Positions 1 through 52,033 of a DNA stretch of 52,033 nucleotides are shown here, one piece after another. The stretch lies in assembly GCA_017410455.1 (NCBI GenBank), contig JAFQQT010000025.1, positions 1 to 52,033 on the forward strand. The letters are read 5' to 3'. This DNA comes from Clostridia bacterium. Lineage in GTDB: Bacteria; Bacillota; Clostridia; Christensenellales; Aristaeellaceae. The position numbers and the translations under genes are program-made. Position 1 is the first letter of the stretch, and each line of letters opens with the position of its first letter. A model generated the notes under the pieces. It ran no database searches. It was not told the origin of the DNA and saw only the letters and a program-made list of their open reading frames with translations.

Positions 1-305
1 AGCAGTGACAACCAATCCTGACGGCTGTGCAGGATGCGGCCAATCCTGACCTCGTCATCTACTACGCGATAGAACACCAGATAGGGAGATACAACGATAT
101 AGCGGTAACCTGATGAGATCAGCAGCGGGGAATCTGTCCGCAGTGCAGCTCCCAGATATGGTGCAGATGCCAGCCTACCGATGCTGGTCTTGAAAGACTG
201 CAGCATTTTTCTCGCAGCGTCAGGATTGTCCAGACAGATGTAATCAAAGATGGCGTCAAGATCATCCACGGCTTGCTGCGCATATCGGATGCGATACTCA
301 GCCAT
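1..305 (-). CDS. RelE/ParE-type toxin (3' end cut by the window)
   Basis: Reading leftward from an ATG at 305 gives about 101 residues, still open at the window edge. The protein starts MAEYRIRYAQQAVDDLDAIF, followed by a helical stretch, GAALRTDSP, GYRYIVVSPYLVFYRV and RIGRILHSRQDW. These are the typical blocks of the RelE/ParE fold, including the late R-x-L-H-x-R-Q-D-W block. Toxins of this family are mRNA interferases or gyrase poisons; which applies here is not clear. The start overlaps the end of the upstream antitoxin by 8 bp, so the two are translationally coupled. Its likely role is stabilising the element. Confidence 0.82.
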   Translation of the reverse strand, partial: MAEYRIRYAQQAVDDLDAIFDYICLDNPDAARKMLQSFKTSIGRLASAPYLGAALRTDSPLLISSGYRYIVVSPYLVFYRVVDDEVRIGRILHSRQDWLSL

Positions 306-588
306 TGTTGATTCGCGCCTCCAGCCGCTCCATGACATCGTCGTGGTCGATCATTTTCCCTTCGGCCATCTGCTGATCGGCAACGGCCAGTTTCATTTGC
401 AGGCGATACCATGCCTCACGACGGCAGAAGGCTTCGTGGCTCATAACAACCAGATCATTCTCACCGTTGTTGGTAACAAGGATAGGGTCATCGGTCGCAT
501 GGCACAGCTCTGAGAATCGCTTGTAGTCGGTACGAATCACGGTGGAAGGTTTAACGGTCAGAACGCTGGGAATGCGCATCTCACTCAC
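298..588 (-). CDS. YefM/Phd-type antitoxin
   Basis: A 96-residue protein containing IPSVLTVKPSTVIRTDYKRF and NDLVVMSHEAF, the N-terminal DNA-binding pattern of the YefM/Phd antitoxin family. The C-terminal half is helical and charged, as expected for the toxin-neutralising segment. I chose the GTG at 588 because AAGGAG lies 8 nt upstream; a GTG at 597 abuts that site and an ATG at 579 is too far from it. The gene overlaps the toxin gene by 8 bp. Antitoxins of this type repress their own promoter, and a consensus promoter lies directly upstream (621-649). Confidence 0.8.
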   Translation of the reverse strand: MSEMRIPSVLTVKPSTVIRTDYKRFSELCHATDDPILVTNNGENDLVVMSHEAFCRREAWYRLQMKLAVADQQMAEGKMIDHDDVMERLEARINNG

Positions 589-620
589 AAATATCACTCC
601 TTTAACATTTAACTATCAAT

Positions 621-649
621 ATTCTAACATGGCGTAATGAGGATGTCAA
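621..649 (-). promoter_or_regulatory. Sigma-70-type promoter of the toxin-antitoxin operon
   Basis: On the minus strand a perfect -35 box TTGACA (644-649) and a -10 box TAGAAT (621-626) are separated by 17 bp, about 30 bp upstream of the antitoxin start. Antitoxin binding here would give autoregulation (inferred from the family). Confidence 0.75.
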
Positions 650-689
650 TAGTACCGTTCATGGAGGATCATGGAAAAATCGTTTTCAC

Positions 690-905
690 CTACTTGGCGA
701 CATTGGCGAGATAGGTTTCCATCGACCCATCCAGCAGCATCTGCGCATAGGACAGTGGCTCATTATAGATCAACCAATCCAGCTCGCAACGCCGTCGCAT
801 GGTCGTGCCATACTGATTCTCTACAGCATTGCAGTCAATGACCAGGAACTTTCATCAACGAACAGTAAATCAACATTGGCGGTATCGAAATTAACACACA
901 TGAAA
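690..905 (-). pseudogene. Frameshifted remnant resembling TnpV-type transposon proteins
   Basis: No single frame is open across this stretch. One minus-strand frame ending at a stop at 690-692 encodes KFLVIDCNAVENQYG, then RRRCELDWLIYNEP and YAQMLLDGSMETYLANVAK. The spacing Y-x3-LL-x-G-x4-YLA-x-[IV] fits the middle of TnpV proteins found in clostridial transposons (comparison from memory). An ATG near 860 would join this frame if one A were removed from an AAA run. A further fragment in another frame, up to about 1054, carries a good ribosome site (GGAGGAGGT) but soon stops. This looks like a decayed insertion between Maff2 and the toxin-antitoxin pair. Confidence 0.4.
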
Positions 906-1083
906 TCAACTTCAAGTGCGTACCTCCTCCCGTATTCCGTTGGTAGTGCATGAGGGACACAGCCGATGGGACGAACATCAGCTGCGGGATTCTGTGCAGT
1001 GTGTCTGGATCGTGCTTTCCTTTCTGCGGTGTGCGGCCGCTTATTTGCCCTCATTTTAGCGTATGGGGCAGGTAGTTGTACAA

Positions 1084-1242
1084 CTACTTAGCCATATTAT
1101 GCTTCATACCCTGGCTCTTCGCGCCCGGGTTGTCATTGCCGTAGCCCTCCAGGAGGTTGATAACGCCCCAGATGCCGAGACCAGCGCCCAGAGCAATAAC
1201 GAGAGTCTGAAGTGCAGAAATTGCAGCCTTGAAGAATTCCAT
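1084..1242 (-). CDS. Maff2-family conjugation protein, shortened at the C terminus
   Basis: A 52-residue protein beginning MEFFKAAISALQTLVIALGA and continuing through GIWGVINLLEGYGNDNPGAK, the hallmark of Maff2 proteins, small membrane proteins encoded next to TrbL in Tn1549-like elements. It has one hydrophobic segment (about residues 7-32). Family members usually run to about 70 residues with a second hydrophobic segment after the GAKSQG block. Here the frame ends soon after, at MAK, and the sequence beyond is unrelated. The ribosome site CGGAGG lies upstream of the ATG at 1242. The gene is probably truncated by a rearrangement at about 1,085 and may no longer work. Confidence 0.8.
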   Translation of the reverse strand: MEFFKAAISALQTLVIALGAGLGIWGVINLLEGYGNDNPGAKSQGMKHNMAK

Positions 1243-1339
1243 GGATAGGGGTACCTCCGATAAATAATATAAATAAGATAAGAGTGGAATAGAAAACAGC
1301 CACCTTGTTCAGACGGCTGGTAGGTGATATGGGTGGAGA

Positions 1340-1861
1340 TTACTTCTCCATATTGATGCTGGCGATAGCATCGTCATGGCACATGGCAACATAGTCGCAC
1401 ATGGCGTCAAAGGCATCATCCCAGATGCCCTCGGACTGAGCGTGCATCTGATCAGCGGTACACTGCATACCGCTGATAGCTGCGAAACGGCTGAGATGCT
1501 CACGGGTGATGGACATGTCGGTCAGCTCCATCATGTGCCGGAATGCCGCACAGGTTTCGGGACTCAGGCTGGGATCAAGCTCAGGCACGAAGTCCTCGTC
1601 CTCGACATCAGCCGCATCTGCATTAACTTCATCCGCTTCTTCAGAGCTGCAATCATCGGGGGCGTTGAGCATGGTGATCACACTCTTGAGCAGCTCCATG
1701 CACGGGCCCAGCTCTTCGAGCGCATTCTCATGCACATCGATGGCCAGGCTTGCCTTGCCAGAAGTGAACAGGCGACTGCTTTCCATGAGCTGGTGGGAAA
1801 CATGGATCAGGTTTTCGGTGATATTGACCAGCATAAGCGTGGTCTTGAGAGTCTTGTTCAT
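1340..1861 (-). CDS. Hypothetical acidic protein between VirD4 and Maff2
   Basis: A 173-residue protein starting MNKTLKTTLMLVNITENL, with AAAGGAAC upstream of the ATG at 1861. It is mostly helical. A strongly acidic centre (about residues 75-105, rich in Glu, Asp and Ala) is followed by a helical C-terminal part with several Met, Cys and His residues. No catalytic motif, signal peptide or membrane segment is evident. It sits 28 bp downstream of virD4 in the same direction and just before maff2, so it is probably part of the transfer operon, perhaps as a soluble accessory protein (inference from position only). I do not recognise the family. Confidence 0.7.
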   Translation of the reverse strand: MNKTLKTTLMLVNITENLIHVSHQLMESSRLFTSGKASLAIDVHENALEELGPCMELLKSVITMLNAPDDCSSEEADEVNADAADVEDEDFVPELDPSLSPETCAAFRHMMELTDMSITREHLSRFAAISGMQCTADQMHAQSEGIWDDAFDAMCDYVAMCHDDAIASINMEK

Positions 1862-1889
1862 GGGTGAATAGTTCCTTTCAAAGTGGGGA

Positions 1890-3701
1890 TCAGCCGCCAT
1901 ATATAGCGGCAGGGTCAAGAGGATCATCAGGATCGATCTCATCTTCTTCTCCCACCTTGGCTTCAAAAGTCTCATAAGTATCGGATGCCTTGAGTTTGAG
2001 ACGTGTGGACAGGTATCTCTCAATGTTGAAGGCATTACGAGGGTCGGCGTCCGACAGATAACGATAATTCGGATGCTTGGTGATGTCATACTTACGGCTC
2101 AGGAAAGGGCGTACACCGCGTAGCTGCAGGATGCACATACCACCGTCCATAACTGCCAGTTCGTCCACTGACATCAGCTCCTTGCCGAGCTTTTGATAAT
2201 TCAGACTGTGCGATACCTCACGACCACGGGATTCTCCCGTGTTGAACGTATCGATTGTTTCCTTGCCCAGAGTTTCAGCCATTTCTTTCAGGGTGGACTT
2301 TTCTTTGCCGCCCAGGAAGATCAGGCTGTCCATATTGCCAATAATCGTGTCCGCGTTGTCCTTATAGATCGCTTTAAGCTGTGACTGCGCCTGCAAAACG
2401 AGGCAGGCAGAGATCTCGCGGCTGCGGATTGTAGCCACCAGCTTTTCGAGGTTGAGGATTTGTCCGATGTTCGCGCACTCATCAATCAGACATCGAACGT
2501 GAACAGGGAGTCTGCCGCCATATACATCGTCGGCTTTCTCGCACAATAGATTAAATAACTGGGAATAGATCATGCTGATCAGGAAGTTGAAGGAAGCGTC
2601 CGTATCGGACATAATCAGAAAGAGCGCCGTTTTCTCATCGCCAAGGGTGTCCAGCTCCAACTCATCGTAGCTGGTGATCTCACGCAGCTCCTCTATGTCA
2701 AAGACTGCGAGGCGAGCGCCGCAGGAGATCAGAATACTCTTGGCCGTTTTGCCTGCTGCCAGTTTGAATTTCTTGTACTGGCGAACAGCAAAATGATGGG
2801 GTTCCTTCATTTCGAGATCCTCAAACATCAGATCAACAGGATTCTGGAAGTCTTCGTCGTCTTCTCTTGTTTCCATGCTGTTGAGCAGGTCGATCAGCAG
2901 GGAGATGTTCCTTTCATCCTCCGGAGCTTCGTAATGGATGTAGCCGATCAGTGCGCAATAGAGCAAAGTCTCGGCCTTGACCCAAAAGTCATCTCCGCTT
3001 TTCCCGTCACCTTTGGTATTGGTGATCAGGCAGTTTACCAGCTTGAGAATGTCTTTCTCTGTGTGGATATAGGCGAAAGGGTTGTAGTGCATGGACTTTT
3101 TGAAGTTGATGGTGTTGAAGAATTTGATTCGATACTTCTTCTTTTGTAACAGATTACCGCATTCTATGAGAATGCTGCCTTTGGGGTCGGTGACAACATA
3201 AGAGCTATGACATTGCATCAAATTCGGCTTGAGCCAAAATCGGGTTTTACCGGAACCAGAACCGCCGATGATAATCACATTCTTGTTTCGAGCGGTCACA
3301 GGATTCTTGGGGCGGCTTTCCATGGTCAGGAACTCGGTTTGCGTCAGGATCACATTTTGCTGGAAATCCGGGTTGATATAAGGCTGAATGTCTTCGCGGG
3401 TACCCCAACGGGCAGAGCCATATTCGACATTCTTCCGGTATTTTTTAGCATTTCTGGCTTTGCAGTATACATAAAGCCGTATCGCAGCGGCGACAGCAAA
3501 GCCGATCAGGAGATCCGTCGGATGAAAACTGGGGAGTGGCGACTTGAATGCCACGCTGAGGCTGGCAACGAGGTTAAGTATTTTCTCGCCAATGTCTGCA
3601 CCAGCAGCCAATCGCCATGCCTGGCTCAGTTTCGTAGCGATGAGCCCCAGGATAACATAAGGAAGATAGAGGATCAGGAGCTTTTTGGCTTTAGCGCTCA
3701 T
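1890..3701 (-). CDS. Type IV secretion coupling protein, VirD4/TraG/PcfC family
   Basis: A 603-residue membrane ATPase that links the DNA-relaxase complex to the transfer channel. The N terminus has two membrane segments (about residues 8-24 and 64-80). Then comes YGSARWGTREDIQPY, the usual entry to the VirD4 core, and the Walker A motif GGSGSGKT near residues 145-152. The Walker B strand is in the block VRCLIDECANIGQ, and a later block reads SACLVLQAQSQLKAIY. The C-terminal tail is acidic and could contact the relaxosome, as in other coupling proteins. Its start overlaps the end of pcfB by 4 bp. Length is normal for PcfC-like proteins of Gram-positive elements. Confidence 0.95.
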   Translation of the reverse strand: MSAKAKKLLILYLPYVILGLIATKLSQAWRLAAGADIGEKILNLVASLSVAFKSPLPSFHPTDLLIGFAVAAAIRLYVYCKARNAKKYRKNVEYGSARWGTREDIQPYINPDFQQNVILTQTEFLTMESRPKNPVTARNKNVIIIGGSGSGKTRFWLKPNLMQCHSSYVVTDPKGSILIECGNLLQKKKYRIKFFNTINFKKSMHYNPFAYIHTEKDILKLVNCLITNTKGDGKSGDDFWVKAETLLYCALIGYIHYEAPEDERNISLLIDLLNSMETREDDEDFQNPVDLMFEDLEMKEPHHFAVRQYKKFKLAAGKTAKSILISCGARLAVFDIEELREITSYDELELDTLGDEKTALFLIMSDTDASFNFLISMIYSQLFNLLCEKADDVYGGRLPVHVRCLIDECANIGQILNLEKLVATIRSREISACLVLQAQSQLKAIYKDNADTIIGNMDSLIFLGGKEKSTLKEMAETLGKETIDTFNTGESRGREVSHSLNYQKLGKELMSVDELAVMDGGMCILQLRGVRPFLSRKYDITKHPNYRYLSDADPRNAFNIERYLSTRLKLKASDTYETFEAKVGEEDEIDPDDPLDPAAIYGG

Positions 3702-4183
3702 AAGGTCTGCTCACGATCCTTTTTCCTGGTGGGATCACGCTTGGGCATCTTGTCGATGATGCTCTTCAGGAGCTTCCGGATAGAAGGACGCTTTTCCCTG
3801 ACTTGCTGCTTATGCAGGAACTCTGCAAACGCAGCGTCGAGAGCATCCTGATCACGGGCTTTGAAGAAGATCAGATGCCTGGGTGGACAGCCGGGTACCT
3901 TTTTGACAGCGTAGTCGATACCGTATTTGCGCGCAACACGGTCGAATGCTTTGATGTGCTTGTCATGAACCTCGATACTGGTCATGCCCTGGTTTTGAGC
4001 AGCCAGCTCCTTGACAGTCTGTTTACCATGAGGGATTAGGTCCTCTTGAGGAACCTGCTTTCCCTGCTGCTTGTTCTTCATGTGATTGTAGAGCAGAGAG
4101 ACACACTTGATAAACATTCTGCCGGTAAACTTCGCGCCGCTGACTGACATGGTCACGGTTCGCATTTCGAGATCTTCCTGCAT
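3698..4183 (-). CDS. PcfB-family (DUF3801) conjugation accessory protein
   Basis: A 161-residue soluble protein. Features include GAKFTGRMFIKCV near the N terminus, GMTSIEVHDKHIKAFDRVAR in the middle and a lysine/arginine-rich tail, as in the PcfB proteins encoded directly before VirD4 in Gram-positive conjugative elements. PcfB is an accessory factor for the coupling protein and relaxosome. I placed the start at the ATG at 4183 because GAAAGGAGAA precedes it by 6 nt. Translation is coupled to virD4 by a 4-bp overlap. A short frame beginning at 4265 with AAAGGAT upstream overlaps the start and could be a leader peptide, but this is weak. Confidence 0.87.
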   Translation of the reverse strand: MQEDLEMRTVTMSVSGAKFTGRMFIKCVSLLYNHMKNKQQGKQVPQEDLIPHGKQTVKELAAQNQGMTSIEVHDKHIKAFDRVARKYGIDYAVKKVPGCPPRHLIFFKARDQDALDAAFAEFLHKQQVREKRPSIRKLLKSIIDKMPKRDPTRKKDREQTL

Positions 4184-4357
4184 GGGTAATTCTCCTTTCT
4201 GTGCAGGGGATAGAAAAAGTGATGCCGGGAGGCACCACAAGACGATGGAGAAGGTATCTGATCATGGCATATCCTTTCTTGAAATGCTTTGTGGTAGTAT
4301 TAGACCATCCCAAAGAAGATTTTAACGAAAGAATTTGAGGAATTGTCACAAAAAGTA

Positions 4358-4386
4358 TTGATAAAATGTTCGGATGGGGTTATACT
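4358..4386 (+). promoter_or_regulatory. Promoter of the ATPase-RloB cassette
   Basis: TTGATA (4358-4363) and TATACT (4381-4386) are spaced 17 bp apart, 21 bp before the ATG at 4408. The cassette therefore has its own promoter facing against the flanking transfer genes. Confidence 0.7.
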
Positions 4387-4407
4387 TGCAATGGGAGGTG
4401 CAACGAT

Positions 4408-5712
4408 ATGCTGTTGTATTTCAAGGTGAGAAACTATCGCTCTTTTCGCGACGAAGCTGTCCTGGATATGGAAGCGGCGAAACTGAGTGATCATACCGAT
4501 TGCTTGCTGCAATTCGGAAAGAACAGTTATCTGCCCAGTGCAGCCATCTATGGCAAGAATGGCGGCGGCAAGAGCAATTTGATCCGGGCTATGTGGCTGG
4601 CGGTTCAGTTCATCTGCAATGCCCAGAGAACACAGACTGAAAAGGCAAGCGTTCCGGTACGGCCCTTTGGATTGAATGACTATTCAGAGAACGAACCCAC
4701 CGCCTTTGAATTTGCCTATGTACTGGATGATATTAAGTATGTGTACGGATTCTCCGCGACGCAGCAGTGCATTGTGTCAGAGTATCTGAAGACATGGCCT
4801 AATGGAAGAGAAAAGTCCGTATTTACTCGTGAGTACCAGATTTTTACCTTTCCGAAGGATAGCGAGCGTCAACGCAAGCAGTTGATCAGCGAAGCAGTCG
4901 CTCCAAACCAGTTGTTCTTTGCGATTTCCTGCACGATGAATTACAAGCCATGTATTGAAGCAATGCGCTGGTTCAGAGAGTACATCGTATTCTCCCGTGA
5001 CTATACTGATATCAACAAGAACCTCATTGAGTACAGTGAAGATGAAGCGATGCTGCAGGCAATTGTGACGGCGGCACGTACTGCTGATGTTGGTATCCAG
5101 GACATCAAGTTTGAAATCGACAATCAGGAGATTGATCTCAGTGTCGATGATGAAAACATACCTGAACAGATGCGTGGTATGGTGAAGGCTCTCAGGGCGT
5201 TTAGTGAAGCGCTACGTCAAAATGGCAACGAAGCGGAATTGCAGCTGAATGCAGGAAAGCTGAAAAGCACCACTTTCCACGCCGGTATGGACGCAGAAGG
5301 GAAGTCTGCCTTCTATCCGCTGACGCTGAGTGACGAATCTGATGGTACTCGTCGGCTGATGACGCTTGCACCAGCTATCGAAAGGACACTGGCCAATGGT
5401 GGTGTTCTTGTCGTTGATGAGCTTGATCGTGAGATGCACCTGATGCTGGTTGAATATGTACTGAGTCGCTATCAGGAGAAGGCCAGTAATCAGCATAACG
5501 CGCAGATGATCTTCACGACCCATGAAACAGCGCTGCTGAATCAGGAGATCCTTCGACGCGATCAGATCTACTTTGTTGACAAGAATCGTGAAGATGGTGC
5601 ATCCTCTCTGTATTCACTTGTGGAATTCAGCGTCAGGGCTGACATGAACATCCTCAAGGCATATCTGCTGGGCAAATTCGGCGCAATTCCTGAAATCGAG
5701 GAGGTGCGCTGA
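4408..5712 (+). CDS. AAA-family ATPase (AAA15/AAA_21, OLD-like) of a two-gene defence-type cassette
   Basis: A 434-residue protein opening MLLYFKVRNYRSFRDEAVLD, typical of RecF/OLD-like ATPases. Walker A is GKNGGGKS near residues 53-60. Near residues 310-320 there is a TLSDESDGTRR signature, followed by the Walker B strand GGVLVVDELDREMH and the switch histidine in MIFTTHETALL. The start at 4408 has GGGAGGTG upstream; an upstream in-frame ATG at 4366 lacks a good site. The rloB-like gene follows after 1 nt. AAA ATPases paired with RloB or TOPRIM partners include the AbiL and PARIS abortive-infection systems, so an ATPase that senses phage and controls a toxic partner is the best guess (inference). 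Confidence 0.87.
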   Translation: MLLYFKVRNYRSFRDEAVLDMEAAKLSDHTDCLLQFGKNSYLPSAAIYGKNGGGKSNLIRAMWLAVQFICNAQRTQTEKASVPVRPFGLNDYSENEPTAFEFAYVLDDIKYVYGFSATQQCIVSEYLKTWPNGREKSVFTREYQIFTFPKDSERQRKQLISEAVAPNQLFFAISCTMNYKPCIEAMRWFREYIVFSRDYTDINKNLIEYSEDEAMLQAIVTAARTADVGIQDIKFEIDNQEIDLSVDDENIPEQMRGMVKALRAFSEALRQNGNEAELQLNAGKLKSTTFHAGMDAEGKSAFYPLTLSDESDGTRRLMTLAPAIERTLANGGVLVVDELDREMHLMLVEYVLSRYQEKASNQHNAQMIFTTHETALLNQEILRRDQIYFVDKNREDGASSLYSLVEFSVRADMNILKAYLLGKFGAIPEIEEVR

Positions 5713-5713
5713 T

Positions 5714-6364
5714 ATGGCAAGAAAGGTACAGCAGAGGAAAGTCAAAAAAGCCATCTATGTCTTCTGGGAAGGCGAGAGTGAGGAAGCGTACTCGAAGTCC
5801 CTGAAGCGGATGTTTGCTGGCCAAGCGGTCATCAAGCCCCATCGCGAAAAGGGAACTTTTGATACTGCACGAACTTTTTATCGCGGTAATCGAGCTTTCC
5901 AAAATGATCTTCCTGAATATGACGAGCTATGGTTCTTCTTTGATACGGAGATCAGCAAGGCGGATCAATGGGAACGGAATATGAAGGCTCTGAAGGAGAT
6001 CATCGCATCACGCCGGAAGAATCCCATCAAGATCAGGCTGCTCATGTCCACTGGCTGCGTGGAATACTGGTTCTTGCTTCACTATGAGCGAGTACGTCCG
6101 GCTATTGCGAGTCCGGCAGAAAAGGAACGTATGCTGGGTAAGGTTCAGGGATATGTTCCTTCCTATGTCAAGGGAGATCAGAAAGCGACAGACGAGATCG
6201 CTGCGAATTACGCAAGAGCAGTTGAGAATGGCAGATGGACGCTGGAGTGTTTACAAGCGGAAGGCCTGCCAGAAACCGAAGAACAGCGCGACAAGTGGCT
6301 GTTCCAGGGAAAACACACATTCACGACTGTTCACGAAGCGATTGAAATGCTCATGGCTTTATAA
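5714..6364 (+). CDS. RloB-domain protein, probable effector of the ATPase cassette
   Basis: A 216-residue protein starting 1 nt after the ATPase gene, with GAGGTG before the ATG. RloB-type motifs in order: KAIYVFWEGESEEAYSKSL (the EG-x-[ST]-E-E block), an acidic strand YDELWFFFDTE, and STGCVEYWFLLHYE, matching the family's SNPCFE-x-W-x-LLH-x-E block. RloB is related to TOPRIM nucleases; the conserved Glu and Asp would bind metal. The second acidic motif reads D-T-E rather than the commoner D-x-D. A positively charged N terminus (MARKVQQRKVKK) could contact nucleic acid. Effector activity and target are unknown here. Its strand and separate promoter mark it as cargo, not transfer machinery. 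Confidence 0.85.
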   Translation: MARKVQQRKVKKAIYVFWEGESEEAYSKSLKRMFAGQAVIKPHREKGTFDTARTFYRGNRAFQNDLPEYDELWFFFDTEISKADQWERNMKALKEIIASRRKNPIKIRLLMSTGCVEYWFLLHYERVRPAIASPAEKERMLGKVQGYVPSYVKGDQKATDEIAANYARAVENGRWTLECLQAEGLPETEEQRDKWLFQGKHTFTTVHEAIEMLMAL

Positions 6365-6369
6365 GCATC

Positions 6370-6406
6370 GGGGCAGCCCCTCAACTAGAGAAGGGCTGCC
6401 CTTTTT
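6370..6406. terminator. Bidirectional terminator between the rloB-like gene and the giant surface protein gene
   Basis: GGGCAGCCC and GGGCTGCCC form a stem followed by TTTTTG on the plus strand. The stem lies 6 bp after the rloB-like stop and just before the stop of the convergent surface protein gene. Confidence 0.8.
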
Positions 6407-6408
6407 GT

Positions 6409-9400
6409 TTACTTCTGATGCTTCTTGAGTATAAGAATAGCCACCATACTGAGCAGCGCACATAGTGCAAGGATGATGTCGCTCCACATGAGAGGCGTCA
6501 TCTCAAAACCGGCACCAGTCTGGATGTTGGGATAGTTCACGAATCGGAACATCTCATCAGGCACGATGTATTTCTCGTCGATCACGACTTTGATCGTTTC
6601 CTCAGAGAGCGTGTACCCCTCCAGCGTTTCGATCTCTCGGATGATATACACACCGGGAGTCAAATCAGTCACATGGACGATACCGTCCTCACCGGACACC
6701 AGATCACGGAGGATATTGCCTGCGCCATCCTCCAACGTGAACTTGACGCCGGGCATGGGATTGCCCTTGTTGTCGGTTTTGACGAACTCATAATGGTTCG
6801 GGATGTTGACAAGCGTGAAGGGTTCGGGTTCGACCCAGTTTTCATCCACCTTCAGCTCAATGTCAGGCATGACATTGTAGCCCTCCGGAGTCTTGGTTTC
6901 CCGCACAATCCAGTTACCATAGGTGAAGCGGGTGAACACGAACTCACCAGCATCATCGCTGGTGACGATTTCGACGATCTCACCAGTGTCAGCATTGATC
7001 AGGCTGAACTCCACACCGGGCAGGAGCTTCCCGCTGGTATCCACCTTCTTGTACTGGAGACGTGCGGCTTGATTGACCACCGTTGCCAGCGGCTCAACGC
7101 TGTTCTGATAGTTTTCGTCGATTTCAATGGGGATTACAGTCTGACTGAGCAGATAGCCATCCGGAGCTTCCAGCTCTCGGATCGTGTAGCTGCCATAGGG
7201 TACATATGAGAACTTAACCGTGCCAGTCACATCGGACAATGCCGTCATGCACAGGAAACCGTCGCTGTCAAACAGACCAAAGATGGCACCGGGCAGAGGC
7301 TTATTATCCTTGTCGATCTTGTGCAGGATCACCTCGATGGGATGATTCTCAATCACAGCCAGAGGTTCGGAGGGATTGGCGAAGGTGTTGTCCACGGTCA
7401 GATGCACTACGGTATCATTGAGAAGATAACCGGGCAGCGGCTGAACCTCACGGATCGTGTACTTACCGCAGGGAATCTTCTCAAAGGTGACAATGCCCTT
7501 GGCATCCGACTGAGCTACCGCCACAAGGAACTCATCATCCTTCAACAGACCGAACTCGACGCCTGCCAGCGGATTATCATCCATGTCCTGCTTGACCAGC
7601 GTGACACGGGTGTAATCATCACGGATCACCGTATCGCCGGTGATGTTGCCCAGCTCGTCCACGGTGAAGGTCATCTCTGTCGTGTTCAGCTCATAACCTT
7701 CCGGGGCATATACCTCGCGGAAAGTGTAGGTGCCAGGAACCACGGGAATGTCGGGAATCTCACCATTGGCATCGGTGAACTCACGGTAGATCAGAGTACC
7801 TTCGCTGTTCATGACCTCGATCAGGGCACCGGGCAGAGTTTCCACGCCGGTGATGTCCGTCTTGGTCAGGGTGATGGGGGTGTAGATCAGCTCGTCGTAG
7901 ACCACTTCGGGATAGACAATCTGAATCACCGCAGCATCCTCAGCAACCATATCGGGCTGGATGCTCACGGAGAAAGCATCGGGATTGATCTGCCAACCAG
8001 CGGGCGCAGCCAATTCCTTGATGTAATACTCACCGTGGGGGAAGTAGCCGCTGATATGCAGCAGTCCCTGTTCGTCAGTCACACCGACCGCCATGAGGGT
8101 ATCTGCCATCAGGGTGCCATTCACATAATGGATGTCCTTGGCGTTGTACAGGCCGAAGGTGAAACCTTCGCCGGGTGCCGTGGTAATGACCTGATGCACC
8201 ATGCCATTCTCGGAAGTCACCACTTTGGTCACTTCCTTGTGCTTGACCAGTGCAACAGAAGCAGGCAGGTACTTGTTGCCCGCCTTGACCTGGATCGTGA
8301 CCACGGGCGTGTTACCGTCCAGATAGGTCAGATCAGCCTCGTAGGGCACATCCTCCAGGATGTAGCCGACAGGTGCGCCAGTCTCGATCAGGTAATACCG
8401 ACCGAGGGGCAGCTCCTTGCTCATGTCAGAGCCGGTGCCGGAGGTGGTGATCGTCTCCACAAGGGAATCCTTGGTGTACCAGAGCGTACCGTCGCCGCCG
8501 ATGATGTCCTCTGCAGCGCGGATCTCGAAGGTCGCGCCAGCCAGATAGCGATCTTCATAGACAGGACGGGTCACTTCATAGCCATGCTCGTTCGCAGTCA
8601 TGAATCCGGTCAGGGTCAGGCCGGTCTTGACCAGCTCGATCCTGCCCATGACAGACTCGTTGGGGATCTCGATCTCAACCTCATAGGTCTGTCCGGGCTG
8701 ATCACCAGCATTGCCGATGAAGACTGCCAGCTCGTCAGTGCGGATCAGATAGCCTTCAGGAGCCTTGATTTCCTCAATGAAATAGTGCCCCCAGTTGATG
8801 ACTTCGGGCAGCGTTACGGAGCCAGTCGCATCAGTCGTGAATGTGTCGATCTCCACCTCACGGGGGTAGTAGACCGTCTGGGTGATGTACTCGCCCTGGG
8901 AATCCTTGATCTTGAAGGAAGTGTTGGCGAGCGTGATGACCTTGCCGGTATCCGCGTCGGTCTTAATCAGCTTCAGACGATAAAGGATGGGCTTGTCACT
9001 CAAAGTCAGCGGCGGAGGGTTGACGAGGCTTTCGGTTCCGTCGATGCTGAACTCAATCGGCCCCTTGATCTCATAGCCGTCCTTGCCAGCGGTCTGCTCC
9101 AGCACATACACACCATAGGGCAGCGGCTTGGTCATAGCGTAGCCGTTCTCATCAGTGATCAGGTAGTCGCGCTCGAAGTCTCGGGCATTCTCATAGCTGC
9201 CAGCGGACTTCAAGAACACACGGAACTCTGCACCTGCCTCCGGAATCTCCACGCGGGTGGGATCGGTGGTGTTGTCGTTGTTGCCCAGCACCTTGACGAT
9301 TGCCTGTGCGCCGTACAGAATCTCATTGCGGGACAGACCAGCGTATTCCACAGTCGGAACGGTGGACTGGTAGGATGCTCCACGGGAATCCACATAGAAG

Positions 9401-12400
9401 GGATTCGGATCGATCTGGTAGCCGATGGGGGATTTGATCTCCTGTACCGCATACAGACCGGGCCACAGCGGCTCGGTCGTGACGGAAGCAGCATCACCAG
9501 CCGTGGTCAGGGATTCAATAATGACCGTACCTTCCGGGTAGATCACATTGCCCTGCCTGTCAACAATATCCTCACCAGCAGAAACCTGGAACACAGTGCC
9601 GGTCAGAACACCATCACCACGGGTGGCGGGATCGGGAATGCTATAGTCGTTGGGCATGGTCGGAATCGCCTTGTTGCGGGGATTGGTGTTGGGATCATCG
9701 CCGTCATACTCGTCAAGGTCACGCTTGTAGATGGTCAGCTGCACCAGCACGGGCATGTTGGTCGCTGCCACATCAGTGATCTCATCCGACTTGACAGTCG
9801 CCGCCAGCTCGATCTCCTCAAACACATAGCCAGCCGTTTCGCCATGCTCCCGGACAATGTACTGTCCCTTGCGCAGCGGTTCAGACATGGCAATGCCATT
9901 GGCATCCGTCACCATCGTACCAGCCAGACCTTCGCCGTACTGATCGTTGTAGAAGATGTCGAACTGGACTCCCTCAATGGGGTTGCCATTCAGACGGTCG
10001 GTCTTCGTCAACCTGATCCAGCCCTTGGTCGGCTCGTTCTCCACATCGACGGTGTAGATTTTCTGATCCTCGGTGATGGTGACTTCAACGGAGAAGCTGT
10101 TGTCAACATAGTGTTCGGGTACACCAGTTTCCTCTACACGGTAAGTGCCCCACGTCAGCAGTGGTGTGATAGCCATACCGTTGGCATCAGTCGTAATGAC
10201 CGCCACGACCTCGCCATCGTTGCTGCCGTTGTGGGAGGGCAAGCCGGAAACACGGGTGACAGTGAACTCGGCACCAGCCAGTGCCTCCTTCGTCAGCTGA
10301 TCGTGCTTCATGATCTGAATACGCCCCTGGATGGGCTGATTGGTACAGCTCAGGTGCGTGGTTTCGTCAGACTTCACCACAGCCTCCAGCGTGTTCAGCT
10401 CACCAGTATAGCCGGTGGGGTTGTCTCGTTCATAGACCATGTACTCGCCCTTATGCAGAGGTTCGGACAGGGCGACGCCATCTGCATTCGTGGTCATACT
10501 GGAAACCAGCTCGCCGCCGTCGTAGATGTCAAAGACAACGCCAGCGATAGGAGTGCGATCAAGTGCATCCACCTTGACGAGCTGAATCCAGCCCTTCGTG
10601 GGTTCGTTTTCGCAATCAACCAGATAGGTACCCATATCTTCCTCGTTGATGACCGCTTCAACGGAGAAACCATTGTCAACGTAGTGTTCCGGTACAGCAG
10701 TTTCCTCTACGCGGTATACACCATAGGTCAGCCAAGGCGTTTCTGCAACACCATTGATGTCCGTGGTGATGGTCGCCACAACTTCGCCGTTGCCGCTGCC
10801 ATTGTGAGAGGGCAGGCCGGAAACACGGGTGACTGTGAAGGTAGCACCGGCCAGACGGTCACCAGTCAGGGAGTCACACTTCTCGATACGGAACTTGCCT
10901 TCAATGGGCTTGTTGGTCACAACCAGATCGGTCGTTTCATCTGAACGGACTTCTGCTTTCAGGTTGACAATCTCGTATACATAGCCGATGGGCGTATCGC
11001 GCTCGGATACCGTGTAGATACCCTTGGGCAGCGGATCGGACACAGCAACGCCATTCTCATCGGTGACGATGGAGCCGATCACCTGGCTATTCTGGGAGAT
11101 GTCGAAGATGACACCTGCGATGGGCGTGTGATCGAGGCTATTGGTTTTGACGATGCGAATGTAACCCATTGTGGGTTCATTCTCGGCTTCGACGATGTAG
11201 GTCTGTTCATGCTCACTGATGGTCACGACTGCTTCGAAGGGATGATTCTCGAAATGCTCCGGAATCTTCGTTTCGATAACAGTGTAGGTGCCCCAGGTCA
11301 GCAGCGGGGATACGGCGACGCCGTCCTCATCGGTGGTCATAACTGCAACAACCTCGCCGTCATTGCTGCCGTTGTGGCTGGGCAGTCCATTGCTCCGGGT
11401 GATGGTAAACTCAGCCCCTGCCAGAGCCTCGCCGGTCAGGGCATCACTCTTTTCGATGCGAATCTGGCCCATGATGGGCTGATTGCTGGCAGTCAGCTGC
11501 GAGGTCTCATCGGACTTCACCACAGCTTCCATCGTGACAAGCTCTCCCGTGTAGCCTTCGGGCAGGCCATGCTCCTTGACGGTGTAGGTACCCTTGGGCA
11601 GCGCTTCGGACGTGGCAACACCATCTGCACCAGTGGTCATGGTGGAGATCAGCTCATCACCCTGGTAGATGTCAAACTGAACGCCTTCGATCAGCGTACC
11701 GTCCAGCGCATCGGTCTTGGTGATCTGCAGATACCCCTTGGTGGGGGTGTTGCTCACTTCAAACGTGTAGGTGACGCCATTTTCATAGGCGGCAATCGTT
11801 TCAGACCAATCGCTGGTGACATAATGTTCAGGAGTCTTGGTTTCAGTCACAGTATAGATGCCGTAAGGGAGCCAGTCTGTGACCGCTTCACCGTTGGCAT
11901 CGGTCGTGATGACAGCAGCCACATTTCCGGATTCATCTATCACAGTGAACTCTGCACCGCTGACCGCTTCGCCCGTCAGATCGTCGGTCTTGATGATACG
12001 GATCTGACTCTTGGACTTGCAGTTGACGGCATGAAGCTCCGTCACAGTATCAGACTGGACTGTGGCTTCCAGCACGACCAGCTCACCGGAGTAACCTACG
12101 GGCAGCGCATCTTCCTTGACGAGGTAAGTACCACGATCCAGGTTGTCACAGCTGGCAACGCCGTTTTCATCGGTGGTCATGGTGGCGATCAGGGTGTCGC
12201 CCTGGTAGATACTGAACTTCACGCCAGCGAGGAAAGCACCGGTTTCGCTGTCAGTCTTGATAAGCCGAATGCTGCCCTTGTTGGGAGCATTGGAGACGGC
12301 GAACTCATAGGTCTTACCGTCCTCATGAGCGTCAATCGTTGCAGTAAAGCCGGAGTTGACATAATGCTCCGGAGCCTTGGTTTCCGTGACCGTGTAGGTA

Positions 12401-15400
12401 CCATAGGTCAGCCAATCGGTGATGGCGACACCATCTTCATCAGTCGTAATGGTAGCAACCACCACACCGACGTTATCGGTGATGGTGAACTCTGCTCCAG
12501 CAAGGGCAGCGTCGTTCATGGCATCGGTCTTGACGATCCTGATTTTGCTGGTGCTGGGAGTGTTGGTGGCCTGCAGCTCACAGGTTACATCGGACACAAC
12601 GTTTGCTTCCAGCACGATCAGCTCACCTGCATAACCCGTAGGAAGAGCATCTTCCTTAACGGTATAGGTGCCGGGCACAAGGCCATTGAGCATAGCGACA
12701 CCGTTGGTATCCGTGGTCATGGAGCCGACCAGGACAGTGCCGGAATACACATTGAACTTGACACCGGCAATGGGCTTTGCCGATACAGCGTCGGTCTTGA
12801 CCAGTCGGATGCCGCCTTCGGTCGGCTGATTGGCTACTGCGAACTCGTAGGTCTTACCGTCCTCATAGGCATCGACTTTCTGGGAAAAGCCACTGTTGAC
12901 ATAGTGGTCAGGTGCAGCGGTTTCCGTGACCATGTAGGTGCCATAGATCAGCCAATCACTTTCAGTCTTGCCGTCAGCATCGGTGCTCAGCACTTCAACC
13001 ACATTGCCAGCCGCATCGGTGATGGTGAACTCAGCACCAGCCAGAGCAGCACCGCTCAGTGCATCGGTCTTGACGATCCGCACCTTGCTGCGGCTGGGGG
13101 TATTGGTGGCAGACAGCTCGGTGATCTGGTCAGACACAACCACGGCAGTCATTTCAGCGAGCTCACCCACATAGCCAGTGGGCAGGGAGTGTTCCTTCAC
13201 GGTGTAGGTGCCCTTTTCCAGATCCTCGATGATCGCAATGCCCTGGGCATTCGTGGTCATGGTGCCGATAAGCGTATCAGCCTGGTACACGTCAAACTGG
13301 ACACCCGCAATAGGCTGCTGCGTCAGGGCATTTGTCTTGATAACTTTGATGCCACCCTTGGTGGGGTCGTTCTCGACGGAGATGGTGTAGGTCTTGCCGT
13401 TCTCGTAGGCTTCAATGCGGGTAGAGAAACCGCGATTGATGTAGGAATCAGGAGCCTGCGTCTCCGTGATGGTGTAGATGCCATACGGAAGCCAACCGCT
13501 GGTGGTGGTACCATCTTCGCCGGTAACCAGCTGGCCAATGACGGTTCCAGCAGCATTGGCAATAGAAAACTCCGCGCCCGGCAGCATTTCGCCGGTTACG
13601 GAGTCAGTCTTGATGATTCTGATTTTACTCTGGGAAGGCATGTTGGTGGCATCCAGCACAGTGGTCACGTCCGATGTGACCGTTCCTTCCAGTACGACCA
13701 GCTCGCCGACATAGCCAGTCGGCAGAGCTTGTTCCTTGACCGTATAGGTGCCAGCGTCCAGACCATTGCAGGTTGCAACGCCGTTTGCATCAGTGGTCAT
13801 GGTGGCGATCAGAATATCGCCCTGATAGATGTCAAACTGGACGCCGCTGATAGCATAGCCGGTGACTGCATCCTTCTTGCGGACGATCAGGCCACCCGTC
13901 ATTGCTTCGTTTTCGACCTCAACGGTGTAGGTCTGGCCATTTTCGTAAGCATTGATGGTGGTGCTGAAGCCGCTGTTGATGTAGCGGTCAGAAGCCGCCG
14001 TTTCCATTACGGTGTAAGTACCGTAAGGGAGCCAGTCGGTCTCAGCCGTTCCGTCTTCACCAGTTGTCAGTGTTGCGACAGAAGAACCACTGCTGTCGCA
14101 CACAGAGAATACAGCACCAGCAAGTGGAGCCTTGGTATCGGCGTCGATCTTGACAATCCTGATCTTGCTGGTGCTGGGCATATTCGTTGCCGTCAGTTCA
14201 GTCACAGAATCCGGCTCAACGTCAGCAGTCAACTCGACCAGGTCGCCGGCGTAGCCAGTGGGCAGCGCATGCTCTCTGACTGTGTACTGGCCACGGGGCA
14301 GATTTCCCGACACTGCTACACCATCTTCATTGGTAATCATGGTACCAACCAGCGTGCCATTCGCATCGAAGATGTCAAACTGCACATTGGCAATGGCCCG
14401 ACCATTGGAGGCATCCGTCTTGGTCAGCCGAATACCACCCTGCATGGCCGTATTCTCCACATGGATGGTATAGGTCTTTCCATTCTCCGTGGCTTCGATG
14501 ACCGTAGTGAAGCCTCTGTTGATGTATCCATCAGGAGCCTGAACTTCGGTGACGGTGTAGGACCCGTAAGGGAGCCAGTCGGTTTCGGCAGAACCATCTG
14601 CGTCAGTGGTCAGCGTTGCAACAATAGCTCCGCTCACATCAGTAACAGTGAAGATCGCACCGGACAGTGTATCCTGCGTGTCCGCGTCAACTTTGGTGAT
14701 GCGGATCTTGCCCACGATTACCTCGTTGGTCATCTCGATGGTCAGGAGCTGACCATTTTCAGTGATGGATGCAGAATAGAGTGCATCATCTTCCTGATAG
14801 CCTTCGGGAGCCTGAATTTCCTGAACGTAGTAGTCACCGGCAGGGAGGTTCGTCCACTCGGCAATACCAGAGGCATCCGTCGTGATCGGAGAGCCCACCG
14901 GTGAGGAAGCAGCATCAAGCAGCTGGAATACTGCTCCGGCCAGTGCTGAACCAGTGGAGGCGTCAGACTTCATCACGCGAATACTTCCGGTAATGGGAAT
15001 CGGTGTGGGCGTGGGAACAGGAGTCGGCGTGATCGAGGGCGGAGGTTCGGCTACCGTGAACGCCATGTCCTGATAGTAGCTTCGGTTATCGAGGTGATAC
15101 GCGATCCACAATTCCTGGCTGCCGGTCAGAGAAGCGTTCTGAGCATTGGTCACAATGTCAGTCAGTCGCTCACGCAGCTGGTCTGTAGACAAGGAGCAGC
15201 GGGAGCCAGCTGCCAGATTACGAATCGTGAAGGATTGACCAAGATAAGCCCAGATGGCCTGCTGCTTGATTGCATAGTCCTCATCGCTGTCTTCGGGGAC
15301 ATTGTTGAGAATCCACAGCAGACCGGCATCAGTGCCGGGTTCCAGACCACCATCGCGGCCAGAGGTCGAAGCATCTGATGCTTCGATGCAGTAGGCGGTA

Positions 15401-15999
15401 TACTTCACCCCATCGACTGTGACCCAATGCCGGGTGATGGAAGTGGAGCTGCTGCCGTCTTTCTGAACGATGATACCATAGATGTTATTGCCCTCTTTGC
15501 CCAGACGAACAGCCTCGTCGCCAGTGAAGCGAGAAGGGCTTGCTGCTGAGCGCAGAGAGGGGGCCTGAAGCTGATCGACAGGTGCAGGAGTAGAATCAAC
15601 AGCCTGATCGGCTTCTGTTGCTGAGTCAGCGGCAGGATCGGTAACAGTGGGATCACTTACCGCTTCGCCGGAAGGCTCCTCGGACGCATCACTCTCATCT
15701 GTGCCTTCGACGCTGCTGCCGGTTTCTTTGTCTTCCACTGGCTGTTCAGTTCCTTCGGCGGGAGTTTCTTCGGGGAGCGGTTCGACAGGGACGGCTTCCG
15801 ATTCATTGGTCAGATCCTCCTCGGTGATCGTAGTATCGGGCATGGGGCTTTCTTCGGTGGGGACATCAGGGAGCTCGGAGGACACAGGCGGAATCTCAGT
15901 TTCAGATTCCGCCAGGACGCCCATGGGGAGCATCGTCATCAGCAGGAGGATTGCCATCAGCATGGCGATGATCCGCTTGCCCATCATTTTCAGACGCAT
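6409..15999 (-). CDS. Giant thioester-domain, SpaA/Cna-B repeat surface adhesin
   Basis: A 3196-residue wall-anchored protein. A signal peptide (residues about 1-30, cut near VLA-ES) is followed by a Pro/Glu/Thr-rich stretch to about residue 150. A thioester domain comes next, with Cys in TAYCIEAS (about 205-212) and Gln in KQQAIWAYLG (about 245), the pair that forms an internal thioester and can bind host surfaces covalently. After a Pro/Thr linker I count 29 SpaA/Cna-B domains; most keep the early Lys (as in IRIVKTDA), the Glu (as in YTVTETKAP) and a late Asn that form isopeptide bonds. Domains 2-19 alternate between two types. The C terminus has NIQTGAG, a membrane segment and KKHQK, a sorting signal. 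It lies 20 bp after the sortase gene. GAAAGGAAG precedes the ATG. Confidence 0.93.
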   Translation of the reverse strand: MRLKMMGKRIIAMLMAILLLMTMLPMGVLAESETEIPPVSSELPDVPTEESPMPDTTITEEDLTNESEAVPVEPLPEETPAEGTEQPVEDKETGSSVEGTDESDASEEPSGEAVSDPTVTDPAADSATEADQAVDSTPAPVDQLQAPSLRSAASPSRFTGDEAVRLGKEGNNIYGIIVQKDGSSSTSITRHWVTVDGVKYTAYCIEASDASTSGRDGGLEPGTDAGLLWILNNVPEDSDEDYAIKQQAIWAYLGQSFTIRNLAAGSRCSLSTDQLRERLTDIVTNAQNASLTGSQELWIAYHLDNRSYYQDMAFTVAEPPPSITPTPVPTPTPIPITGSIRVMKSDASTGSALAGAVFQLLDAASSPVGSPITTDASGIAEWTNLPAGDYYVQEIQAPEGYQEDDALYSASITENGQLLTIEMTNEVIVGKIRITKVDADTQDTLSGAIFTVTDVSGAIVATLTTDADGSAETDWLPYGSYTVTEVQAPDGYINRGFTTVIEATENGKTYTIHVENTAMQGGIRLTKTDASNGRAIANVQFDIFDANGTLVGTMITNEDGVAVSGNLPRGQYTVREHALPTGYAGDLVELTADVEPDSVTELTATNMPSTSKIRIVKIDADTKAPLAGAVFSVCDSSGSSVATLTTGEDGTAETDWLPYGTYTVMETAASDRYINSGFSTTINAYENGQTYTVEVENEAMTGGLIVRKKDAVTGYAISGVQFDIYQGDILIATMTTDANGVATCNGLDAGTYTVKEQALPTGYVGELVVLEGTVTSDVTTVLDATNMPSQSKIRIIKTDSVTGEMLPGAEFSIANAAGTVIGQLVTGEDGTTTSGWLPYGIYTITETQAPDSYINRGFSTRIEAYENGKTYTISVENDPTKGGIKVIKTNALTQQPIAGVQFDVYQADTLIGTMTTNAQGIAIIEDLEKGTYTVKEHSLPTGYVGELAEMTAVVVSDQITELSATNTPSRSKVRIVKTDALSGAALAGAEFTITDAAGNVVEVLSTDADGKTESDWLIYGTYMVTETAAPDHYVNSGFSQKVDAYEDGKTYEFAVANQPTEGGIRLVKTDAVSAKPIAGVKFNVYSGTVLVGSMTTDTNGVAMLNGLVPGTYTVKEDALPTGYAGELIVLEANVVSDVTCELQATNTPSTSKIRIVKTDAMNDAALAGAEFTITDNVGVVVATITTDEDGVAITDWLTYGTYTVTETKAPEHYVNSGFTATIDAHEDGKTYEFAVSNAPNKGSIRLIKTDSETGAFLAGVKFSIYQGDTLIATMTTDENGVASCDNLDRGTYLVKEDALPVGYSGELVVLEATVQSDTVTELHAVNCKSKSQIRIIKTDDLTGEAVSGAEFTVIDESGNVAAVITTDANGEAVTDWLPYGIYTVTETKTPEHYVTSDWSETIAAYENGVTYTFEVSNTPTKGYLQITKTDALDGTLIEGVQFDIYQGDELISTMTTGADGVATSEALPKGTYTVKEHGLPEGYTGELVTMEAVVKSDETSQLTASNQPIMGQIRIEKSDALTGEALAGAEFTITRSNGLPSHNGSNDGEVVAVMTTDEDGVAVSPLLTWGTYTVIETKIPEHFENHPFEAVVTISEHEQTYIVEAENEPTMGYIRIVKTNSLDHTPIAGVIFDISQNSQVIGSIVTDENGVAVSDPLPKGIYTVSERDTPIGYVYEIVNLKAEVRSDETTDLVVTNKPIEGKFRIEKCDSLTGDRLAGATFTVTRVSGLPSHNGSGNGEVVATITTDINGVAETPWLTYGVYRVEETAVPEHYVDNGFSVEAVINEEDMGTYLVDCENEPTKGWIQLVKVDALDRTPIAGVVFDIYDGGELVSSMTTNADGVALSEPLHKGEYMVYERDNPTGYTGELNTLEAVVKSDETTHLSCTNQPIQGRIQIMKHDQLTKEALAGAEFTVTRVSGLPSHNGSNDGEVVAVITTDANGMAITPLLTWGTYRVEETGVPEHYVDNSFSVEVTITEDQKIYTVDVENEPTKGWIRLTKTDRLNGNPIEGVQFDIFYNDQYGEGLAGTMVTDANGIAMSEPLRKGQYIVREHGETAGYVFEEIELAATVKSDEITDVAATNMPVLVQLTIYKRDLDEYDGDDPNTNPRNKAIPTMPNDYSIPDPATRGDGVLTGTVFQVSAGEDIVDRQGNVIYPEGTVIIESLTTAGDAASVTTEPLWPGLYAVQEIKSPIGYQIDPNPFYVDSRGASYQSTVPTVEYAGLSRNEILYGAQAIVKVLGNNDNTTDPTRVEIPEAGAEFRVFLKSAGSYENARDFERDYLITDENGYAMTKPLPYGVYVLEQTAGKDGYEIKGPIEFSIDGTESLVNPPPLTLSDKPILYRLKLIKTDADTGKVITLANTSFKIKDSQGEYITQTVYYPREVEIDTFTTDATGSVTLPEVINWGHYFIEEIKAPEGYLIRTDELAVFIGNAGDQPGQTYEVEIEIPNESVMGRIELVKTGLTLTGFMTANEHGYEVTRPVYEDRYLAGATFEIRAAEDIIGGDGTLWYTKDSLVETITTSGTGSDMSKELPLGRYYLIETGAPVGYILEDVPYEADLTYLDGNTPVVTIQVKAGNKYLPASVALVKHKEVTKVVTSENGMVHQVITTAPGEGFTFGLYNAKDIHYVNGTLMADTLMAVGVTDEQGLLHISGYFPHGEYYIKELAAPAGWQINPDAFSVSIQPDMVAEDAAVIQIVYPEVVYDELIYTPITLTKTDITGVETLPGALIEVMNSEGTLIYREFTDANGEIPDIPVVPGTYTFREVYAPEGYELNTTEMTFTVDELGNITGDTVIRDDYTRVTLVKQDMDDNPLAGVEFGLLKDDEFLVAVAQSDAKGIVTFEKIPCGKYTIREVQPLPGYLLNDTVVHLTVDNTFANPSEPLAVIENHPIEVILHKIDKDNKPLPGAIFGLFDSDGFLCMTALSDVTGTVKFSYVPYGSYTIRELEAPDGYLLSQTVIPIEIDENYQNSVEPLATVVNQAARLQYKKVDTSGKLLPGVEFSLINADTGEIVEIVTSDDAGEFVFTRFTYGNWIVRETKTPEGYNVMPDIELKVDENWVEPEPFTLVNIPNHYEFVKTDNKGNPMPGVKFTLEDGAGNILRDLVSGEDGIVHVTDLTPGVYIIREIETLEGYTLSEETIKVVIDEKYIVPDEMFRFVNYPNIQTGAGFEMTPLMWSDIILALCALLSMVAILILKKHQK
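9750..14720 (-). repeat. Coding repeat array: nine two-domain SpaA units
   Basis: SpaA domains 2-19 alternate strictly. One type has AGAEFTITD and YGTYTVTET blocks. The other has AGVQFDIYQ and GTYTVKE-ALPTGY blocks. The repeat unit is thus a pair, about 540 bp or 180 residues. Similarity between units is visible in the DNA as well as the protein, pointing to growth by unequal recombination. Domains 1 and 20-29 are more divergent single domains. Three neighbouring domains of the first type (14, 16 and 18) share an extra insert SGLPSHNGS or NGLPSHNGS, so they are probably recent copies. Confidence 0.85.
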
Positions 16000-16019
16000 T
16001 GTCAGCTTCCTTTCTCAGC

Positions 16020-16997
16020 TTACTGCTGTACGGCCATCACGACGAGCCTGCCTTCAGAACCGGCATAGCTGCGGTCGCAGGTAATCAGGGTCAGGATACG
16101 GTCAGAAGGAGAAACAGAAACGCCGGTGCTGTACAGTGCCTGCTCACATGCCCGGTTCACATAAGTCATGAATTCATCATTGCTGGCGAAAGTAGCCGTA
16201 GACGGGTCCCATTCGCTGCTGGTCAGGTTCACGACAGCAAAGATCTTGTAGGTACGTTCACCACTCATGGTGGTCAGGTGAATGTACTGATGCTCGGTGT
16301 AAAAGCTCTGTTCCTTGTAACTCAGAAGAGGCTTGAACATCTTTTCGCCGGAACCGGTGATGTGGTGACCGTAGATGGCGATGGCCTTACCGTTGGCGTA
16401 GTCGGTCTTGCCCAGGGAGAAGAGGGTGCCAAGGGAAGACTTGGCACCGCTGAAGGTATGGGTCAGATAGTAGTCGGTGTTATCGGAGAGAACGACAGGG
16501 TAATCTACTTTGGTACCGGGGATGCTGAGCCAGGCAACGAAGTCCTTGTTCTGCTTCTTGAGAGCAGCCAGATCAATGGCGGGATCGGTAGAGAAACTCT
16601 CAGAGCCGCTTACAGGAGTTTCAGGAAGGGGCTTTGCGTTGTCATCCTGGTTTGAGGGAGCCTGGGTGATGGAATCGTCCAGTGCAGGCTTCTCATCAAG
16701 AGGAATGACGGGGGCAACAACTGCATCAGAGTCGGGGCCGGGGACGATCTGAAACGTGGACACACTGATATCAGAGTCGGTCAGGAACTCAGCCGTAGGG
16801 ACAATGCTGTCCAGATCGGAGTCATTCAGGTTGTCTTCCACCAGCTTCTCATACTCCTGTGCAGCAGTGTTCATCTCGTTTTCCTGGATAATGACAGGGC
16901 CCACAAGGATGGCAATACCGGCGATGAAAAGGATGACTGCCAGAACCAGCAGCCAGTTGCTGATACGCTTATAGCGCTTGATCGTATTGGGATTCAT
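16020..16997 (-). CDS. Class B sortase
   Basis: A 325-residue membrane-anchored transpeptidase. One membrane segment lies near residues 13-35. A long low-complexity Ser/Asp/Pro-rich stalk runs to about residue 165, and the sortase domain follows: FVAWLSIPGTKVDYPVV, the catalytic His in IYGHHITG, the catalytic Cys in LTLITCDRSY and the Arg in SEGRLVVMAV. The TLITC form and the order fit class B. I chose the ATG at 16,997 because AAAGGAGA lies 7 nt upstream. It ends 20 bp before the giant adhesin, so the two are probably co-transcribed, and the adhesin's NIQTG motif is its likely substrate (inference). The stalk is longer than usual for class B enzymes. Confidence 0.9.
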   Translation of the reverse strand: MNPNTIKRYKRISNWLLVLAVILFIAGIAILVGPVIIQENEMNTAAQEYEKLVEDNLNDSDLDSIVPTAEFLTDSDISVSTFQIVPGPDSDAVVAPVIPLDEKPALDDSITQAPSNQDDNAKPLPETPVSGSESFSTDPAIDLAALKKQNKDFVAWLSIPGTKVDYPVVLSDNTDYYLTHTFSGAKSSLGTLFSLGKTDYANGKAIAIYGHHITGSGEKMFKPLLSYKEQSFYTEHQYIHLTTMSGERTYKIFAVVNLTSSEWDPSTATFASNDEFMTYVNRACEQALYSTGVSVSPSDRILTLITCDRSYAGSEGRLVVMAVQQ

Positions 16998-17099
16998 ATG
17001 CATTCTCCTTTGATGTTTGATTTGGGATGTGCAAGTCAGAGAAACCAGGGAGGGACGGTCAGGCGATGTAGTAGATAGAGCATGGGACCTCCTGTTCAT

Positions 17100-17135
17100 G
17101 GGAAAAAGAAAACGCCCTTCGTTTCAGAAGGGCGT
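17100..17135 (-). terminator. Terminator after the replication-initiator-like gene
   Basis: On the minus strand ACGCCCTTC and GAAGGGCGT form a 9-bp stem with a 6-nt loop, followed by TTTTCTTTTT. It begins just after the stop at 17,137 and separates the partition/replication operon from the sortase/adhesin operon. Confidence 0.8.
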
Positions 17136-17136
17136 G

Positions 17137-18102
17137 TCAGCCAAGCATGTTACGGATGCGGGGTGCATCACGTACTGCTTTTGTTACCGGGGCGTTGAAG
17201 ATAACCGTCATGATGTATGCTTTGGGATCTTGCGGCTCGGTGGAAGTCTTCTCGAGGGAGTTCAGGATGTACTGCATGGTCATGTAGTTGATCTGGTAAA
17301 CCCGCTTGCGAACAAGCTCGATGGGCTGATCAACCTTCGAGATGGTCAGTGTCCGGCTTTGGCAGCAGACCATTTCGACCATGATATCAAGGATGTTGTC
17401 GAGCTCGTCGCGGTTGTAATCGGTCACCGTTGAGTCGTAGAGGAAGTTCGCCTTCAGCGTTTCGTAGATCGAATCAATATCAAGATCATCATCAGCCTTC
17501 TTTTCAGGATTGATATGATAATGATTTGATTGATTCATACTTGATGCATTCGTTCTTTCTCTTTTCTTTTTTGATATATCCGTGTTTGGTCTATTAGTAC
17601 TTAATAGTGCGGGTTTTTCCTGCGCAGGAGAATCCGCATCGGGAGAAGCCTCATCAGGAAAAACCACATCGGGAATCTCCTGATACGGGATTCCCGGATC
17701 AGGGCTTTCCTGGTCAGGGCTTTCCTGGTCAGGTGAAGTCGAATCAGGAGTAGGGGCTTCTGAAGACGGTGATGGCGAACCGGAAGGACTGGGATTGCCA
17801 TTACTGCGGGGCTTCTCATAGATCGTGTACATGGTGTCCTTGTAGTGACCTTTTTCATCACGAAGACGCCGACGAGCAATGTATCCTGCACGTTCAAGTT
17901 CACGGAGCGTTTCAGTGACGGCATCGACGCCATCCTTCATATTGGCAGCAAGGCCACGGGTGCTGAATTTCCAATCAGGGGGGAGCTGGAGAATGAAGGA
18001 GAGCAGCCCCTTGGCGCGCATGGAGAGGGTTTTATCACGCAGATGAAAGACGGACATGACAGTGAAGCCTTCTGTCCGCTCGACACGAAAGTATTCAGCC
18101 AT
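17137..18102 (-). CDS. Replication-initiator-like winged-helix protein (DUF6017-type)
   Basis: A 321-residue protein with two domains. The N-terminal part (residues 1-95: YFRVERTEGFTVMSVFHLRD, then MRAKGLLSFILQLPPDW and LRELERAGYIARRRLRD) is a winged helix like that of RepA_N/DnaD-type initiators of Gram-positive plasmids and conjugative elements. A Pro/Ser/Asp/Glu linker (about 98-180) contains PDQES repeats, seen in the DNA as a 15-bp tandem repeat near 17,701-17,735. The C-terminal domain (about 205-321) resembles DUF6017. It probably starts autonomous replication or helps maintain the excised element (inference). The start overlaps the XRE gene by 8 bp. Confidence 0.8.
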   Translation of the reverse strand: MAEYFRVERTEGFTVMSVFHLRDKTLSMRAKGLLSFILQLPPDWKFSTRGLAANMKDGVDAVTETLRELERAGYIARRRLRDEKGHYKDTMYTIYEKPRSNGNPSPSGSPSPSSEAPTPDSTSPDQESPDQESPDPGIPYQEIPDVVFPDEASPDADSPAQEKPALLSTNRPNTDISKKKRERTNASSMNQSNHYHINPEKKADDDLDIDSIYETLKANFLYDSTVTDYNRDELDNILDIMVEMVCCQSRTLTISKVDQPIELVRKRVYQINYMTMQYILNSLEKTSTEPQDPKAYIMTVIFNAPVTKAVRDAPRIRNMLG

Positions 18103-18631
18103 TATTTTGAGCCTCCAAAGCAGCGAAGAGACAGGTGACAGCGTGAGGATAGCTTAGAATGTAGCGCGCTTCAAATGATTCTGCAGAGCCGTAGCCCATG
18201 AGTGTATATGGGGTAGTGCTGAGCTGGATTGCGATCTCTTCCAGAAGGCATATGCCACAATCAATTTCACCATTTTCGTATTTCTGAATAGAGCGCAAGG
18301 ATCGATTCAGTCTGTGACCAAGCTCGGTCTGTGATATCTTCAGAGCCCGACGCCGCATGCGAATCCGTTGCCCAAGACAATACAGGCGGTATTCGGAGTA
18401 TGCCCTGTGTGCCATAGGAGCATCCTCCGGAGAGTAGGCATCCGCAAATACGCAGCATACCAACAAGAAAGACTCGTTTGCAGTGTACAGATCATGCAAA
18501 GGGAGAGCTTTTTTGAGATAGTCATCATACACGGTGTTGAGAAGCTCACGATATTCAGAAGAAAAAGAGAAATGACGAGTCTTGAAGAATTTCTCCAGGG
18601 AAAGCTTCGCTTGGTTTACATCCGTAGCCAT
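18095..18631 (-). CDS. XRE-family helix-turn-helix regulator
   Basis: A 178-residue protein. Residues about 1-80 are helical with no known motif. Residues about 88-150 form a Cro/C1-type helix-turn-helix: LGQRIRMRRRALKISQTELG, then LNRSLRSIQKYENGEIDCG. The ATG at 18,631 has AGGAGG 6 nt upstream. It lies 35 bp after parB and overlaps the initiator-like gene by 8 bp, so it belongs to the par-rep operon. It probably represses or tunes that operon, or controls the switch between integrated and excised states (inference). Confidence 0.8.
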   Translation of the reverse strand: MATDVNQAKLSLEKFFKTRHFSFSSEYRELLNTVYDDYLKKALPLHDLYTANESFLLVCCVFADAYSPEDAPMAHRAYSEYRLYCLGQRIRMRRRALKISQTELGHRLNRSLRSIQKYENGEIDCGICLLEEIAIQLSTTPYTLMGYGSAESFEARYILSYPHAVTCLFAALEAQNNG

Positions 18632-18666
18632 ATGTATCCTCCTAATCGTTATGAAGTGTGGATCAA

Positions 18667-19599
18667 TCACCGGGATGGGTCTTTTCGTTGATGCTTCAGA
18701 TGACGTTTACGAACATAGCTCATGATGTCATCATGAATCATCTGATCAGTAAAGTGTGATGGATAGTACTCTCGCAGGTCGTTGTATGCGATAACCCCTG
18801 TGCTGCGATCAGCACCTCTTGCTTCACCCAGGATTGCACGCATAACATCGACGGTCAGGCGTTTGGCATAGGAGAATTTCTTCATCCGCTGTGCCTGAGC
18901 CAGTGTGGGCATGGCTTGCTCACTTTCAATAGCATCAAGGAGGTCGGCCTGTTCCTCCTTCGTAAGAAACGAGATCTCGACTGCTGGATTCATGCCGAGC
19001 TTTCTGTTATCGACCATATCCAATAACTCAGGAAGCAGCTGAGTCAAGCGAATATATCGCTGGATTGTGGCACGGCTCTCACCGGTTTGCTCAGCCATCA
19101 ACTGGTCGGTTCTTTTTTGTGTCTCAAATTGAGACACATTTCTTAATGACGGTCTGCCATGGGTTCTTTTCATGGCATCGAGCCGCATTTTGTAGGCAAA
19201 GGCACGTTCACTGGGAAGTAGCGTTTCGCGCTGAATGTTGGAATCGACCATCATCAGGATGGCTTGATCGTCGGTCAGGTCACGAACAATGACGGGCATG
19301 GTTTCCAGCCCCAAGAGCTCGCACCCATGTTTCCGGCGATGCCCTGAGATCAACTCGTAGCCGCCTTCTGGCCGAGGACGGGCAATGGCAGGAACAAGGA
19401 CTCCGTTCTCAGCGATGCTATCAACAGTCTCCTGCATCTTTTCATCGTCAAGGACGCGAAAGGGATGTTCAGCAAAGGGATGAAGTTCGCTCAGTGGGAT
19501 CTGAACGACCTTCTCACGGGCATCGTCAACTCTGCTTTCTTCGGTGCTGAAGATGTCATCATAAGCAGGGAGACTTAGCTTTTTGCCGCTGCTTTTCAC
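18667..19599 (-). CDS. parB: ParB-type partition protein
   Basis: A 310-residue DNA-binding partition protein. Residues about 32-120 are the ParB N domain (VQIPLSELHPFAEHPFRVLD, then ISGHRRKHGCELLGLETMPV, carrying the box II GHRR motif that binds CTP). The helix-turn-helix follows (LMAEQTGESRATIQRYIRL). The GTG start at 19,599 has AAAGGAGGTG upstream and lies inside the end of parA with a 41-bp overlap, so translation is coupled. ParB binds parS and loads onto flanking DNA; a candidate site lies inside this gene (19,118-19,138). The role is stable inheritance of the excised or replicating element. Confidence 0.92.
   Translation of the reverse strand: MKSSGKKLSLPAYDDIFSTEESRVDDAREKVVQIPLSELHPFAEHPFRVLDDEKMQETVDSIAENGVLVPAIARPRPEGGYELISGHRRKHGCELLGLETMPVIVRDLTDDQAILMMVDSNIQRETLLPSERAFAYKMRLDAMKRTHGRPSLRNVSQFETQKRTDQLMAEQTGESRATIQRYIRLTQLLPELLDMVDNRKLGMNPAVEISFLTKEEQADLLDAIESEQAMPTLAQAQRMKKFSYAKRLTVDVMRAILGEARGADRSTGVIAYNDLREYYPSHFTDQMIHDDIMSYVRKRHLKHQRKDPSR
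19118..19138. promoter_or_regulatory. Candidate parS site: 21-bp perfect palindrome inside parB
   Basis: TGTGTCTCAA and TTGAGACACA are perfect 10-bp arms around a single A. It lies in the parB coding region between the GHRR region and the helix-turn-helix. The host-type parS of Bacillus also lies within its parB gene (spo0J), so the position is suggestive. The sequence itself differs from the chromosomal parS consensus. Confidence 0.5.
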
Positions 19600-20377
19600 G
19601 GTTCAGCACCTCCTTTGTGAGATTTCGGTATGCTTCAGCAACTTTACCCCTGGGATCATAAGTATGGATGCTGACGCCGGCAGCGGATGCTTCTGCTGCA
19701 CGAACGGACAAAGGAATCTCCGTGGAGAAGATATGGATATGCTTGCCGTAGGTGTCTCTGATCAGAGCGTTGATCTCCTTTGCGAAATTGGTACGGTTGT
19801 CCATCATCGTCATGACGATGCCTTCCGTCCGCAGCTTGGGATTGATCTGTCGCTTTACTTTCTTGATTGTATTAAGAAGATCAACGAGACCCTTTGCAGA
19901 CAGGTACTGAGGCTGGACTGGGATGATGACGTTATCGGCAGCGGAGAGTGCGTTCAGGTTCAGCATACTGAGGGAAGGGGAGCAGTCGATCAGAATGTGA
20001 TCATACTGCTTGCGCAAAGGGGCGAGAATCTGCTTGAGGATATTCTCTCTGCTGAGCGCGTTGACAGCAGCTGCTTCCACACCAGACAGCTCGATGCAAG
20101 AGGGCAGAAGATCGACAACCTCGCGATGATGCAGGATGCCTTCACCTTGAGCAATCGCTTCACCATTCATCGCCTTCATCATGAGCGTGGCAACGGTGAC
20201 AGGAAGATCATCAGGTTTGTCGTAACCCAAGCTGATGGTAAGGCTACTCTGAGGGTCGATATCGACCAGTAACACATTCTTACCTTCGCGAGCAAGACCG
20301 ATGCCAAGGCTGGCACAGGTGCAGGTCTTACCTGTTCCGCCCTTCTGGTTGATGATTGCTGTGATTGTGGCAGGCAT
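19559..20377 (-). CDS. parA: ParA/Soj-type partition ATPase
   Basis: A 272-residue Walker-type ATPase. It starts PATITAIINQKGGTGKTCT, containing the deviant Walker A box KGGTGKT (residues about 11-17) with the signature Lys. NVLLVDIDPQSSLT is the A' box and HILIDCSPSLSMLNLNAL the Walker B box. It has no N-terminal helix-turn-helix, so it is the short type Ib-like/Soj form. GAAGGAGGAAG precedes the ATG. It drives movement of ParB-bound element DNA along the nucleoid and is the first full-length member of the parA-parB-XRE-rep operon. Confidence 0.94.
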   Translation of the reverse strand: MPATITAIINQKGGTGKTCTCASLGIGLAREGKNVLLVDIDPQSSLTISLGYDKPDDLPVTVATLMMKAMNGEAIAQGEGILHHREVVDLLPSCIELSGVEAAAVNALSRENILKQILAPLRKQYDHILIDCSPSLSMLNLNALSAADNVIIPVQPQYLSAKGLVDLLNTIKKVKRQINPKLRTEGIVMTMMDNRTNFAKEINALIRDTYGKHIHIFSTEIPLSVRAAEASAAGVSIHTYDPRGKVAEAYRNLTKEVLNREKQRQKAKSPCL

Positions 20378-20627
20378 CTTGAGCTTCCTCCTTCTGTTTT
20401 ACATAGGCGCATCTCCATTGTGGCTGAGGCTTGGGCCGATGTGTTGATTCCTTGTTGGACGAGTATGGGCAGCGGTGGAACACACAAGTACGGTCTGTAC
20501 CGTGAGGACGATGGAATCTGCAAGAACGGCATTCTTCAAACATTTTGTCTTCGCCACTGTCATACTGGGAGTAGGGGCTTTCATGCATGGCAGCTTCGAA
20601 TGCGAGGCTGCCTCCATATCGGTGCAT
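20328..20627 (-). CDS. Small Cys/His-rich protein before ParA
   Basis: A 99-residue frame beginning MHRYGGSLAFEAAMHESPYS, with AAAGGAGGAA 6 nt before the ATG at 20,627. The centre has C-R-S-C-x-F-H-R-P-H, then T-C-V-F-H-R-C-P, which could bind zinc. The C-terminal half is basic and Gln/Pro-rich and overlaps the first 50 bp of parA in another frame. The strong ribosome site and the position as leader of the par operon support translation. I do not recognise the family. The last 30 or so residues are the least certain part. Confidence 0.5.
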   Translation of the reverse strand: MHRYGGSLAFEAAMHESPYSQYDSGEDKMFEECRSCRFHRPHGTDRTCVFHRCPYSSNKESTHRPKPQPQWRCAYVKQKEEAQDACHNHSNHQPEGRNR

Positions 20628-20644
20628 GGCACATTCCTCCTTTG

Positions 20645-20689
20645 GAAATAAGAAAACCACGGTGCATCGTGGTGATACATCGTGGTTTC
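20645..20689 (-). terminator. Terminator after the helix-turn-helix gene
   Basis: On the minus strand AAACCACG and CGTGGTTT close a hairpin whose interior holds a second repeat of ACCACGATG. A TTTTCTTATTT tail follows. It lies 34 bp beyond the stop at 20,723 and ends just before the ribosome site of the small Cys-rich gene. Confidence 0.65.
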
Positions 20690-20722
20690 GGCTATTTGGT
20701 TGTTCTGTGTGTGATGGAGTGG

Positions 20723-21298
20723 TTATTCAGATGGGGGCAGCTTTGCACATTTGAATATGTGCTTTTTGTACTCAGGGTGAATTGGCTTGCAGTTATCCGA
20801 CATCAGATACTCGATCAGAGTGATCTTGGGGATAAATAGCCTGTTCTTGATTACAAGAGCTTTAATATTGCCCTTCCAGCACAAGCGCTGAACCGTCTTT
20901 GTGTGCCAGCCGATGACTGCTGCGGTATCCGCTGCAGTCATGAGGTCGGGATATGACTCAAGAGCTGTATCAAGGGCGATACGGAGCTTGTCCTGCATGT
21001 ATTGTGAATATCCGACTGAGCGGTTATGTACGCGGTGAATACCGCGCTTCTTCTGCCATGCGACTGGAACGAAGTATTTTTCTGGGTTAGCATCACGATC
21101 CTCCAGCATGGTGACCACATCAGACATCCTGATGCTGTAGCGGTGCGTGGCTTTGCCAGTGTCAACGCAGGGAAGAAGTTGGGATTCTAAATAGTACAAC
21201 GCAGTATACTTGCGGACGTGGATGATCTTGCATAGCTGCTCTTTACTGATGGTCTCAGGATACTCTGCAAGCAGATACGCATATTTGCTTCTTGTCAT
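20723..21298 (-). CDS. Helix-turn-helix protein next to the attachment site, possible excisionase
   Basis: A 191-residue basic protein with two helix-turn-helix-like segments. The first (residues about 8-50: PETISKEQLCKIIHVRKYTA) and the second (about 115-155: TAADTAAVIGWHTKTVQRLC, then IKALVIKNRLFIPK) follow the excisionase/MerR-like pattern in which a site-adapted helix is followed by a beta hairpin. I chose the ATG at 21,298 because AAGGTG lies 6 nt upstream; GTG and ATG codons at 21,313 and 21,304 lack such spacing. It lies between the par operon and the attachment site, beside four phased repeats. A role in excision or directionality is plausible but unproven. Confidence 0.65.
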   Translation of the reverse strand: MTRSKYAYLLAEYPETISKEQLCKIIHVRKYTALYYLESQLLPCVDTGKATHRYSIRMSDVVTMLEDRDANPEKYFVPVAWQKKRGIHRVHNRSVGYSQYMQDKLRIALDTALESYPDLMTAADTAAVIGWHTKTVQRLCWKGNIKALVIKNRLFIPKITLIEYLMSDNCKPIHPEYKKHIFKCAKLPPSE

Positions 21299-21397
21299 GT
21301 TCATCACCTTCACAATTTCTTGTCAACGGCAGGTGATTTGACCGACAAAAAGTTATGAGAATACTGAGTTGTTGGGGTGCGAGTGACCTCTCTCTTC

Positions 21398-21446
21398 TTC
21401 TCTCCAGATTCTCTCCAACGGCCTGTTTTCTCTCCTAATTCTCTCC
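21398..21446. repeat. Four TTCTCTCC direct repeats in two phased pairs near the attachment site
   Basis: Copies start at 21,398, 21,409, 21,428 and 21,439. Within each pair the spacing is 11 bp, about one helical turn, and the pairs start 30 bp apart. Each pair reads TTCTCTCC-nn-A-TTCTCTCC. They lie about 170-215 bp inside the tRNA-derived attachment core, the usual place for arm-type sites of tyrosine integrases or for excisionase sites. Confidence 0.65.
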
Positions 21447-21614
21447 TGGGCGCTCATTTATCAGCCGTTTTTCTGTGGGTTCGAATTGCCTGAGAATATG
21501 AGCGTTTGCGGGGTTTGGGAGAGCTGAACAGCGGTGATTTCAAGGGCTGCGGCGAGGGGGCTATCTTCCGGTATCTTCCGTCATTTACCACTAATGTCCT
21601 TAATACGAGGAAAA

Positions 21615-21670
21615 CTCGAAATGCTGTGTGGGGAAACTCACCTGGGGTTCGAATCCCTAACTCTCCGCCA
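21615..21670 (+). other. Attachment site: 3' part of a tRNA-Ser(CGA) gene
   Basis: The fragment holds the anticodon loop CTCGAAA (anticodon CGA at 21,617-21,619) and the 3' anticodon stem TGCTG. It then has the long serine variable arm GTGGG-GAAA-CTCAC (21,628-21,641), the T arm TGGGG-TTCGAAT-CCCTA (21,643-21,659), the acceptor strand ACTCTCC, discriminator G and encoded CCA. Upstream of the anticodon loop the sequence cannot pair with TGCTG and no D arm follows the pattern. The 5' half is therefore missing, and should remain at the far end of the element. The break at about 21,613-21,615 marks the recombination boundary. Confidence 0.85.
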
Positions 21671-21672
21671 CA

Positions 21673-21706
21673 GAGCTCTGCAGAATCATTCTGCAGGGCT
21701 CTTTTT
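21673..21706 (+). terminator. Native terminator of the tRNA-Ser gene
   Basis: AGAGCTCTGCAGAAT and TTCTGCAGGGCTCT form a long stem followed by TTTTT, starting 2 bp after the encoded CCA. It shows that this side of the attachment site is original chromosome. Confidence 0.85.
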
Positions 21707-22076
21707 GCGCTTGTTTTCAGGTGGACGGAATCCGGGTCATTTGTTATTGTTGGAATTTGTTTTATTGCATTTACATTCATATACACATTTTGGAAGAGAC
21801 CCAGTGCTCTGAACGGAGTGTATTGTTACGCCAGAGCCAATCCGACTGGGCATACGGTGCATGTGAGCGCTCAACGCGCTTCACATTACCTCCTGATCTT
21901 GCGTAAGCGAGTGAATGAGGAGATATTGAGACGGAAAAAGAGCGGGGATCCAGGGGAGCGGTGCAGTGCAGCATCTGTCCGGACAGCGGAGCATGCAGAT
22001 GAGCGGTGAAGGGAGTACCCTGCGAAAATGCCGTTGAGGAGGAGCGCGGGATCCGGCGTCGCTCCACAACTTTTGT
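21707..22076. other. Intergenic stretch without a recognised gene
   Basis: About 370 bp between the tRNA terminator and the next promoter. Open frames here are short, lack ribosome sites and run through the tRNA fragment. A GTGAGCGC and GCGCTTCAC pair could form a small hairpin near 21,865-21,890. I recognise no structured RNA or protein. Confidence 0.4.
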
Positions 22077-22105
22077 TTGACAGACGCGGATTTGGGGTAT
22101 ATACT
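22077..22105 (+). promoter_or_regulatory. Promoter of the SsuA/SsuC-like transporter genes
   Basis: TTGACA (22,077-22,082) and TATACT (22,100-22,105) are separated by 17 bp, about 49 bp before the ATG at 22,154. Confidence 0.75.
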
Positions 22106-22153
22106 TGTTAAGGCTGTTTAACTGGCAGCCGATGCGAAAGGAGTGGGATATTT

Positions 22154-23071
22154 ATGAAGAAGTTCCTCTGTCTGATCCTTGCGATGCTGATGCTGGGCCT
22201 GTGCGCCGCCTGTGCCGAGGACTATGCTGTCACCGTCGCCTCTCCCTCCGGCGCGCCCGGCGTGGCCCTGGCGACCCTGGCCGTGCAGGCTCCCGACAAC
22301 TACACCTACGTGGCTGCCGAGACGATCTCCGCCGAGTTTATCAATGCCAATGCGGACTTCATCATCGCGCCCGTGAACGCCGGCGCGAAGCTGTTCAAGC
22401 TGGGCAAGTCCACCTATCAGCTGTGCGGCGTGGTGTCCTGGGGCAACCTGTTCATCGCCTCCCAGCGCGAGGGCTTCACCCTGGCGGACATGAATGGCCA
22501 GAAGGTGACCCTCTTCGCTGAGAACACCATCAACTCCGCTGTGGTGCTCTACTGCCTGGAGCAGAACGGCATCGTGCCCTCTGAGATCGAGTACCTGGCT
22601 GCCGCGTCCAACACCCAGGCGCTGCTGCTGAGCGACCCGTATGCCATCGTGCTGACCGCCGAGCCCGCCCTGACTGCTGCGATGATGAAGAACAGCGCCA
22701 TCACCGGCTACTCCGTCAATGAGATGTACAAGGCCGCCACCGGCTTTGACGGCTTCACCCAGGCGGGCCTGTTCGTCCGCGCCCAGACGGCGGCGGAGCA
22801 CCCCGAGGTTGTGGAGGCCTTCCTGGCCCAGGCTGCAGCGGCCTGCGAGCTGTGCACCACCGATGTGCCCGCGGCGGCGGAAGCGGCCGTGACCATGGGC
22901 CTGCTGCCCAACCAGAAGGTGGCGGAGAAGGCCATCCCCGGCTGCAGCATCCGCTTCGTGCCTGCCCTGGAGGCCCGCGAGCAGCTGGAGACCGTGGCCA
23001 ATATCGACCTGAGCCAGTTCGGCGGCGCGCTGCCTGCTGACGAGTTCTACTACGGCTATGCGGCCGAATAA
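22154..23071 (+). CDS. ABC transporter substrate-binding protein, SsuA/ThiY-like
   Basis: A 305-residue exported protein. Residues 1-22 are a signal peptide ending LGLCAACAEDYA. This contains a Cys in a poor lipobox, so lipid attachment is possible but not certain. The mature part shows the two-lobed periplasmic-binding fold of the NMT1/SsuA group: NADFIIAPVNAGAKLF, then FTLADMNGQKVTLFAE and an alpha/beta second lobe with GFDGFTQAGLFVRAQ. Members bind sulfonates, thiamine precursors or similar small organics; the substrate here cannot be told. AAAGGAGTGG precedes the ATG. The permease gene overlaps the end by 14 bp. Confidence 0.85.
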   Translation: MKKFLCLILAMLMLGLCAACAEDYAVTVASPSGAPGVALATLAVQAPDNYTYVAAETISAEFINANADFIIAPVNAGAKLFKLGKSTYQLCGVVSWGNLFIASQREGFTLADMNGQKVTLFAENTINSAVVLYCLEQNGIVPSEIEYLAAASNTQALLLSDPYAIVLTAEPALTAAMMKNSAITGYSVNEMYKAATGFDGFTQAGLFVRAQTAAEHPEVVEAFLAQAAAACELCTTDVPAAAEAAVTMGLLPNQKVAEKAIPGCSIRFVPALEAREQLETVANIDLSQFGGALPADEFYYGYAAE

Positions 23072-23804
23072 AGCCCGCGATGCGCTGGCCTTCTGCCTGG
23101 GCGTGGAGCTCATCGGGTGCCTGATCCAGGCGGCGGGCACGGCGAAGGGGGACACGCTGGTCTTCCCCGGCGTGGGGGAGATCCTGCAGGCCTTCCTGCG
23201 CCTGCTGGGCGAGGGGCAGACGTGGCGGATGATCGGCACGACGCTGCGCCATGTGCTTGTTTCGATGGTGGTATCCACCGTCATCGGCGTGACGCTGGGC
23301 GTGGCCATGGGGCTGAGCAGCTTCGTCCGCTGGCTGCTGCAGCCGCTGATGGCCATGCTGCGGGCGCTGCCGATGATTGTGCTGATCGTCATCGTCATGG
23401 TGATGACGAAGTACGAGCGTGTGCCCGTCATCGCCTCGACCATGATCCTCGTGCCGATGATCGCCGAGGCGGCCTGTGAGGGCTGCCGGCGCATCGACCG
23501 GGAGCTGATCGACGTCTACCGCATGAACAGCGGCCTGAACCTGACGGTGCTGCGCCATGTGCACCTGCCCCTGATGGCGGGCTACCTGCGCCAGGCGTGG
23601 ATCAACGCGGCGGGCATGGCCGTGAAGCTGGCGGTTTCCACCGAGTACCTCGTGCAGACGCGGAACTCCCTGGGCAAGGCTGTCCACCAGAGCGCGTACT
23701 TCTTCGAGTATGCGGAGATCTACGCCTTCGCGCTGATCATGATCCTGCTGGTGCTGCTGGTGAGCGAGCTGCCGCTGCTCATGATGCGCAGGCTGCAGAA
23801 GTGA
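23058..23804 (+). CDS. ABC transporter permease, SsuC/ThiX-like
   Basis: A 248-residue inner-membrane permease of the BPD_transp_1 family with about six hydrophobic segments. The cytoplasmic EAA loop is seen at EAACEGCRRIDRELIDVYRM, followed by hydrophobic blocks and a C-terminal segment IYAFALIMILLVLLV. It overlaps the binding-protein gene by 14 bp and would move the same substrate. No ATP-binding subunit follows: a strong terminator starts 10 bp after the stop. The ATPase must come from elsewhere, or the system is incomplete. Confidence 0.87.
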   Translation: MRPNKARDALAFCLGVELIGCLIQAAGTAKGDTLVFPGVGEILQAFLRLLGEGQTWRMIGTTLRHVLVSMVVSTVIGVTLGVAMGLSSFVRWLLQPLMAMLRALPMIVLIVIVMVMTKYERVPVIASTMILVPMIAEAACEGCRRIDRELIDVYRMNSGLNLTVLRHVHLPLMAGYLRQAWINAAGMAVKLAVSTEYLVQTRNSLGKAVHQSAYFFEYAEIYAFALIMILLVLLVSELPLLMMRRLQK

Positions 23805-23813
23805 AAACAAAGA

Positions 23814-23853
23814 CCGCCGCGTCCCCATGTATAGGAGGGGACGCGGCGGTTTT
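23814..23853. terminator. Strong terminator between the permease and esterase genes
   Basis: CCGCCGCGTCCCC (23,814-23,826) pairs perfectly with GGGGACGCGGCGG (23,837-23,849). TTTT follows on the plus strand and TCTTTGTTTT on the minus strand, so it can serve both convergent genes. Confidence 0.88.
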
Positions 23854-23875
23854 CGCATGTCCGGTGGGATCCGTT

Positions 23876-24742
23876 TTAGCCGAACAGGTACGGCATGGCC
23901 AGCCAGAGGTACTCCCAGCAGTCGTCGTAGGTGTGCCAGCCATCGCGCTTGAGGCACCAGGTGAGGTTGCCATCTGCGGGCATTTCGGCGGGGGTGAAGA
24001 AGTCCGTGCGGCGGGCAAGGGCATCCATCTGGGGCTGCAGCGCCTCGAAGGCGATGTCCTTGTCGCCGGTGAAGGCCATGATGCGGCATTCGTCCGGGGC
24101 GATGCCCTGCTGGCGGATGCGGTCGACGATGATGTCGGCGGTCTCCTCGGGGAAATCCTTGCCGCCCTTGAGCCCCATGGCCCAGTAATCGCCGGAGAGG
24201 GGCACGCAGCACCACAGATCGGTCATGGCCTCTGCGGCGACGCTCCAGGTGGTTTCGCCGCCCATGGAGAAGCCGCTGAAGGCGCGGGCGCGGCGGTCCG
24301 CGATGGTGGGGAAGGCCGCGTCCACCGCGGGGATCAGGTCGCGCACCAGCTCCGTGGGGAAGCGGTGGGTCAGCTTCACCGCCACATCGATGGACTGCCG
24401 GGCAGCCTCCATGCCCTCCACCGTGTAGGTGGGCGCAACGACGATGAAGGGTGCGGCATGCCCGCAGGCGATGGCGTTGTCCAGCACGTGGCGCAGCGGG
24501 CCGCTGCCCTCAATGCCGCCGAAGACCTCGTTCTCGTCCCCGCCGCCGCCGTGCATCAGGTACAGCACGGGATAGCGCCGCGCCGGATCCTCCCCGCAGC
24601 CGTGGGGAAGATACACCAGCACGCGCTTGGTCAGGGGCGCATTGGCGTCGTCATAGGTGTGGGTCTGGTAGGTCATTTCGACCAGCGTGCCGGGCTTGTC
24701 GCAGGGTTGGCGCATGCCCGTGGGCAAAGGAGAAAACTGCAT
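23876..24742 (-). CDS. Alpha/beta-hydrolase esterase, esterase D/feruloyl-esterase-like
   Basis: A 288-residue cytoplasmic hydrolase of the PF00756-type esterase group. Seen in order: RVLVYLPHGCGED, the oxyanion block PVLYLMHGGGGDENE, the nucleophile elbow AFSGFSMGGETTW (Ser near residue 158), an acidic candidate in FTGDKDIAFE, and the late His in KRDGWHTYDDCWEYLW. Such proteins often act on acetyl or feruloyl esters of plant polysaccharides; the substrate here is not known. It has no signal peptide, so it would act on imported oligosaccharides. It stands alone between a terminator and the divergent-spaced FliB-like gene. Confidence 0.83.
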   Translation of the reverse strand: MQFSPLPTGMRQPCDKPGTLVEMTYQTHTYDDANAPLTKRVLVYLPHGCGEDPARRYPVLYLMHGGGGDENEVFGGIEGSGPLRHVLDNAIACGHAAPFIVVAPTYTVEGMEAARQSIDVAVKLTHRFPTELVRDLIPAVDAAFPTIADRRARAFSGFSMGGETTWSVAAEAMTDLWCCVPLSGDYWAMGLKGGKDFPEETADIIVDRIRQQGIAPDECRIMAFTGDKDIAFEALQPQMDALARRTDFFTPAEMPADGNLTWCLKRDGWHTYDDCWEYLWLAMPYLFG

Positions 24743-24816
24743 GCCGATACCTCGCCTTCAGGTGTGATTTTCCTTATCATATCATATCGGCACGGAAAAC
24801 GCAATGCCCGGCTGTG

Positions 24817-25989
24817 TCACAGGCAGAGCAGCTGACGCAGGTGCGCCCGGTCATCGCAGCCCAGCTGGCGCAGGATGGGGGCGGCGAAGCGGTCGAAGTC
24901 CGTGTGATCCACCAGGCGGAACGCGGCGGCGCAGACGTCCACGGCGGCCTCCCGGCTGGGGTGTTCCGCCGTCCACCCCAGGCAGAGGAAGCGCAGCAGC
25001 ACATACACCGCGCACAGGGCGAGGTACTCGTCCTTCAGCGGCACGGGCCTGTCCTGGAAGGGGAACTGGGCGAAGAACATGTGGTTGATCAGCAGGTGCT
25101 CGAACCAGGTTTCCCATTCGGGAACGAGCCGGACGAACTGCTCCGCTGCGGCGGTGTAACGGGTGAAGGCGGCCTCGCCCTGCCCGAAATACGCCAGCGC
25201 GGCCTCGCCGTAATCGTGGACGGAGCGGCTCTGCCGGTCGATGATGGCCAGCATCTGCTCAGCCGCATCCAGCCCGGCGATGAGTTGGTCGTGCCCGGCG
25301 ACGATGGCCTCGGGGACGTGCAGGGCTTCACGGCCGGTCAGCAGCGCGTCCAGGCGGGCGTCGTCATGGGCGGTCAGCGCGTGGTCGGCGGCCATGAGCG
25401 CCTCGCCCAGCAGCAGCATGCGCTGGGGCAGCGGGTATTCGCGCCGCTGCAGCTGCCGGATCAGCCACAGGCGGATCTCCTGCCCACGCCCGGCGGTGTG
25501 GAAGAAGTGCGATGGCGGCGGCGCGTCCGGCAGGCAGTGCTGCACGGGCTGACGGATGAACTGCAGCGGCGCCTGCCTGTCCAGCAGCATCTCCACCACG
25601 GCCTCGCAGCTGTTGGCGCAGGACGCCTCGCGGTCTTCGCCCGTGCGGACGCCGCGGGGGTACAGCCGGCAGACGGCGCTGAGTACCTCCTCGCCCAGTT
25701 CGGCGTGGAGCTGGCAGCGGCCATCGGGCTGGTGCAGGGGGCACTTGCCGTCCCAGCGTGGGCTGATGAGTGCGTAACGCTCGGGGGTGGCGTGGTTGCA
25801 CAGGTGCATCGCGCCGTCCAGGCGGCGGCGCAGATCAGCCGAGCAGGGCACCGACAGCAGCCGGAAATAGTCCTGCATGGTCACAGAGATGGGCCATCCC
25901 TCGCAGCAGGGAGTGCGGCATGCGCCCTGCTTGCAGCGGAAACCGGGGTAATAATCGGGAACAAGGTATGTCGGGTCTTCCTGCATCAC
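24817..25989 (-). CDS. FliB-like protein (flagellin lysine-N-methylase family)
   Basis: A 390-residue protein with the family's N-terminal cysteine cluster: YPGFRCKQGACRTPCCEGW (residues about 14-32), then GKCPLHQPDGRCQLH, AVCRLYPR and CANSCEAVVEMLL. These cysteines probably hold an iron-sulfur cluster. The rest is helical and variable. FliB methylates flagellin lysines in Salmonella, but many family members occur in species without flagella, and no flagellar gene is seen here, so the target is open. The start ATGATG at 25,989 fits the family's N terminus. It stands alone on the minus strand. Confidence 0.85.
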   Translation of the reverse strand: MMQEDPTYLVPDYYPGFRCKQGACRTPCCEGWPISVTMQDYFRLLSVPCSADLRRRLDGAMHLCNHATPERYALISPRWDGKCPLHQPDGRCQLHAELGEEVLSAVCRLYPRGVRTGEDREASCANSCEAVVEMLLDRQAPLQFIRQPVQHCLPDAPPPSHFFHTAGRGQEIRLWLIRQLQRREYPLPQRMLLLGEALMAADHALTAHDDARLDALLTGREALHVPEAIVAGHDQLIAGLDAAEQMLAIIDRQSRSVHDYGEAALAYFGQGEAAFTRYTAAAEQFVRLVPEWETWFEHLLINHMFFAQFPFQDRPVPLKDEYLALCAVYVLLRFLCLGWTAEHPSREAAVDVCAAAFRLVDHTDFDRFAAPILRQLGCDDRAHLRQLLCL

Positions 25990-26197
25990 GATCGCCTTCT
26001 GTTCATGGATTGGCTGATAGAATCAGCGCAGCAGAATTCGTCACGAAAAAGCGGAATTCCTCTTGCGCAGGACGGGTTTTCTGTGAAGGTACGGTGAAAA
26101 TTTTCAGAACGGAGCCTCCGGCCAACAGGAATTGCCGCAGTGTGGTCGAATAGGTAAGGTGACATACCGGGATTGTTCCCGCCAGGAGGAATTCATC

Positions 26198-27085
26198 ATG
26201 GCAAAGTACATCCTGTCCGCCTTTGCGGACGAGGCATCCCCTGTATTTGACGAGCAGCTGCGCATCCTGAAGGAGGAGGGGATCACCCTCATTGAGCTGC
26301 GTGGTGCAGACGGCAAGAATTGCGCTGACCTGACGCTTCAGGAGGCGGCTGAGCTGCGCAGGAAGCTGGACGCAGCGGGGATCGGCCTGTCTGCGCTGGG
26401 TTCTCCCTTTGGCAAGTACCCGCTGGCCGAGCCCTTCGAGGCGCATCTGCAGAAGTTCCGGCACGGGCTGGAGCTGTGCCGGGTGCTGGGCGCAAAGCGC
26501 ATCCGCATGTTCAGCTTCTACCCGGCGGGAGAGATCGATGACGCCGCCCGCCAGGAGGTGCTGCGCCGGCTGGAGATCATGCTGACCCTGGCGGAGGAGG
26601 CCGGCGTGCAGCTGGTGCACGAGAATGAAAAGGGCATCTACGGCGACACGGCGGAGCGCAACGCGGATCTGCTAAGGCATTTCGGTGGCAGCCAGCCGGG
26701 CTCCGGCAGCCTGGGCTTTGCCTTTGACCCGGCGAACTTCATCCAGTGCGGCGTGAAGCCCATTGAGGCCTTCGACATGCTGCATGAGCGCATCACTTAC
26801 ATGCACATCAAGGATGCCCTGATGGCCGACGGCGCGGTGGTCTGCGCGGGCCACGGCGATGGTGATGTGCCGCAGATCCTGCGCCGCCTGAACGCGGAGC
26901 GGGAGGACGAGATCATCCTGACCATCGAGCCTCATCTGACCATCTTCAAGGGCCTCGAAGCCCTGCAGGACGAGGCGCTGAAGCACCACGAGAGCTACCC
27001 GGACAGCCGCACGGCCTTCCATGCGGCCGTCAGCGCCCTGAAGGGCATCCTTGCCGACATTGAGAAGGAGGAGAAGGCATGCTGA
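26198..27085 (+). CDS. Sugar phosphate isomerase/epimerase-like TIM-barrel protein
   Basis: A 295-residue TIM barrel of the xylose-isomerase-like AP_endonuc_2 superfamily. Conserved positions include LVHENEKGIYGDTAE (metal-binding Glu), FAFDPANFIQCG (Asp), YMHIKDAL (His) and a late Glu in ILTIEPHLTIF. I chose the ATG at 26,198 because AGGAGGAATT lies upstream; the longer frame from 26,132 has no such site. It overlaps the oxidoreductase gene by 7 bp. This pairing is common in pathways that rearrange inositols or unusual sugars (known from IolE/IolG-like pairs); the sugar here is unknown. Confidence 0.87.
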   Translation: MAKYILSAFADEASPVFDEQLRILKEEGITLIELRGADGKNCADLTLQEAAELRRKLDAAGIGLSALGSPFGKYPLAEPFEAHLQKFRHGLELCRVLGAKRIRMFSFYPAGEIDDAARQEVLRRLEIMLTLAEEAGVQLVHENEKGIYGDTAERNADLLRHFGGSQPGSGSLGFAFDPANFIQCGVKPIEAFDMLHERITYMHIKDALMADGAVVCAGHGDGDVPQILRRLNAEREDEIILTIEPHLTIFKGLEALQDEALKHHESYPDSRTAFHAAVSALKGILADIEKEEKAC

Positions 27086-28233
27086 AGCTTGGTATCATTG
27101 GCGTGGGCAACATCGGCTCGGCCCACTTTGGCAGCGTGATGCGCGGACTGTGCCCGGACATTGTTCTGACGGCTGCAGCGGACCGCCGCGAGAGCCGCCG
27201 CCAGTGGATCCGCGAGAACGGCCCGGCGGATATCGCCGTCTTCACGGAGGGCAGCGACCTGATCGCCTCCGGGGCCTGCGACGCGGTGCTGATCGCCACG
27301 CCCCATTACCAGCACCCGACCCTGGCGGCGGAAGCCTTCCGCCACGGCCTGCATGTGCTGTGCGAGAAGCCTGCGGGCGTGTATACCCTGCAGGTGCGGG
27401 AGATGATCGCAGCGGCGGATGAGCGGCCCGACCTGGTCTTTGCCATGATGTTCAACCAGCGCACCAACTGCGTCTACCGCAAGATGAAGGAGATGATCAC
27501 CAGCGGCGAGATCGGCGAGATCAAGCGCATGTCCTGGCTGGTGACGGACTGGTACCGCACGCAGTTCTACTATGACTCCGGCGCCTGGCGCGCCACCTGG
27601 GCCGGGGAGGGCGGCGGCGTGCTGCTGAACCAGTGCCCCCATCAGCTGGATCTGCTGCAGTGGCTCTGCGGCCTGCCGGCGAAGGTGCATGCCTTCTGCC
27701 ACGAGGGCAAGTGGCACGACGTGGAGATTGAGGACGACGTGACGGCGTACCTGGAGTTCCCGAACGGCGCGACGGGCGTCTTCGTCACCACTACCGGCGA
27801 CGCCCCCGGCACCAACCGCCTGGAAATCACCGGCACCCGGGGCCGCCTCGTCTGCGAGAACGACGTGCTGACCTTCGATAAGCTGGAGATGGACGAGCGC
27901 GCCTGGTGCAGGGTGTGCAAGGAGGGCTTCCGCAAGCCGGAATGCGAGCGCATCGTGGTGGAAACCGACGGCGCAAATCCGCAGCATGTGGGCGTGATGA
28001 ATGCCTTTGCCGCCGCCATCGCCGACCGGAAGAATCCCCTGGTGGCCGACGGCCGCGAGGGCATCCATGGCCTGATGCTCTCCAACGCCATCCACCTCTC
28101 CGCCTGGACGGGCGAGACCGTCACCCTGCCCATTGACGAAAGGAAGTTCTATGACCTGCTGATGGAGCGCTGCAGGACCTCCCGCCACAAGGCCGACAGC
28201 GACGTGACCATGGACACGGCGGGCTCGTACTGA
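27079..28233 (+). CDS. Gfo/Idh/MocA-family NAD(P)-dependent oxidoreductase
   Basis: A 384-residue dehydrogenase. The N-terminal Rossmann fold starts LGIIGVGNIGSAHFGSV (GxGxxG at about residues 7-12). The catalytic EKP motif is in HVLCEKPAGVYT (about residues 93-104). The C-terminal alpha/beta domain carries GGGVLLNQCPHQLDLLQWLCG, where the conserved Asp and His help catalysis. The ATG lies inside the end of the isomerase gene, with GAGAAGGAGGAGAAGG upstream. The two proteins probably act in one sugar or inositol catabolic route, the dehydrogenase oxidising a ring hydroxyl to a keto group. Confidence 0.9.
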   Translation: MLKLGIIGVGNIGSAHFGSVMRGLCPDIVLTAAADRRESRRQWIRENGPADIAVFTEGSDLIASGACDAVLIATPHYQHPTLAAEAFRHGLHVLCEKPAGVYTLQVREMIAAADERPDLVFAMMFNQRTNCVYRKMKEMITSGEIGEIKRMSWLVTDWYRTQFYYDSGAWRATWAGEGGGVLLNQCPHQLDLLQWLCGLPAKVHAFCHEGKWHDVEIEDDVTAYLEFPNGATGVFVTTTGDAPGTNRLEITGTRGRLVCENDVLTFDKLEMDERAWCRVCKEGFRKPECERIVVETDGANPQHVGVMNAFAAAIADRKNPLVADGREGIHGLMLSNAIHLSAWTGETVTLPIDERKFYDLLMERCRTSRHKADSDVTMDTAGSY

Positions 28234-28235
28234 AT

Positions 28236-28370
28236 GAATTAGGAATTATGAATTTGGTTGGGTGACCAAAGCTGCGGCTCGGTTTCGGGTCGCGGCTTTT
28301 TTGTGGCCTCTTTGCCTGGCTGCCACCTTTCGTTTTACAAATCAAATTCCGAATTCCGAATTCCGAATTA
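28236..28370. repeat. MITE-like intergenic element with heptamer-repeat ends
   Basis: The left end reads AATTAGGAATTATGAATTTG. The right end, three copies of TTCCGAA, is its imperfect inverse (AATTCGGAATTCGGAATTTG on the other strand). A second copy of similar design lies at 47,056-47,200. No coding capacity is seen. Confidence 0.55.
28268..28302 (+). terminator. Terminator after the isomerase/oxidoreductase pair
   Basis: AAAGCTGCGGCTCG and CGGGTCGCGGCTT form an imperfect stem with a GTTT-type loop, followed by TTTTT. It sits inside the repeat element described above, about 35 bp after the oxidoreductase stop. Confidence 0.65.
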
Positions 28371-28373
28371 AAT

Positions 28374-28402
28374 TTGACGCATTCGCTCAAAGCCTGTATA
28401 AT
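28374..28402 (+). promoter_or_regulatory. Promoter of recJ
   Basis: TTGACG (28,374-28,379) and a perfect TATAAT (28,397-28,402) are spaced 17 bp apart, 33 bp before the recJ start. It abuts the right end of the repeat element. Confidence 0.8.
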
Positions 28403-28435
28403 AGTCAGTATCTGACGAATCATGGGGGTGATGGC

Positions 28436-30787
28436 ATGCTGGACTACATCCGCAGGGGCACGGACAATCCTGCGCCCATCGGCGATCTGCCGCTGTGGCT
28501 CTCGGGGCTGCTGCGCAATCGCGGGATCGATACGCCGGAAAAGGCGGAGCGCTTCCTGCACCCGGCGCTTTCCCAGCTGCATGACCCCTTCCTGATGCAG
28601 GGGATGGACAAGGCTGTGCGCATCATCCGCGAGGCGGTGGCGGCGGGCATGCCCATCATCGTTTATGGGGATTATGATGTGGACGGCGTGTGTGCTACGT
28701 CGATCCTGCTGGAAACGCTCAGGGAGCTGGGGGCGGAGCCGGATTTCCGCATCCCCTCGCGCCACGAGGAGGGCTACGGCCTCAACTGCGGCGCCGTGCG
28801 GCAGATGGCGGAAACGCACCGGCTGCTGATCACCGTCGATTGCGGGGTGACCAACCACGAGGAGGTGCGCCTGGCGCAGCTGCTGGGCATGACCGTCATC
28901 GTCACCGACCACCACCAGCTGGCGGACACGCCGTCCCCGGCGGATGTGGTGCTCAACCCGCTGCTGGGGGAGTACCCCTTCCGGCGGCTGTGCGGCGCGG
29001 GCGTGGCGCTCAAGCTCACCCAGGCGCTGCTGGGGATGGACGCGGTCATCCGCCGGATTGAACTGGCGGCCCTGGCCACCGTGGCGGACATCGTGCCGCT
29101 GGTGGATGAGAACCGCGTCATCGTCCGCGAGGGCCTCCTGCGCATGGCAAAGACGGAGCGCCCCGGCCTGCGGGCACTGATGCAGGTCAGCGACGTGCAC
29201 CCGCCGGTGAACAGCGGCCATGTGGGCTTCCGCCTGGCGCCGCGGCTGAATGCGGGCGGCCGCCTGGAGGATGCGGGCCAGGGCGTGCTCCTGCTGACCA
29301 CGCAGGACGAGCAGCAGGCCAGCGAGATCGCCCAGCATCTGGAAAAGCGCAACCAGGAGCGCCAGGCCATCGAGCAGGAGATCACCCAGAAGGCCATCGG
29401 CATGATCGGCGAATGCGTGGATTTCCTGCGCGACCGGGTCATCATCGTCGTCGGCGAGGGCTGGAATCACGGCGTCATCGGTCTGGCGGCGGGGCGCATC
29501 TGCGAAAGGTACCATTTCCCCACCATCGTGCTGACGGTGCATGAGGGCGTGGCCGTGGGCTCCTGCCGGTCGATCCCGGGGGTCAATATCCATGGGATGC
29601 TCTCCCTGTGCAAGGATCTGTTCCAGCGTTTCGGCGGGCACGAGCAGGCCGCCGGCCTGACCATGGACGCTGCGCTCATCCCCGAATTGCGCCGCCGCCT
29701 GAACCTGGGCATCGACGAGAACTGCGACATGCGCTGCTACATTCCCCGCAGGGAGTACGATGTGGACGTGCGCCTGGCAGATGTGAACCTCGCCATGGTG
29801 GAGCGGCTCGAGCAGCTGCAGCCCACCGGCTACTGCAACCCCAACCCGGTCTTCCGCGTGCGCGACGCGCATGTGCAGGAGGCACGACGGGTGGGCAGTA
29901 CCCGCACGCACCTGAAAATCAGCCTGGAGGAAAACGGCGCCCTGCGGGGCGGCATCGCCTTCGGGCAGGGGGATTTTTCCGGTTCCGGTGTGGAGCGGGT
30001 GGACGTGCTCTTCACGCCCTCGCGCAACGAGTACCGGGGGCAGGTGACGGCGCAGCTGGAGGTGCAGGCGCTGCGCCCGGCGGCCTGCGCGATGACGCTG
30101 CCGGAGGAGGACACGCTTTTCCGTGCGCTCTTGCAGGAAATCGGGCTGCTCTCGTCGAATGATACAAAAATCTGCTGCGATATGCCGCAGGAGAAGCCCG
30201 CCGCCGTGCAGAAGCGCCTGACGACGGGGCGCGGCGTGCTGCTGCTGGGGCACGAACGCCAGGCGGCCTCGCGGCTGCTGGGCGAGGCGCGCGCCCGCCA
30301 GGACATCCGCCTGGATGTGGCAGCGGGCAGCGTGGCGGACGCCCGGGGCTTCAACACCCTGCTGCTGGGGCCGGAACTGGCGCTGCTGCAGGATGTGTGG
30401 ACGGATATCGTGCTGATCGATGGCGACATGCTGCCCGGCGAGGCGGCGGAGGTGGCTGCACGGTGCCCGCGGGCAAAGATCACCCGCCTGCCGGAGAACC
30501 CTGCGCTGCGGGAGCAGCTGCGCGGGATCACCCTGGACCGCGACACGCTGCGCCGCCTGTACCTGTGCCTGCGGCAGGGGCATGTGCAGAGCCTGCGCCA
30601 GCTGACGGAGGCAGCAGCCCTGAGCACCCCGCAGGTGCTGACCGGGATGACGGCACTCCAGCAGGCCGGGCTGGCGGAAATGACGCTGAGCCCCTTCATG
30701 GTGCGGCTGGTTCCGCTGCCCCGGGGAACGAAGGCGGATCCGCTGGATACGCCCGTGATGAAATATCTGCTGGCGCTGGGGCAGTGA
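28436..30787 (+). CDS. recJ: Single-strand-specific exonuclease RecJ
   Basis: A 783-residue 5'-3' exonuclease for recombination and mismatch repair. Catalytic motifs of the DHH superfamily: VYGDYDVDGVCATS (DYDVDG at residues 79-84), ITVDCGV, VTDHHQL (DHH at 158-160) and, in the DHHA1 domain, the GGHEQAAG block near residue 400. An OB-fold and a C-terminal extension of about 200 residues follow, which in Firmicutes RecJ replaces the minimal C terminus. I chose the ATG at 28,436 (GGGGGTGATGGC upstream) because the longer frame runs through the promoter and repeat. The 58-bp gap to rel holds no terminator, so they may be co-transcribed. Confidence 0.93.
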   Translation: MLDYIRRGTDNPAPIGDLPLWLSGLLRNRGIDTPEKAERFLHPALSQLHDPFLMQGMDKAVRIIREAVAAGMPIIVYGDYDVDGVCATSILLETLRELGAEPDFRIPSRHEEGYGLNCGAVRQMAETHRLLITVDCGVTNHEEVRLAQLLGMTVIVTDHHQLADTPSPADVVLNPLLGEYPFRRLCGAGVALKLTQALLGMDAVIRRIELAALATVADIVPLVDENRVIVREGLLRMAKTERPGLRALMQVSDVHPPVNSGHVGFRLAPRLNAGGRLEDAGQGVLLLTTQDEQQASEIAQHLEKRNQERQAIEQEITQKAIGMIGECVDFLRDRVIIVVGEGWNHGVIGLAAGRICERYHFPTIVLTVHEGVAVGSCRSIPGVNIHGMLSLCKDLFQRFGGHEQAAGLTMDAALIPELRRRLNLGIDENCDMRCYIPRREYDVDVRLADVNLAMVERLEQLQPTGYCNPNPVFRVRDAHVQEARRVGSTRTHLKISLEENGALRGGIAFGQGDFSGSGVERVDVLFTPSRNEYRGQVTAQLEVQALRPAACAMTLPEEDTLFRALLQEIGLLSSNDTKICCDMPQEKPAAVQKRLTTGRGVLLLGHERQAASRLLGEARARQDIRLDVAAGSVADARGFNTLLLGPELALLQDVWTDIVLIDGDMLPGEAAEVAARCPRAKITRLPENPALREQLRGITLDRDTLRRLYLCLRQGHVQSLRQLTEAAALSTPQVLTGMTALQQAGLAEMTLSPFMVRLVPLPRGTKADPLDTPVMKYLLALGQ

Positions 30788-30844
30788 CATGCCGCGCCAA
30801 GCAGGAGGAGAAGACGCAAACCCCAGGGAAGGGAGGTTCACAAG

Positions 30845-33043
30845 ATGACGTATACCGTATATGAAGCGATGCCGCTGGAAGCGATGATGGCCCGCGTGCA
30901 GAAGTACCACCCGGGAGACGGCGCAGAGCTGGTACGAAAGGCCTATCTGTTCGCCGAGGACGCCCACAAGGATCAGAAGCGCAAGAGCGGGGAGCCTTAT
31001 TTTATCCATCCCTGCTTTGTGGCCAGCATCCTGACGGAGCTGATGATCGACCCGCCGACGATTGCTGCAGGCCTGCTGCACGACACGGTGGAAGATGTGA
31101 AGACCGTGACGCTGGACACGCTCCGCAGGGAATTCGGCGACGAGGTGGCCTGGCTGGTGGACGGCGTGACGAAGCTGGACAAGCTCGATTTTGCCGACAA
31201 AGAGGAGGCACAGGCCGAGTCCCTGCGCAAGATGATCTTCGCCATGTCCAAGGACATCCGCGTGGTGCTCATCAAGCTGGCAGACCGCCTGCACAACATG
31301 CGCACCCTCAAGCATCAGGCGCAGCACAGGCAGGTGGCCATCGCCCGGGAAACCCTGGACATCTATGCCCCCCTGGCGCACCGCCTGGGCGTGTACGCCA
31401 TCAAGCAGGAGCTGGAAGACCTCTCTCTGCGCTACATCGACCCGGCTGGCTATCAGAACCTGGTGCAGCTGGTGGGCCAGAAGCGCTCCGAGCGGCAGGA
31501 GAACATCCGCATGGTCATCTCCGAGCTCTCCGCCAAGCTGGATGAGATGCACATCCACTATGACATTGACGGCCGCCCCAAGTCCTTCTACAGCATCTAC
31601 CGCAAGATGGTGCTGCAGAACAAGCCCTTCGACCAGATCTACGACCTGATCGCCATCCGCGTGCTGGTGGATTCCGTGGCGGACTGCTACGCCGTGCTGG
31701 GTGCGGTGCACACGCTGTGGAACCAGATGCCCGGCCGCTTCAAGGACTACATCTCCGTCCCCAAGGCCAACATGTATCAGAGCCTGCACACCACGGTGAT
31801 GGGCGGGCGCAAGATGCCCTTCCCCTTCGAGGTGCAGATCCGCACCTGGGAGATGCACCGCCTGGCGGAATACGGCATCGCGGCCCACTGGCGCTACAAG
31901 GAGGGCGGCGGCAGCGGCAGCCTGGACGCCAAACTCTACTGGGTGCGCCAGATTCTGGACTGGTCCAGCGACGCCCGCGACTCCAAGGAGTTCGTCGCAA
32001 CGCTGAAAACTGACCTGTTCGCCGAGGAGGTCTTCCTCTTCACCCCCAAGGGCGATGTGATCTCCATGCCCAAGGGCGCGACTCCGCTGGATTTTGCCTA
32101 CCGGATCCACTCCGCCGTGGGCAACAAGTGCGTGGGCAGCCGCATCAACGGCAAGATCATGCCCCTGGATACCCCGCTGCAGACCGGCGACCGGGTGGAG
32201 ATCATCACCAGCGCCAGCTGCAAGGGTCCGTCCACGGACTGGCTGCGCATCTGCACCACGCCCCAGGCCAAGGCGAAGATCCGCGCCTTCCTCAAAAAGG
32301 AATTCAAGGAGGAGAACATCGAGCTGGGTCGCAGCATGGTGGAGCGCGAGTGCCGCCGCCGTGGCCTGGCCCCTTCGGACCTGCTCAAGCCGGAGTTCTA
32401 CGAGCAGATCATGCGCAAATACGGCTTCACCGGGCTGGATGATATCTTTGCTGCGGTGGGCTACGGCGGCATGGCGGCGGTGTATGTCGTCAGCCGCTTG
32501 GTGGAGGAGCAGCGGCAGGCTCAGCAGAGCGCGGCACCCAGGATTGAGGATCTCATCGCGCCCGAGGAGCCCGTCCGGGCCCGTGCCGCGTCTAAGGCGC
32601 ATCACGGCGTGATCATGCCCGGCATGGCGGATGTGGACATCCCGGTGCGCTTTGCCCGCTGCTGCAGCCCCGTGCCCGGCGATGACATCGTGGGCTACAT
32701 CACCCGCGGCCGCGGCGTGACCATCCACAAGGCGGACTGCGTCAACGCCTGCGCCGCTGAGCAGGAGCGCCGCATCGATGTGGACTGGGCGGATGAGAAC
32801 GTGGGCTCCTTCGACGTGTCGGTGAAGGTGGTGGCCTACGACAAGCCCAACCTGCTGGTGGAGCTGGCCTCGGTCATCAGCGAGATGAACATCACCATCA
32901 AGAACTGCACCGCTGCGGTGGAGCCCAAGACCCGCATTGCCACCTTCCGCTTCGTGGTGGAGATCCGGAGCCGCGAGCAGATGGACAAGCTGGTCAAGCA
33001 GCTCATGCGCAAGAGCGACGTGATCGACGTCTTCCGCGCTTAA
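30845..33043 (+). CDS. relA: Bifunctional (p)ppGpp synthetase/hydrolase Rel
   Basis: A 732-residue long RSH enzyme that makes and degrades the stringent-response alarmone. The hydrolase domain keeps the HD motif in GLLHDTVEDV (residues 79-80). The synthetase domain has PKSFYSIYRKM, then YDLIAIRVLV and YQSLHTTVMG, ending in VQIRTWEMHRLAEYGIAAHW. TGS (VFLFTPKGDVISMP), helical and RIS/zinc regions (RFARCCSPVPGD) and a C-terminal ACT domain follow. All parts look intact, so both activities are expected. GGGAGG precedes the ATG. The TAA stop lies inside the first palindrome of the 156-bp repeat that follows. Confidence 0.95.
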   Translation: MTYTVYEAMPLEAMMARVQKYHPGDGAELVRKAYLFAEDAHKDQKRKSGEPYFIHPCFVASILTELMIDPPTIAAGLLHDTVEDVKTVTLDTLRREFGDEVAWLVDGVTKLDKLDFADKEEAQAESLRKMIFAMSKDIRVVLIKLADRLHNMRTLKHQAQHRQVAIARETLDIYAPLAHRLGVYAIKQELEDLSLRYIDPAGYQNLVQLVGQKRSERQENIRMVISELSAKLDEMHIHYDIDGRPKSFYSIYRKMVLQNKPFDQIYDLIAIRVLVDSVADCYAVLGAVHTLWNQMPGRFKDYISVPKANMYQSLHTTVMGGRKMPFPFEVQIRTWEMHRLAEYGIAAHWRYKEGGGSGSLDAKLYWVRQILDWSSDARDSKEFVATLKTDLFAEEVFLFTPKGDVISMPKGATPLDFAYRIHSAVGNKCVGSRINGKIMPLDTPLQTGDRVEIITSASCKGPSTDWLRICTTPQAKAKIRAFLKKEFKEENIELGRSMVERECRRRGLAPSDLLKPEFYEQIMRKYGFTGLDDIFAAVGYGGMAAVYVVSRLVEEQRQAQQSAAPRIEDLIAPEEPVRARAASKAHHGVIMPGMADVDIPVRFARCCSPVPGDDIVGYITRGRGVTIHKADCVNACAAEQERRIDVDWADENVGSFDVSVKVVAYDKPNLLVELASVISEMNITIKNCTAAVEPKTRIATFRFVVEIRSREQMDKLVKQLMRKSDVIDVFRA

Positions 33044-33351
33044 GGGGCGCTGCCCCTTAAGGATCCCTGCCAGAGGGCCATCGGCCCTCTGGACTCCCAT
33101 TCTCGCGATTGAGTCGCGCGCCTCCGGTTTGGCTGCGCGCGCGTGGGGGTGGGGGAGCGGCTTTCATCATAGTAGAATCATCGGGCTCTCCTGAATTAAG
33201 GGGCGCTGCCCCTTAAGGATCCCTGCCAGAGGGCCATCGACCCTCTGGACTCCCATTCTCGCGATTGAGTCGCGCGCCTCCGGTTTGGCTGCGCGCGCGT
33301 GGGGGTGGGGGAGCGGCTTTCATCATAGTAGAATCATCGGGCTCTCCTGAA
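33040..33351. repeat. 156-bp sequence duplicated in tandem between rel and dtd
   Basis: Copy 1 (33,040-33,195) and copy 2 (33,196-33,351) are head to tail and differ by one base (G at 33,084, A at 33,240). Each holds three hairpins. The first has TTAAGGGGC and GCCCCTTAA arms with a GCT loop. The second has CCAGAGGGCC and GGCCCTCTGG arms, weakened by the one difference in copy 2. The third is a GC-rich CGCGCGC/GCGCGCG pair. Copy 1 supplies the stop codon of rel. The stretch has no protein gene. The hairpins may terminate or protect the rel message. Confidence 0.9.
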
Positions 33352-33384
33352 ACATGGAGGGCCTTTCTTGAAGGAGGAAGTACC

Positions 33385-33834
33385 ATGCGCTGTGTGATTC
33401 AGCGGGTTACGTCCGCTTCCGTCGCCATCGATGGCGAGATCGTCGGCCGGTGCGGCAAGGGTTACATGATCCTCATCGGCGTGTCCGTGGACGATACGGA
33501 GAAGGACATGGAATACATGGCCACGAAGATCCCGACGCTGCGGATCTTTGAGGATGAGAATGGCAAGATGAACAGGTCCATCCTGGATGTGGGCGGGGAG
33601 ATCCTGGCTATCAGCCAGTTCACGCTCTATGGCGACGCGAGAAATCAGCGCCGCCCCGGCTTCACCGCTGCCGCCCGACCGGACAAGGCCATCCCCCTCT
33701 ATGAGGGTCTGGTGAAGGCCTGGCGGGAGCAGGGCATCCACGTGGAAACCGGCGTCTTCGGTGCGGACATGCAGGTGTCCCTCACCAACGATGGCCCGGT
33801 GACCATGCTGATGGACTCGACCAAACTGTTCTGA
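33385..33834 (+). CDS. dtd: D-aminoacyl-tRNA deacylase
   Basis: A 149-residue enzyme that removes D-amino acids (notably D-Tyr) from tRNA. It begins [20 protein letters not shown]. It carries the conserved [18 protein letters not shown] block (catalytic SQFTL) and the [11 protein letters not shown] block, where the Gly-cisPro motif (GP) excludes L-amino acids. Length is typical. AAGGAGGAAG lies upstream of the ATG at 33,385; an upstream in-frame start at 33,265 would run through the repeat. The rel-dtd order is common in Firmicutes. Confidence 0.95.
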
Positions 33835-33870
33835 AAACGCCCAAATGGTACCTTATTGGGAGGAATTCGC

Positions 33871-34431
33871 ATGCTGCAGATGAAAACCCTGTCCGTCGGC
33901 AACCTGGGAACCTGCTGCTACATCGTGTGGGATGACGACTCCGATACCTGCGTGGTGATCGACCCCGGCGCGGAGCCGGAGCGCATCCGCCGGGCCTGCG
34001 AGGGTCTGAAGATCGAGGCGATCCTGCTGACCCACGGCCACTTCGACCACATCGGCGGCGTGACGGAGCTGGCGGCGGATGGCGCGGAGATCGTCATCCA
34101 CGAGGCGGACGCGCCCATGCTGCGGGATGCGCAGCTCAACGCTTCCTGGCTGGTGGGGGATCGCGTCACCGCGCCGGAAGCCACCCGCACCATCCGCGAG
34201 GGCGATGCGCTGCACTATGCGGGCGCGGATTTCGCCGTGCTGCACACACCAGGGCATACGCCGGGCTGCGTGTGTTATCAGGCGGGGACGTGGCTGTTCA
34301 CCGGCGACACGCTCTTTCACTACGGCTATGGCCGCACCGACCTGCCCGGAGGCAGCATGACCCAGCTGGGGGCGTCGCTCCGGCGGCTGATGCCGCTGGC
34401 GCAGGCGTACGATATTTTCCCGGGGCACTGA
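33871..34431 (+). CDS. Metallo-beta-lactamase-fold hydrolase, shortened at the C terminus
   Basis: A 186-residue protein of the glyoxalase II/YcbL-like group. Metal motifs: LLTHGHFDHIGG (HxHxDH), HTPGHTPGCV, FTGDTLFHYGYGRTDLPGG, and a last ligand in IFPGH. The frame stops right after that final His (TGA at 34,429-34,431), where relatives usually continue with G-x-x-T and about 15-20 more residues. All metal ligands remain. GGGAGGAATT precedes the ATG. The gene is common after rel-dtd in Clostridia. The substrate may be a thioester such as S-lactoyl-glutathione or a bacillithiol analogue, but this is not certain. Confidence 0.88.
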   Translation: MLQMKTLSVGNLGTCCYIVWDDDSDTCVVIDPGAEPERIRRACEGLKIEAILLTHGHFDHIGGVTELAADGAEIVIHEADAPMLRDAQLNASWLVGDRVTAPEATRTIREGDALHYAGADFAVLHTPGHTPGCVCYQAGTWLFTGDTLFHYGYGRTDLPGGSMTQLGASLRRLMPLAQAYDIFPGH

Positions 34432-34444
34432 GGAGGGGTTCGGC

Positions 34445-34975
34445 ATGATTTTCTATCAGGATGAGGAGTTGGTCGTCCGCAACATGGACGAGGCTGACGC
34501 GCAGGTCTTCTTCGACGGATATACCGCGCAGGGCTGGCATCCGGACATGGAGTACTACCGCATGCGCCTCAGGGATCAGGCGGAGGGCAAGTGCGTCGCG
34601 CTGACAGCGGTGTATCAGGGAAGCCCCGCCGGCTCCCTGTACCTGTACAGGACGGTGGATGCAGGCCCCTTTGCGGGCAGGGGAATCCCGGAAATCGTGG
34701 ATTTCGGCGTGCTGCAGAAGTACCAGCGCAGGGGCGTTGGCGACCGCCTGATGGACGCGGCGGAGCAGATTGCCGCGCAGCAGGCGGATTCTGTCTGCCT
34801 GGGCGTTGGCCTGTGCGCCGAATATGGCAGCGCCCAGCGCATGTATGTCCGGCGTGGATACATCCCCGATGGCTCCGGCGTGTGGTATCAGGGCAGGCAG
34901 TGCGTGCAGTATGAAAGTGTCTGCACCATTGACGATGATCTGGTGCTGTACCTGTCCAAACGCCTGCGCAGCTGA
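34445..34975 (+). CDS. GNAT-family N-acetyltransferase
   Basis: A 176-residue acetyltransferase. The fold elements are seen at DEELVVRNMDEADAQVFFDG at the start, IPEIVDFGVLQKYQRRGVGD (beta4 and the acetyl-CoA pyrophosphate loop Q-R-R-G-V-G), LMDAAEQIAAQQAD and the C-terminal AQRMYVRRGYIPDGSGVWY. The acceptor cannot be predicted. It starts 13 bp after the truncated hydrolase, with GAGGAGGGG upstream, and precedes hemZ by 18 bp, so it is part of one operon from dtd on. Confidence 0.87.
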   Translation: MIFYQDEELVVRNMDEADAQVFFDGYTAQGWHPDMEYYRMRLRDQAEGKCVALTAVYQGSPAGSLYLYRTVDAGPFAGRGIPEIVDFGVLQKYQRRGVGDRLMDAAEQIAAQQADSVCLGVGLCAEYGSAQRMYVRRGYIPDGSGVWYQGRQCVQYESVCTIDDDLVLYLSKRLRS

Positions 34976-34993
34976 CTCACTCACAGAGGTTGA

Positions 34994-36436
34994 ATGATGG
35001 ATATGATGCAATACCTGGACGCCATCGGGGCGGATCTGATCAATGTGACGCGGCTGTTCGGCCTGGAGGACGCGGTGCTGACGGCGGAGAATCCGCGCAT
35101 CACCTGGCGGGCCTGGGCGGAAGCGGAGGAGTACCGCTGCCGCTGCCTGTGCGGCGATGCGGCGGTGGAACGTGCCGTGCCCGTGCCGCCGCAGGAGGCT
35201 GACGAACGCCTGCAGGAGCTGCACCGCAAGCGTGCCGCCCGCCGCCTCGTCCGCCAGACGATGTACGAGCTGTGCCGCGAGGTCACGGGGATCCATCCAC
35301 CGTGGGGGAGTCTCACTGGCATTCGCCCGACCCACCTGATGCAGGAGGCCATCGCCCGCGGCATGGGGGAGGACGCAGCGAAGCGCTATGTCACCGAGAC
35401 CTTCGATGTGACGCCGGAGAAGGCCGACCTCCTCTGGGAGATCGCGCAGGTGCAGGGCTGCCTGCCGCCGCCGGAGGACCGCTGGATGGACGTGTACATC
35501 GGAATCCCCTTCTGCACCACGCGCTGCACCTACTGCTCCTTCTCCTCAGGCGAGCTGGGCAAGGGCAAGCTGGTGGAGCCCTACCTGGACGCGCTCTTCC
35601 GGGAGATGGACGAGGCTTGCCGCGTCATTCCCGACAGCGGACGGCAGCTTCGTGCGGTCTATGTGGGCGGCGGCACGCCCACCAGCCTTCATGAGGATCA
35701 GCTGCGCCGCCTGCTGGACCGGATGATGCTGCGCTTCCCCGGCGCGATGGAGTACACGGTGGAGGCCGGTCGTCCGGACACCATCACCCCCGGCAAGCTG
35801 GCGGCCATCCGCGACGCGGGCGTGGGGCGCATCAGCATCAACCCGCAGACGATGAACGACGAGACCCTGCGCATCATCGGCCGCGCCCACACCGCGCAGC
35901 AGGTCGTCGACGGCTACGCCATGGCCCGCGAGGCTGGGATCCGCCACATCAACATGGACGTGATCGCCGGCCTTCCCGGGGAGACGGTGGACGATTTCGC
36001 CCGCACGATGGACTGGGCCCTGCGCCTGAAGCCTGAGAGCCTCACCGTCCACACCCTGGCCATCAAGCGCGCCACGCGCCTGCACTTTGAGAACTACCGC
36101 TTCCCCACGGGCGTGGAGGCGACGCAGATGGTCAACCTGGGCATGCGCACCGCCCGTGCGCTGGGGCTGGAGCCCTACTACCTCTACCGGCAGAAGAACA
36201 TGGCCGGGAACCTCGAAAATATCGGCTACGCCCAGCCCGGCCACGCCTGCCAGTACAATGTGGACATCATGGAGGAGACCACCCACATCCTGGCCCTGGG
36301 CGCGGGCGGCATTTCGAAGCGCATCTACGAGGACGAGGGTCACATCGGCCGCGCGCCCAACGTGGCCAACATCGAGCACTACATCGCCCGCGTGGACGAG
36401 ATGATCGGGCGCAAACGGGAGCTCTTCGGCGTGTGA
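34994..36436 (+). CDS. hemZ: Radical SAM protein HemZ (coproporphyrinogen-III-dehydrogenase-like)
   Basis: A 480-residue radical SAM enzyme. After an N-terminal domain of about 160 residues, with GIRPTHLMQEAI as in Firmicutes HemZ, comes the cluster motif FCTTRCTYCSF (C-x3-C-x2-C at residues about 174-181). VYVGGGTPTSLHEDQL and ISINPQTMNDETLRIIGRAH follow, then the HemN-like C-terminal region YYLYRQKNMAGNLENIGYA. HemZ stands after rel-dtd-hydrolase in many Firmicutes. Family members range from oxygen-independent coproporphyrinogen oxidases to heme chaperones; no other heme genes are seen here, so the reaction is uncertain. Confidence 0.9.
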   Translation: MMDMMQYLDAIGADLINVTRLFGLEDAVLTAENPRITWRAWAEAEEYRCRCLCGDAAVERAVPVPPQEADERLQELHRKRAARRLVRQTMYELCREVTGIHPPWGSLTGIRPTHLMQEAIARGMGEDAAKRYVTETFDVTPEKADLLWEIAQVQGCLPPPEDRWMDVYIGIPFCTTRCTYCSFSSGELGKGKLVEPYLDALFREMDEACRVIPDSGRQLRAVYVGGGTPTSLHEDQLRRLLDRMMLRFPGAMEYTVEAGRPDTITPGKLAAIRDAGVGRISINPQTMNDETLRIIGRAHTAQQVVDGYAMAREAGIRHINMDVIAGLPGETVDDFARTMDWALRLKPESLTVHTLAIKRATRLHFENYRFPTGVEATQMVNLGMRTARALGLEPYYLYRQKNMAGNLENIGYAQPGHACQYNVDIMEETTHILALGAGGISKRIYEDEGHIGRAPNVANIEHYIARVDEMIGRKRELFGV

Positions 36437-36630
36437 GCACCGCCACGGACGCAGCATGGAAGGCCGCATGCCGCGCGGAAAATCCGGAATACTATGTTCA
36501 GCGGGGGAGTGGGAGAGGTGCAAACGGCGCCGGCGCCCCGGCCGATTGATGTCGCATGCGGCTGACAGCGGCGGAAGCTGACCACAGGCACGCGAAGAAT
36601 GCTGTATACCAGCGAATTTCCATGGAAAAC
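36437..36630. other. Intergenic stretch before the cyclophilin promoter
   Basis: About 190 bp of the 316-bp gap between hemZ and the cyclophilin gene. No gene with a ribosome site is seen. A short GGCGCCGGCGCCCCGGCC run could fold weakly. The rest of the gap holds the promoter and leader of the cyclophilin gene. Confidence 0.4.
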
Positions 36631-36659
36631 TTGCATTTCTCTGCAAATGCTGGTACAAT
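36631..36659 (+). promoter_or_regulatory. Promoter of the cyclophilin gene
   Basis: TTGCAT (36,631-36,636) and TACAAT (36,654-36,659) are spaced 17 bp apart, leaving a leader of about 90 nt. Confidence 0.7.
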
Positions 36660-36752
36660 AAGATATACGCATGAAAATGCGGGAGAACACAACGTTGTTC
36701 GCACAGCCGGAAGCTACGGCAGAACGGCTATTGTTTGAAAGGAGTGTCATTC

Positions 36753-37271
36753 ATGGCACAGAATCCTGTTTTTGTCATCACCATGGAGGATGGCCGCGAA
36801 ATGAAGGGTGAGCTGTACCCGGAGATCGCGCCCCAGTCCGTGGGCAACTTCATCGCGCTGGCCAACTCCGGCTTCTATGACGGGCTGATCTTCCACCGCG
36901 TCATTCCCGGGTTCATGATCCAGGGCGGCGATCCCAAGGGCGTGGGCACCGGTGGCCCCGGCTACCGCATCAAGGGCGAGTTCGCCATGAACGGCGTGCC
37001 GAACCCCCTCAAGCACACCTATGGCGTGCTGTCCATGGCCCGCAGCATGATGCCCGATTCCGCTGGCAGTCAGTTCTTCATCATGACCAGCGACAGCCCT
37101 CACCTGGACGGCTCCTATGCGGCCTTTGGCAAGGTGCTGGAGGGCATGGAGACCGCCGACGCCATCGTGAGCGTCAGGACGGGCCCCATGGATCGTCCTC
37201 TGGTGGATCAGCGGATGAAATCCATCCGCGTGGAGACCTTCGGCCAGGTCTTCCCCTTCGATCAGATGTGA
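36753..37271 (+). CDS. Cyclophilin-type peptidyl-prolyl cis-trans isomerase
   Basis: A 172-residue cytoplasmic isomerase. Motifs: [20 protein letters not shown] (catalytic Arg in FHRV), [20 protein letters not shown] and [14 protein letters not shown]. There is no signal peptide. The ATG at 36,753 has GAAAGGAGTG upstream; an in-frame ATG at 36,735 lies before that site. It has its own promoter and is followed by a strong terminator, so it is a single-gene unit that helps folding. Confidence 0.93.
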
Positions 37272-37291
37272 CCCACGCCGCCGAGGCATTC

Positions 37292-37338
37292 ACCGGCGCA
37301 GACCCTGGCGGAAAACGCCGGTCTGCGCCGGTTTATTT
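37292..37338 (+). terminator. Terminator after the cyclophilin gene
   Basis: ACCGGCGCAGACC and GGTCTGCGCCGGT form a perfect 13-bp stem, with an inner GGCG-GAAAA-CGCC hairpin, followed by TTATTT. Confidence 0.82.
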
Positions 37339-37359
37339 CGTTATGACAGGGTGAGTGAA

Positions 37360-37632
37360 ATGGAGAAGCAGAAGATTACCGTCCGCGTGGCGGGCCGGGA
37401 GTATGCGCTGGTTTCCGCCGATTCGCCGGAGCACATGACGCGCGTGGCGGCCTATGTGGACAGGCAGATCACCGAAACGATCTTCGCGACCCGGCAGCCC
37501 CGGGAAACGGTGGCTGTGCTGGTGGCGATGAACGTGACCGACGAGCTGATGAAGGCGCAGGCGGAGAATTCCCGCCTCCGCCGCGAGCTGAATGCCCTGC
37601 GGGAAAGGCTGGGGCAGCAGGAGTCAACATGA
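37360..37632 (+). CDS. zapA: Cell division protein ZapA
   Basis: A 90-residue protein that bundles FtsZ filaments at the division ring. It starts MEKQKITVRVAGREYALVSA, contains SPEHMTRVAAYVDRQI and ends in a coiled coil (residues about 60-88, LMKAQAENSRLRRELNALRE). I chose the ATG at 37,360 because AGGGTGA precedes it; a GTG at 37,351 overlaps that site and would add three residues. It overlaps the U32 gene by 4 bp. The zapA-U32-mutS2 order is typical for Firmicutes. Confidence 0.9.
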   Translation: MEKQKITVRVAGREYALVSADSPEHMTRVAAYVDRQITETIFATRQPRETVAVLVAMNVTDELMKAQAENSRLRRELNALRERLGQQEST

Positions 37633-39944
37633 GGATGGAAAACCTTGCGCCCGCCGGAAACCGGGAAGCCCTGGACAGGGCCGTTGCTGCCGGGGCCGAC
37701 GCGGTGTACCTGGGCTATGCGGCCTATTCTGCCCGCGCGGGGGCTGGTAACTTCGATGAGGCTGCCCTGCGGGAGGCGGTGCACTTTGCGCACCTGCATC
37801 ATGTCCGCGTGCACGTGACGGTCAATACGCTGGTCAAGGACGGCGAGCTTTCCGGCGTGATGGACGTGCTGCGCCTGCTGGACGAGGTGCGGGTGGACGC
37901 GGTGCTGGTGCAGGATCTGGGCGTGCTGAAGCTGGCGCGGGAGTGCTTCCCGGAACTGCCGGTGCATGCCAGCACGCAGATGGCCATCCACAATGCCGCC
38001 GGCGTGCGCTTCTGCCGTCGCATGGGCATGACCCGCGCGGTGCTGGCCCGGGAATGCTCGCTGAATGAGATCGCCCGGTGTGCCGCCGAGGGCATCGAGA
38101 TTGAGGTGTTCGGCCATGGCGCGCAGTGCGTGGCGGTCAGCGGGCAGTGCCTGTTTTCGTCGATGATCGGTGGACGCAGCGGAAACCGCGGGCGCTGTGC
38201 CCAGCCCTGCCGCCTGCCCTACGAGTACCGCGGGAAGACCGCCGCATGGCTCAGCCCCCGCGACGTGTGCATGCGTGACCACCTGCCGGAGCTGGCAAGG
38301 GCCGGCGCATGCTCCATCAAGCTGGAGGGACGCCTCAAGCGCCCCGAATATGTCGCTGCGGTGGCCGGCAGCTATCGCCGGGGCATCGACGGCCTGCAGG
38401 CGGGTGATTTCCGCAAGGCGGATGAGCAGGAGCGCGACGGCCTGCTGCAGATCTTCCAGCGCGGCGGCTTCATGGACGGCTATGCCATGGGCGCGCAGGA
38501 CGCGGGGGTCATCTGCCATGACCGCGTGAACCACGGCGGCGTGCCGGTGGGGCGGATCGAGTCCCTGTCCGGCGGCATGGCGAAGATGCGCTGCGACCGC
38601 GACCTTGCCGACGGCGACGGCCTGCAAATCCGCACCCGCAACGGTGATGCGGAGATGATCTATTCCGGTCATGACGTCCCGGCAGGGGAGACCGCGACGC
38701 TGCGGCTGCGCCCGGACATGCGCATCCAGCGCGGCGACGAGGTTTTCCGCCTGACCAGCAGTGCACAGCTGGCGGCGGCGCGGGCGCTGGAGACTCCGGC
38801 GATCCCCTGCGACATGACGCTGGTGGCGCTGCCCGGTGAGCCGCTGACGCTGACGGTGACCGACGGCGAATCCACCGCCACGGCATGCGGCGATGTTGTG
38901 ACTGCCGCCCAGAGGCGCGCCATGACCGACGACGACGCCCGCAAGAGCCTGAGCAAGACCGGCGACACGCCCTTCTCTCTACGGGAGCTGACCGTGTTCA
39001 CGCAGAACGCCTTCGTGCCCGTGTCGGCCCTCAACGCCCTGCGCCGCGATGCGCTGACGGCGCTGGAATACCAGCGGGCGGCGGATTTCGCGCGGCCTGC
39101 CGGGCGGGAATGCCCGATGGCGGAGCGGGAACTGCCTGTGCACGGCGTGCCGGAGATGATCGTGGTGCGGGACGAAGCGCAGTACGCCGCTGTGAAGGCG
39201 CTGGACGCGCGCATCGTGTGGTACCCGGAGGACTTCCGCGAAGAGGCGCTGGAAAGTGGCCTTGCCCGCATGGACGCGGGCGTGTGGCTGCACCTGCCCA
39301 TGAAGTGCGAGCAGGCGACGCTGGAGATGCTGCACCGCTTCGTCACTGCCCACAAGGATAAGCTGGGCGGCATGGTGCTGGGCAGCGTGGGCCAGCTGGG
39401 GCTCGAATGGCCCGTGCCCTTCGGGGCAGGCGAGGGCGTGCCGGTGATGAACCGCCTGGCTGCGCGCATGCTGCTGGAGGCGGGCTGTGAGTTCGTGACC
39501 GCCAGCGGCGAGCTGTCCGGTGCGGAGACTGCAACGCTCCTGAAATATACCCCGAATGTGATCGTCCCGGCCTGGGGACGGGCGCAGCTGATGCTGCTGC
39601 ACCATTGCCCGGCGCGGACATATCTGGGCCTTGATAAGGGCCATGCAACCTGCCGCCTGTGCGACAACGGCAGCTCCGACGCTCTTGCCGGGACGGCCTT
39701 CACCGACCGCCGGGGCGTGCGCTTCCCGCTGCTGCGGCAGCGCCTGCCCGAGGGCTGCCTGGTGCGGCTGATGAACAGCGTCCCCACGGACATTGTCACC
39801 CGCGTGCGCAGCGCAGGCTATACGCCGCTGATGACCCTGAATGACGAATCCGGCGCGGCGCTGGCAGAGGCGATCCGCGTCTGGCAGGGCGGACGGAGCG
39901 ATGTGGAAACGACCAGCGCCCATTGGAACAGACCGGTGGAGTGA
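37629..39944 (+). CDS. U32-family peptidase-like RNA hydroxylation protein with DUF3656 domain
   Basis: A 771-residue protein. It begins ENLAPAGNREALDRAVAAGA, the U32 start pattern, and carries the family signature EIEVFGHGAQCVAVSGQCL, then GNRGRCAQPCRLPYEY with clustered cysteines. The middle (about 330-480) fits DUF3656. The C-terminal half holds a second barrel-like part with further cysteines (CPARTYLGL, ATCRLCD). Relatives TrhP and RlhA take part in hydroxylating tRNA U34 or 23S rRNA C2501, so RNA modification is likelier than proteolysis. Start ATG at 37,629 (or 37,635) is coupled to zapA. Confidence 0.87.
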   Translation: MRMENLAPAGNREALDRAVAAGADAVYLGYAAYSARAGAGNFDEAALREAVHFAHLHHVRVHVTVNTLVKDGELSGVMDVLRLLDEVRVDAVLVQDLGVLKLARECFPELPVHASTQMAIHNAAGVRFCRRMGMTRAVLARECSLNEIARCAAEGIEIEVFGHGAQCVAVSGQCLFSSMIGGRSGNRGRCAQPCRLPYEYRGKTAAWLSPRDVCMRDHLPELARAGACSIKLEGRLKRPEYVAAVAGSYRRGIDGLQAGDFRKADEQERDGLLQIFQRGGFMDGYAMGAQDAGVICHDRVNHGGVPVGRIESLSGGMAKMRCDRDLADGDGLQIRTRNGDAEMIYSGHDVPAGETATLRLRPDMRIQRGDEVFRLTSSAQLAAARALETPAIPCDMTLVALPGEPLTLTVTDGESTATACGDVVTAAQRRAMTDDDARKSLSKTGDTPFSLRELTVFTQNAFVPVSALNALRRDALTALEYQRAADFARPAGRECPMAERELPVHGVPEMIVVRDEAQYAAVKALDARIVWYPEDFREEALESGLARMDAGVWLHLPMKCEQATLEMLHRFVTAHKDKLGGMVLGSVGQLGLEWPVPFGAGEGVPVMNRLAARMLLEAGCEFVTASGELSGAETATLLKYTPNVIVPAWGRAQLMLLHHCPARTYLGLDKGHATCRLCDNGSSDALAGTAFTDRRGVRFPLLRQRLPEGCLVRLMNSVPTDIVTRVRSAGYTPLMTLNDESGAALAEAIRVWQGGRSDVETTSAHWNRPVE

Positions 39945-40006
39945 GTCCGGAAATATACCCTATCCCGAAATATACCTTATCTATGACCCGATAAAGAGGT
40001 AACGTT

Positions 40007-42376
40007 ATGATCAAAGAAAGAACCCTGCGCGTGCTGGAATTCACCAAGATCCGCGAGCGGCTGGCCTCCAGGGCGCTGACGCCCATGGGTGCGGAGCGCT
40101 GCATGGCCCTGGTGCCCTCGGACAACCTGCCGCAGATCGAAACGTGGCAGCAGGAGACAGAAGAAGCGACGGTCATCCTGCAGTACCTGGGCGGTTCGCC
40201 GCTGACGGCCTTCGACGATGTGCGCCGGTCCATCTCCCTTGCGGAGAAGGGCGCGACGCTGTCGCCCAAGGCGCTGCTGACCATCGCAAGCCTGCTGGCC
40301 TCGGCCCGGGGCGCCCGCAGCGCGCTGGTCACCGAGCGGGAGAACACGCCCCTGCTCAAGGGCAAGGCCCAGGGTCTCGTCAGCCTGCGCAATGTGGAGG
40401 ACGACATCACCAATGCCATCATCAGCGAGGAGGAAATCGCCGACCGTGCCTCCTCGGAGCTGATGAACATCCGCCGCCACCTGCGCGGCGCCACCGAGCG
40501 CATCAAGGAAAAGCTGAACCAGATGGTGCGCAACCCCAACTTCCAGAAGTACCTGACGGACACCATCGTCACCATGCGCAACGACCGCTACGTGATTCCT
40601 GTGCGTGCCGACAGCCGCGCCAACGTGCCGGGTCTGGTGCACGACCAGTCCTCCACCGGCGCGACGCTGTTCATCGAGCCCATGGCGGCGGTGGAGATGG
40701 GCAACGAGCTGCGCCAGTGGGAGGCCAAGGAAAAGCAGGAGATCGAGCGGATCCTGGCGGCCCTCTCCGCCGAGATTGCCCCCTATGCCGACCAGCTGCG
40801 CGACACGGTGGAGATCCTGACCGAGCTGGACTTCATCTTCGCCAAGGGCATGCTGAGCCGGGAGATGTACGCCGTGTCGCCCAAGCTGAACAGCGAGGGC
40901 TACCTGAACATCGTCCGCGGCCGCCATCCGCTGATCGACCCGGAGAAGGTGGTGCCCTCCAACCTGTGGCTGGGCAAGGATTTTACCAGCCTCATCATCA
41001 CCGGCCCCAACACCGGCGGCAAGACCGTGACGCTGAAGACCGTGGGCCTCTTTACCCTGATGGCGCAGGCGGGTCTGCAGGTGCCGGCGGACATCGGCAC
41101 GGAGCTGGCCGTGTTCGAGCAGGTCTTTGCCGACATCGGCGACGAGCAGTCCATCGAGCAGAGCCTGTCCACCTTCTCCAGCCACATGACCAACATCGTC
41201 TCCATCATGCAGGAGGTCACGCCCCGCGATCTGGTGCTGTTTGACGAGCTGGGCGCGGGCACCGACCCCACCGAGGGCGCGGCGCTGGCCCAGGCCATCC
41301 TGAACCGGCTGCTCAAAATCAAGGTGCGCACCATGGCCACCACCCATTACAGCGAGCTGAAGGCCTTCGCGCTGTCCACCCCGGGCGTCGAGAATGCCTC
41401 GGTGGAGTTCAGCGTAGAGACGCTGCGGCCCACCTACCGGCTGTCCATCGGCGTGCCGGGAAAGTCGAACGCCTTTGAAATCAGCCGCAAGCTGGGGCTG
41501 CCCGAGTACCTGATCGACGCGGCGAAGGAGCTGCTCTCCAGCGACTCCATCCGCTTTGAGGACGTCATCGCCAACGCGGAGTTCCACCGGCAGGTGGCCG
41601 AGCGCGAGCGGGAGATCGCCCGTCAGGCCAGCGAGGAGACCATCAAACTCCGCGACGAGGCCGAGAAGCTCCGCCGCGAAATGGAGGACAAGCGGGAGAA
41701 CGCCGTCCGCAAGGCCAAGGAGGAGGGCCGCCGCATCGTCGAGCAGGCCCGCCGCGAAGCTGAGGGCATCATTGCGGACCTCAAGCGCATGAAGAAGGAA
41801 GGCAGCGCCCCCGAGGGCGTCAACGCGGCCCGCCGTGCGCTGGAGAAGACCATGGATGGCCTGGCCGAGGGCATCCGCCAGAAGCAGGACGACAGCGCAC
41901 CGCCGGAAACTGTCAAGCCCGGCGACACCGTGCGCATCCTCACCATCGACAGCAACGGCACGGTGCTCTCCGCCCCCAACAGCAAGGGCGAGGTGGAGGT
42001 GCAGGCCGGCATCATGAAGATGAAGGTGGCGCTGAAGAACCTGCGCCTGGTGCAGCAGAAGCCCGCGGAGGTCAAGGCTGCCAAGGCGAAGCGCGGCAAT
42101 GTCAGCATGCAGACCGAGGGTCTGGCCCGCTCGGTGAAGCTGGAATGCGACGTGCGCGGCATGATGCTGGAGGACGCGCTGATGGAGGTGGACGCCTTCC
42201 TCAACAACGCCATCATGGGCGGCCTGTCGGAGGTCAGCATCATCCACGGCAAGGGCACGGGCGTGCTGCGCAGCGGCATCCAGCAGCACCTGCGGAAGCA
42301 TAAGGGCGTCAGCAGCATGCGCCTGGGCACCTTCGGCGAGGGCGAGACGGGCGTGACCATCGTGAAGCTGAAATGA
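40007..42376 (+). CDS. mutS2: MutS2-family endonuclease/ribosome-rescue factor
   Basis: A 789-residue protein. Core MutS ATPase motifs are ITGPNTGGKTVTLKTVG (Walker A, about residues 330-345), FSSHMTNIVSIMQ and LVLFDELGAGTDPTEGA (Walker B and D-loop), then ATTHYSELKAFA. A long coiled coil (about 510-620) and a KOW-like part follow. The C-terminal Smr domain has CDVRGMMLEDALMEVDAFL and IIHGKGTGVLR. It lacks the mismatch-recognition domain of MutS. Known roles are control of recombination and rescue of collided ribosomes. AAAGAGGTAA precedes the ATG. Confidence 0.95.
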   Translation: MIKERTLRVLEFTKIRERLASRALTPMGAERCMALVPSDNLPQIETWQQETEEATVILQYLGGSPLTAFDDVRRSISLAEKGATLSPKALLTIASLLASARGARSALVTERENTPLLKGKAQGLVSLRNVEDDITNAIISEEEIADRASSELMNIRRHLRGATERIKEKLNQMVRNPNFQKYLTDTIVTMRNDRYVIPVRADSRANVPGLVHDQSSTGATLFIEPMAAVEMGNELRQWEAKEKQEIERILAALSAEIAPYADQLRDTVEILTELDFIFAKGMLSREMYAVSPKLNSEGYLNIVRGRHPLIDPEKVVPSNLWLGKDFTSLIITGPNTGGKTVTLKTVGLFTLMAQAGLQVPADIGTELAVFEQVFADIGDEQSIEQSLSTFSSHMTNIVSIMQEVTPRDLVLFDELGAGTDPTEGAALAQAILNRLLKIKVRTMATTHYSELKAFALSTPGVENASVEFSVETLRPTYRLSIGVPGKSNAFEISRKLGLPEYLIDAAKELLSSDSIRFEDVIANAEFHRQVAEREREIARQASEETIKLRDEAEKLRREMEDKRENAVRKAKEEGRRIVEQARREAEGIIADLKRMKKEGSAPEGVNAARRALEKTMDGLAEGIRQKQDDSAPPETVKPGDTVRILTIDSNGTVLSAPNSKGEVEVQAGIMKMKVALKNLRLVQQKPAEVKAAKAKRGNVSMQTEGLARSVKLECDVRGMMLEDALMEVDAFLNNAIMGGLSEVSIIHGKGTGVLRSGIQQHLRKHKGVSSMRLGTFGEGETGVTIVKLK

Positions 42377-42444
42377 TTGCGTAGCCCTCCCCGGGGCAGC
42401 GGGCTCCCCTCCGGGGGAGCCTTCATCAACGATGTGCAAGGCAG

Positions 42445-42966
42445 GTGAATAACGTGATCACCCTGATAACCGGGACCACCCACACCGGCAAGACCGCCCT
42501 TGCCCAGCGGCTGCTGGAAAAGCATGGCTGGCCCTATCTGTCCCTCGACCACCTGAAAATGGGGCTGATCCGCTCTGGCTACACCACCCTCACCGTGGAG
42601 GACGACGACGCGCTGACGGAGCTGATGTGGCCCATCGTGCGCGAAATGATCAAGACGGCCATCGAGAACGAACAGCACCTGGTCATCGAGGGCTGCTATC
42701 TGCCGTATGACTGGCGGAAGGATTTCAGCGAAGAATACCTGCCTCATATCCGTTTTGTGTGTCTGGTCATGACCGAGCGATACCTGCGGAGTCATTTTTC
42801 TGATGTGCGCCGGTACGCCAGCGTGGTGGAAAGCCGCGAAGAGGAGACCGAACCTGATCTGCCGGAACTCATACGGGATAATGCGGCCAATCTGGCGAAA
42901 TGCCGGGAGCATGCCTGTGAGGTGATCCTGATAGATCAAATATATCAGGTGGAACTGCCGAATTAA
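42445..42966 (+). CDS. P-loop nucleotide kinase-like protein
   Basis: A 173-residue cytoplasmic protein. The Walker A box TGTTHTGKTALAQ is at about residues 9-21. YLSLDHLKMGLIRSGYTTLT follows, then a helical core and HLVIEGCYLPYDWRKDF, where the Asp and Glu fit a kinase-type active site. YLRSHFSDVRRYASVVESRE resembles an arginine-rich lid. It resembles small adenylate-kinase or zeta-type kinases in Clostridia, with unknown substrate. GTG at 42,445 fits relatives' N terminus (N-x-V-I); a second GTG at 42,454 has a better-spaced AGGTGA. Confidence 0.78.
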   Translation: MNNVITLITGTTHTGKTALAQRLLEKHGWPYLSLDHLKMGLIRSGYTTLTVEDDDALTELMWPIVREMIKTAIENEQHLVIEGCYLPYDWRKDFSEEYLPHIRFVCLVMTERYLRSHFSDVRRYASVVESREEETEPDLPELIRDNAANLAKCREHACEVILIDQIYQVELPN

Positions 42967-43026
42967 CAGTGCATTCATATCCTTGTCACATGTCCATGCT
43001 ATCCTATCCCTGGAGGTGTCCAACTC

Positions 43027-43725
43027 ATGAAAGACAAGCCGTACATCCTGATCGTTGACGACGACCCGAACATTGCCCATCTGGTGCAGCTGTATCTGGA
43101 AAAGGAAGGATTCGCGGTCAAAGTGGCCGCGCGGGGCGACGATGCGCTGGCGGAGTTCCGTCAGCTGCCGCCGGACCTGATGCTGCTGGATGTGATGCTC
43201 CCCGGCATGGATGGCACGCAGGTGCTGCGCGCTGTCCGCCGCACCAGCAGCATCCCGGTCATCATGCTCACCGCCCGGGACGAAGTGTTCGATAAGGTTC
43301 TGGGGCTGGAGATGGGCGCGGATGACTACATCACCAAGCCCTTTGACGCCAAGGAGATGGTGGCCCGCGTGAAGGCCGTGCTGCGCCGCACCCAGGGCAC
43401 GGAGGAGCCGGAGGAGGACAGCCTGTCCTTCCCGGGGCTGAGCATCAGCCTGAAGTGCTACGAGGTGCGCTACGAGGGCGAAAAGGTTCCCATGCCGCCC
43501 AAGGAGCTGGAGCTGCTCTACTTCCTGGCCAGCCACGCCAACCAGCTCTTTACCCGCGGGCAGCTGCTGGATCAGGTCTGGGGCTACGACTTTGAGGGTG
43601 AGAGCCGCACGGTGGATGTGCATGTCAAGCGGGTGCGCGACAAGCTCCCCGACTGCGAGAAGCACGGCTGGAGCATCAAGACCGTCTGCCGCAGGGGCTA
43701 CAAATTCGAGATCGGCAAGAGGTAA
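43027..43725 (+). CDS. OmpR/PhoB-family response regulator
   Basis: A 232-residue regulator. The receiver domain (1-120) has the acidic pocket DDDPN, the phosphorylated Asp in LMLLDVMLPGMDG (about residue 58), the conserved Thr/Ala in VIMLTARDE and Lys in DDYITKPFD. The C-terminal winged helix (about 135-230) shows MPPKELELLYFLASHANQLF and a recognition block SRTVDVHVKRVRDKL. The gene for the cognate kinase follows after 3 bp, so the two form an operon. Targets are unknown. GGAGGTG lies before the ATG. Confidence 0.93.
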   Translation: MKDKPYILIVDDDPNIAHLVQLYLEKEGFAVKVAARGDDALAEFRQLPPDLMLLDVMLPGMDGTQVLRAVRRTSSIPVIMLTARDEVFDKVLGLEMGADDYITKPFDAKEMVARVKAVLRRTQGTEEPEEDSLSFPGLSISLKCYEVRYEGEKVPMPPKELELLYFLASHANQLFTRGQLLDQVWGYDFEGESRTVDVHVKRVRDKLPDCEKHGWSIKTVCRRGYKFEIGKR

Positions 43726-43728
43726 AAC

Positions 43729-45252
43729 ATGTTTGCAAGAATCATGGCGGTGGTTCTGGCGGTGATTCTGCTGCTGACGGGCGTGTTGAGCGGCATTGGC
43801 TGGATTGCGCTGCAGAATCAGCAGACGGAGGCCGTGCAGCAGACGCTGCGGCAGGAGGCACGGGAGATTGCCTATCTGGCGGCCCAGCAGCAACGGAACT
43901 TGCCGGACTGGGGGTTCGGCCCCTTTCCTGCAGGCATTCCTGAGGGCGATTTCGCCGAGGCCTACCTCCAGCGGCGGGCAAAGGCGGTCTATGAGGAGTA
44001 TGGCGCCTACATCCTCGTGGTGGACCGGAACGGGCGCATTATGGACAACAAGAATACGGCCCTTGCGGATAACCCTGCCTTTGCGGCGATGATCGATGTG
44101 GCGGATGTGAACGCTGCCATGTCCCAGGTGCTGCAGGGCGAGGAGATCGAGCTGCATGTGAGCGCGGACGGCAACGACTACTTCACCGTGGCGGTGCCCT
44201 TCGTGCAGGATGACGTGGTGCTGGGCGCGGTGTTCATGCAGACGCCCGCGCAGGTGATCGAGGGCGGCGCCGCAGGGCTGATCGCGCCGGTGGCGGGCAT
44301 TGCCGTGATGGCGAGCCTGGCGGCGGGGCTGGTGCTGCTGGTGATGCTCCGCGGCATCATGAAGCCGCTGAACAGCCTGACCCACGCCGCGGCGGCCATG
44401 GCGGAGGGCAATTTCGCCGTGCGGGTGCCTTCCACGCGCGCCACGCGGGAGGTGGCGGAACTCTCTGCAGCCTTCAACACCATGGCGGAGAAGCTCAGTG
44501 CGGTGGAGGGCAGCAGGCGCGAGTTCGTCGCCAATGTCAGCCACGAGCTGCGCAGCCCCATCACCGCCATCAGGGGTTATGTGGATGGCATGCTGGACGG
44601 CACCATCCCGCCGGAGAGCATCGAGCGCTACCTGACCATCGTCAGCGGCGAAACGAGGCGGCTTTCCGGGCTGATCGATGAGCTGCTGGCGCTCTCGCGG
44701 CTGGAGCGGGACGATGCAGCCCTGGATTATGTGGATTTCGACGTGTGCGACCTGCTGGAGCGGGTCTTCCTGCGCCGCATGGGCGACATCGAGGCCCGGG
44801 AGCTGGACGTCGACTGCGACTTCGACCCCGAACCCTGCTATGTGCGGGCGGATATGGCGCGCATCGAACAGGTGGCCACGAACCTGCTGGACAACGCCAT
44901 CAAGTTCACCCCCGACGGCGGGCGCATCAACCTGATGGTGCGGGTGACGGGCGAAGTGTGTACGGTGACGGTGACGGACAACGGCATCGGGATCCTCCCG
45001 GAGGACCGGCCGCGCATCTTCGAGCGCTTCTTCACCGCGGACCGGGCGCACACCTCCGGCAAGGGCACGGGCCTGGGGCTTTCCATCTGCCAGCGCATCA
45101 TGGAGATGCACGGGCAGACGATCCGCCTGCTGGATACGCAGGAGGGCGCGGCCTTCGCCTTCACGCTGGAGAAGGGTGAGAAACCCGTGCGCAGCGCGGA
45201 AGCTGCCCCTGAGAGCGACACAGAAGAATCATGCACGGGGGACCAGCTGTGA
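43729..45252 (+). CDS. Membrane sensor histidine kinase
   Basis: A 507-residue kinase partnered with the preceding regulator. Domains: first membrane segment (about 5-27), an extracellular sensor of about 150 residues with no recognised fold, a second membrane segment (about 185-207), and a HAMP linker (about 208-262). HisKA follows with the phospho-acceptor in FVANVSHELRSPITAIRG (about residue 271). The ATPase domain has an N box LLDNAIKFTPDGG, a G1 box VTDNGIGILPED and a G2 box GKGTGLGLSIC. The tail after residue 480 is acidic. A terminator overlaps the stop. Confidence 0.93.
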   Translation: MFARIMAVVLAVILLLTGVLSGIGWIALQNQQTEAVQQTLRQEAREIAYLAAQQQRNLPDWGFGPFPAGIPEGDFAEAYLQRRAKAVYEEYGAYILVVDRNGRIMDNKNTALADNPAFAAMIDVADVNAAMSQVLQGEEIELHVSADGNDYFTVAVPFVQDDVVLGAVFMQTPAQVIEGGAAGLIAPVAGIAVMASLAAGLVLLVMLRGIMKPLNSLTHAAAAMAEGNFAVRVPSTRATREVAELSAAFNTMAEKLSAVEGSRREFVANVSHELRSPITAIRGYVDGMLDGTIPPESIERYLTIVSGETRRLSGLIDELLALSRLERDDAALDYVDFDVCDLLERVFLRRMGDIEARELDVDCDFDPEPCYVRADMARIEQVATNLLDNAIKFTPDGGRINLMVRVTGEVCTVTVTDNGIGILPEDRPRIFERFFTADRAHTSGKGTGLGLSICQRIMEMHGQTIRLLDTQEGAAFAFTLEKGEKPVRSAEAAPESDTEESCTGDQL

Positions 45253-45270
45253 CGGCTGGTCTCCCGTTTT
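45236..45270 (+). terminator. Terminator at the end of the histidine kinase gene
   Basis: CGGG-G-GACCAGC and GCTGGTC-T-CCCG form a stem with one mismatch, followed by TTTT. The left arm includes the last codons of the kinase gene. Confidence 0.78.
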
Positions 45271-45305
45271 CGCTGCGCAGTACGCAATAAGAACAATCCC
45301 CCGCG

Positions 45306-45334
45306 TTGCAAATCGATAAAACATCCGCTATAAT
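45306..45334 (+). promoter_or_regulatory. Promoter of the chorismate mutase-shikimate kinase operon
   Basis: TTGCAA (45,306-45,311) and TATAAT (45,329-45,334) are spaced 17 bp apart, 46 bp before the ATG at 45,381. Confidence 0.78.
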
Positions 45335-45380
45335 AACAGGGAGAGCGGCTGCGCGCCGACCGGAAGGGAAGTGCCTGACC

Positions 45381-45665
45381 ATGAGGGACCTGCAGGAAAC
45401 GAGGCTCGCGCTGGACGCGGTGGACCGGCAAATCGTTGCGCTGTTTGAGCAGCGGATGACCCTGGCCCGGGACGTGGCGGAATACAAGATCGCCCGGGGC
45501 ATGCCCGTCCTTGACCGCAGCCGGGAGGAACAGGTGCTTGAGAGCCGCTGCGCCATGCTGGCGGATGGCTACTGGGCCCCTGCCGTCAGGGAACTGTATG
45601 AGCAGATCATGGCGCTGAGCCGCTTGGAGCAGCAGAAAATGGTGGAGGAGGCCGAACATGCTTGA
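45381..45665 (+). CDS. Chorismate mutase, AroQ type
   Basis: A 94-residue all-helical enzyme converting chorismate to prephenate for Phe/Tyr synthesis. Motifs: LQETRLALDAVDRQIVALFE (first helix with the conserved D-x-x-D/R pattern), RMTLARDVAEYKIARGMPVL (K for substrate carboxylate) and the C-terminal helix YEQIMALSRLEQQKM. I chose the ATG at 45,381 because the frame from 45,306 runs through the promoter. GGAAGGGAAG lies upstream. The gene overlaps aroK by 8 bp. Confidence 0.9.
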   Translation: MRDLQETRLALDAVDRQIVALFEQRMTLARDVAEYKIARGMPVLDRSREEQVLESRCAMLADGYWAPAVRELYEQIMALSRLEQQKMVEEAEHA

Positions 45666-46197
45666 CCGACACATCTTCATCATCGGCATGCCGGGGTGCG
45701 GCAAGTCCAGCCTGGGCCGCAAGGTGGCCAGCATCATGGGGCTGAACTATGTCGATACGGATCAGCGCATCGAGCAGGCCGCGGGCTGCAGCGTCACGCA
45801 GATCTTCGAGCAGTACGGCGAGGCCGCCTTCCGCGCCGCGGAAACGAACGTGCTCATCCAGCTCACCCGCGAGCCGGGGTCGCTGGTGTCCACCGGCGGC
45901 GGTATGGTCATACGGGAAGTGAACCGGGAGATCATGCGCAACCATGGCATTATCCTGCTGGTGGATCGTCCGCTGGAGGAGATCATGGGCGACATCAAGC
46001 TCAACCGCCGCCCGATGCTGGCCGTCAAGGGCCTGCCGGAGGTGGAGCGGCTGTACCATGAGCGCATCGACGTCTACCGCTCTGTGGCGGATGTGGTGCT
46101 GGACAACAGCCACGGCTATTATGCGGGCCTGGCCGGGATGGAGAAGATCATCCGCCGCCGCTTCAACCTGAACGCCGCGCACCGGAAGGACGCCTGA
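45658..46197 (+). CDS. aroK: Shikimate kinase
   Basis: A 179-residue kinase phosphorylating shikimate at O3. Motifs: IIGMPGCGKSSLGRKVAS (Walker A), YVDTDQRIEQ (the shikimate-binding DxD), FRAAETNVL (Arg and Glu), VSTGGGMVIR (GGG motif) and the lid RRPMLAVKG with the ATP-contacting Arg. The start overlaps the chorismate mutase gene, so the two enzymes of the same pathway are made together. A ProB-like gene follows after 28 bp. Confidence 0.93.
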   Translation: MLDRHIFIIGMPGCGKSSLGRKVASIMGLNYVDTDQRIEQAAGCSVTQIFEQYGEAAFRAAETNVLIQLTREPGSLVSTGGGMVIREVNREIMRNHGIILLVDRPLEEIMGDIKLNRRPMLAVKGLPEVERLYHERIDVYRSVADVVLDNSHGYYAGLAGMEKIIRRRFNLNAAHRKDA

Positions 46198-46225
46198 ATA
46201 GAAGCCTGACAGGAGGCCCGTAACA

Positions 46226-47053
46226 ATGGAATACCAGTTTGACCTCGTGGGCAAGATCGGCTCCATGGCGCTGATCCGCCGCGAGGATCGCGATATCGAC
46301 TACAACATTTTTTCCCGCCTGGGGAGCGAGCTGAAGCCCGGCATGATCTGGGTCACTTCCGGCGCGGCGGAGATCGGCCGCCTGGATTACATCAAGCGCA
46401 CCGGGTGCGAGCTGACCGGCACGGACAACGACGTCAAGGCGGACTATGCCTCCCAGGGCCAGTCGATCCTCATGCAGAACTACCGGCAGTTCATCCCGCA
46501 GGAGTATGGCGTGCGCCAGCTGCTGGTGGAGCACACCCACTTCAACGACCCGGAGAAGCGCGAGTACATCCGCAAGCTCCTCATCCGCGCGGCCCAGCAG
46601 AAGACGGTGCCCATCGTCAACTACAACGACCCGGTCAGCGACGAGGAGATCCGCAAGATGGAGCTGGCCATCCGCCGCCAGCACGGCGACGATGTGGTCG
46701 AGTGTGTGGACAACGATGAGACCGCCGCGGTCATCGCCGGCCTTGTGAAGGCGAAGACGCTGGTGATGATGACCAGCACCGAGGGCATCTATCAAAATCC
46801 TGCCGACCCGTCCACCCTCGTGCGCGACGTGACCGGCAAGACGGTCGGGGAGCTGGAGGTGGCTGTGCGCAAGCTGCAGAGCAACTGCGTAGGCGCCTCC
46901 CGCGCGGGTGCAAACGGTGCGCGCGCCAAGCTCGAGTTTGCCCTCAAGTCTGCCAGGCAGGGCACCACCGTCATCATCGGCCACGCGCGGCACAGGCTCA
47001 GCGATCTGGTCAGCGGCCGCGTGGCCTGCACCCGCATCGGCGTGGAAGCGTAA
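46226..47053 (+). CDS. Amino-acid-kinase-fold protein, glutamate 5-kinase-like
   Basis: A 275-residue protein. It starts YQFDLVGKIGSMALI (compare VVKIGSS in ProB) and has MIWVTSGAAEIGRLDYIKR, DYASQGQSILMQNYRQFIP, TVPIVNYNDPVSDEEI, ECVDNDETAAVIAGLVKA and VMMTSTEGIYQNP. All follow the order of ProB blocks. It lacks the PUA domain and departs from the enzyme at several usually fixed positions, with GAAEIG where ProB has GAVA-x-G. No proline genes are nearby. It may be a proline-pathway enzyme or a related kinase with another acceptor. AGGAGG is upstream. Confidence 0.75.
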   Translation: MEYQFDLVGKIGSMALIRREDRDIDYNIFSRLGSELKPGMIWVTSGAAEIGRLDYIKRTGCELTGTDNDVKADYASQGQSILMQNYRQFIPQEYGVRQLLVEHTHFNDPEKREYIRKLLIRAAQQKTVPIVNYNDPVSDEEIRKMELAIRRQHGDDVVECVDNDETAAVIAGLVKAKTLVMMTSTEGIYQNPADPSTLVRDVTGKTVGELEVAVRKLQSNCVGASRAGANGARAKLEFALKSARQGTTVIIGHARHRLSDLVSGRVACTRIGVEA

Positions 47054-47055
47054 TT

Positions 47056-47200
47056 GTGGAATTATGAATTAGGAATTAGGAATTATGAATTGAGCATGTG
47101 AAGCCTGTTGCGTGCGGACTGCGAATTGCGCCAAAGGCAGTGTCGCTGTCAGCCACCGCACAACAAGCAAAATTCATCATTCATCATTCATAATTTGAAA
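47056..47200. repeat. Second MITE-like intergenic element with heptamer-repeat ends
   Basis: The left end repeats GAATTAG/GAATTAT and the right end repeats ATTCATC, giving imperfect inverted ends (AATTATGAATGATGAATG on the other strand). About 90 bp of unrelated sequence lies between. It matches the design of the element at 28,236-28,370. Confidence 0.6.
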
Positions 47201-47218
47201 TAAGCTCCGGAGATGGTT

Positions 47219-48394
47219 ATGACATTACACGACTCCGTCCGCTACTTTACCGACGAGACCCACATCATGCCCTGCCTGTCCGTGGCCTGCGGAGATGCGG
47301 GGCGCTTTGCGTGCGAGCGGGGCGGCGTGATGGACGAGGCGGGGACGCCGCTGACGGAGCGGAGCATCTTCGACCTGGCCAGCCTGACGAAGCTCTTCAC
47401 CGGCCTGACGGTGATGCGCCTGCACGAGGAGGGGCGCCTCGACCTGACCCGGCCGGTGACGGACTATGCGCCGCAGTTTGCGAACCTTGCCGCAACGACC
47501 GTGTCGCAGGTGCTGGGCTTTGAGGTCGCCCTGACCACCGCCGAGCGCGTCGATACGCAGAAAACCCCGGAGGCGGCGAGGCAGCAGCTCTTCGCCATCC
47601 GTCCGGGGGAGGTCACGGGGCGCGCATATTCGGACATGCACGCCATGGTCCTCAGGCATGTGATCGAGGGCGCGGCGCAGGAGACGCTGCTGCACGAGGT
47701 GCACAGGATCATCCTGAACCCGCTGGGCATGGCGGACACCTTCTGTGTCGTGCCGCAGGAGCGCCTTGCAGATTGCGTGCGCTACGACCGGGAGCACCGC
47801 ATCGAGCGGGGACGCTACATCCTCCGCGAGGGCATCGGCCCCGGCATGCCCCACGATCCCAAGGCCGCGCGGCTGCATCCGGATCTGGCCGGGCATGCGG
47901 GCCTCTTCGCCGCCATGGGGGACATGGTGAAGCTCTGCCAGGGGCTGCTGCAGGAGAAGGTCGTCAGCCGCAGCACGCTCATCGGCATGAGCCGCAACCG
48001 CACGGGTTTCCGGCGGGAGGACGGCAGCTATCAGCAGTATCTGGGCGCACAGTGCTATGTGCGGCACCCGGTGCAGTACTTCAGCGAGATCCCCGTGTAC
48101 GAGAGCGACCAGGCCATCGGCCTGAGCGGCTTCACGGGACATCACCTGTCGGTGGACGTGGGCACGGGCGTGTTCGTGCTGATGCTGGGCAACCGGGTGC
48201 TGAACCGCCTGACGGTGCTGCTGCCCGAAAGCGGGAAGTCCATCACCGATTACGGCCTCAATCCCGATGGTACGGGCCAGGTGCTTTGGCCGGACGGTCG
48301 CCGGGTGTGGTCTTCTGTCGACTACGTGCACCACAAGGATGTGCATTTCCATTCGTCAGTGGCGCGCACACTGGGTCTTCCCGCGCAGCGATGA
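47219..48394 (+). CDS. Serine beta-lactamase-family hydrolase
   Basis: A 391-residue cytoplasmic member of the beta-lactamase/transpeptidase-like family (PF00144-type). The nucleophile motif S-x-x-K is in FDLASLTKLFTGL (about residues 58-61). A Tyr-containing block RAYSDMHAMVLRHVIEG (Y-S-D, about 140) provides the usual YxN-like site, and GLSGFTGHHLSVDV near the C terminus takes the place of the HxG/KTG motif. No signal peptide is seen, so it is more likely an esterase or amidase than a resistance enzyme. CCGGAG lies 6 nt before the ATG at 47,219; an ATG at 47,213 abuts it. Confidence 0.85.
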   Translation: MTLHDSVRYFTDETHIMPCLSVACGDAGRFACERGGVMDEAGTPLTERSIFDLASLTKLFTGLTVMRLHEEGRLDLTRPVTDYAPQFANLAATTVSQVLGFEVALTTAERVDTQKTPEAARQQLFAIRPGEVTGRAYSDMHAMVLRHVIEGAAQETLLHEVHRIILNPLGMADTFCVVPQERLADCVRYDREHRIERGRYILREGIGPGMPHDPKAARLHPDLAGHAGLFAAMGDMVKLCQGLLQEKVVSRSTLIGMSRNRTGFRREDGSYQQYLGAQCYVRHPVQYFSEIPVYESDQAIGLSGFTGHHLSVDVGTGVFVLMLGNRVLNRLTVLLPESGKSITDYGLNPDGTGQVLWPDGRRVWSSVDYVHHKDVHFHSSVARTLGLPAQR

Positions 48395-48533
48395 CGTTGG
48401 CCGGCACGTCCATGGCGGCGGCGAGGGCCTCCGGGTCGTTGTGGGTGGCGATGGCGGGCAGCATGCCGGTGAATTCCGTCGCGCTGGCGAGGTCGTTCTC
48501 CAGTTGCAGATCAAAATCGCGTTCCGGGGTCAT
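48258..48533 (-). CDS. Small hypothetical protein convergent with, and overlapping, the hydrolase gene
   Basis: A 91-residue frame starting MTPERDFDLQLENDLASATE with an excellent ribosome site (AAAGGAGGCGATCCC) before the ATG at 48,533. The first 55 residues, to about NVIAAREDP, look like normal protein with good codon use. The rest overlaps the last 137 bp of the opposite hydrolase gene and is rich in Pro, Arg and Gly. The gene may be a 3'-truncated relic whose original end was replaced by the hydrolase, or a real short protein. I do not recognise the family. Confidence 0.4.
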   Translation of the reverse strand: MTPERDFDLQLENDLASATEFTGMLPAIATHNDPEALAAAMDVPANVIAAREDPVCAPLTNGNAHPCGARSRQKTTPGDRPAKAPGPYHRD

Positions 48534-48621
48534 GGGATCGCCTCCTTTCGGGGTTAGCATGGCTGCCGGGGCGCTTTTTCTTGCCCGGGAATTTCTGCTG
48601 GCGGAAATGCGCCGCAGGGGG

Positions 48622-48649
48622 TTGCAAATCCCTGAAAATATGCTATACT
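48622..48649 (+). promoter_or_regulatory. Promoter of the ctsR-mcsA-mcsB-clpC operon
   Basis: TTGCAA (48,622-48,627) and TATACT (48,644-48,649) are spaced 16 bp apart, just before the CtsR operator. Confidence 0.75.
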
Positions 48650-48655
48650 GGATAT

Positions 48656-48672
48656 GGTCAAAGATAGTCAGA
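48656..48672 (+). promoter_or_regulatory. CtsR operator
   Basis: GGTCAAA-GAT-AGTCAGA matches the known CtsR heptad direct repeat (RGTCAAA-n3-RGTCAAA) with one deviation (G for A at the sixth base of the second heptad). It starts 7 bp after the -10 box, so bound CtsR would block transcription of its own operon. Confidence 0.85.
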
Positions 48673-48704
48673 AGACCGAATGGTATCCGAGGAGGCGACG
48701 GTCG

Positions 48705-49196
48705 ATGAAGCTGAGCGATTCGATAGAGAACTTTATCAAGACGCTGCTGGCGGAGGATTCGCCGGAGGTGGAACTCAAACGGAGCGAGCTGGCGGAGTAT
48801 TTCGGCTGCGCGCCCAGCCAGATCAACTATGTGCTGGCCACGCGCTTCTCGCCCGACCAGGGGTACATCACCGAGTCGCGGCGGGGCGGCGGGGGCTACA
48901 TCCGCATTGTGCGGGTGGTGCAGACGGGCTCGCAGCGGCTGATGTACCTGATCAACGAGCGCATTGGCGAGAGCATCAGCGAGATGGAATCGGCGCGGCT
49001 GATCCAGCAGCTGATGGAACAGCAGGTGGTGACGGTGAGGGAGGCGGAGCTGATGCGGGCGGCCATCTCGGCGCAGGCGATGTCCGTGCCGGTGCCCGAC
49101 GCGATCAAGAATGCCTTCCGCGCCCGGATGATGAAGACCATGCTGCTCACCATTGCCCGGCAGAACCGGGGGCAGGGAGGTGGCGCGAATGTCTGA
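48705..49196 (+). CDS. ctsR: Heat-shock repressor CtsR
   Basis: A 163-residue repressor of Clp protease genes. Residues 1-75 form the winged helix: LSDSIENFIKTLLAED, LKRSELAEYFGCAPSQINYV and the Gly-rich wing SRRGGGGYIRIVRV, which is the thermosensing loop in Bacillus. The C-terminal dimerisation domain ends LLTIARQNRG. The start ATG at 48,705 has GAGGAGG upstream. The gene overlaps mcsA by 8 bp. A CtsR operator precedes it, so it regulates itself. Confidence 0.95.
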   Translation: MKLSDSIENFIKTLLAEDSPEVELKRSELAEYFGCAPSQINYVLATRFSPDQGYITESRRGGGGYIRIVRVVQTGSQRLMYLINERIGESISEMESARLIQQLMEQQVVTVREAELMRAAISAQAMSVPVPDAIKNAFRARMMKTMLLTIARQNRGQGGGANV

Positions 49197-49782
49197 ACAC
49201 GAAAATGTGCAGGGGCTGTGCGAGGATTGCGGGAAGAATGACGCAGTCTGCACCATGGCGGTGATGATGGGCACGAAGACCATCCACCGCAAGCTCTGCC
49301 AGGCCTGCATGGCCAAAACGAGCATGGCGCTGGCCGCAGGGAATCTGGGTCAGGTGCTGGGCTCGATCCTCGCAGCAGCCCAGGGGGCGGCGCAGCCTGC
49401 TGCAGCGCCTGACGCACTCCGGCCCCAGCCTGCGCCCAAGCCACAGGCGGCGCCCGCCCTGCCCACGGTGGAAGGGGAGCCGGAGAGCTGCCCCGGCTGC
49501 GGCCTGCCCTATGCGCAGCTCCGCCAGCATGGCCGCGCGGGTTGCGCCCGGTGCTGGACGGCTTTCCGCAGGACGGTGGAGAAGGGGCTGGCCAGCTATG
49601 CGCCTGCGGTGCAGCATACCGGACGGCGCCCGGTGGACTCCGAGGAAGCCCGGCGCGACCGCGCGGTGCGGGAGATGCTCCAGCGCCGCCTGGAGGAGGC
49701 CATCGCCCGGGAGGACTATGAATCCGCCGCGCAGCTGCGCGATGCGATGCGGGAGATCGACAGGCAGGAGGGCGCGAAATGA
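49189..49782 (+). CDS. mcsA: McsA-like zinc protein, activator partner of McsB
   Basis: A 197-residue protein. Four zinc-binding CxxC pairs are kept: LCEDCGKND, LCQACMAK, SCPGCGLPY and GCARCWTAF. An Ala/Pro/Gln linker lies between the second and third. The C-terminal UVR motif REMLQRRLEEAIAREDYESA and following residues form a coiled coil. In Bacillus McsA activates the McsB arginine kinase and binds metals. It overlaps ctsR by 8 bp and mcsB by 4 bp. This protein looks intact, in contrast to McsB. Confidence 0.92.
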   Translation: MSEHENVQGLCEDCGKNDAVCTMAVMMGTKTIHRKLCQACMAKTSMALAAGNLGQVLGSILAAAQGAAQPAAAPDALRPQPAPKPQAAPALPTVEGEPESCPGCGLPYAQLRQHGRAGCARCWTAFRRTVEKGLASYAPAVQHTGRRPVDSEEARRDRAVREMLQRRLEEAIAREDYESAAQLRDAMREIDRQEGAK

Positions 49783-50789
49783 TGCGGGAAGAAGACGTCA
49801 TCGTCGGTGCAACCGCGGTTCTGACGCGCAATTACGCCGACCTGCCCTTCGATGCGGTCAGCAACGCGGAAACCGCCGGGCGCGTCATCAGCCGCACCGC
49901 GGGCGTCCTGCACGGGAACGGCTTCACGCTGCACCTGCTGCGGGAGATGACTGCGGACAACGGCCGGGCGCTGGCAGAAAAGGGGCAGATCCCTGCGGAG
50001 ATGGCCGGCGCGGCGAAGAATCCGGCGGTGCTGCTGCCCCTGGAGGGCAACGCATCGGTGGCCCTGGGCGGCAGCGAGCATGTGTTCATCATGGCGCGCC
50101 GCCACGGAAGCGCGCTGCCTGAGGCCGTGGCGGACTGCCTGGCGGTGGAGGATCAGCTCTCACGCCGGGTCAGCTTCGCCTTTGACGGGCAGATGGGCTA
50201 CCTGCAGGCGAGCGCGGAGATGCTGGGCACCGGCCTGCGCGCTGCGCTGGTGGTGCATGTGCCGCTGCTGGTGCGGGCCAACCGCCTGCCTGAGGCGCTG
50301 CGGGCGCTGGAAGAGATGGGCCTGCGCGGCCGCTTCTGCGGCATGATGGGCAAGCGCCCCCGGGGCGATCTGCTGGCGGTGGAGAACCGCTGCGCCATCG
50401 GCCGCACGGAGCAGGAGATCTGCCAGCTGATCCAACGGGGCGCGGAGAAGGTGCTGTGCATGGAGGCCGGGATGCGCCAGCAGGCGGCGGAGGCGAACTC
50501 CCTGCGCCTGACGGACCGGCTGTGCCGCGCCCAGGGGCTGACCCGCTCCGCGCGGCTGATCAGCGAGATCGAGTTCTGGTGCATCTGGTCGGATCTGCGG
50601 CTGGGCGCGCAGATGGAGCTGCTGCCCCTGACGGTCGGGCAGGTGGATGCGCTGCTGCCGGAGATGATGGACGCGCACCTGCGCAACTATGCCGAAGAGC
50701 CTCTGGCAGGGGAAGCCATGGACGAGTGCCGCTGCAACCGGCTGCGGGAACTGCTCTACGATATTCCCATGGAAAACGGGGCGTTATGA
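49779..50789 (+). CDS. mcsB: Degenerate McsB: arginine-kinase-fold protein lacking the active-site motifs
   Basis: A 336-residue protein that aligns along the McsB/phosphagen-kinase domain, including [16 protein letters not shown] and [12 protein letters not shown]. Yet compared from memory with Bacillus McsB, the ATP-binding SSRIRLARN is GATAVLTRN (residues about 10-18). The catalytic NEEDHIR is GGSEHVF (97-103). The SCPTNVGTGLRAS block is [13 protein letters not shown] (144-156, Cys to Ser). The GEGSE loop is replaced (about 188-195), and the late RPNERDIRRA block is missing. About 25 N-terminal residues are also absent. The frame is intact and overlaps mcsA by 4 bp, so it is expressed but probably inactive as a kinase. 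It may act as an adaptor. Confidence 0.85.
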
Positions 50790-51000
50790 GAAAACGGCAG
50801 CGCCTGAACGTAGAATAAGGATGAAGCGTATGCTTCCGGCATATGCTTCTGGCCCCACCAGAGCGCGCGGCAGGCGATGGAAGCTGCCCGGGAGCTCGGT
50901 GGAGCCGAATGAAGAATATCGTGTCGCGCACGCAGCGCAGGGATGCCGGAAACGGGAGAAGCGTTCCTCTGCCAGCGGCGCGTATCAAGGAGGAAGGATC

Positions 51001-52033
51001 ATGGCGCCAATCGGACATTTCACCAAGCGGGCCCAGCAGGCCATTAACCTGGCCCGACAGGCTGCGGCGAAGGAGAAGCAGCCCTTCGTGGGCACAGTGC
51101 ACATCCTGCAGGGCGTGCTGCTGGCTGGCGGAAACTATCCGCAGGAAGTGACGCAGAAGGTCAGCGTGGGCTATCTTCAGCAGGTCATTCACGGCCTGCA
51201 GACCGAAGCGGGCGAAGCGGATGGCAAGTCCACGCAGCTGGCGATGACCCCCAACGCCAAACGCCTGCTGGAGCAGGCCGTGCGCGCGAGCCGTCAGCTG
51301 GGGCAATCCCATGTGAGCACGGAGCTGCTGCTGCTGGCCATCGTATCTGCGGAAAAGCCCTTTGCGGCCACGAGCATCCTGGAGCGCTGCGGCGTTGACC
51401 TGCATAAGACGGCCGAGCTCCTGCGCACGGATATCAGCGGCCACACCTATATCCCCCCCAAGGTGGAGGGAGAGCGGCCTGCGCCCGCCCCGGGCACGCC
51501 CCGCAAGGAGAAGCCGGAGCGTCCCACCGGCAAGGACAAGTCGGGCGCCCAGCCTGCGGCCCCCGATCGCAACGCGGGCAGCAGCGGTCAGAGCCGCCCC
51601 CACCAGAACAGCTTCAGCCAGCTCATCGGCGGCGGTCAGCCCACGGGTGGCCAGCCCTCCGGCGGCAAATCCTCCGGCGGTAATCAGCCCTCCCGCAATG
51701 GCAACCAGCCCCGTGGAACCAACCAGAACAGCATGCTGGGCCGCTATGGCCGCGACCTGACCCAGCTGGCCCGCGAGGGCAAGCTGACGCCCATCATCGG
51801 CCGCGACAAGGAGATCGTCCGCGCGATCCAGATCCTCATCCGCTTCACGAAGTCCAACCCCGTGCTGGTGGGTGAACCCGGCGTTGGCAAGACCAGCGTG
51901 GTGGAGGGCCTGGCGCAGCGCATCGTGGCGGGCAATGTCCCCCCGATGCTGTTGAACAAGCGCATCATTGCCCTGGATATCAGCGGCATGGTGGCGGGCA
52001 GCAAGTACCGCGGCGAGTTCGAGGAGCGCCTCA
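51001..52033 (+). CDS. clpC: ATP-dependent Clp protease ATPase ClpC (3' end cut by the window)
   Basis: The first 344 residues of a Clp/Hsp100 unfoldase, starting [20 protein letters not shown]. The N domain (1-150) has two Clp_N repeats: [11 protein letters not shown] and [11 protein letters not shown]. Bacillus ClpC has GTEHILLGL in both; the Glu residues bind phosphoarginine. The first is Val here (residue 34). A Gly/Ser/Pro/Gln/Asn-rich linker of about 94 residues (153-246) follows, far longer than the usual short linker. The first AAA domain starts [20 protein letters not shown], with Walker [10 protein letters not shown] (291-299). AAGGAGGAAGG precedes the ATG. The 211-bp gap after mcsB holds no clear terminator. 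Confidence 0.93.

Follow-up and report, generated by a model that had tools for sequence, protein, structure and literature searches.

The 3′ end of the window (the whole stretch of DNA analyzed, 52,033 nucleotides of Clostridia bacterium contig JAFQQT010000025.1, assembly GCA_017410455.1) carries ctsR, mcsA, mcsB, and the first 344 codons of clpC, which is cut by the contig end at position 52033 (Table 1). McsB is known for writing the arginine-phosphate tag that marks bacterial proteins for degradation. The four genes form a ctsR-mcsA-mcsB-clpC operon headed by a CtsR operator, and the mcsB frame is open between mcsA and clpC, as the initial annotation had stated. The ctsR start was picked with regard to the operator and the ribosome-binding site; 48705 was preferred because the listed start, 48654, overlaps the operator. 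Only one CtsR box without mismatches was found in the genome. It sits some 100 bases ahead of the earliest Clp_N match in a ClpB-like gene, the 5′ part of which matches ClpB best (TIGR03346, 1.8e-61), and the CtsR regulon therefore looks alive. CtsR and McsA had both been described as looking intact; this stands for CtsR and, for McsA, is true of the metal sites only, since the protein has 8/8 zinc cysteines yet shares only 35 to 38% identity with congeners, on a branch about 10 times longer than that of the intact sister species L171.

TABLE 1 Features of the ctsR operon at the 3′ end of the window
Feature	Positions	Strand	Evidence
Sigma-70-like promoter, TTGCAA-16-TATACT, upstream of ctsR	48622..48649	+	Consensus scan (1 found, 0.4 expected in shuffles); consensus match only
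CtsR operator, GGTCAAAGATAGTCAGA	48656..48672	+	No other match in the window; 1 mismatch (chance expectation, 0.13)
ctsR, repressor, HTH and C-terminal domain intact	48705..49196	+	Pfam CtsR (5e-34) and CtsR_C (1.5e-18); 60 to 72% identity to ten relatives
mcsA, two zinc fingers, 8/8 cysteines, remainder strongly diverged	49189..49782	+	NCBIfam McsA (7.5e-18), under the curated cut-off
mcsB, almost certain pseudokinase, 336 aa, 2/8 catalytic residues	49779..50789	+	Profile matches, alignment, predicted structure
McsA-contact loop codons (FDGQMGYL), just 5′ of the lost Cys167 codon	50181..50204	+	S. aureus McsB Y147-Y153 region, mapped via Cys157
clpC, 5′ 344 codons up to the contig end; GTVH in repeat 1 (without its Glu), STEL in repeat 2 (with its Glu, without its His)	51001..52033	+	Domain matches, repeat alignment

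The window McsB was modeled with AlphaFold2 (with 40 relatives; pLDDT, 92.8), and the predicted structure matched Geobacillus McsB (6FH1) with a TM score of 0.90 (Foldseek). This comparison, suggested when the locus was first annotated, indicates that the fold is kept, with a full-length phosphagen-kinase and dimerization-domain structure predicted. The protein scored 92.7 bits against PF00217 (cut-off, 22.4) and fell below both NCBIfam McsB equivalog cut-offs (129 of 500 bits for NF053707 and 164 of 385 bits for NF002194).

Residues 5 to 326 align nearly end to end with 6FH1 (phmmer, E = 8.9e-29). Four active-site motifs had been described as changed, and all four are: SSRIRLARN is altered, NEEDHIR reads GGSEHVF, SCPTN reads ASAEM, and GEGSE has no equivalent (MGKRP). 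The same columns were recovered when the protein was aligned with 99 and then with 122 other McsB rows, so the catalytic residues are not hidden at shifted positions. For scoring, we used eight residues that we take, by Limulus numbering (C271 and E314 also appear in PDB titles), to line the phosphagen-kinase site: R29, R31, the Glu of NEED, R125, C167, R176, R207, and the Glu of GEGSE, with Asp counted as acceptable for a catalytic Glu. Two of these eight catalytic and nucleotide-binding residues are kept (R176 and R207). At R29, R31, R34, R125, R176, R207, and R337, the window McsB has T, V, R, F, R, R, and M, respectively, and the equivalent of C167 is Ser; in Bacillus subtilis McsB, one study reports that R29K, R31K, R34K, R125K, R176K, R207K, and R337K each abolish kinase activity and that C167S is a kinase-inactive mutant (PMC7235348). 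The phosphoarginine receptor motif RDXXRA reads MDECRC, with the second Arg kept; the first Arg is also absent in most intact relatives. Judged by its residues, the window McsB is almost certainly a dead kinase.

The initial annotation had named a second intact mcsB and a YwlE phosphatase as genes to look for. The genome (3.3 Mb, 93 contigs, 92% complete) contained one PF00217 match and no second McsB. The YwlE loop C[TS]GNTCR was not found at this level of completeness by a scan that a YwlE with another loop would escape; the single LMWPc protein of the genome has the loop CHGNICRS, compared with CTGNTCRS in YwlE. MecA, an alternative ClpC adaptor, had no match in the genome.

CtsR was queried against named genomes, and the best 80 of 558 confirmed loci were used. 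These best 80 belong mostly to Clostridia or Clostridiales bacteria, many from ruminant gut by their labels, and in 23 of them an McsA-type zinc finger and ClpC lie in one open reading frame after ctsR. Species L170 (RGIG6305, sheep rectum) shares 89% identity with the window in CtsR and only 48% in McsB; its McsB retains 0/8 key residues, with the same motifs lost and different letters in their place. In a tree of CtsR and ClpC AAA domains (32 rows), the window and L170 were grouped (bootstrap/SH-aLRT, 100/99), with L171 as their sister (100/98) and L172 to L175 next to these three in a clade of seven (100/100). Mis-binning of the contig, suspected because six congeners have intact McsB, was rejected: neighboring genes match congeners (68 to 72% identity for the four top-scoring CtsR matches, all congeners, and 61 to 64% identity to two congeners for the beta-lactamase-like gene upstream), and L170 provides a sister genome. 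An assembly error, chimera, or mis-binned contig is scarcely conceivable as the source of the pattern. Both genomes do look like metagenome assemblies, in 93 contigs in the case of the window, and the window ClpC runs off its contig, but the same kind of McsB and ClpC losses occur in L170, and the pattern is found in 31 further genomes of the family, with no internal stop in any PF00217 match listed.

Of 150 genomes from the GTDB family of the window, 117 contained PF00217, the window's among them. McsB rows were fetched from 100 of these genomes (each of the remaining 17 scored 112 bits or more), and 23 more were added from the best 80 CtsR loci (20 others were identical to rows present), for a total of 123 rows. 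By key residues, 70 rows had 8/8 (intact), 19 had 5 to 7 (compromised), 33 had 0 to 3 (dead; one or two key columns were unread or gapped in 7 of these), and 1 was partial. On the tree, 8 changes were required to explain the dead state and, among the 99 family rows, 18 to explain every score below 8/8; these counts carry no direction, although the 8/8 site does match distant McsB. Across the class, PF00217 was present in 199 of 291 genomes, and 20 of a sample of 25, chosen mainly as low scorers and thus giving no frequency estimate, had at most 3 residues, in six other families.

In the window ClpC, the first Clp_N repeat reads FVGTVH and the second reads VSTELL, so Glu is present in one repeat and replaced by Val in the other. 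The change of the first GTEH to GTVH with the second-repeat Glu kept had been noticed at the outset and is borne out; the second-repeat His, however, is lost. The repeat-1 Glu is gone in all seven members of the window's clade (GTVH, GTLH, or GTMH), five of which (L171 to L175) have 8/8 McsB residues, a score they would miss if Asp did not count in place of the catalytic Glu (NEDDH or GEDDH). The same Glu-to-Asp change occurs in L073 and L076. The ClpC repeat-1 change is therefore real, older than the loss of McsB, and not its consequence, and the initial view of writer and reader loss as one event is not supported. Nor did a survey of relatives reveal co-loss: family-wide, the repeat-1 Glu was missing in 3 of 32 rows with dead McsB versus 6 of 69 with intact McsB, that is, with no association, and the repeat-2 Glu was missing in 23 of 32 dead versus 10 of 69 intact rows, a link that shrinks to 0.9 of 7 once phylogenetically independent pairs are compared.

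The YwlE loop was not found in any of the seven sampled genomes of the genus (a set separate from L170 to L175) or in the sampled g3, g9, g33, g44, and g48 genomes. By McsB state, it was present in 27 of 49 genomes with intact, 0 of 18 with compromised, and 0 of 32 with dead McsB, and in the one with a partial row; the YwlE-bearing genomes numbered 42 (44 motif matches minus G088 and G016, where the match lies outside any LMWPc match), and divergent loops would escape the motif scan. The difference between not-intact and intact McsB was strong by plain count (Fisher, 3.6e-11), but of 13 independent pairs, 3.7 agreed with the expected direction and none opposed it (median P = 0.125), with 1.0 of 7 pairs for dead McsB versus the rest, and the link is thus not significant once relatedness is counted. 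Taken together, the L171 to L175, ClpC, and YwlE data give the order of events: eraser missing, catalytic Glu to Asp, ClpC pocket 1, and then McsB. The order of the last three steps (Glu to Asp, ClpC pocket Glu, and kinase death) is shown on the supported tree.

What dead lineages keep was examined next to what they lose. McsA zinc cysteines were 8/8 in 31 of 33 dead rows (the exceptions being L058, cut by a contig end, and L047, with the first finger missing), and in one dead lineage (L039) mcsA and mcsB form one open reading frame. All 118 rows with enough upstream sequence, the window's included (32 dead, 17 compromised, and 69 intact), had a CtsR box (at most 2 mismatches) ahead of ctsR; shuffled upstream sequences had a mean best of about 5 mismatches. 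Retention of intact-consensus residues was computed across the 33 dead McsB with clade weighting (12 groups), using tests that are nominal, uncorrected, and based on few residues. Mean retention was 0.47 over 84 conserved columns. It was 0.18 (P = 0.008) for six kinase-essential residues, with R34 set aside and with R337 excluded because intact relatives rarely have it, and 0.29 (P = 0.07) with R34 included, at which the depletion is not significant. Retention was higher for four arginines required solely for stimulation by McsA (0.76, P = 0.04; R86 excluded because it is rare in intact relatives), for the McsA-contact loop (four conserved columns; 0.82, P = 0.015), and for the dimerization domain (0.77). 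R34, kinase-essential in B. subtilis, persists in 32 of the 33 dead rows, and retained residues may therefore simply be structural. In Staphylococcus aureus, the McsA zinc finger is reported to bind the McsB loop and thereby to orient the catalytic Cys (PMC12467219); in the window McsB, the loop (mapped via Cys157) stays and the catalytic Cys is gone.

These patterns bear on two alternatives. A kinase still active through substitute residues is highly improbable: other residues stand in place of both catalytic acids, Cys167, and three nucleotide-binding arginines, L170 retains none of the eight residues, and dead McsB in general keep little of the lid loop (0.14). What speaks for it is that the window McsB still has the equivalents of R176 and R207 and that 19 other McsB, with 5 to 7 residues, may retain some activity. 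It is improbable, to a lesser degree, that the pocket was repurposed so that the protein became a reader, not a writer, binding a phosphoarginine peptide or a nucleotide through the C-terminal receptor site or the old cleft. The kept fold and the second RDXXRA Arg (R341), present in 31 of 32 dead rows, are in keeping with such a role, but the first (R337) is rare even in intact McsB (11 of 69), the nucleotide-site arginines are mostly gone, and the window genome has no other PF00217 protein to write phosphoarginine.

Since their common ancestor, the window and L170 have accumulated 7.9 times (McsB) and 10.3 times (McsA) more change than L171, compared with 1.4 times for CtsR and 1.2 times for the ClpC N-domain; against L172 to L175, the rate ratios were 6.1 (McsB), 4.7 (McsA), 2.3 (CtsR), and 0.7 (ClpC N-domain). 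Other dead lineages gave ratios of 2.5 to 8.0 for McsB and 1.7 to 6.7 for McsA (with no value for G018 and with compromised rows included in the g4 group), and four intact control pairs gave 0.6 to 1.5 for both proteins alike. CtsR and ClpC AAA were also raised in g38 (2.8 and 3.1), AAA in G018 (3.5), and the ClpC N-domain in G048 and G018 (2.8 and 3.0); single-gene rate ratios are noisy, with CtsR spanning 0.2 to 4.7 in intact controls. McsB dN/dS (NG86) was 0.65 (0.50 to 0.82) between the window and L170, well above intact pairs (0.07 to 0.26 in six), and suggests that much constraint is gone and that decay may be under way. Among other dead pairs, the bootstrapped g29, g12, and g20 pairs gave 0.12, 0.19, and 0.20, a g35 pair gave 0.15 with dS saturated, and three more (two g38 and a second g20) gave 0.35 to 0.44; several dead McsB are thus clearly constrained and the window's loosely so.

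The mcsB gene could accordingly be a relic in decay, drifting once the phosphoarginine tag was useless, persisting through translational coupling in the ctsR operon, and having no function of its own. The dN/dS of the window pair, branches about 8 (McsB) and 10 (McsA) times longer than those of L171, and the loss of the active site with different letters in two sisters all fit such drift. The dN/dS interval excludes 1, however, and the 382 nucleotide differences between the sisters would, by a rough estimate, have introduced about 9 stops in the absence of selection; both frames are nevertheless open, with one gap column. Sixteen positions are retained in 0.9 or more of the dead clades (the window's clade being 1 of the 12 groups), and both sisters keep 15 of them; strong purifying selection acts in several other dead clades. 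On this evidence, we consider a relic rather unlikely.

The best explanation, and on balance a probable one, is that this gut bacterium has kept the pseudokinase as part of a kinase-free McsA-McsB module acting on CtsR and ClpC. Separate losses of the active site, with McsB, the McsA zinc fingers, and the CtsR switch kept, suggest a kinase-free job, and an adaptor or CtsR-regulator role is the best reading of the window McsB; its function in this species, and a mechanism by binding only, would follow from that reading. In such a module, McsB would stay as the McsA-bound partner of CtsR and ClpC, and the zinc-finger McsA would hold or free it according to thiol or protein stress. Freed McsB would pull CtsR off the operon by binding, without phosphoarginine, and would perhaps pass it to ClpC. 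The arginine-phosphate tag itself was dismantled stepwise here, beginning with the YwlE-type eraser and followed by the catalytic Glu (to Asp), one ClpC pocket Glu, and the kinase. The kept CtsR, operator, McsA cysteines, contact loop, and dimerization domain, with the writer dead and no eraser detected, would fit the binding-only branch of the circuit. For B. subtilis, one review describes McsA oxidation as freeing McsB, which takes CtsR off DNA without kinase activity (PMC5506225). The same review reports that CtsR targeting to ClpCP and the ClpC-adaptor role of McsB require active kinase, which counts against a kinase-free module (PMC5506225).

More broadly, the primary role of McsA-McsB might be that of a kinase-independent thiol or protein-stress switch for CtsR, with Clostridia having repeatedly dropped the arginine-phosphate code (eraser before writer), retained the switch in pseudokinase form, and in other cases exchanged it for an McsA zinc finger-ClpC fusion; we put this forward tentatively, at slightly less than an even chance. 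No treatment of natural McsB pseudokinases was found in the open-licence literature as represented by titles and the starts of abstracts, and in the available portions of the pseudokinase literature, McsB appears only as a putative kinase or in references. Repeated natural loss of catalysis with fold, partner, and target kept is a natural experiment splitting the kinase from the binding role, which B. subtilis studies had to separate by mutants, and closely related sister species that differ in whether their McsB is live or dead serve as controls. An mcsB annotation in a genome need not mean phosphoarginine use.

Compared with the McsB arginine kinases of B. subtilis, Geobacillus, and S. aureus, the window McsB has the same whole fold, dimerization domain, and McsA-contact loop, and its gene likewise lies between mcsA and clpC in an operon preceded by a CtsR operator, but it is without the catalytic acids, Cys167, three nucleotide-binding arginines, the lid motif, and the first receptor-motif Arg. 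It shares its Cys-to-Ser change with the B. subtilis C167S mutant, which reportedly retains partial kinase-independent turnover of MgsR, whose half-life it still shortens relative to the deletion (12.3 versus 17.7 min) (PMC7235348). In the window, by contrast, the change is natural and accompanied by many further active-site losses; site losses recur in its relatives, but most dead rows have letters other than Ser at that Cys. CtsR, the operator, the McsA zinc cysteines, and a full-length McsB, the components of the McsA-McsB redox switch on CtsR as reviewed in PMC5506225, are all present in the window. That switch coexists with an active kinase in B. subtilis, whereas the window could retain the binding part only. 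Bacteria that have CtsR and ClpE but no McsA or McsB, mentioned in the same review (PMC5506225), likewise control CtsR without arginine phosphorylation; McsB is absent from them and kept in the window.

An McsA-type zinc finger stood at the head of the ClpC open reading frame (ORF) in 23 of 80 CtsR loci (the best 80 of 558 confirmed), and no McsB match was found within the fetched stretch of any of these 23. Both Clp_N repeats were present in all four of the fused ORFs that were read. This finger-ClpC ORF without an McsB match is an additional state next to live McsB and dead McsB (0 to 3 of eight key phosphagen-kinase residues kept). Joining of mcsA to mcsB was seen in G018, one of the dead-McsB lineages, the sister of which (G062) has an intact McsB.

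The CtsR box tabulated below was the sole perfect one found in the window's own genome (G000). Within the window, the SpaA-type product is probably a giant surface protein, and the coupling protein may belong to an integrated conjugative element situated at the contig end where its gene lies. The 1,659-aa frame had no Pfam match and may be a real gene or else a GC-rich open frame.

Features and their locations (L, fetched DNA stretches)
Feature	Location	Strand	Remark
Perfect CtsR box	G000 C30:84380-84396 (L252; gene in L036)		Directly upstream of gene with ClpB as best match
McsA-type finger and ClpC in one ORF	L176, L177, L179, L181-L183, L186-L190, L195, L204, L206, L207, L209, L211, L215, L216, L220-L222, L226
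mcsA and mcsB as one ORF	L039:4607-6301	-	Genome G018
TraG/TraD-type conjugative coupling protein	1890-3701	-
3,196-residue protein	6409-15999	-	29 SpaA-type stretches
1,659-aa open frame	28121-33100	-	Opposite shorter frames

Some McsB sequences carried a Cys-to-Ser replacement. Two loci of f2, a family beyond the window's own (L253 and L254; genomes of ~0.9 Mb), retained 7 of 8 residues; the fetched stretch of 3.6 kb showed no match to either CtsR or McsA. Five others (L111, L113, and L123 to L125) retained 6 or 7 with Cys167 changed to Ser, possibly representing first steps; they are naturally occurring relatives of the kinase-inactive mutant known from the literature.
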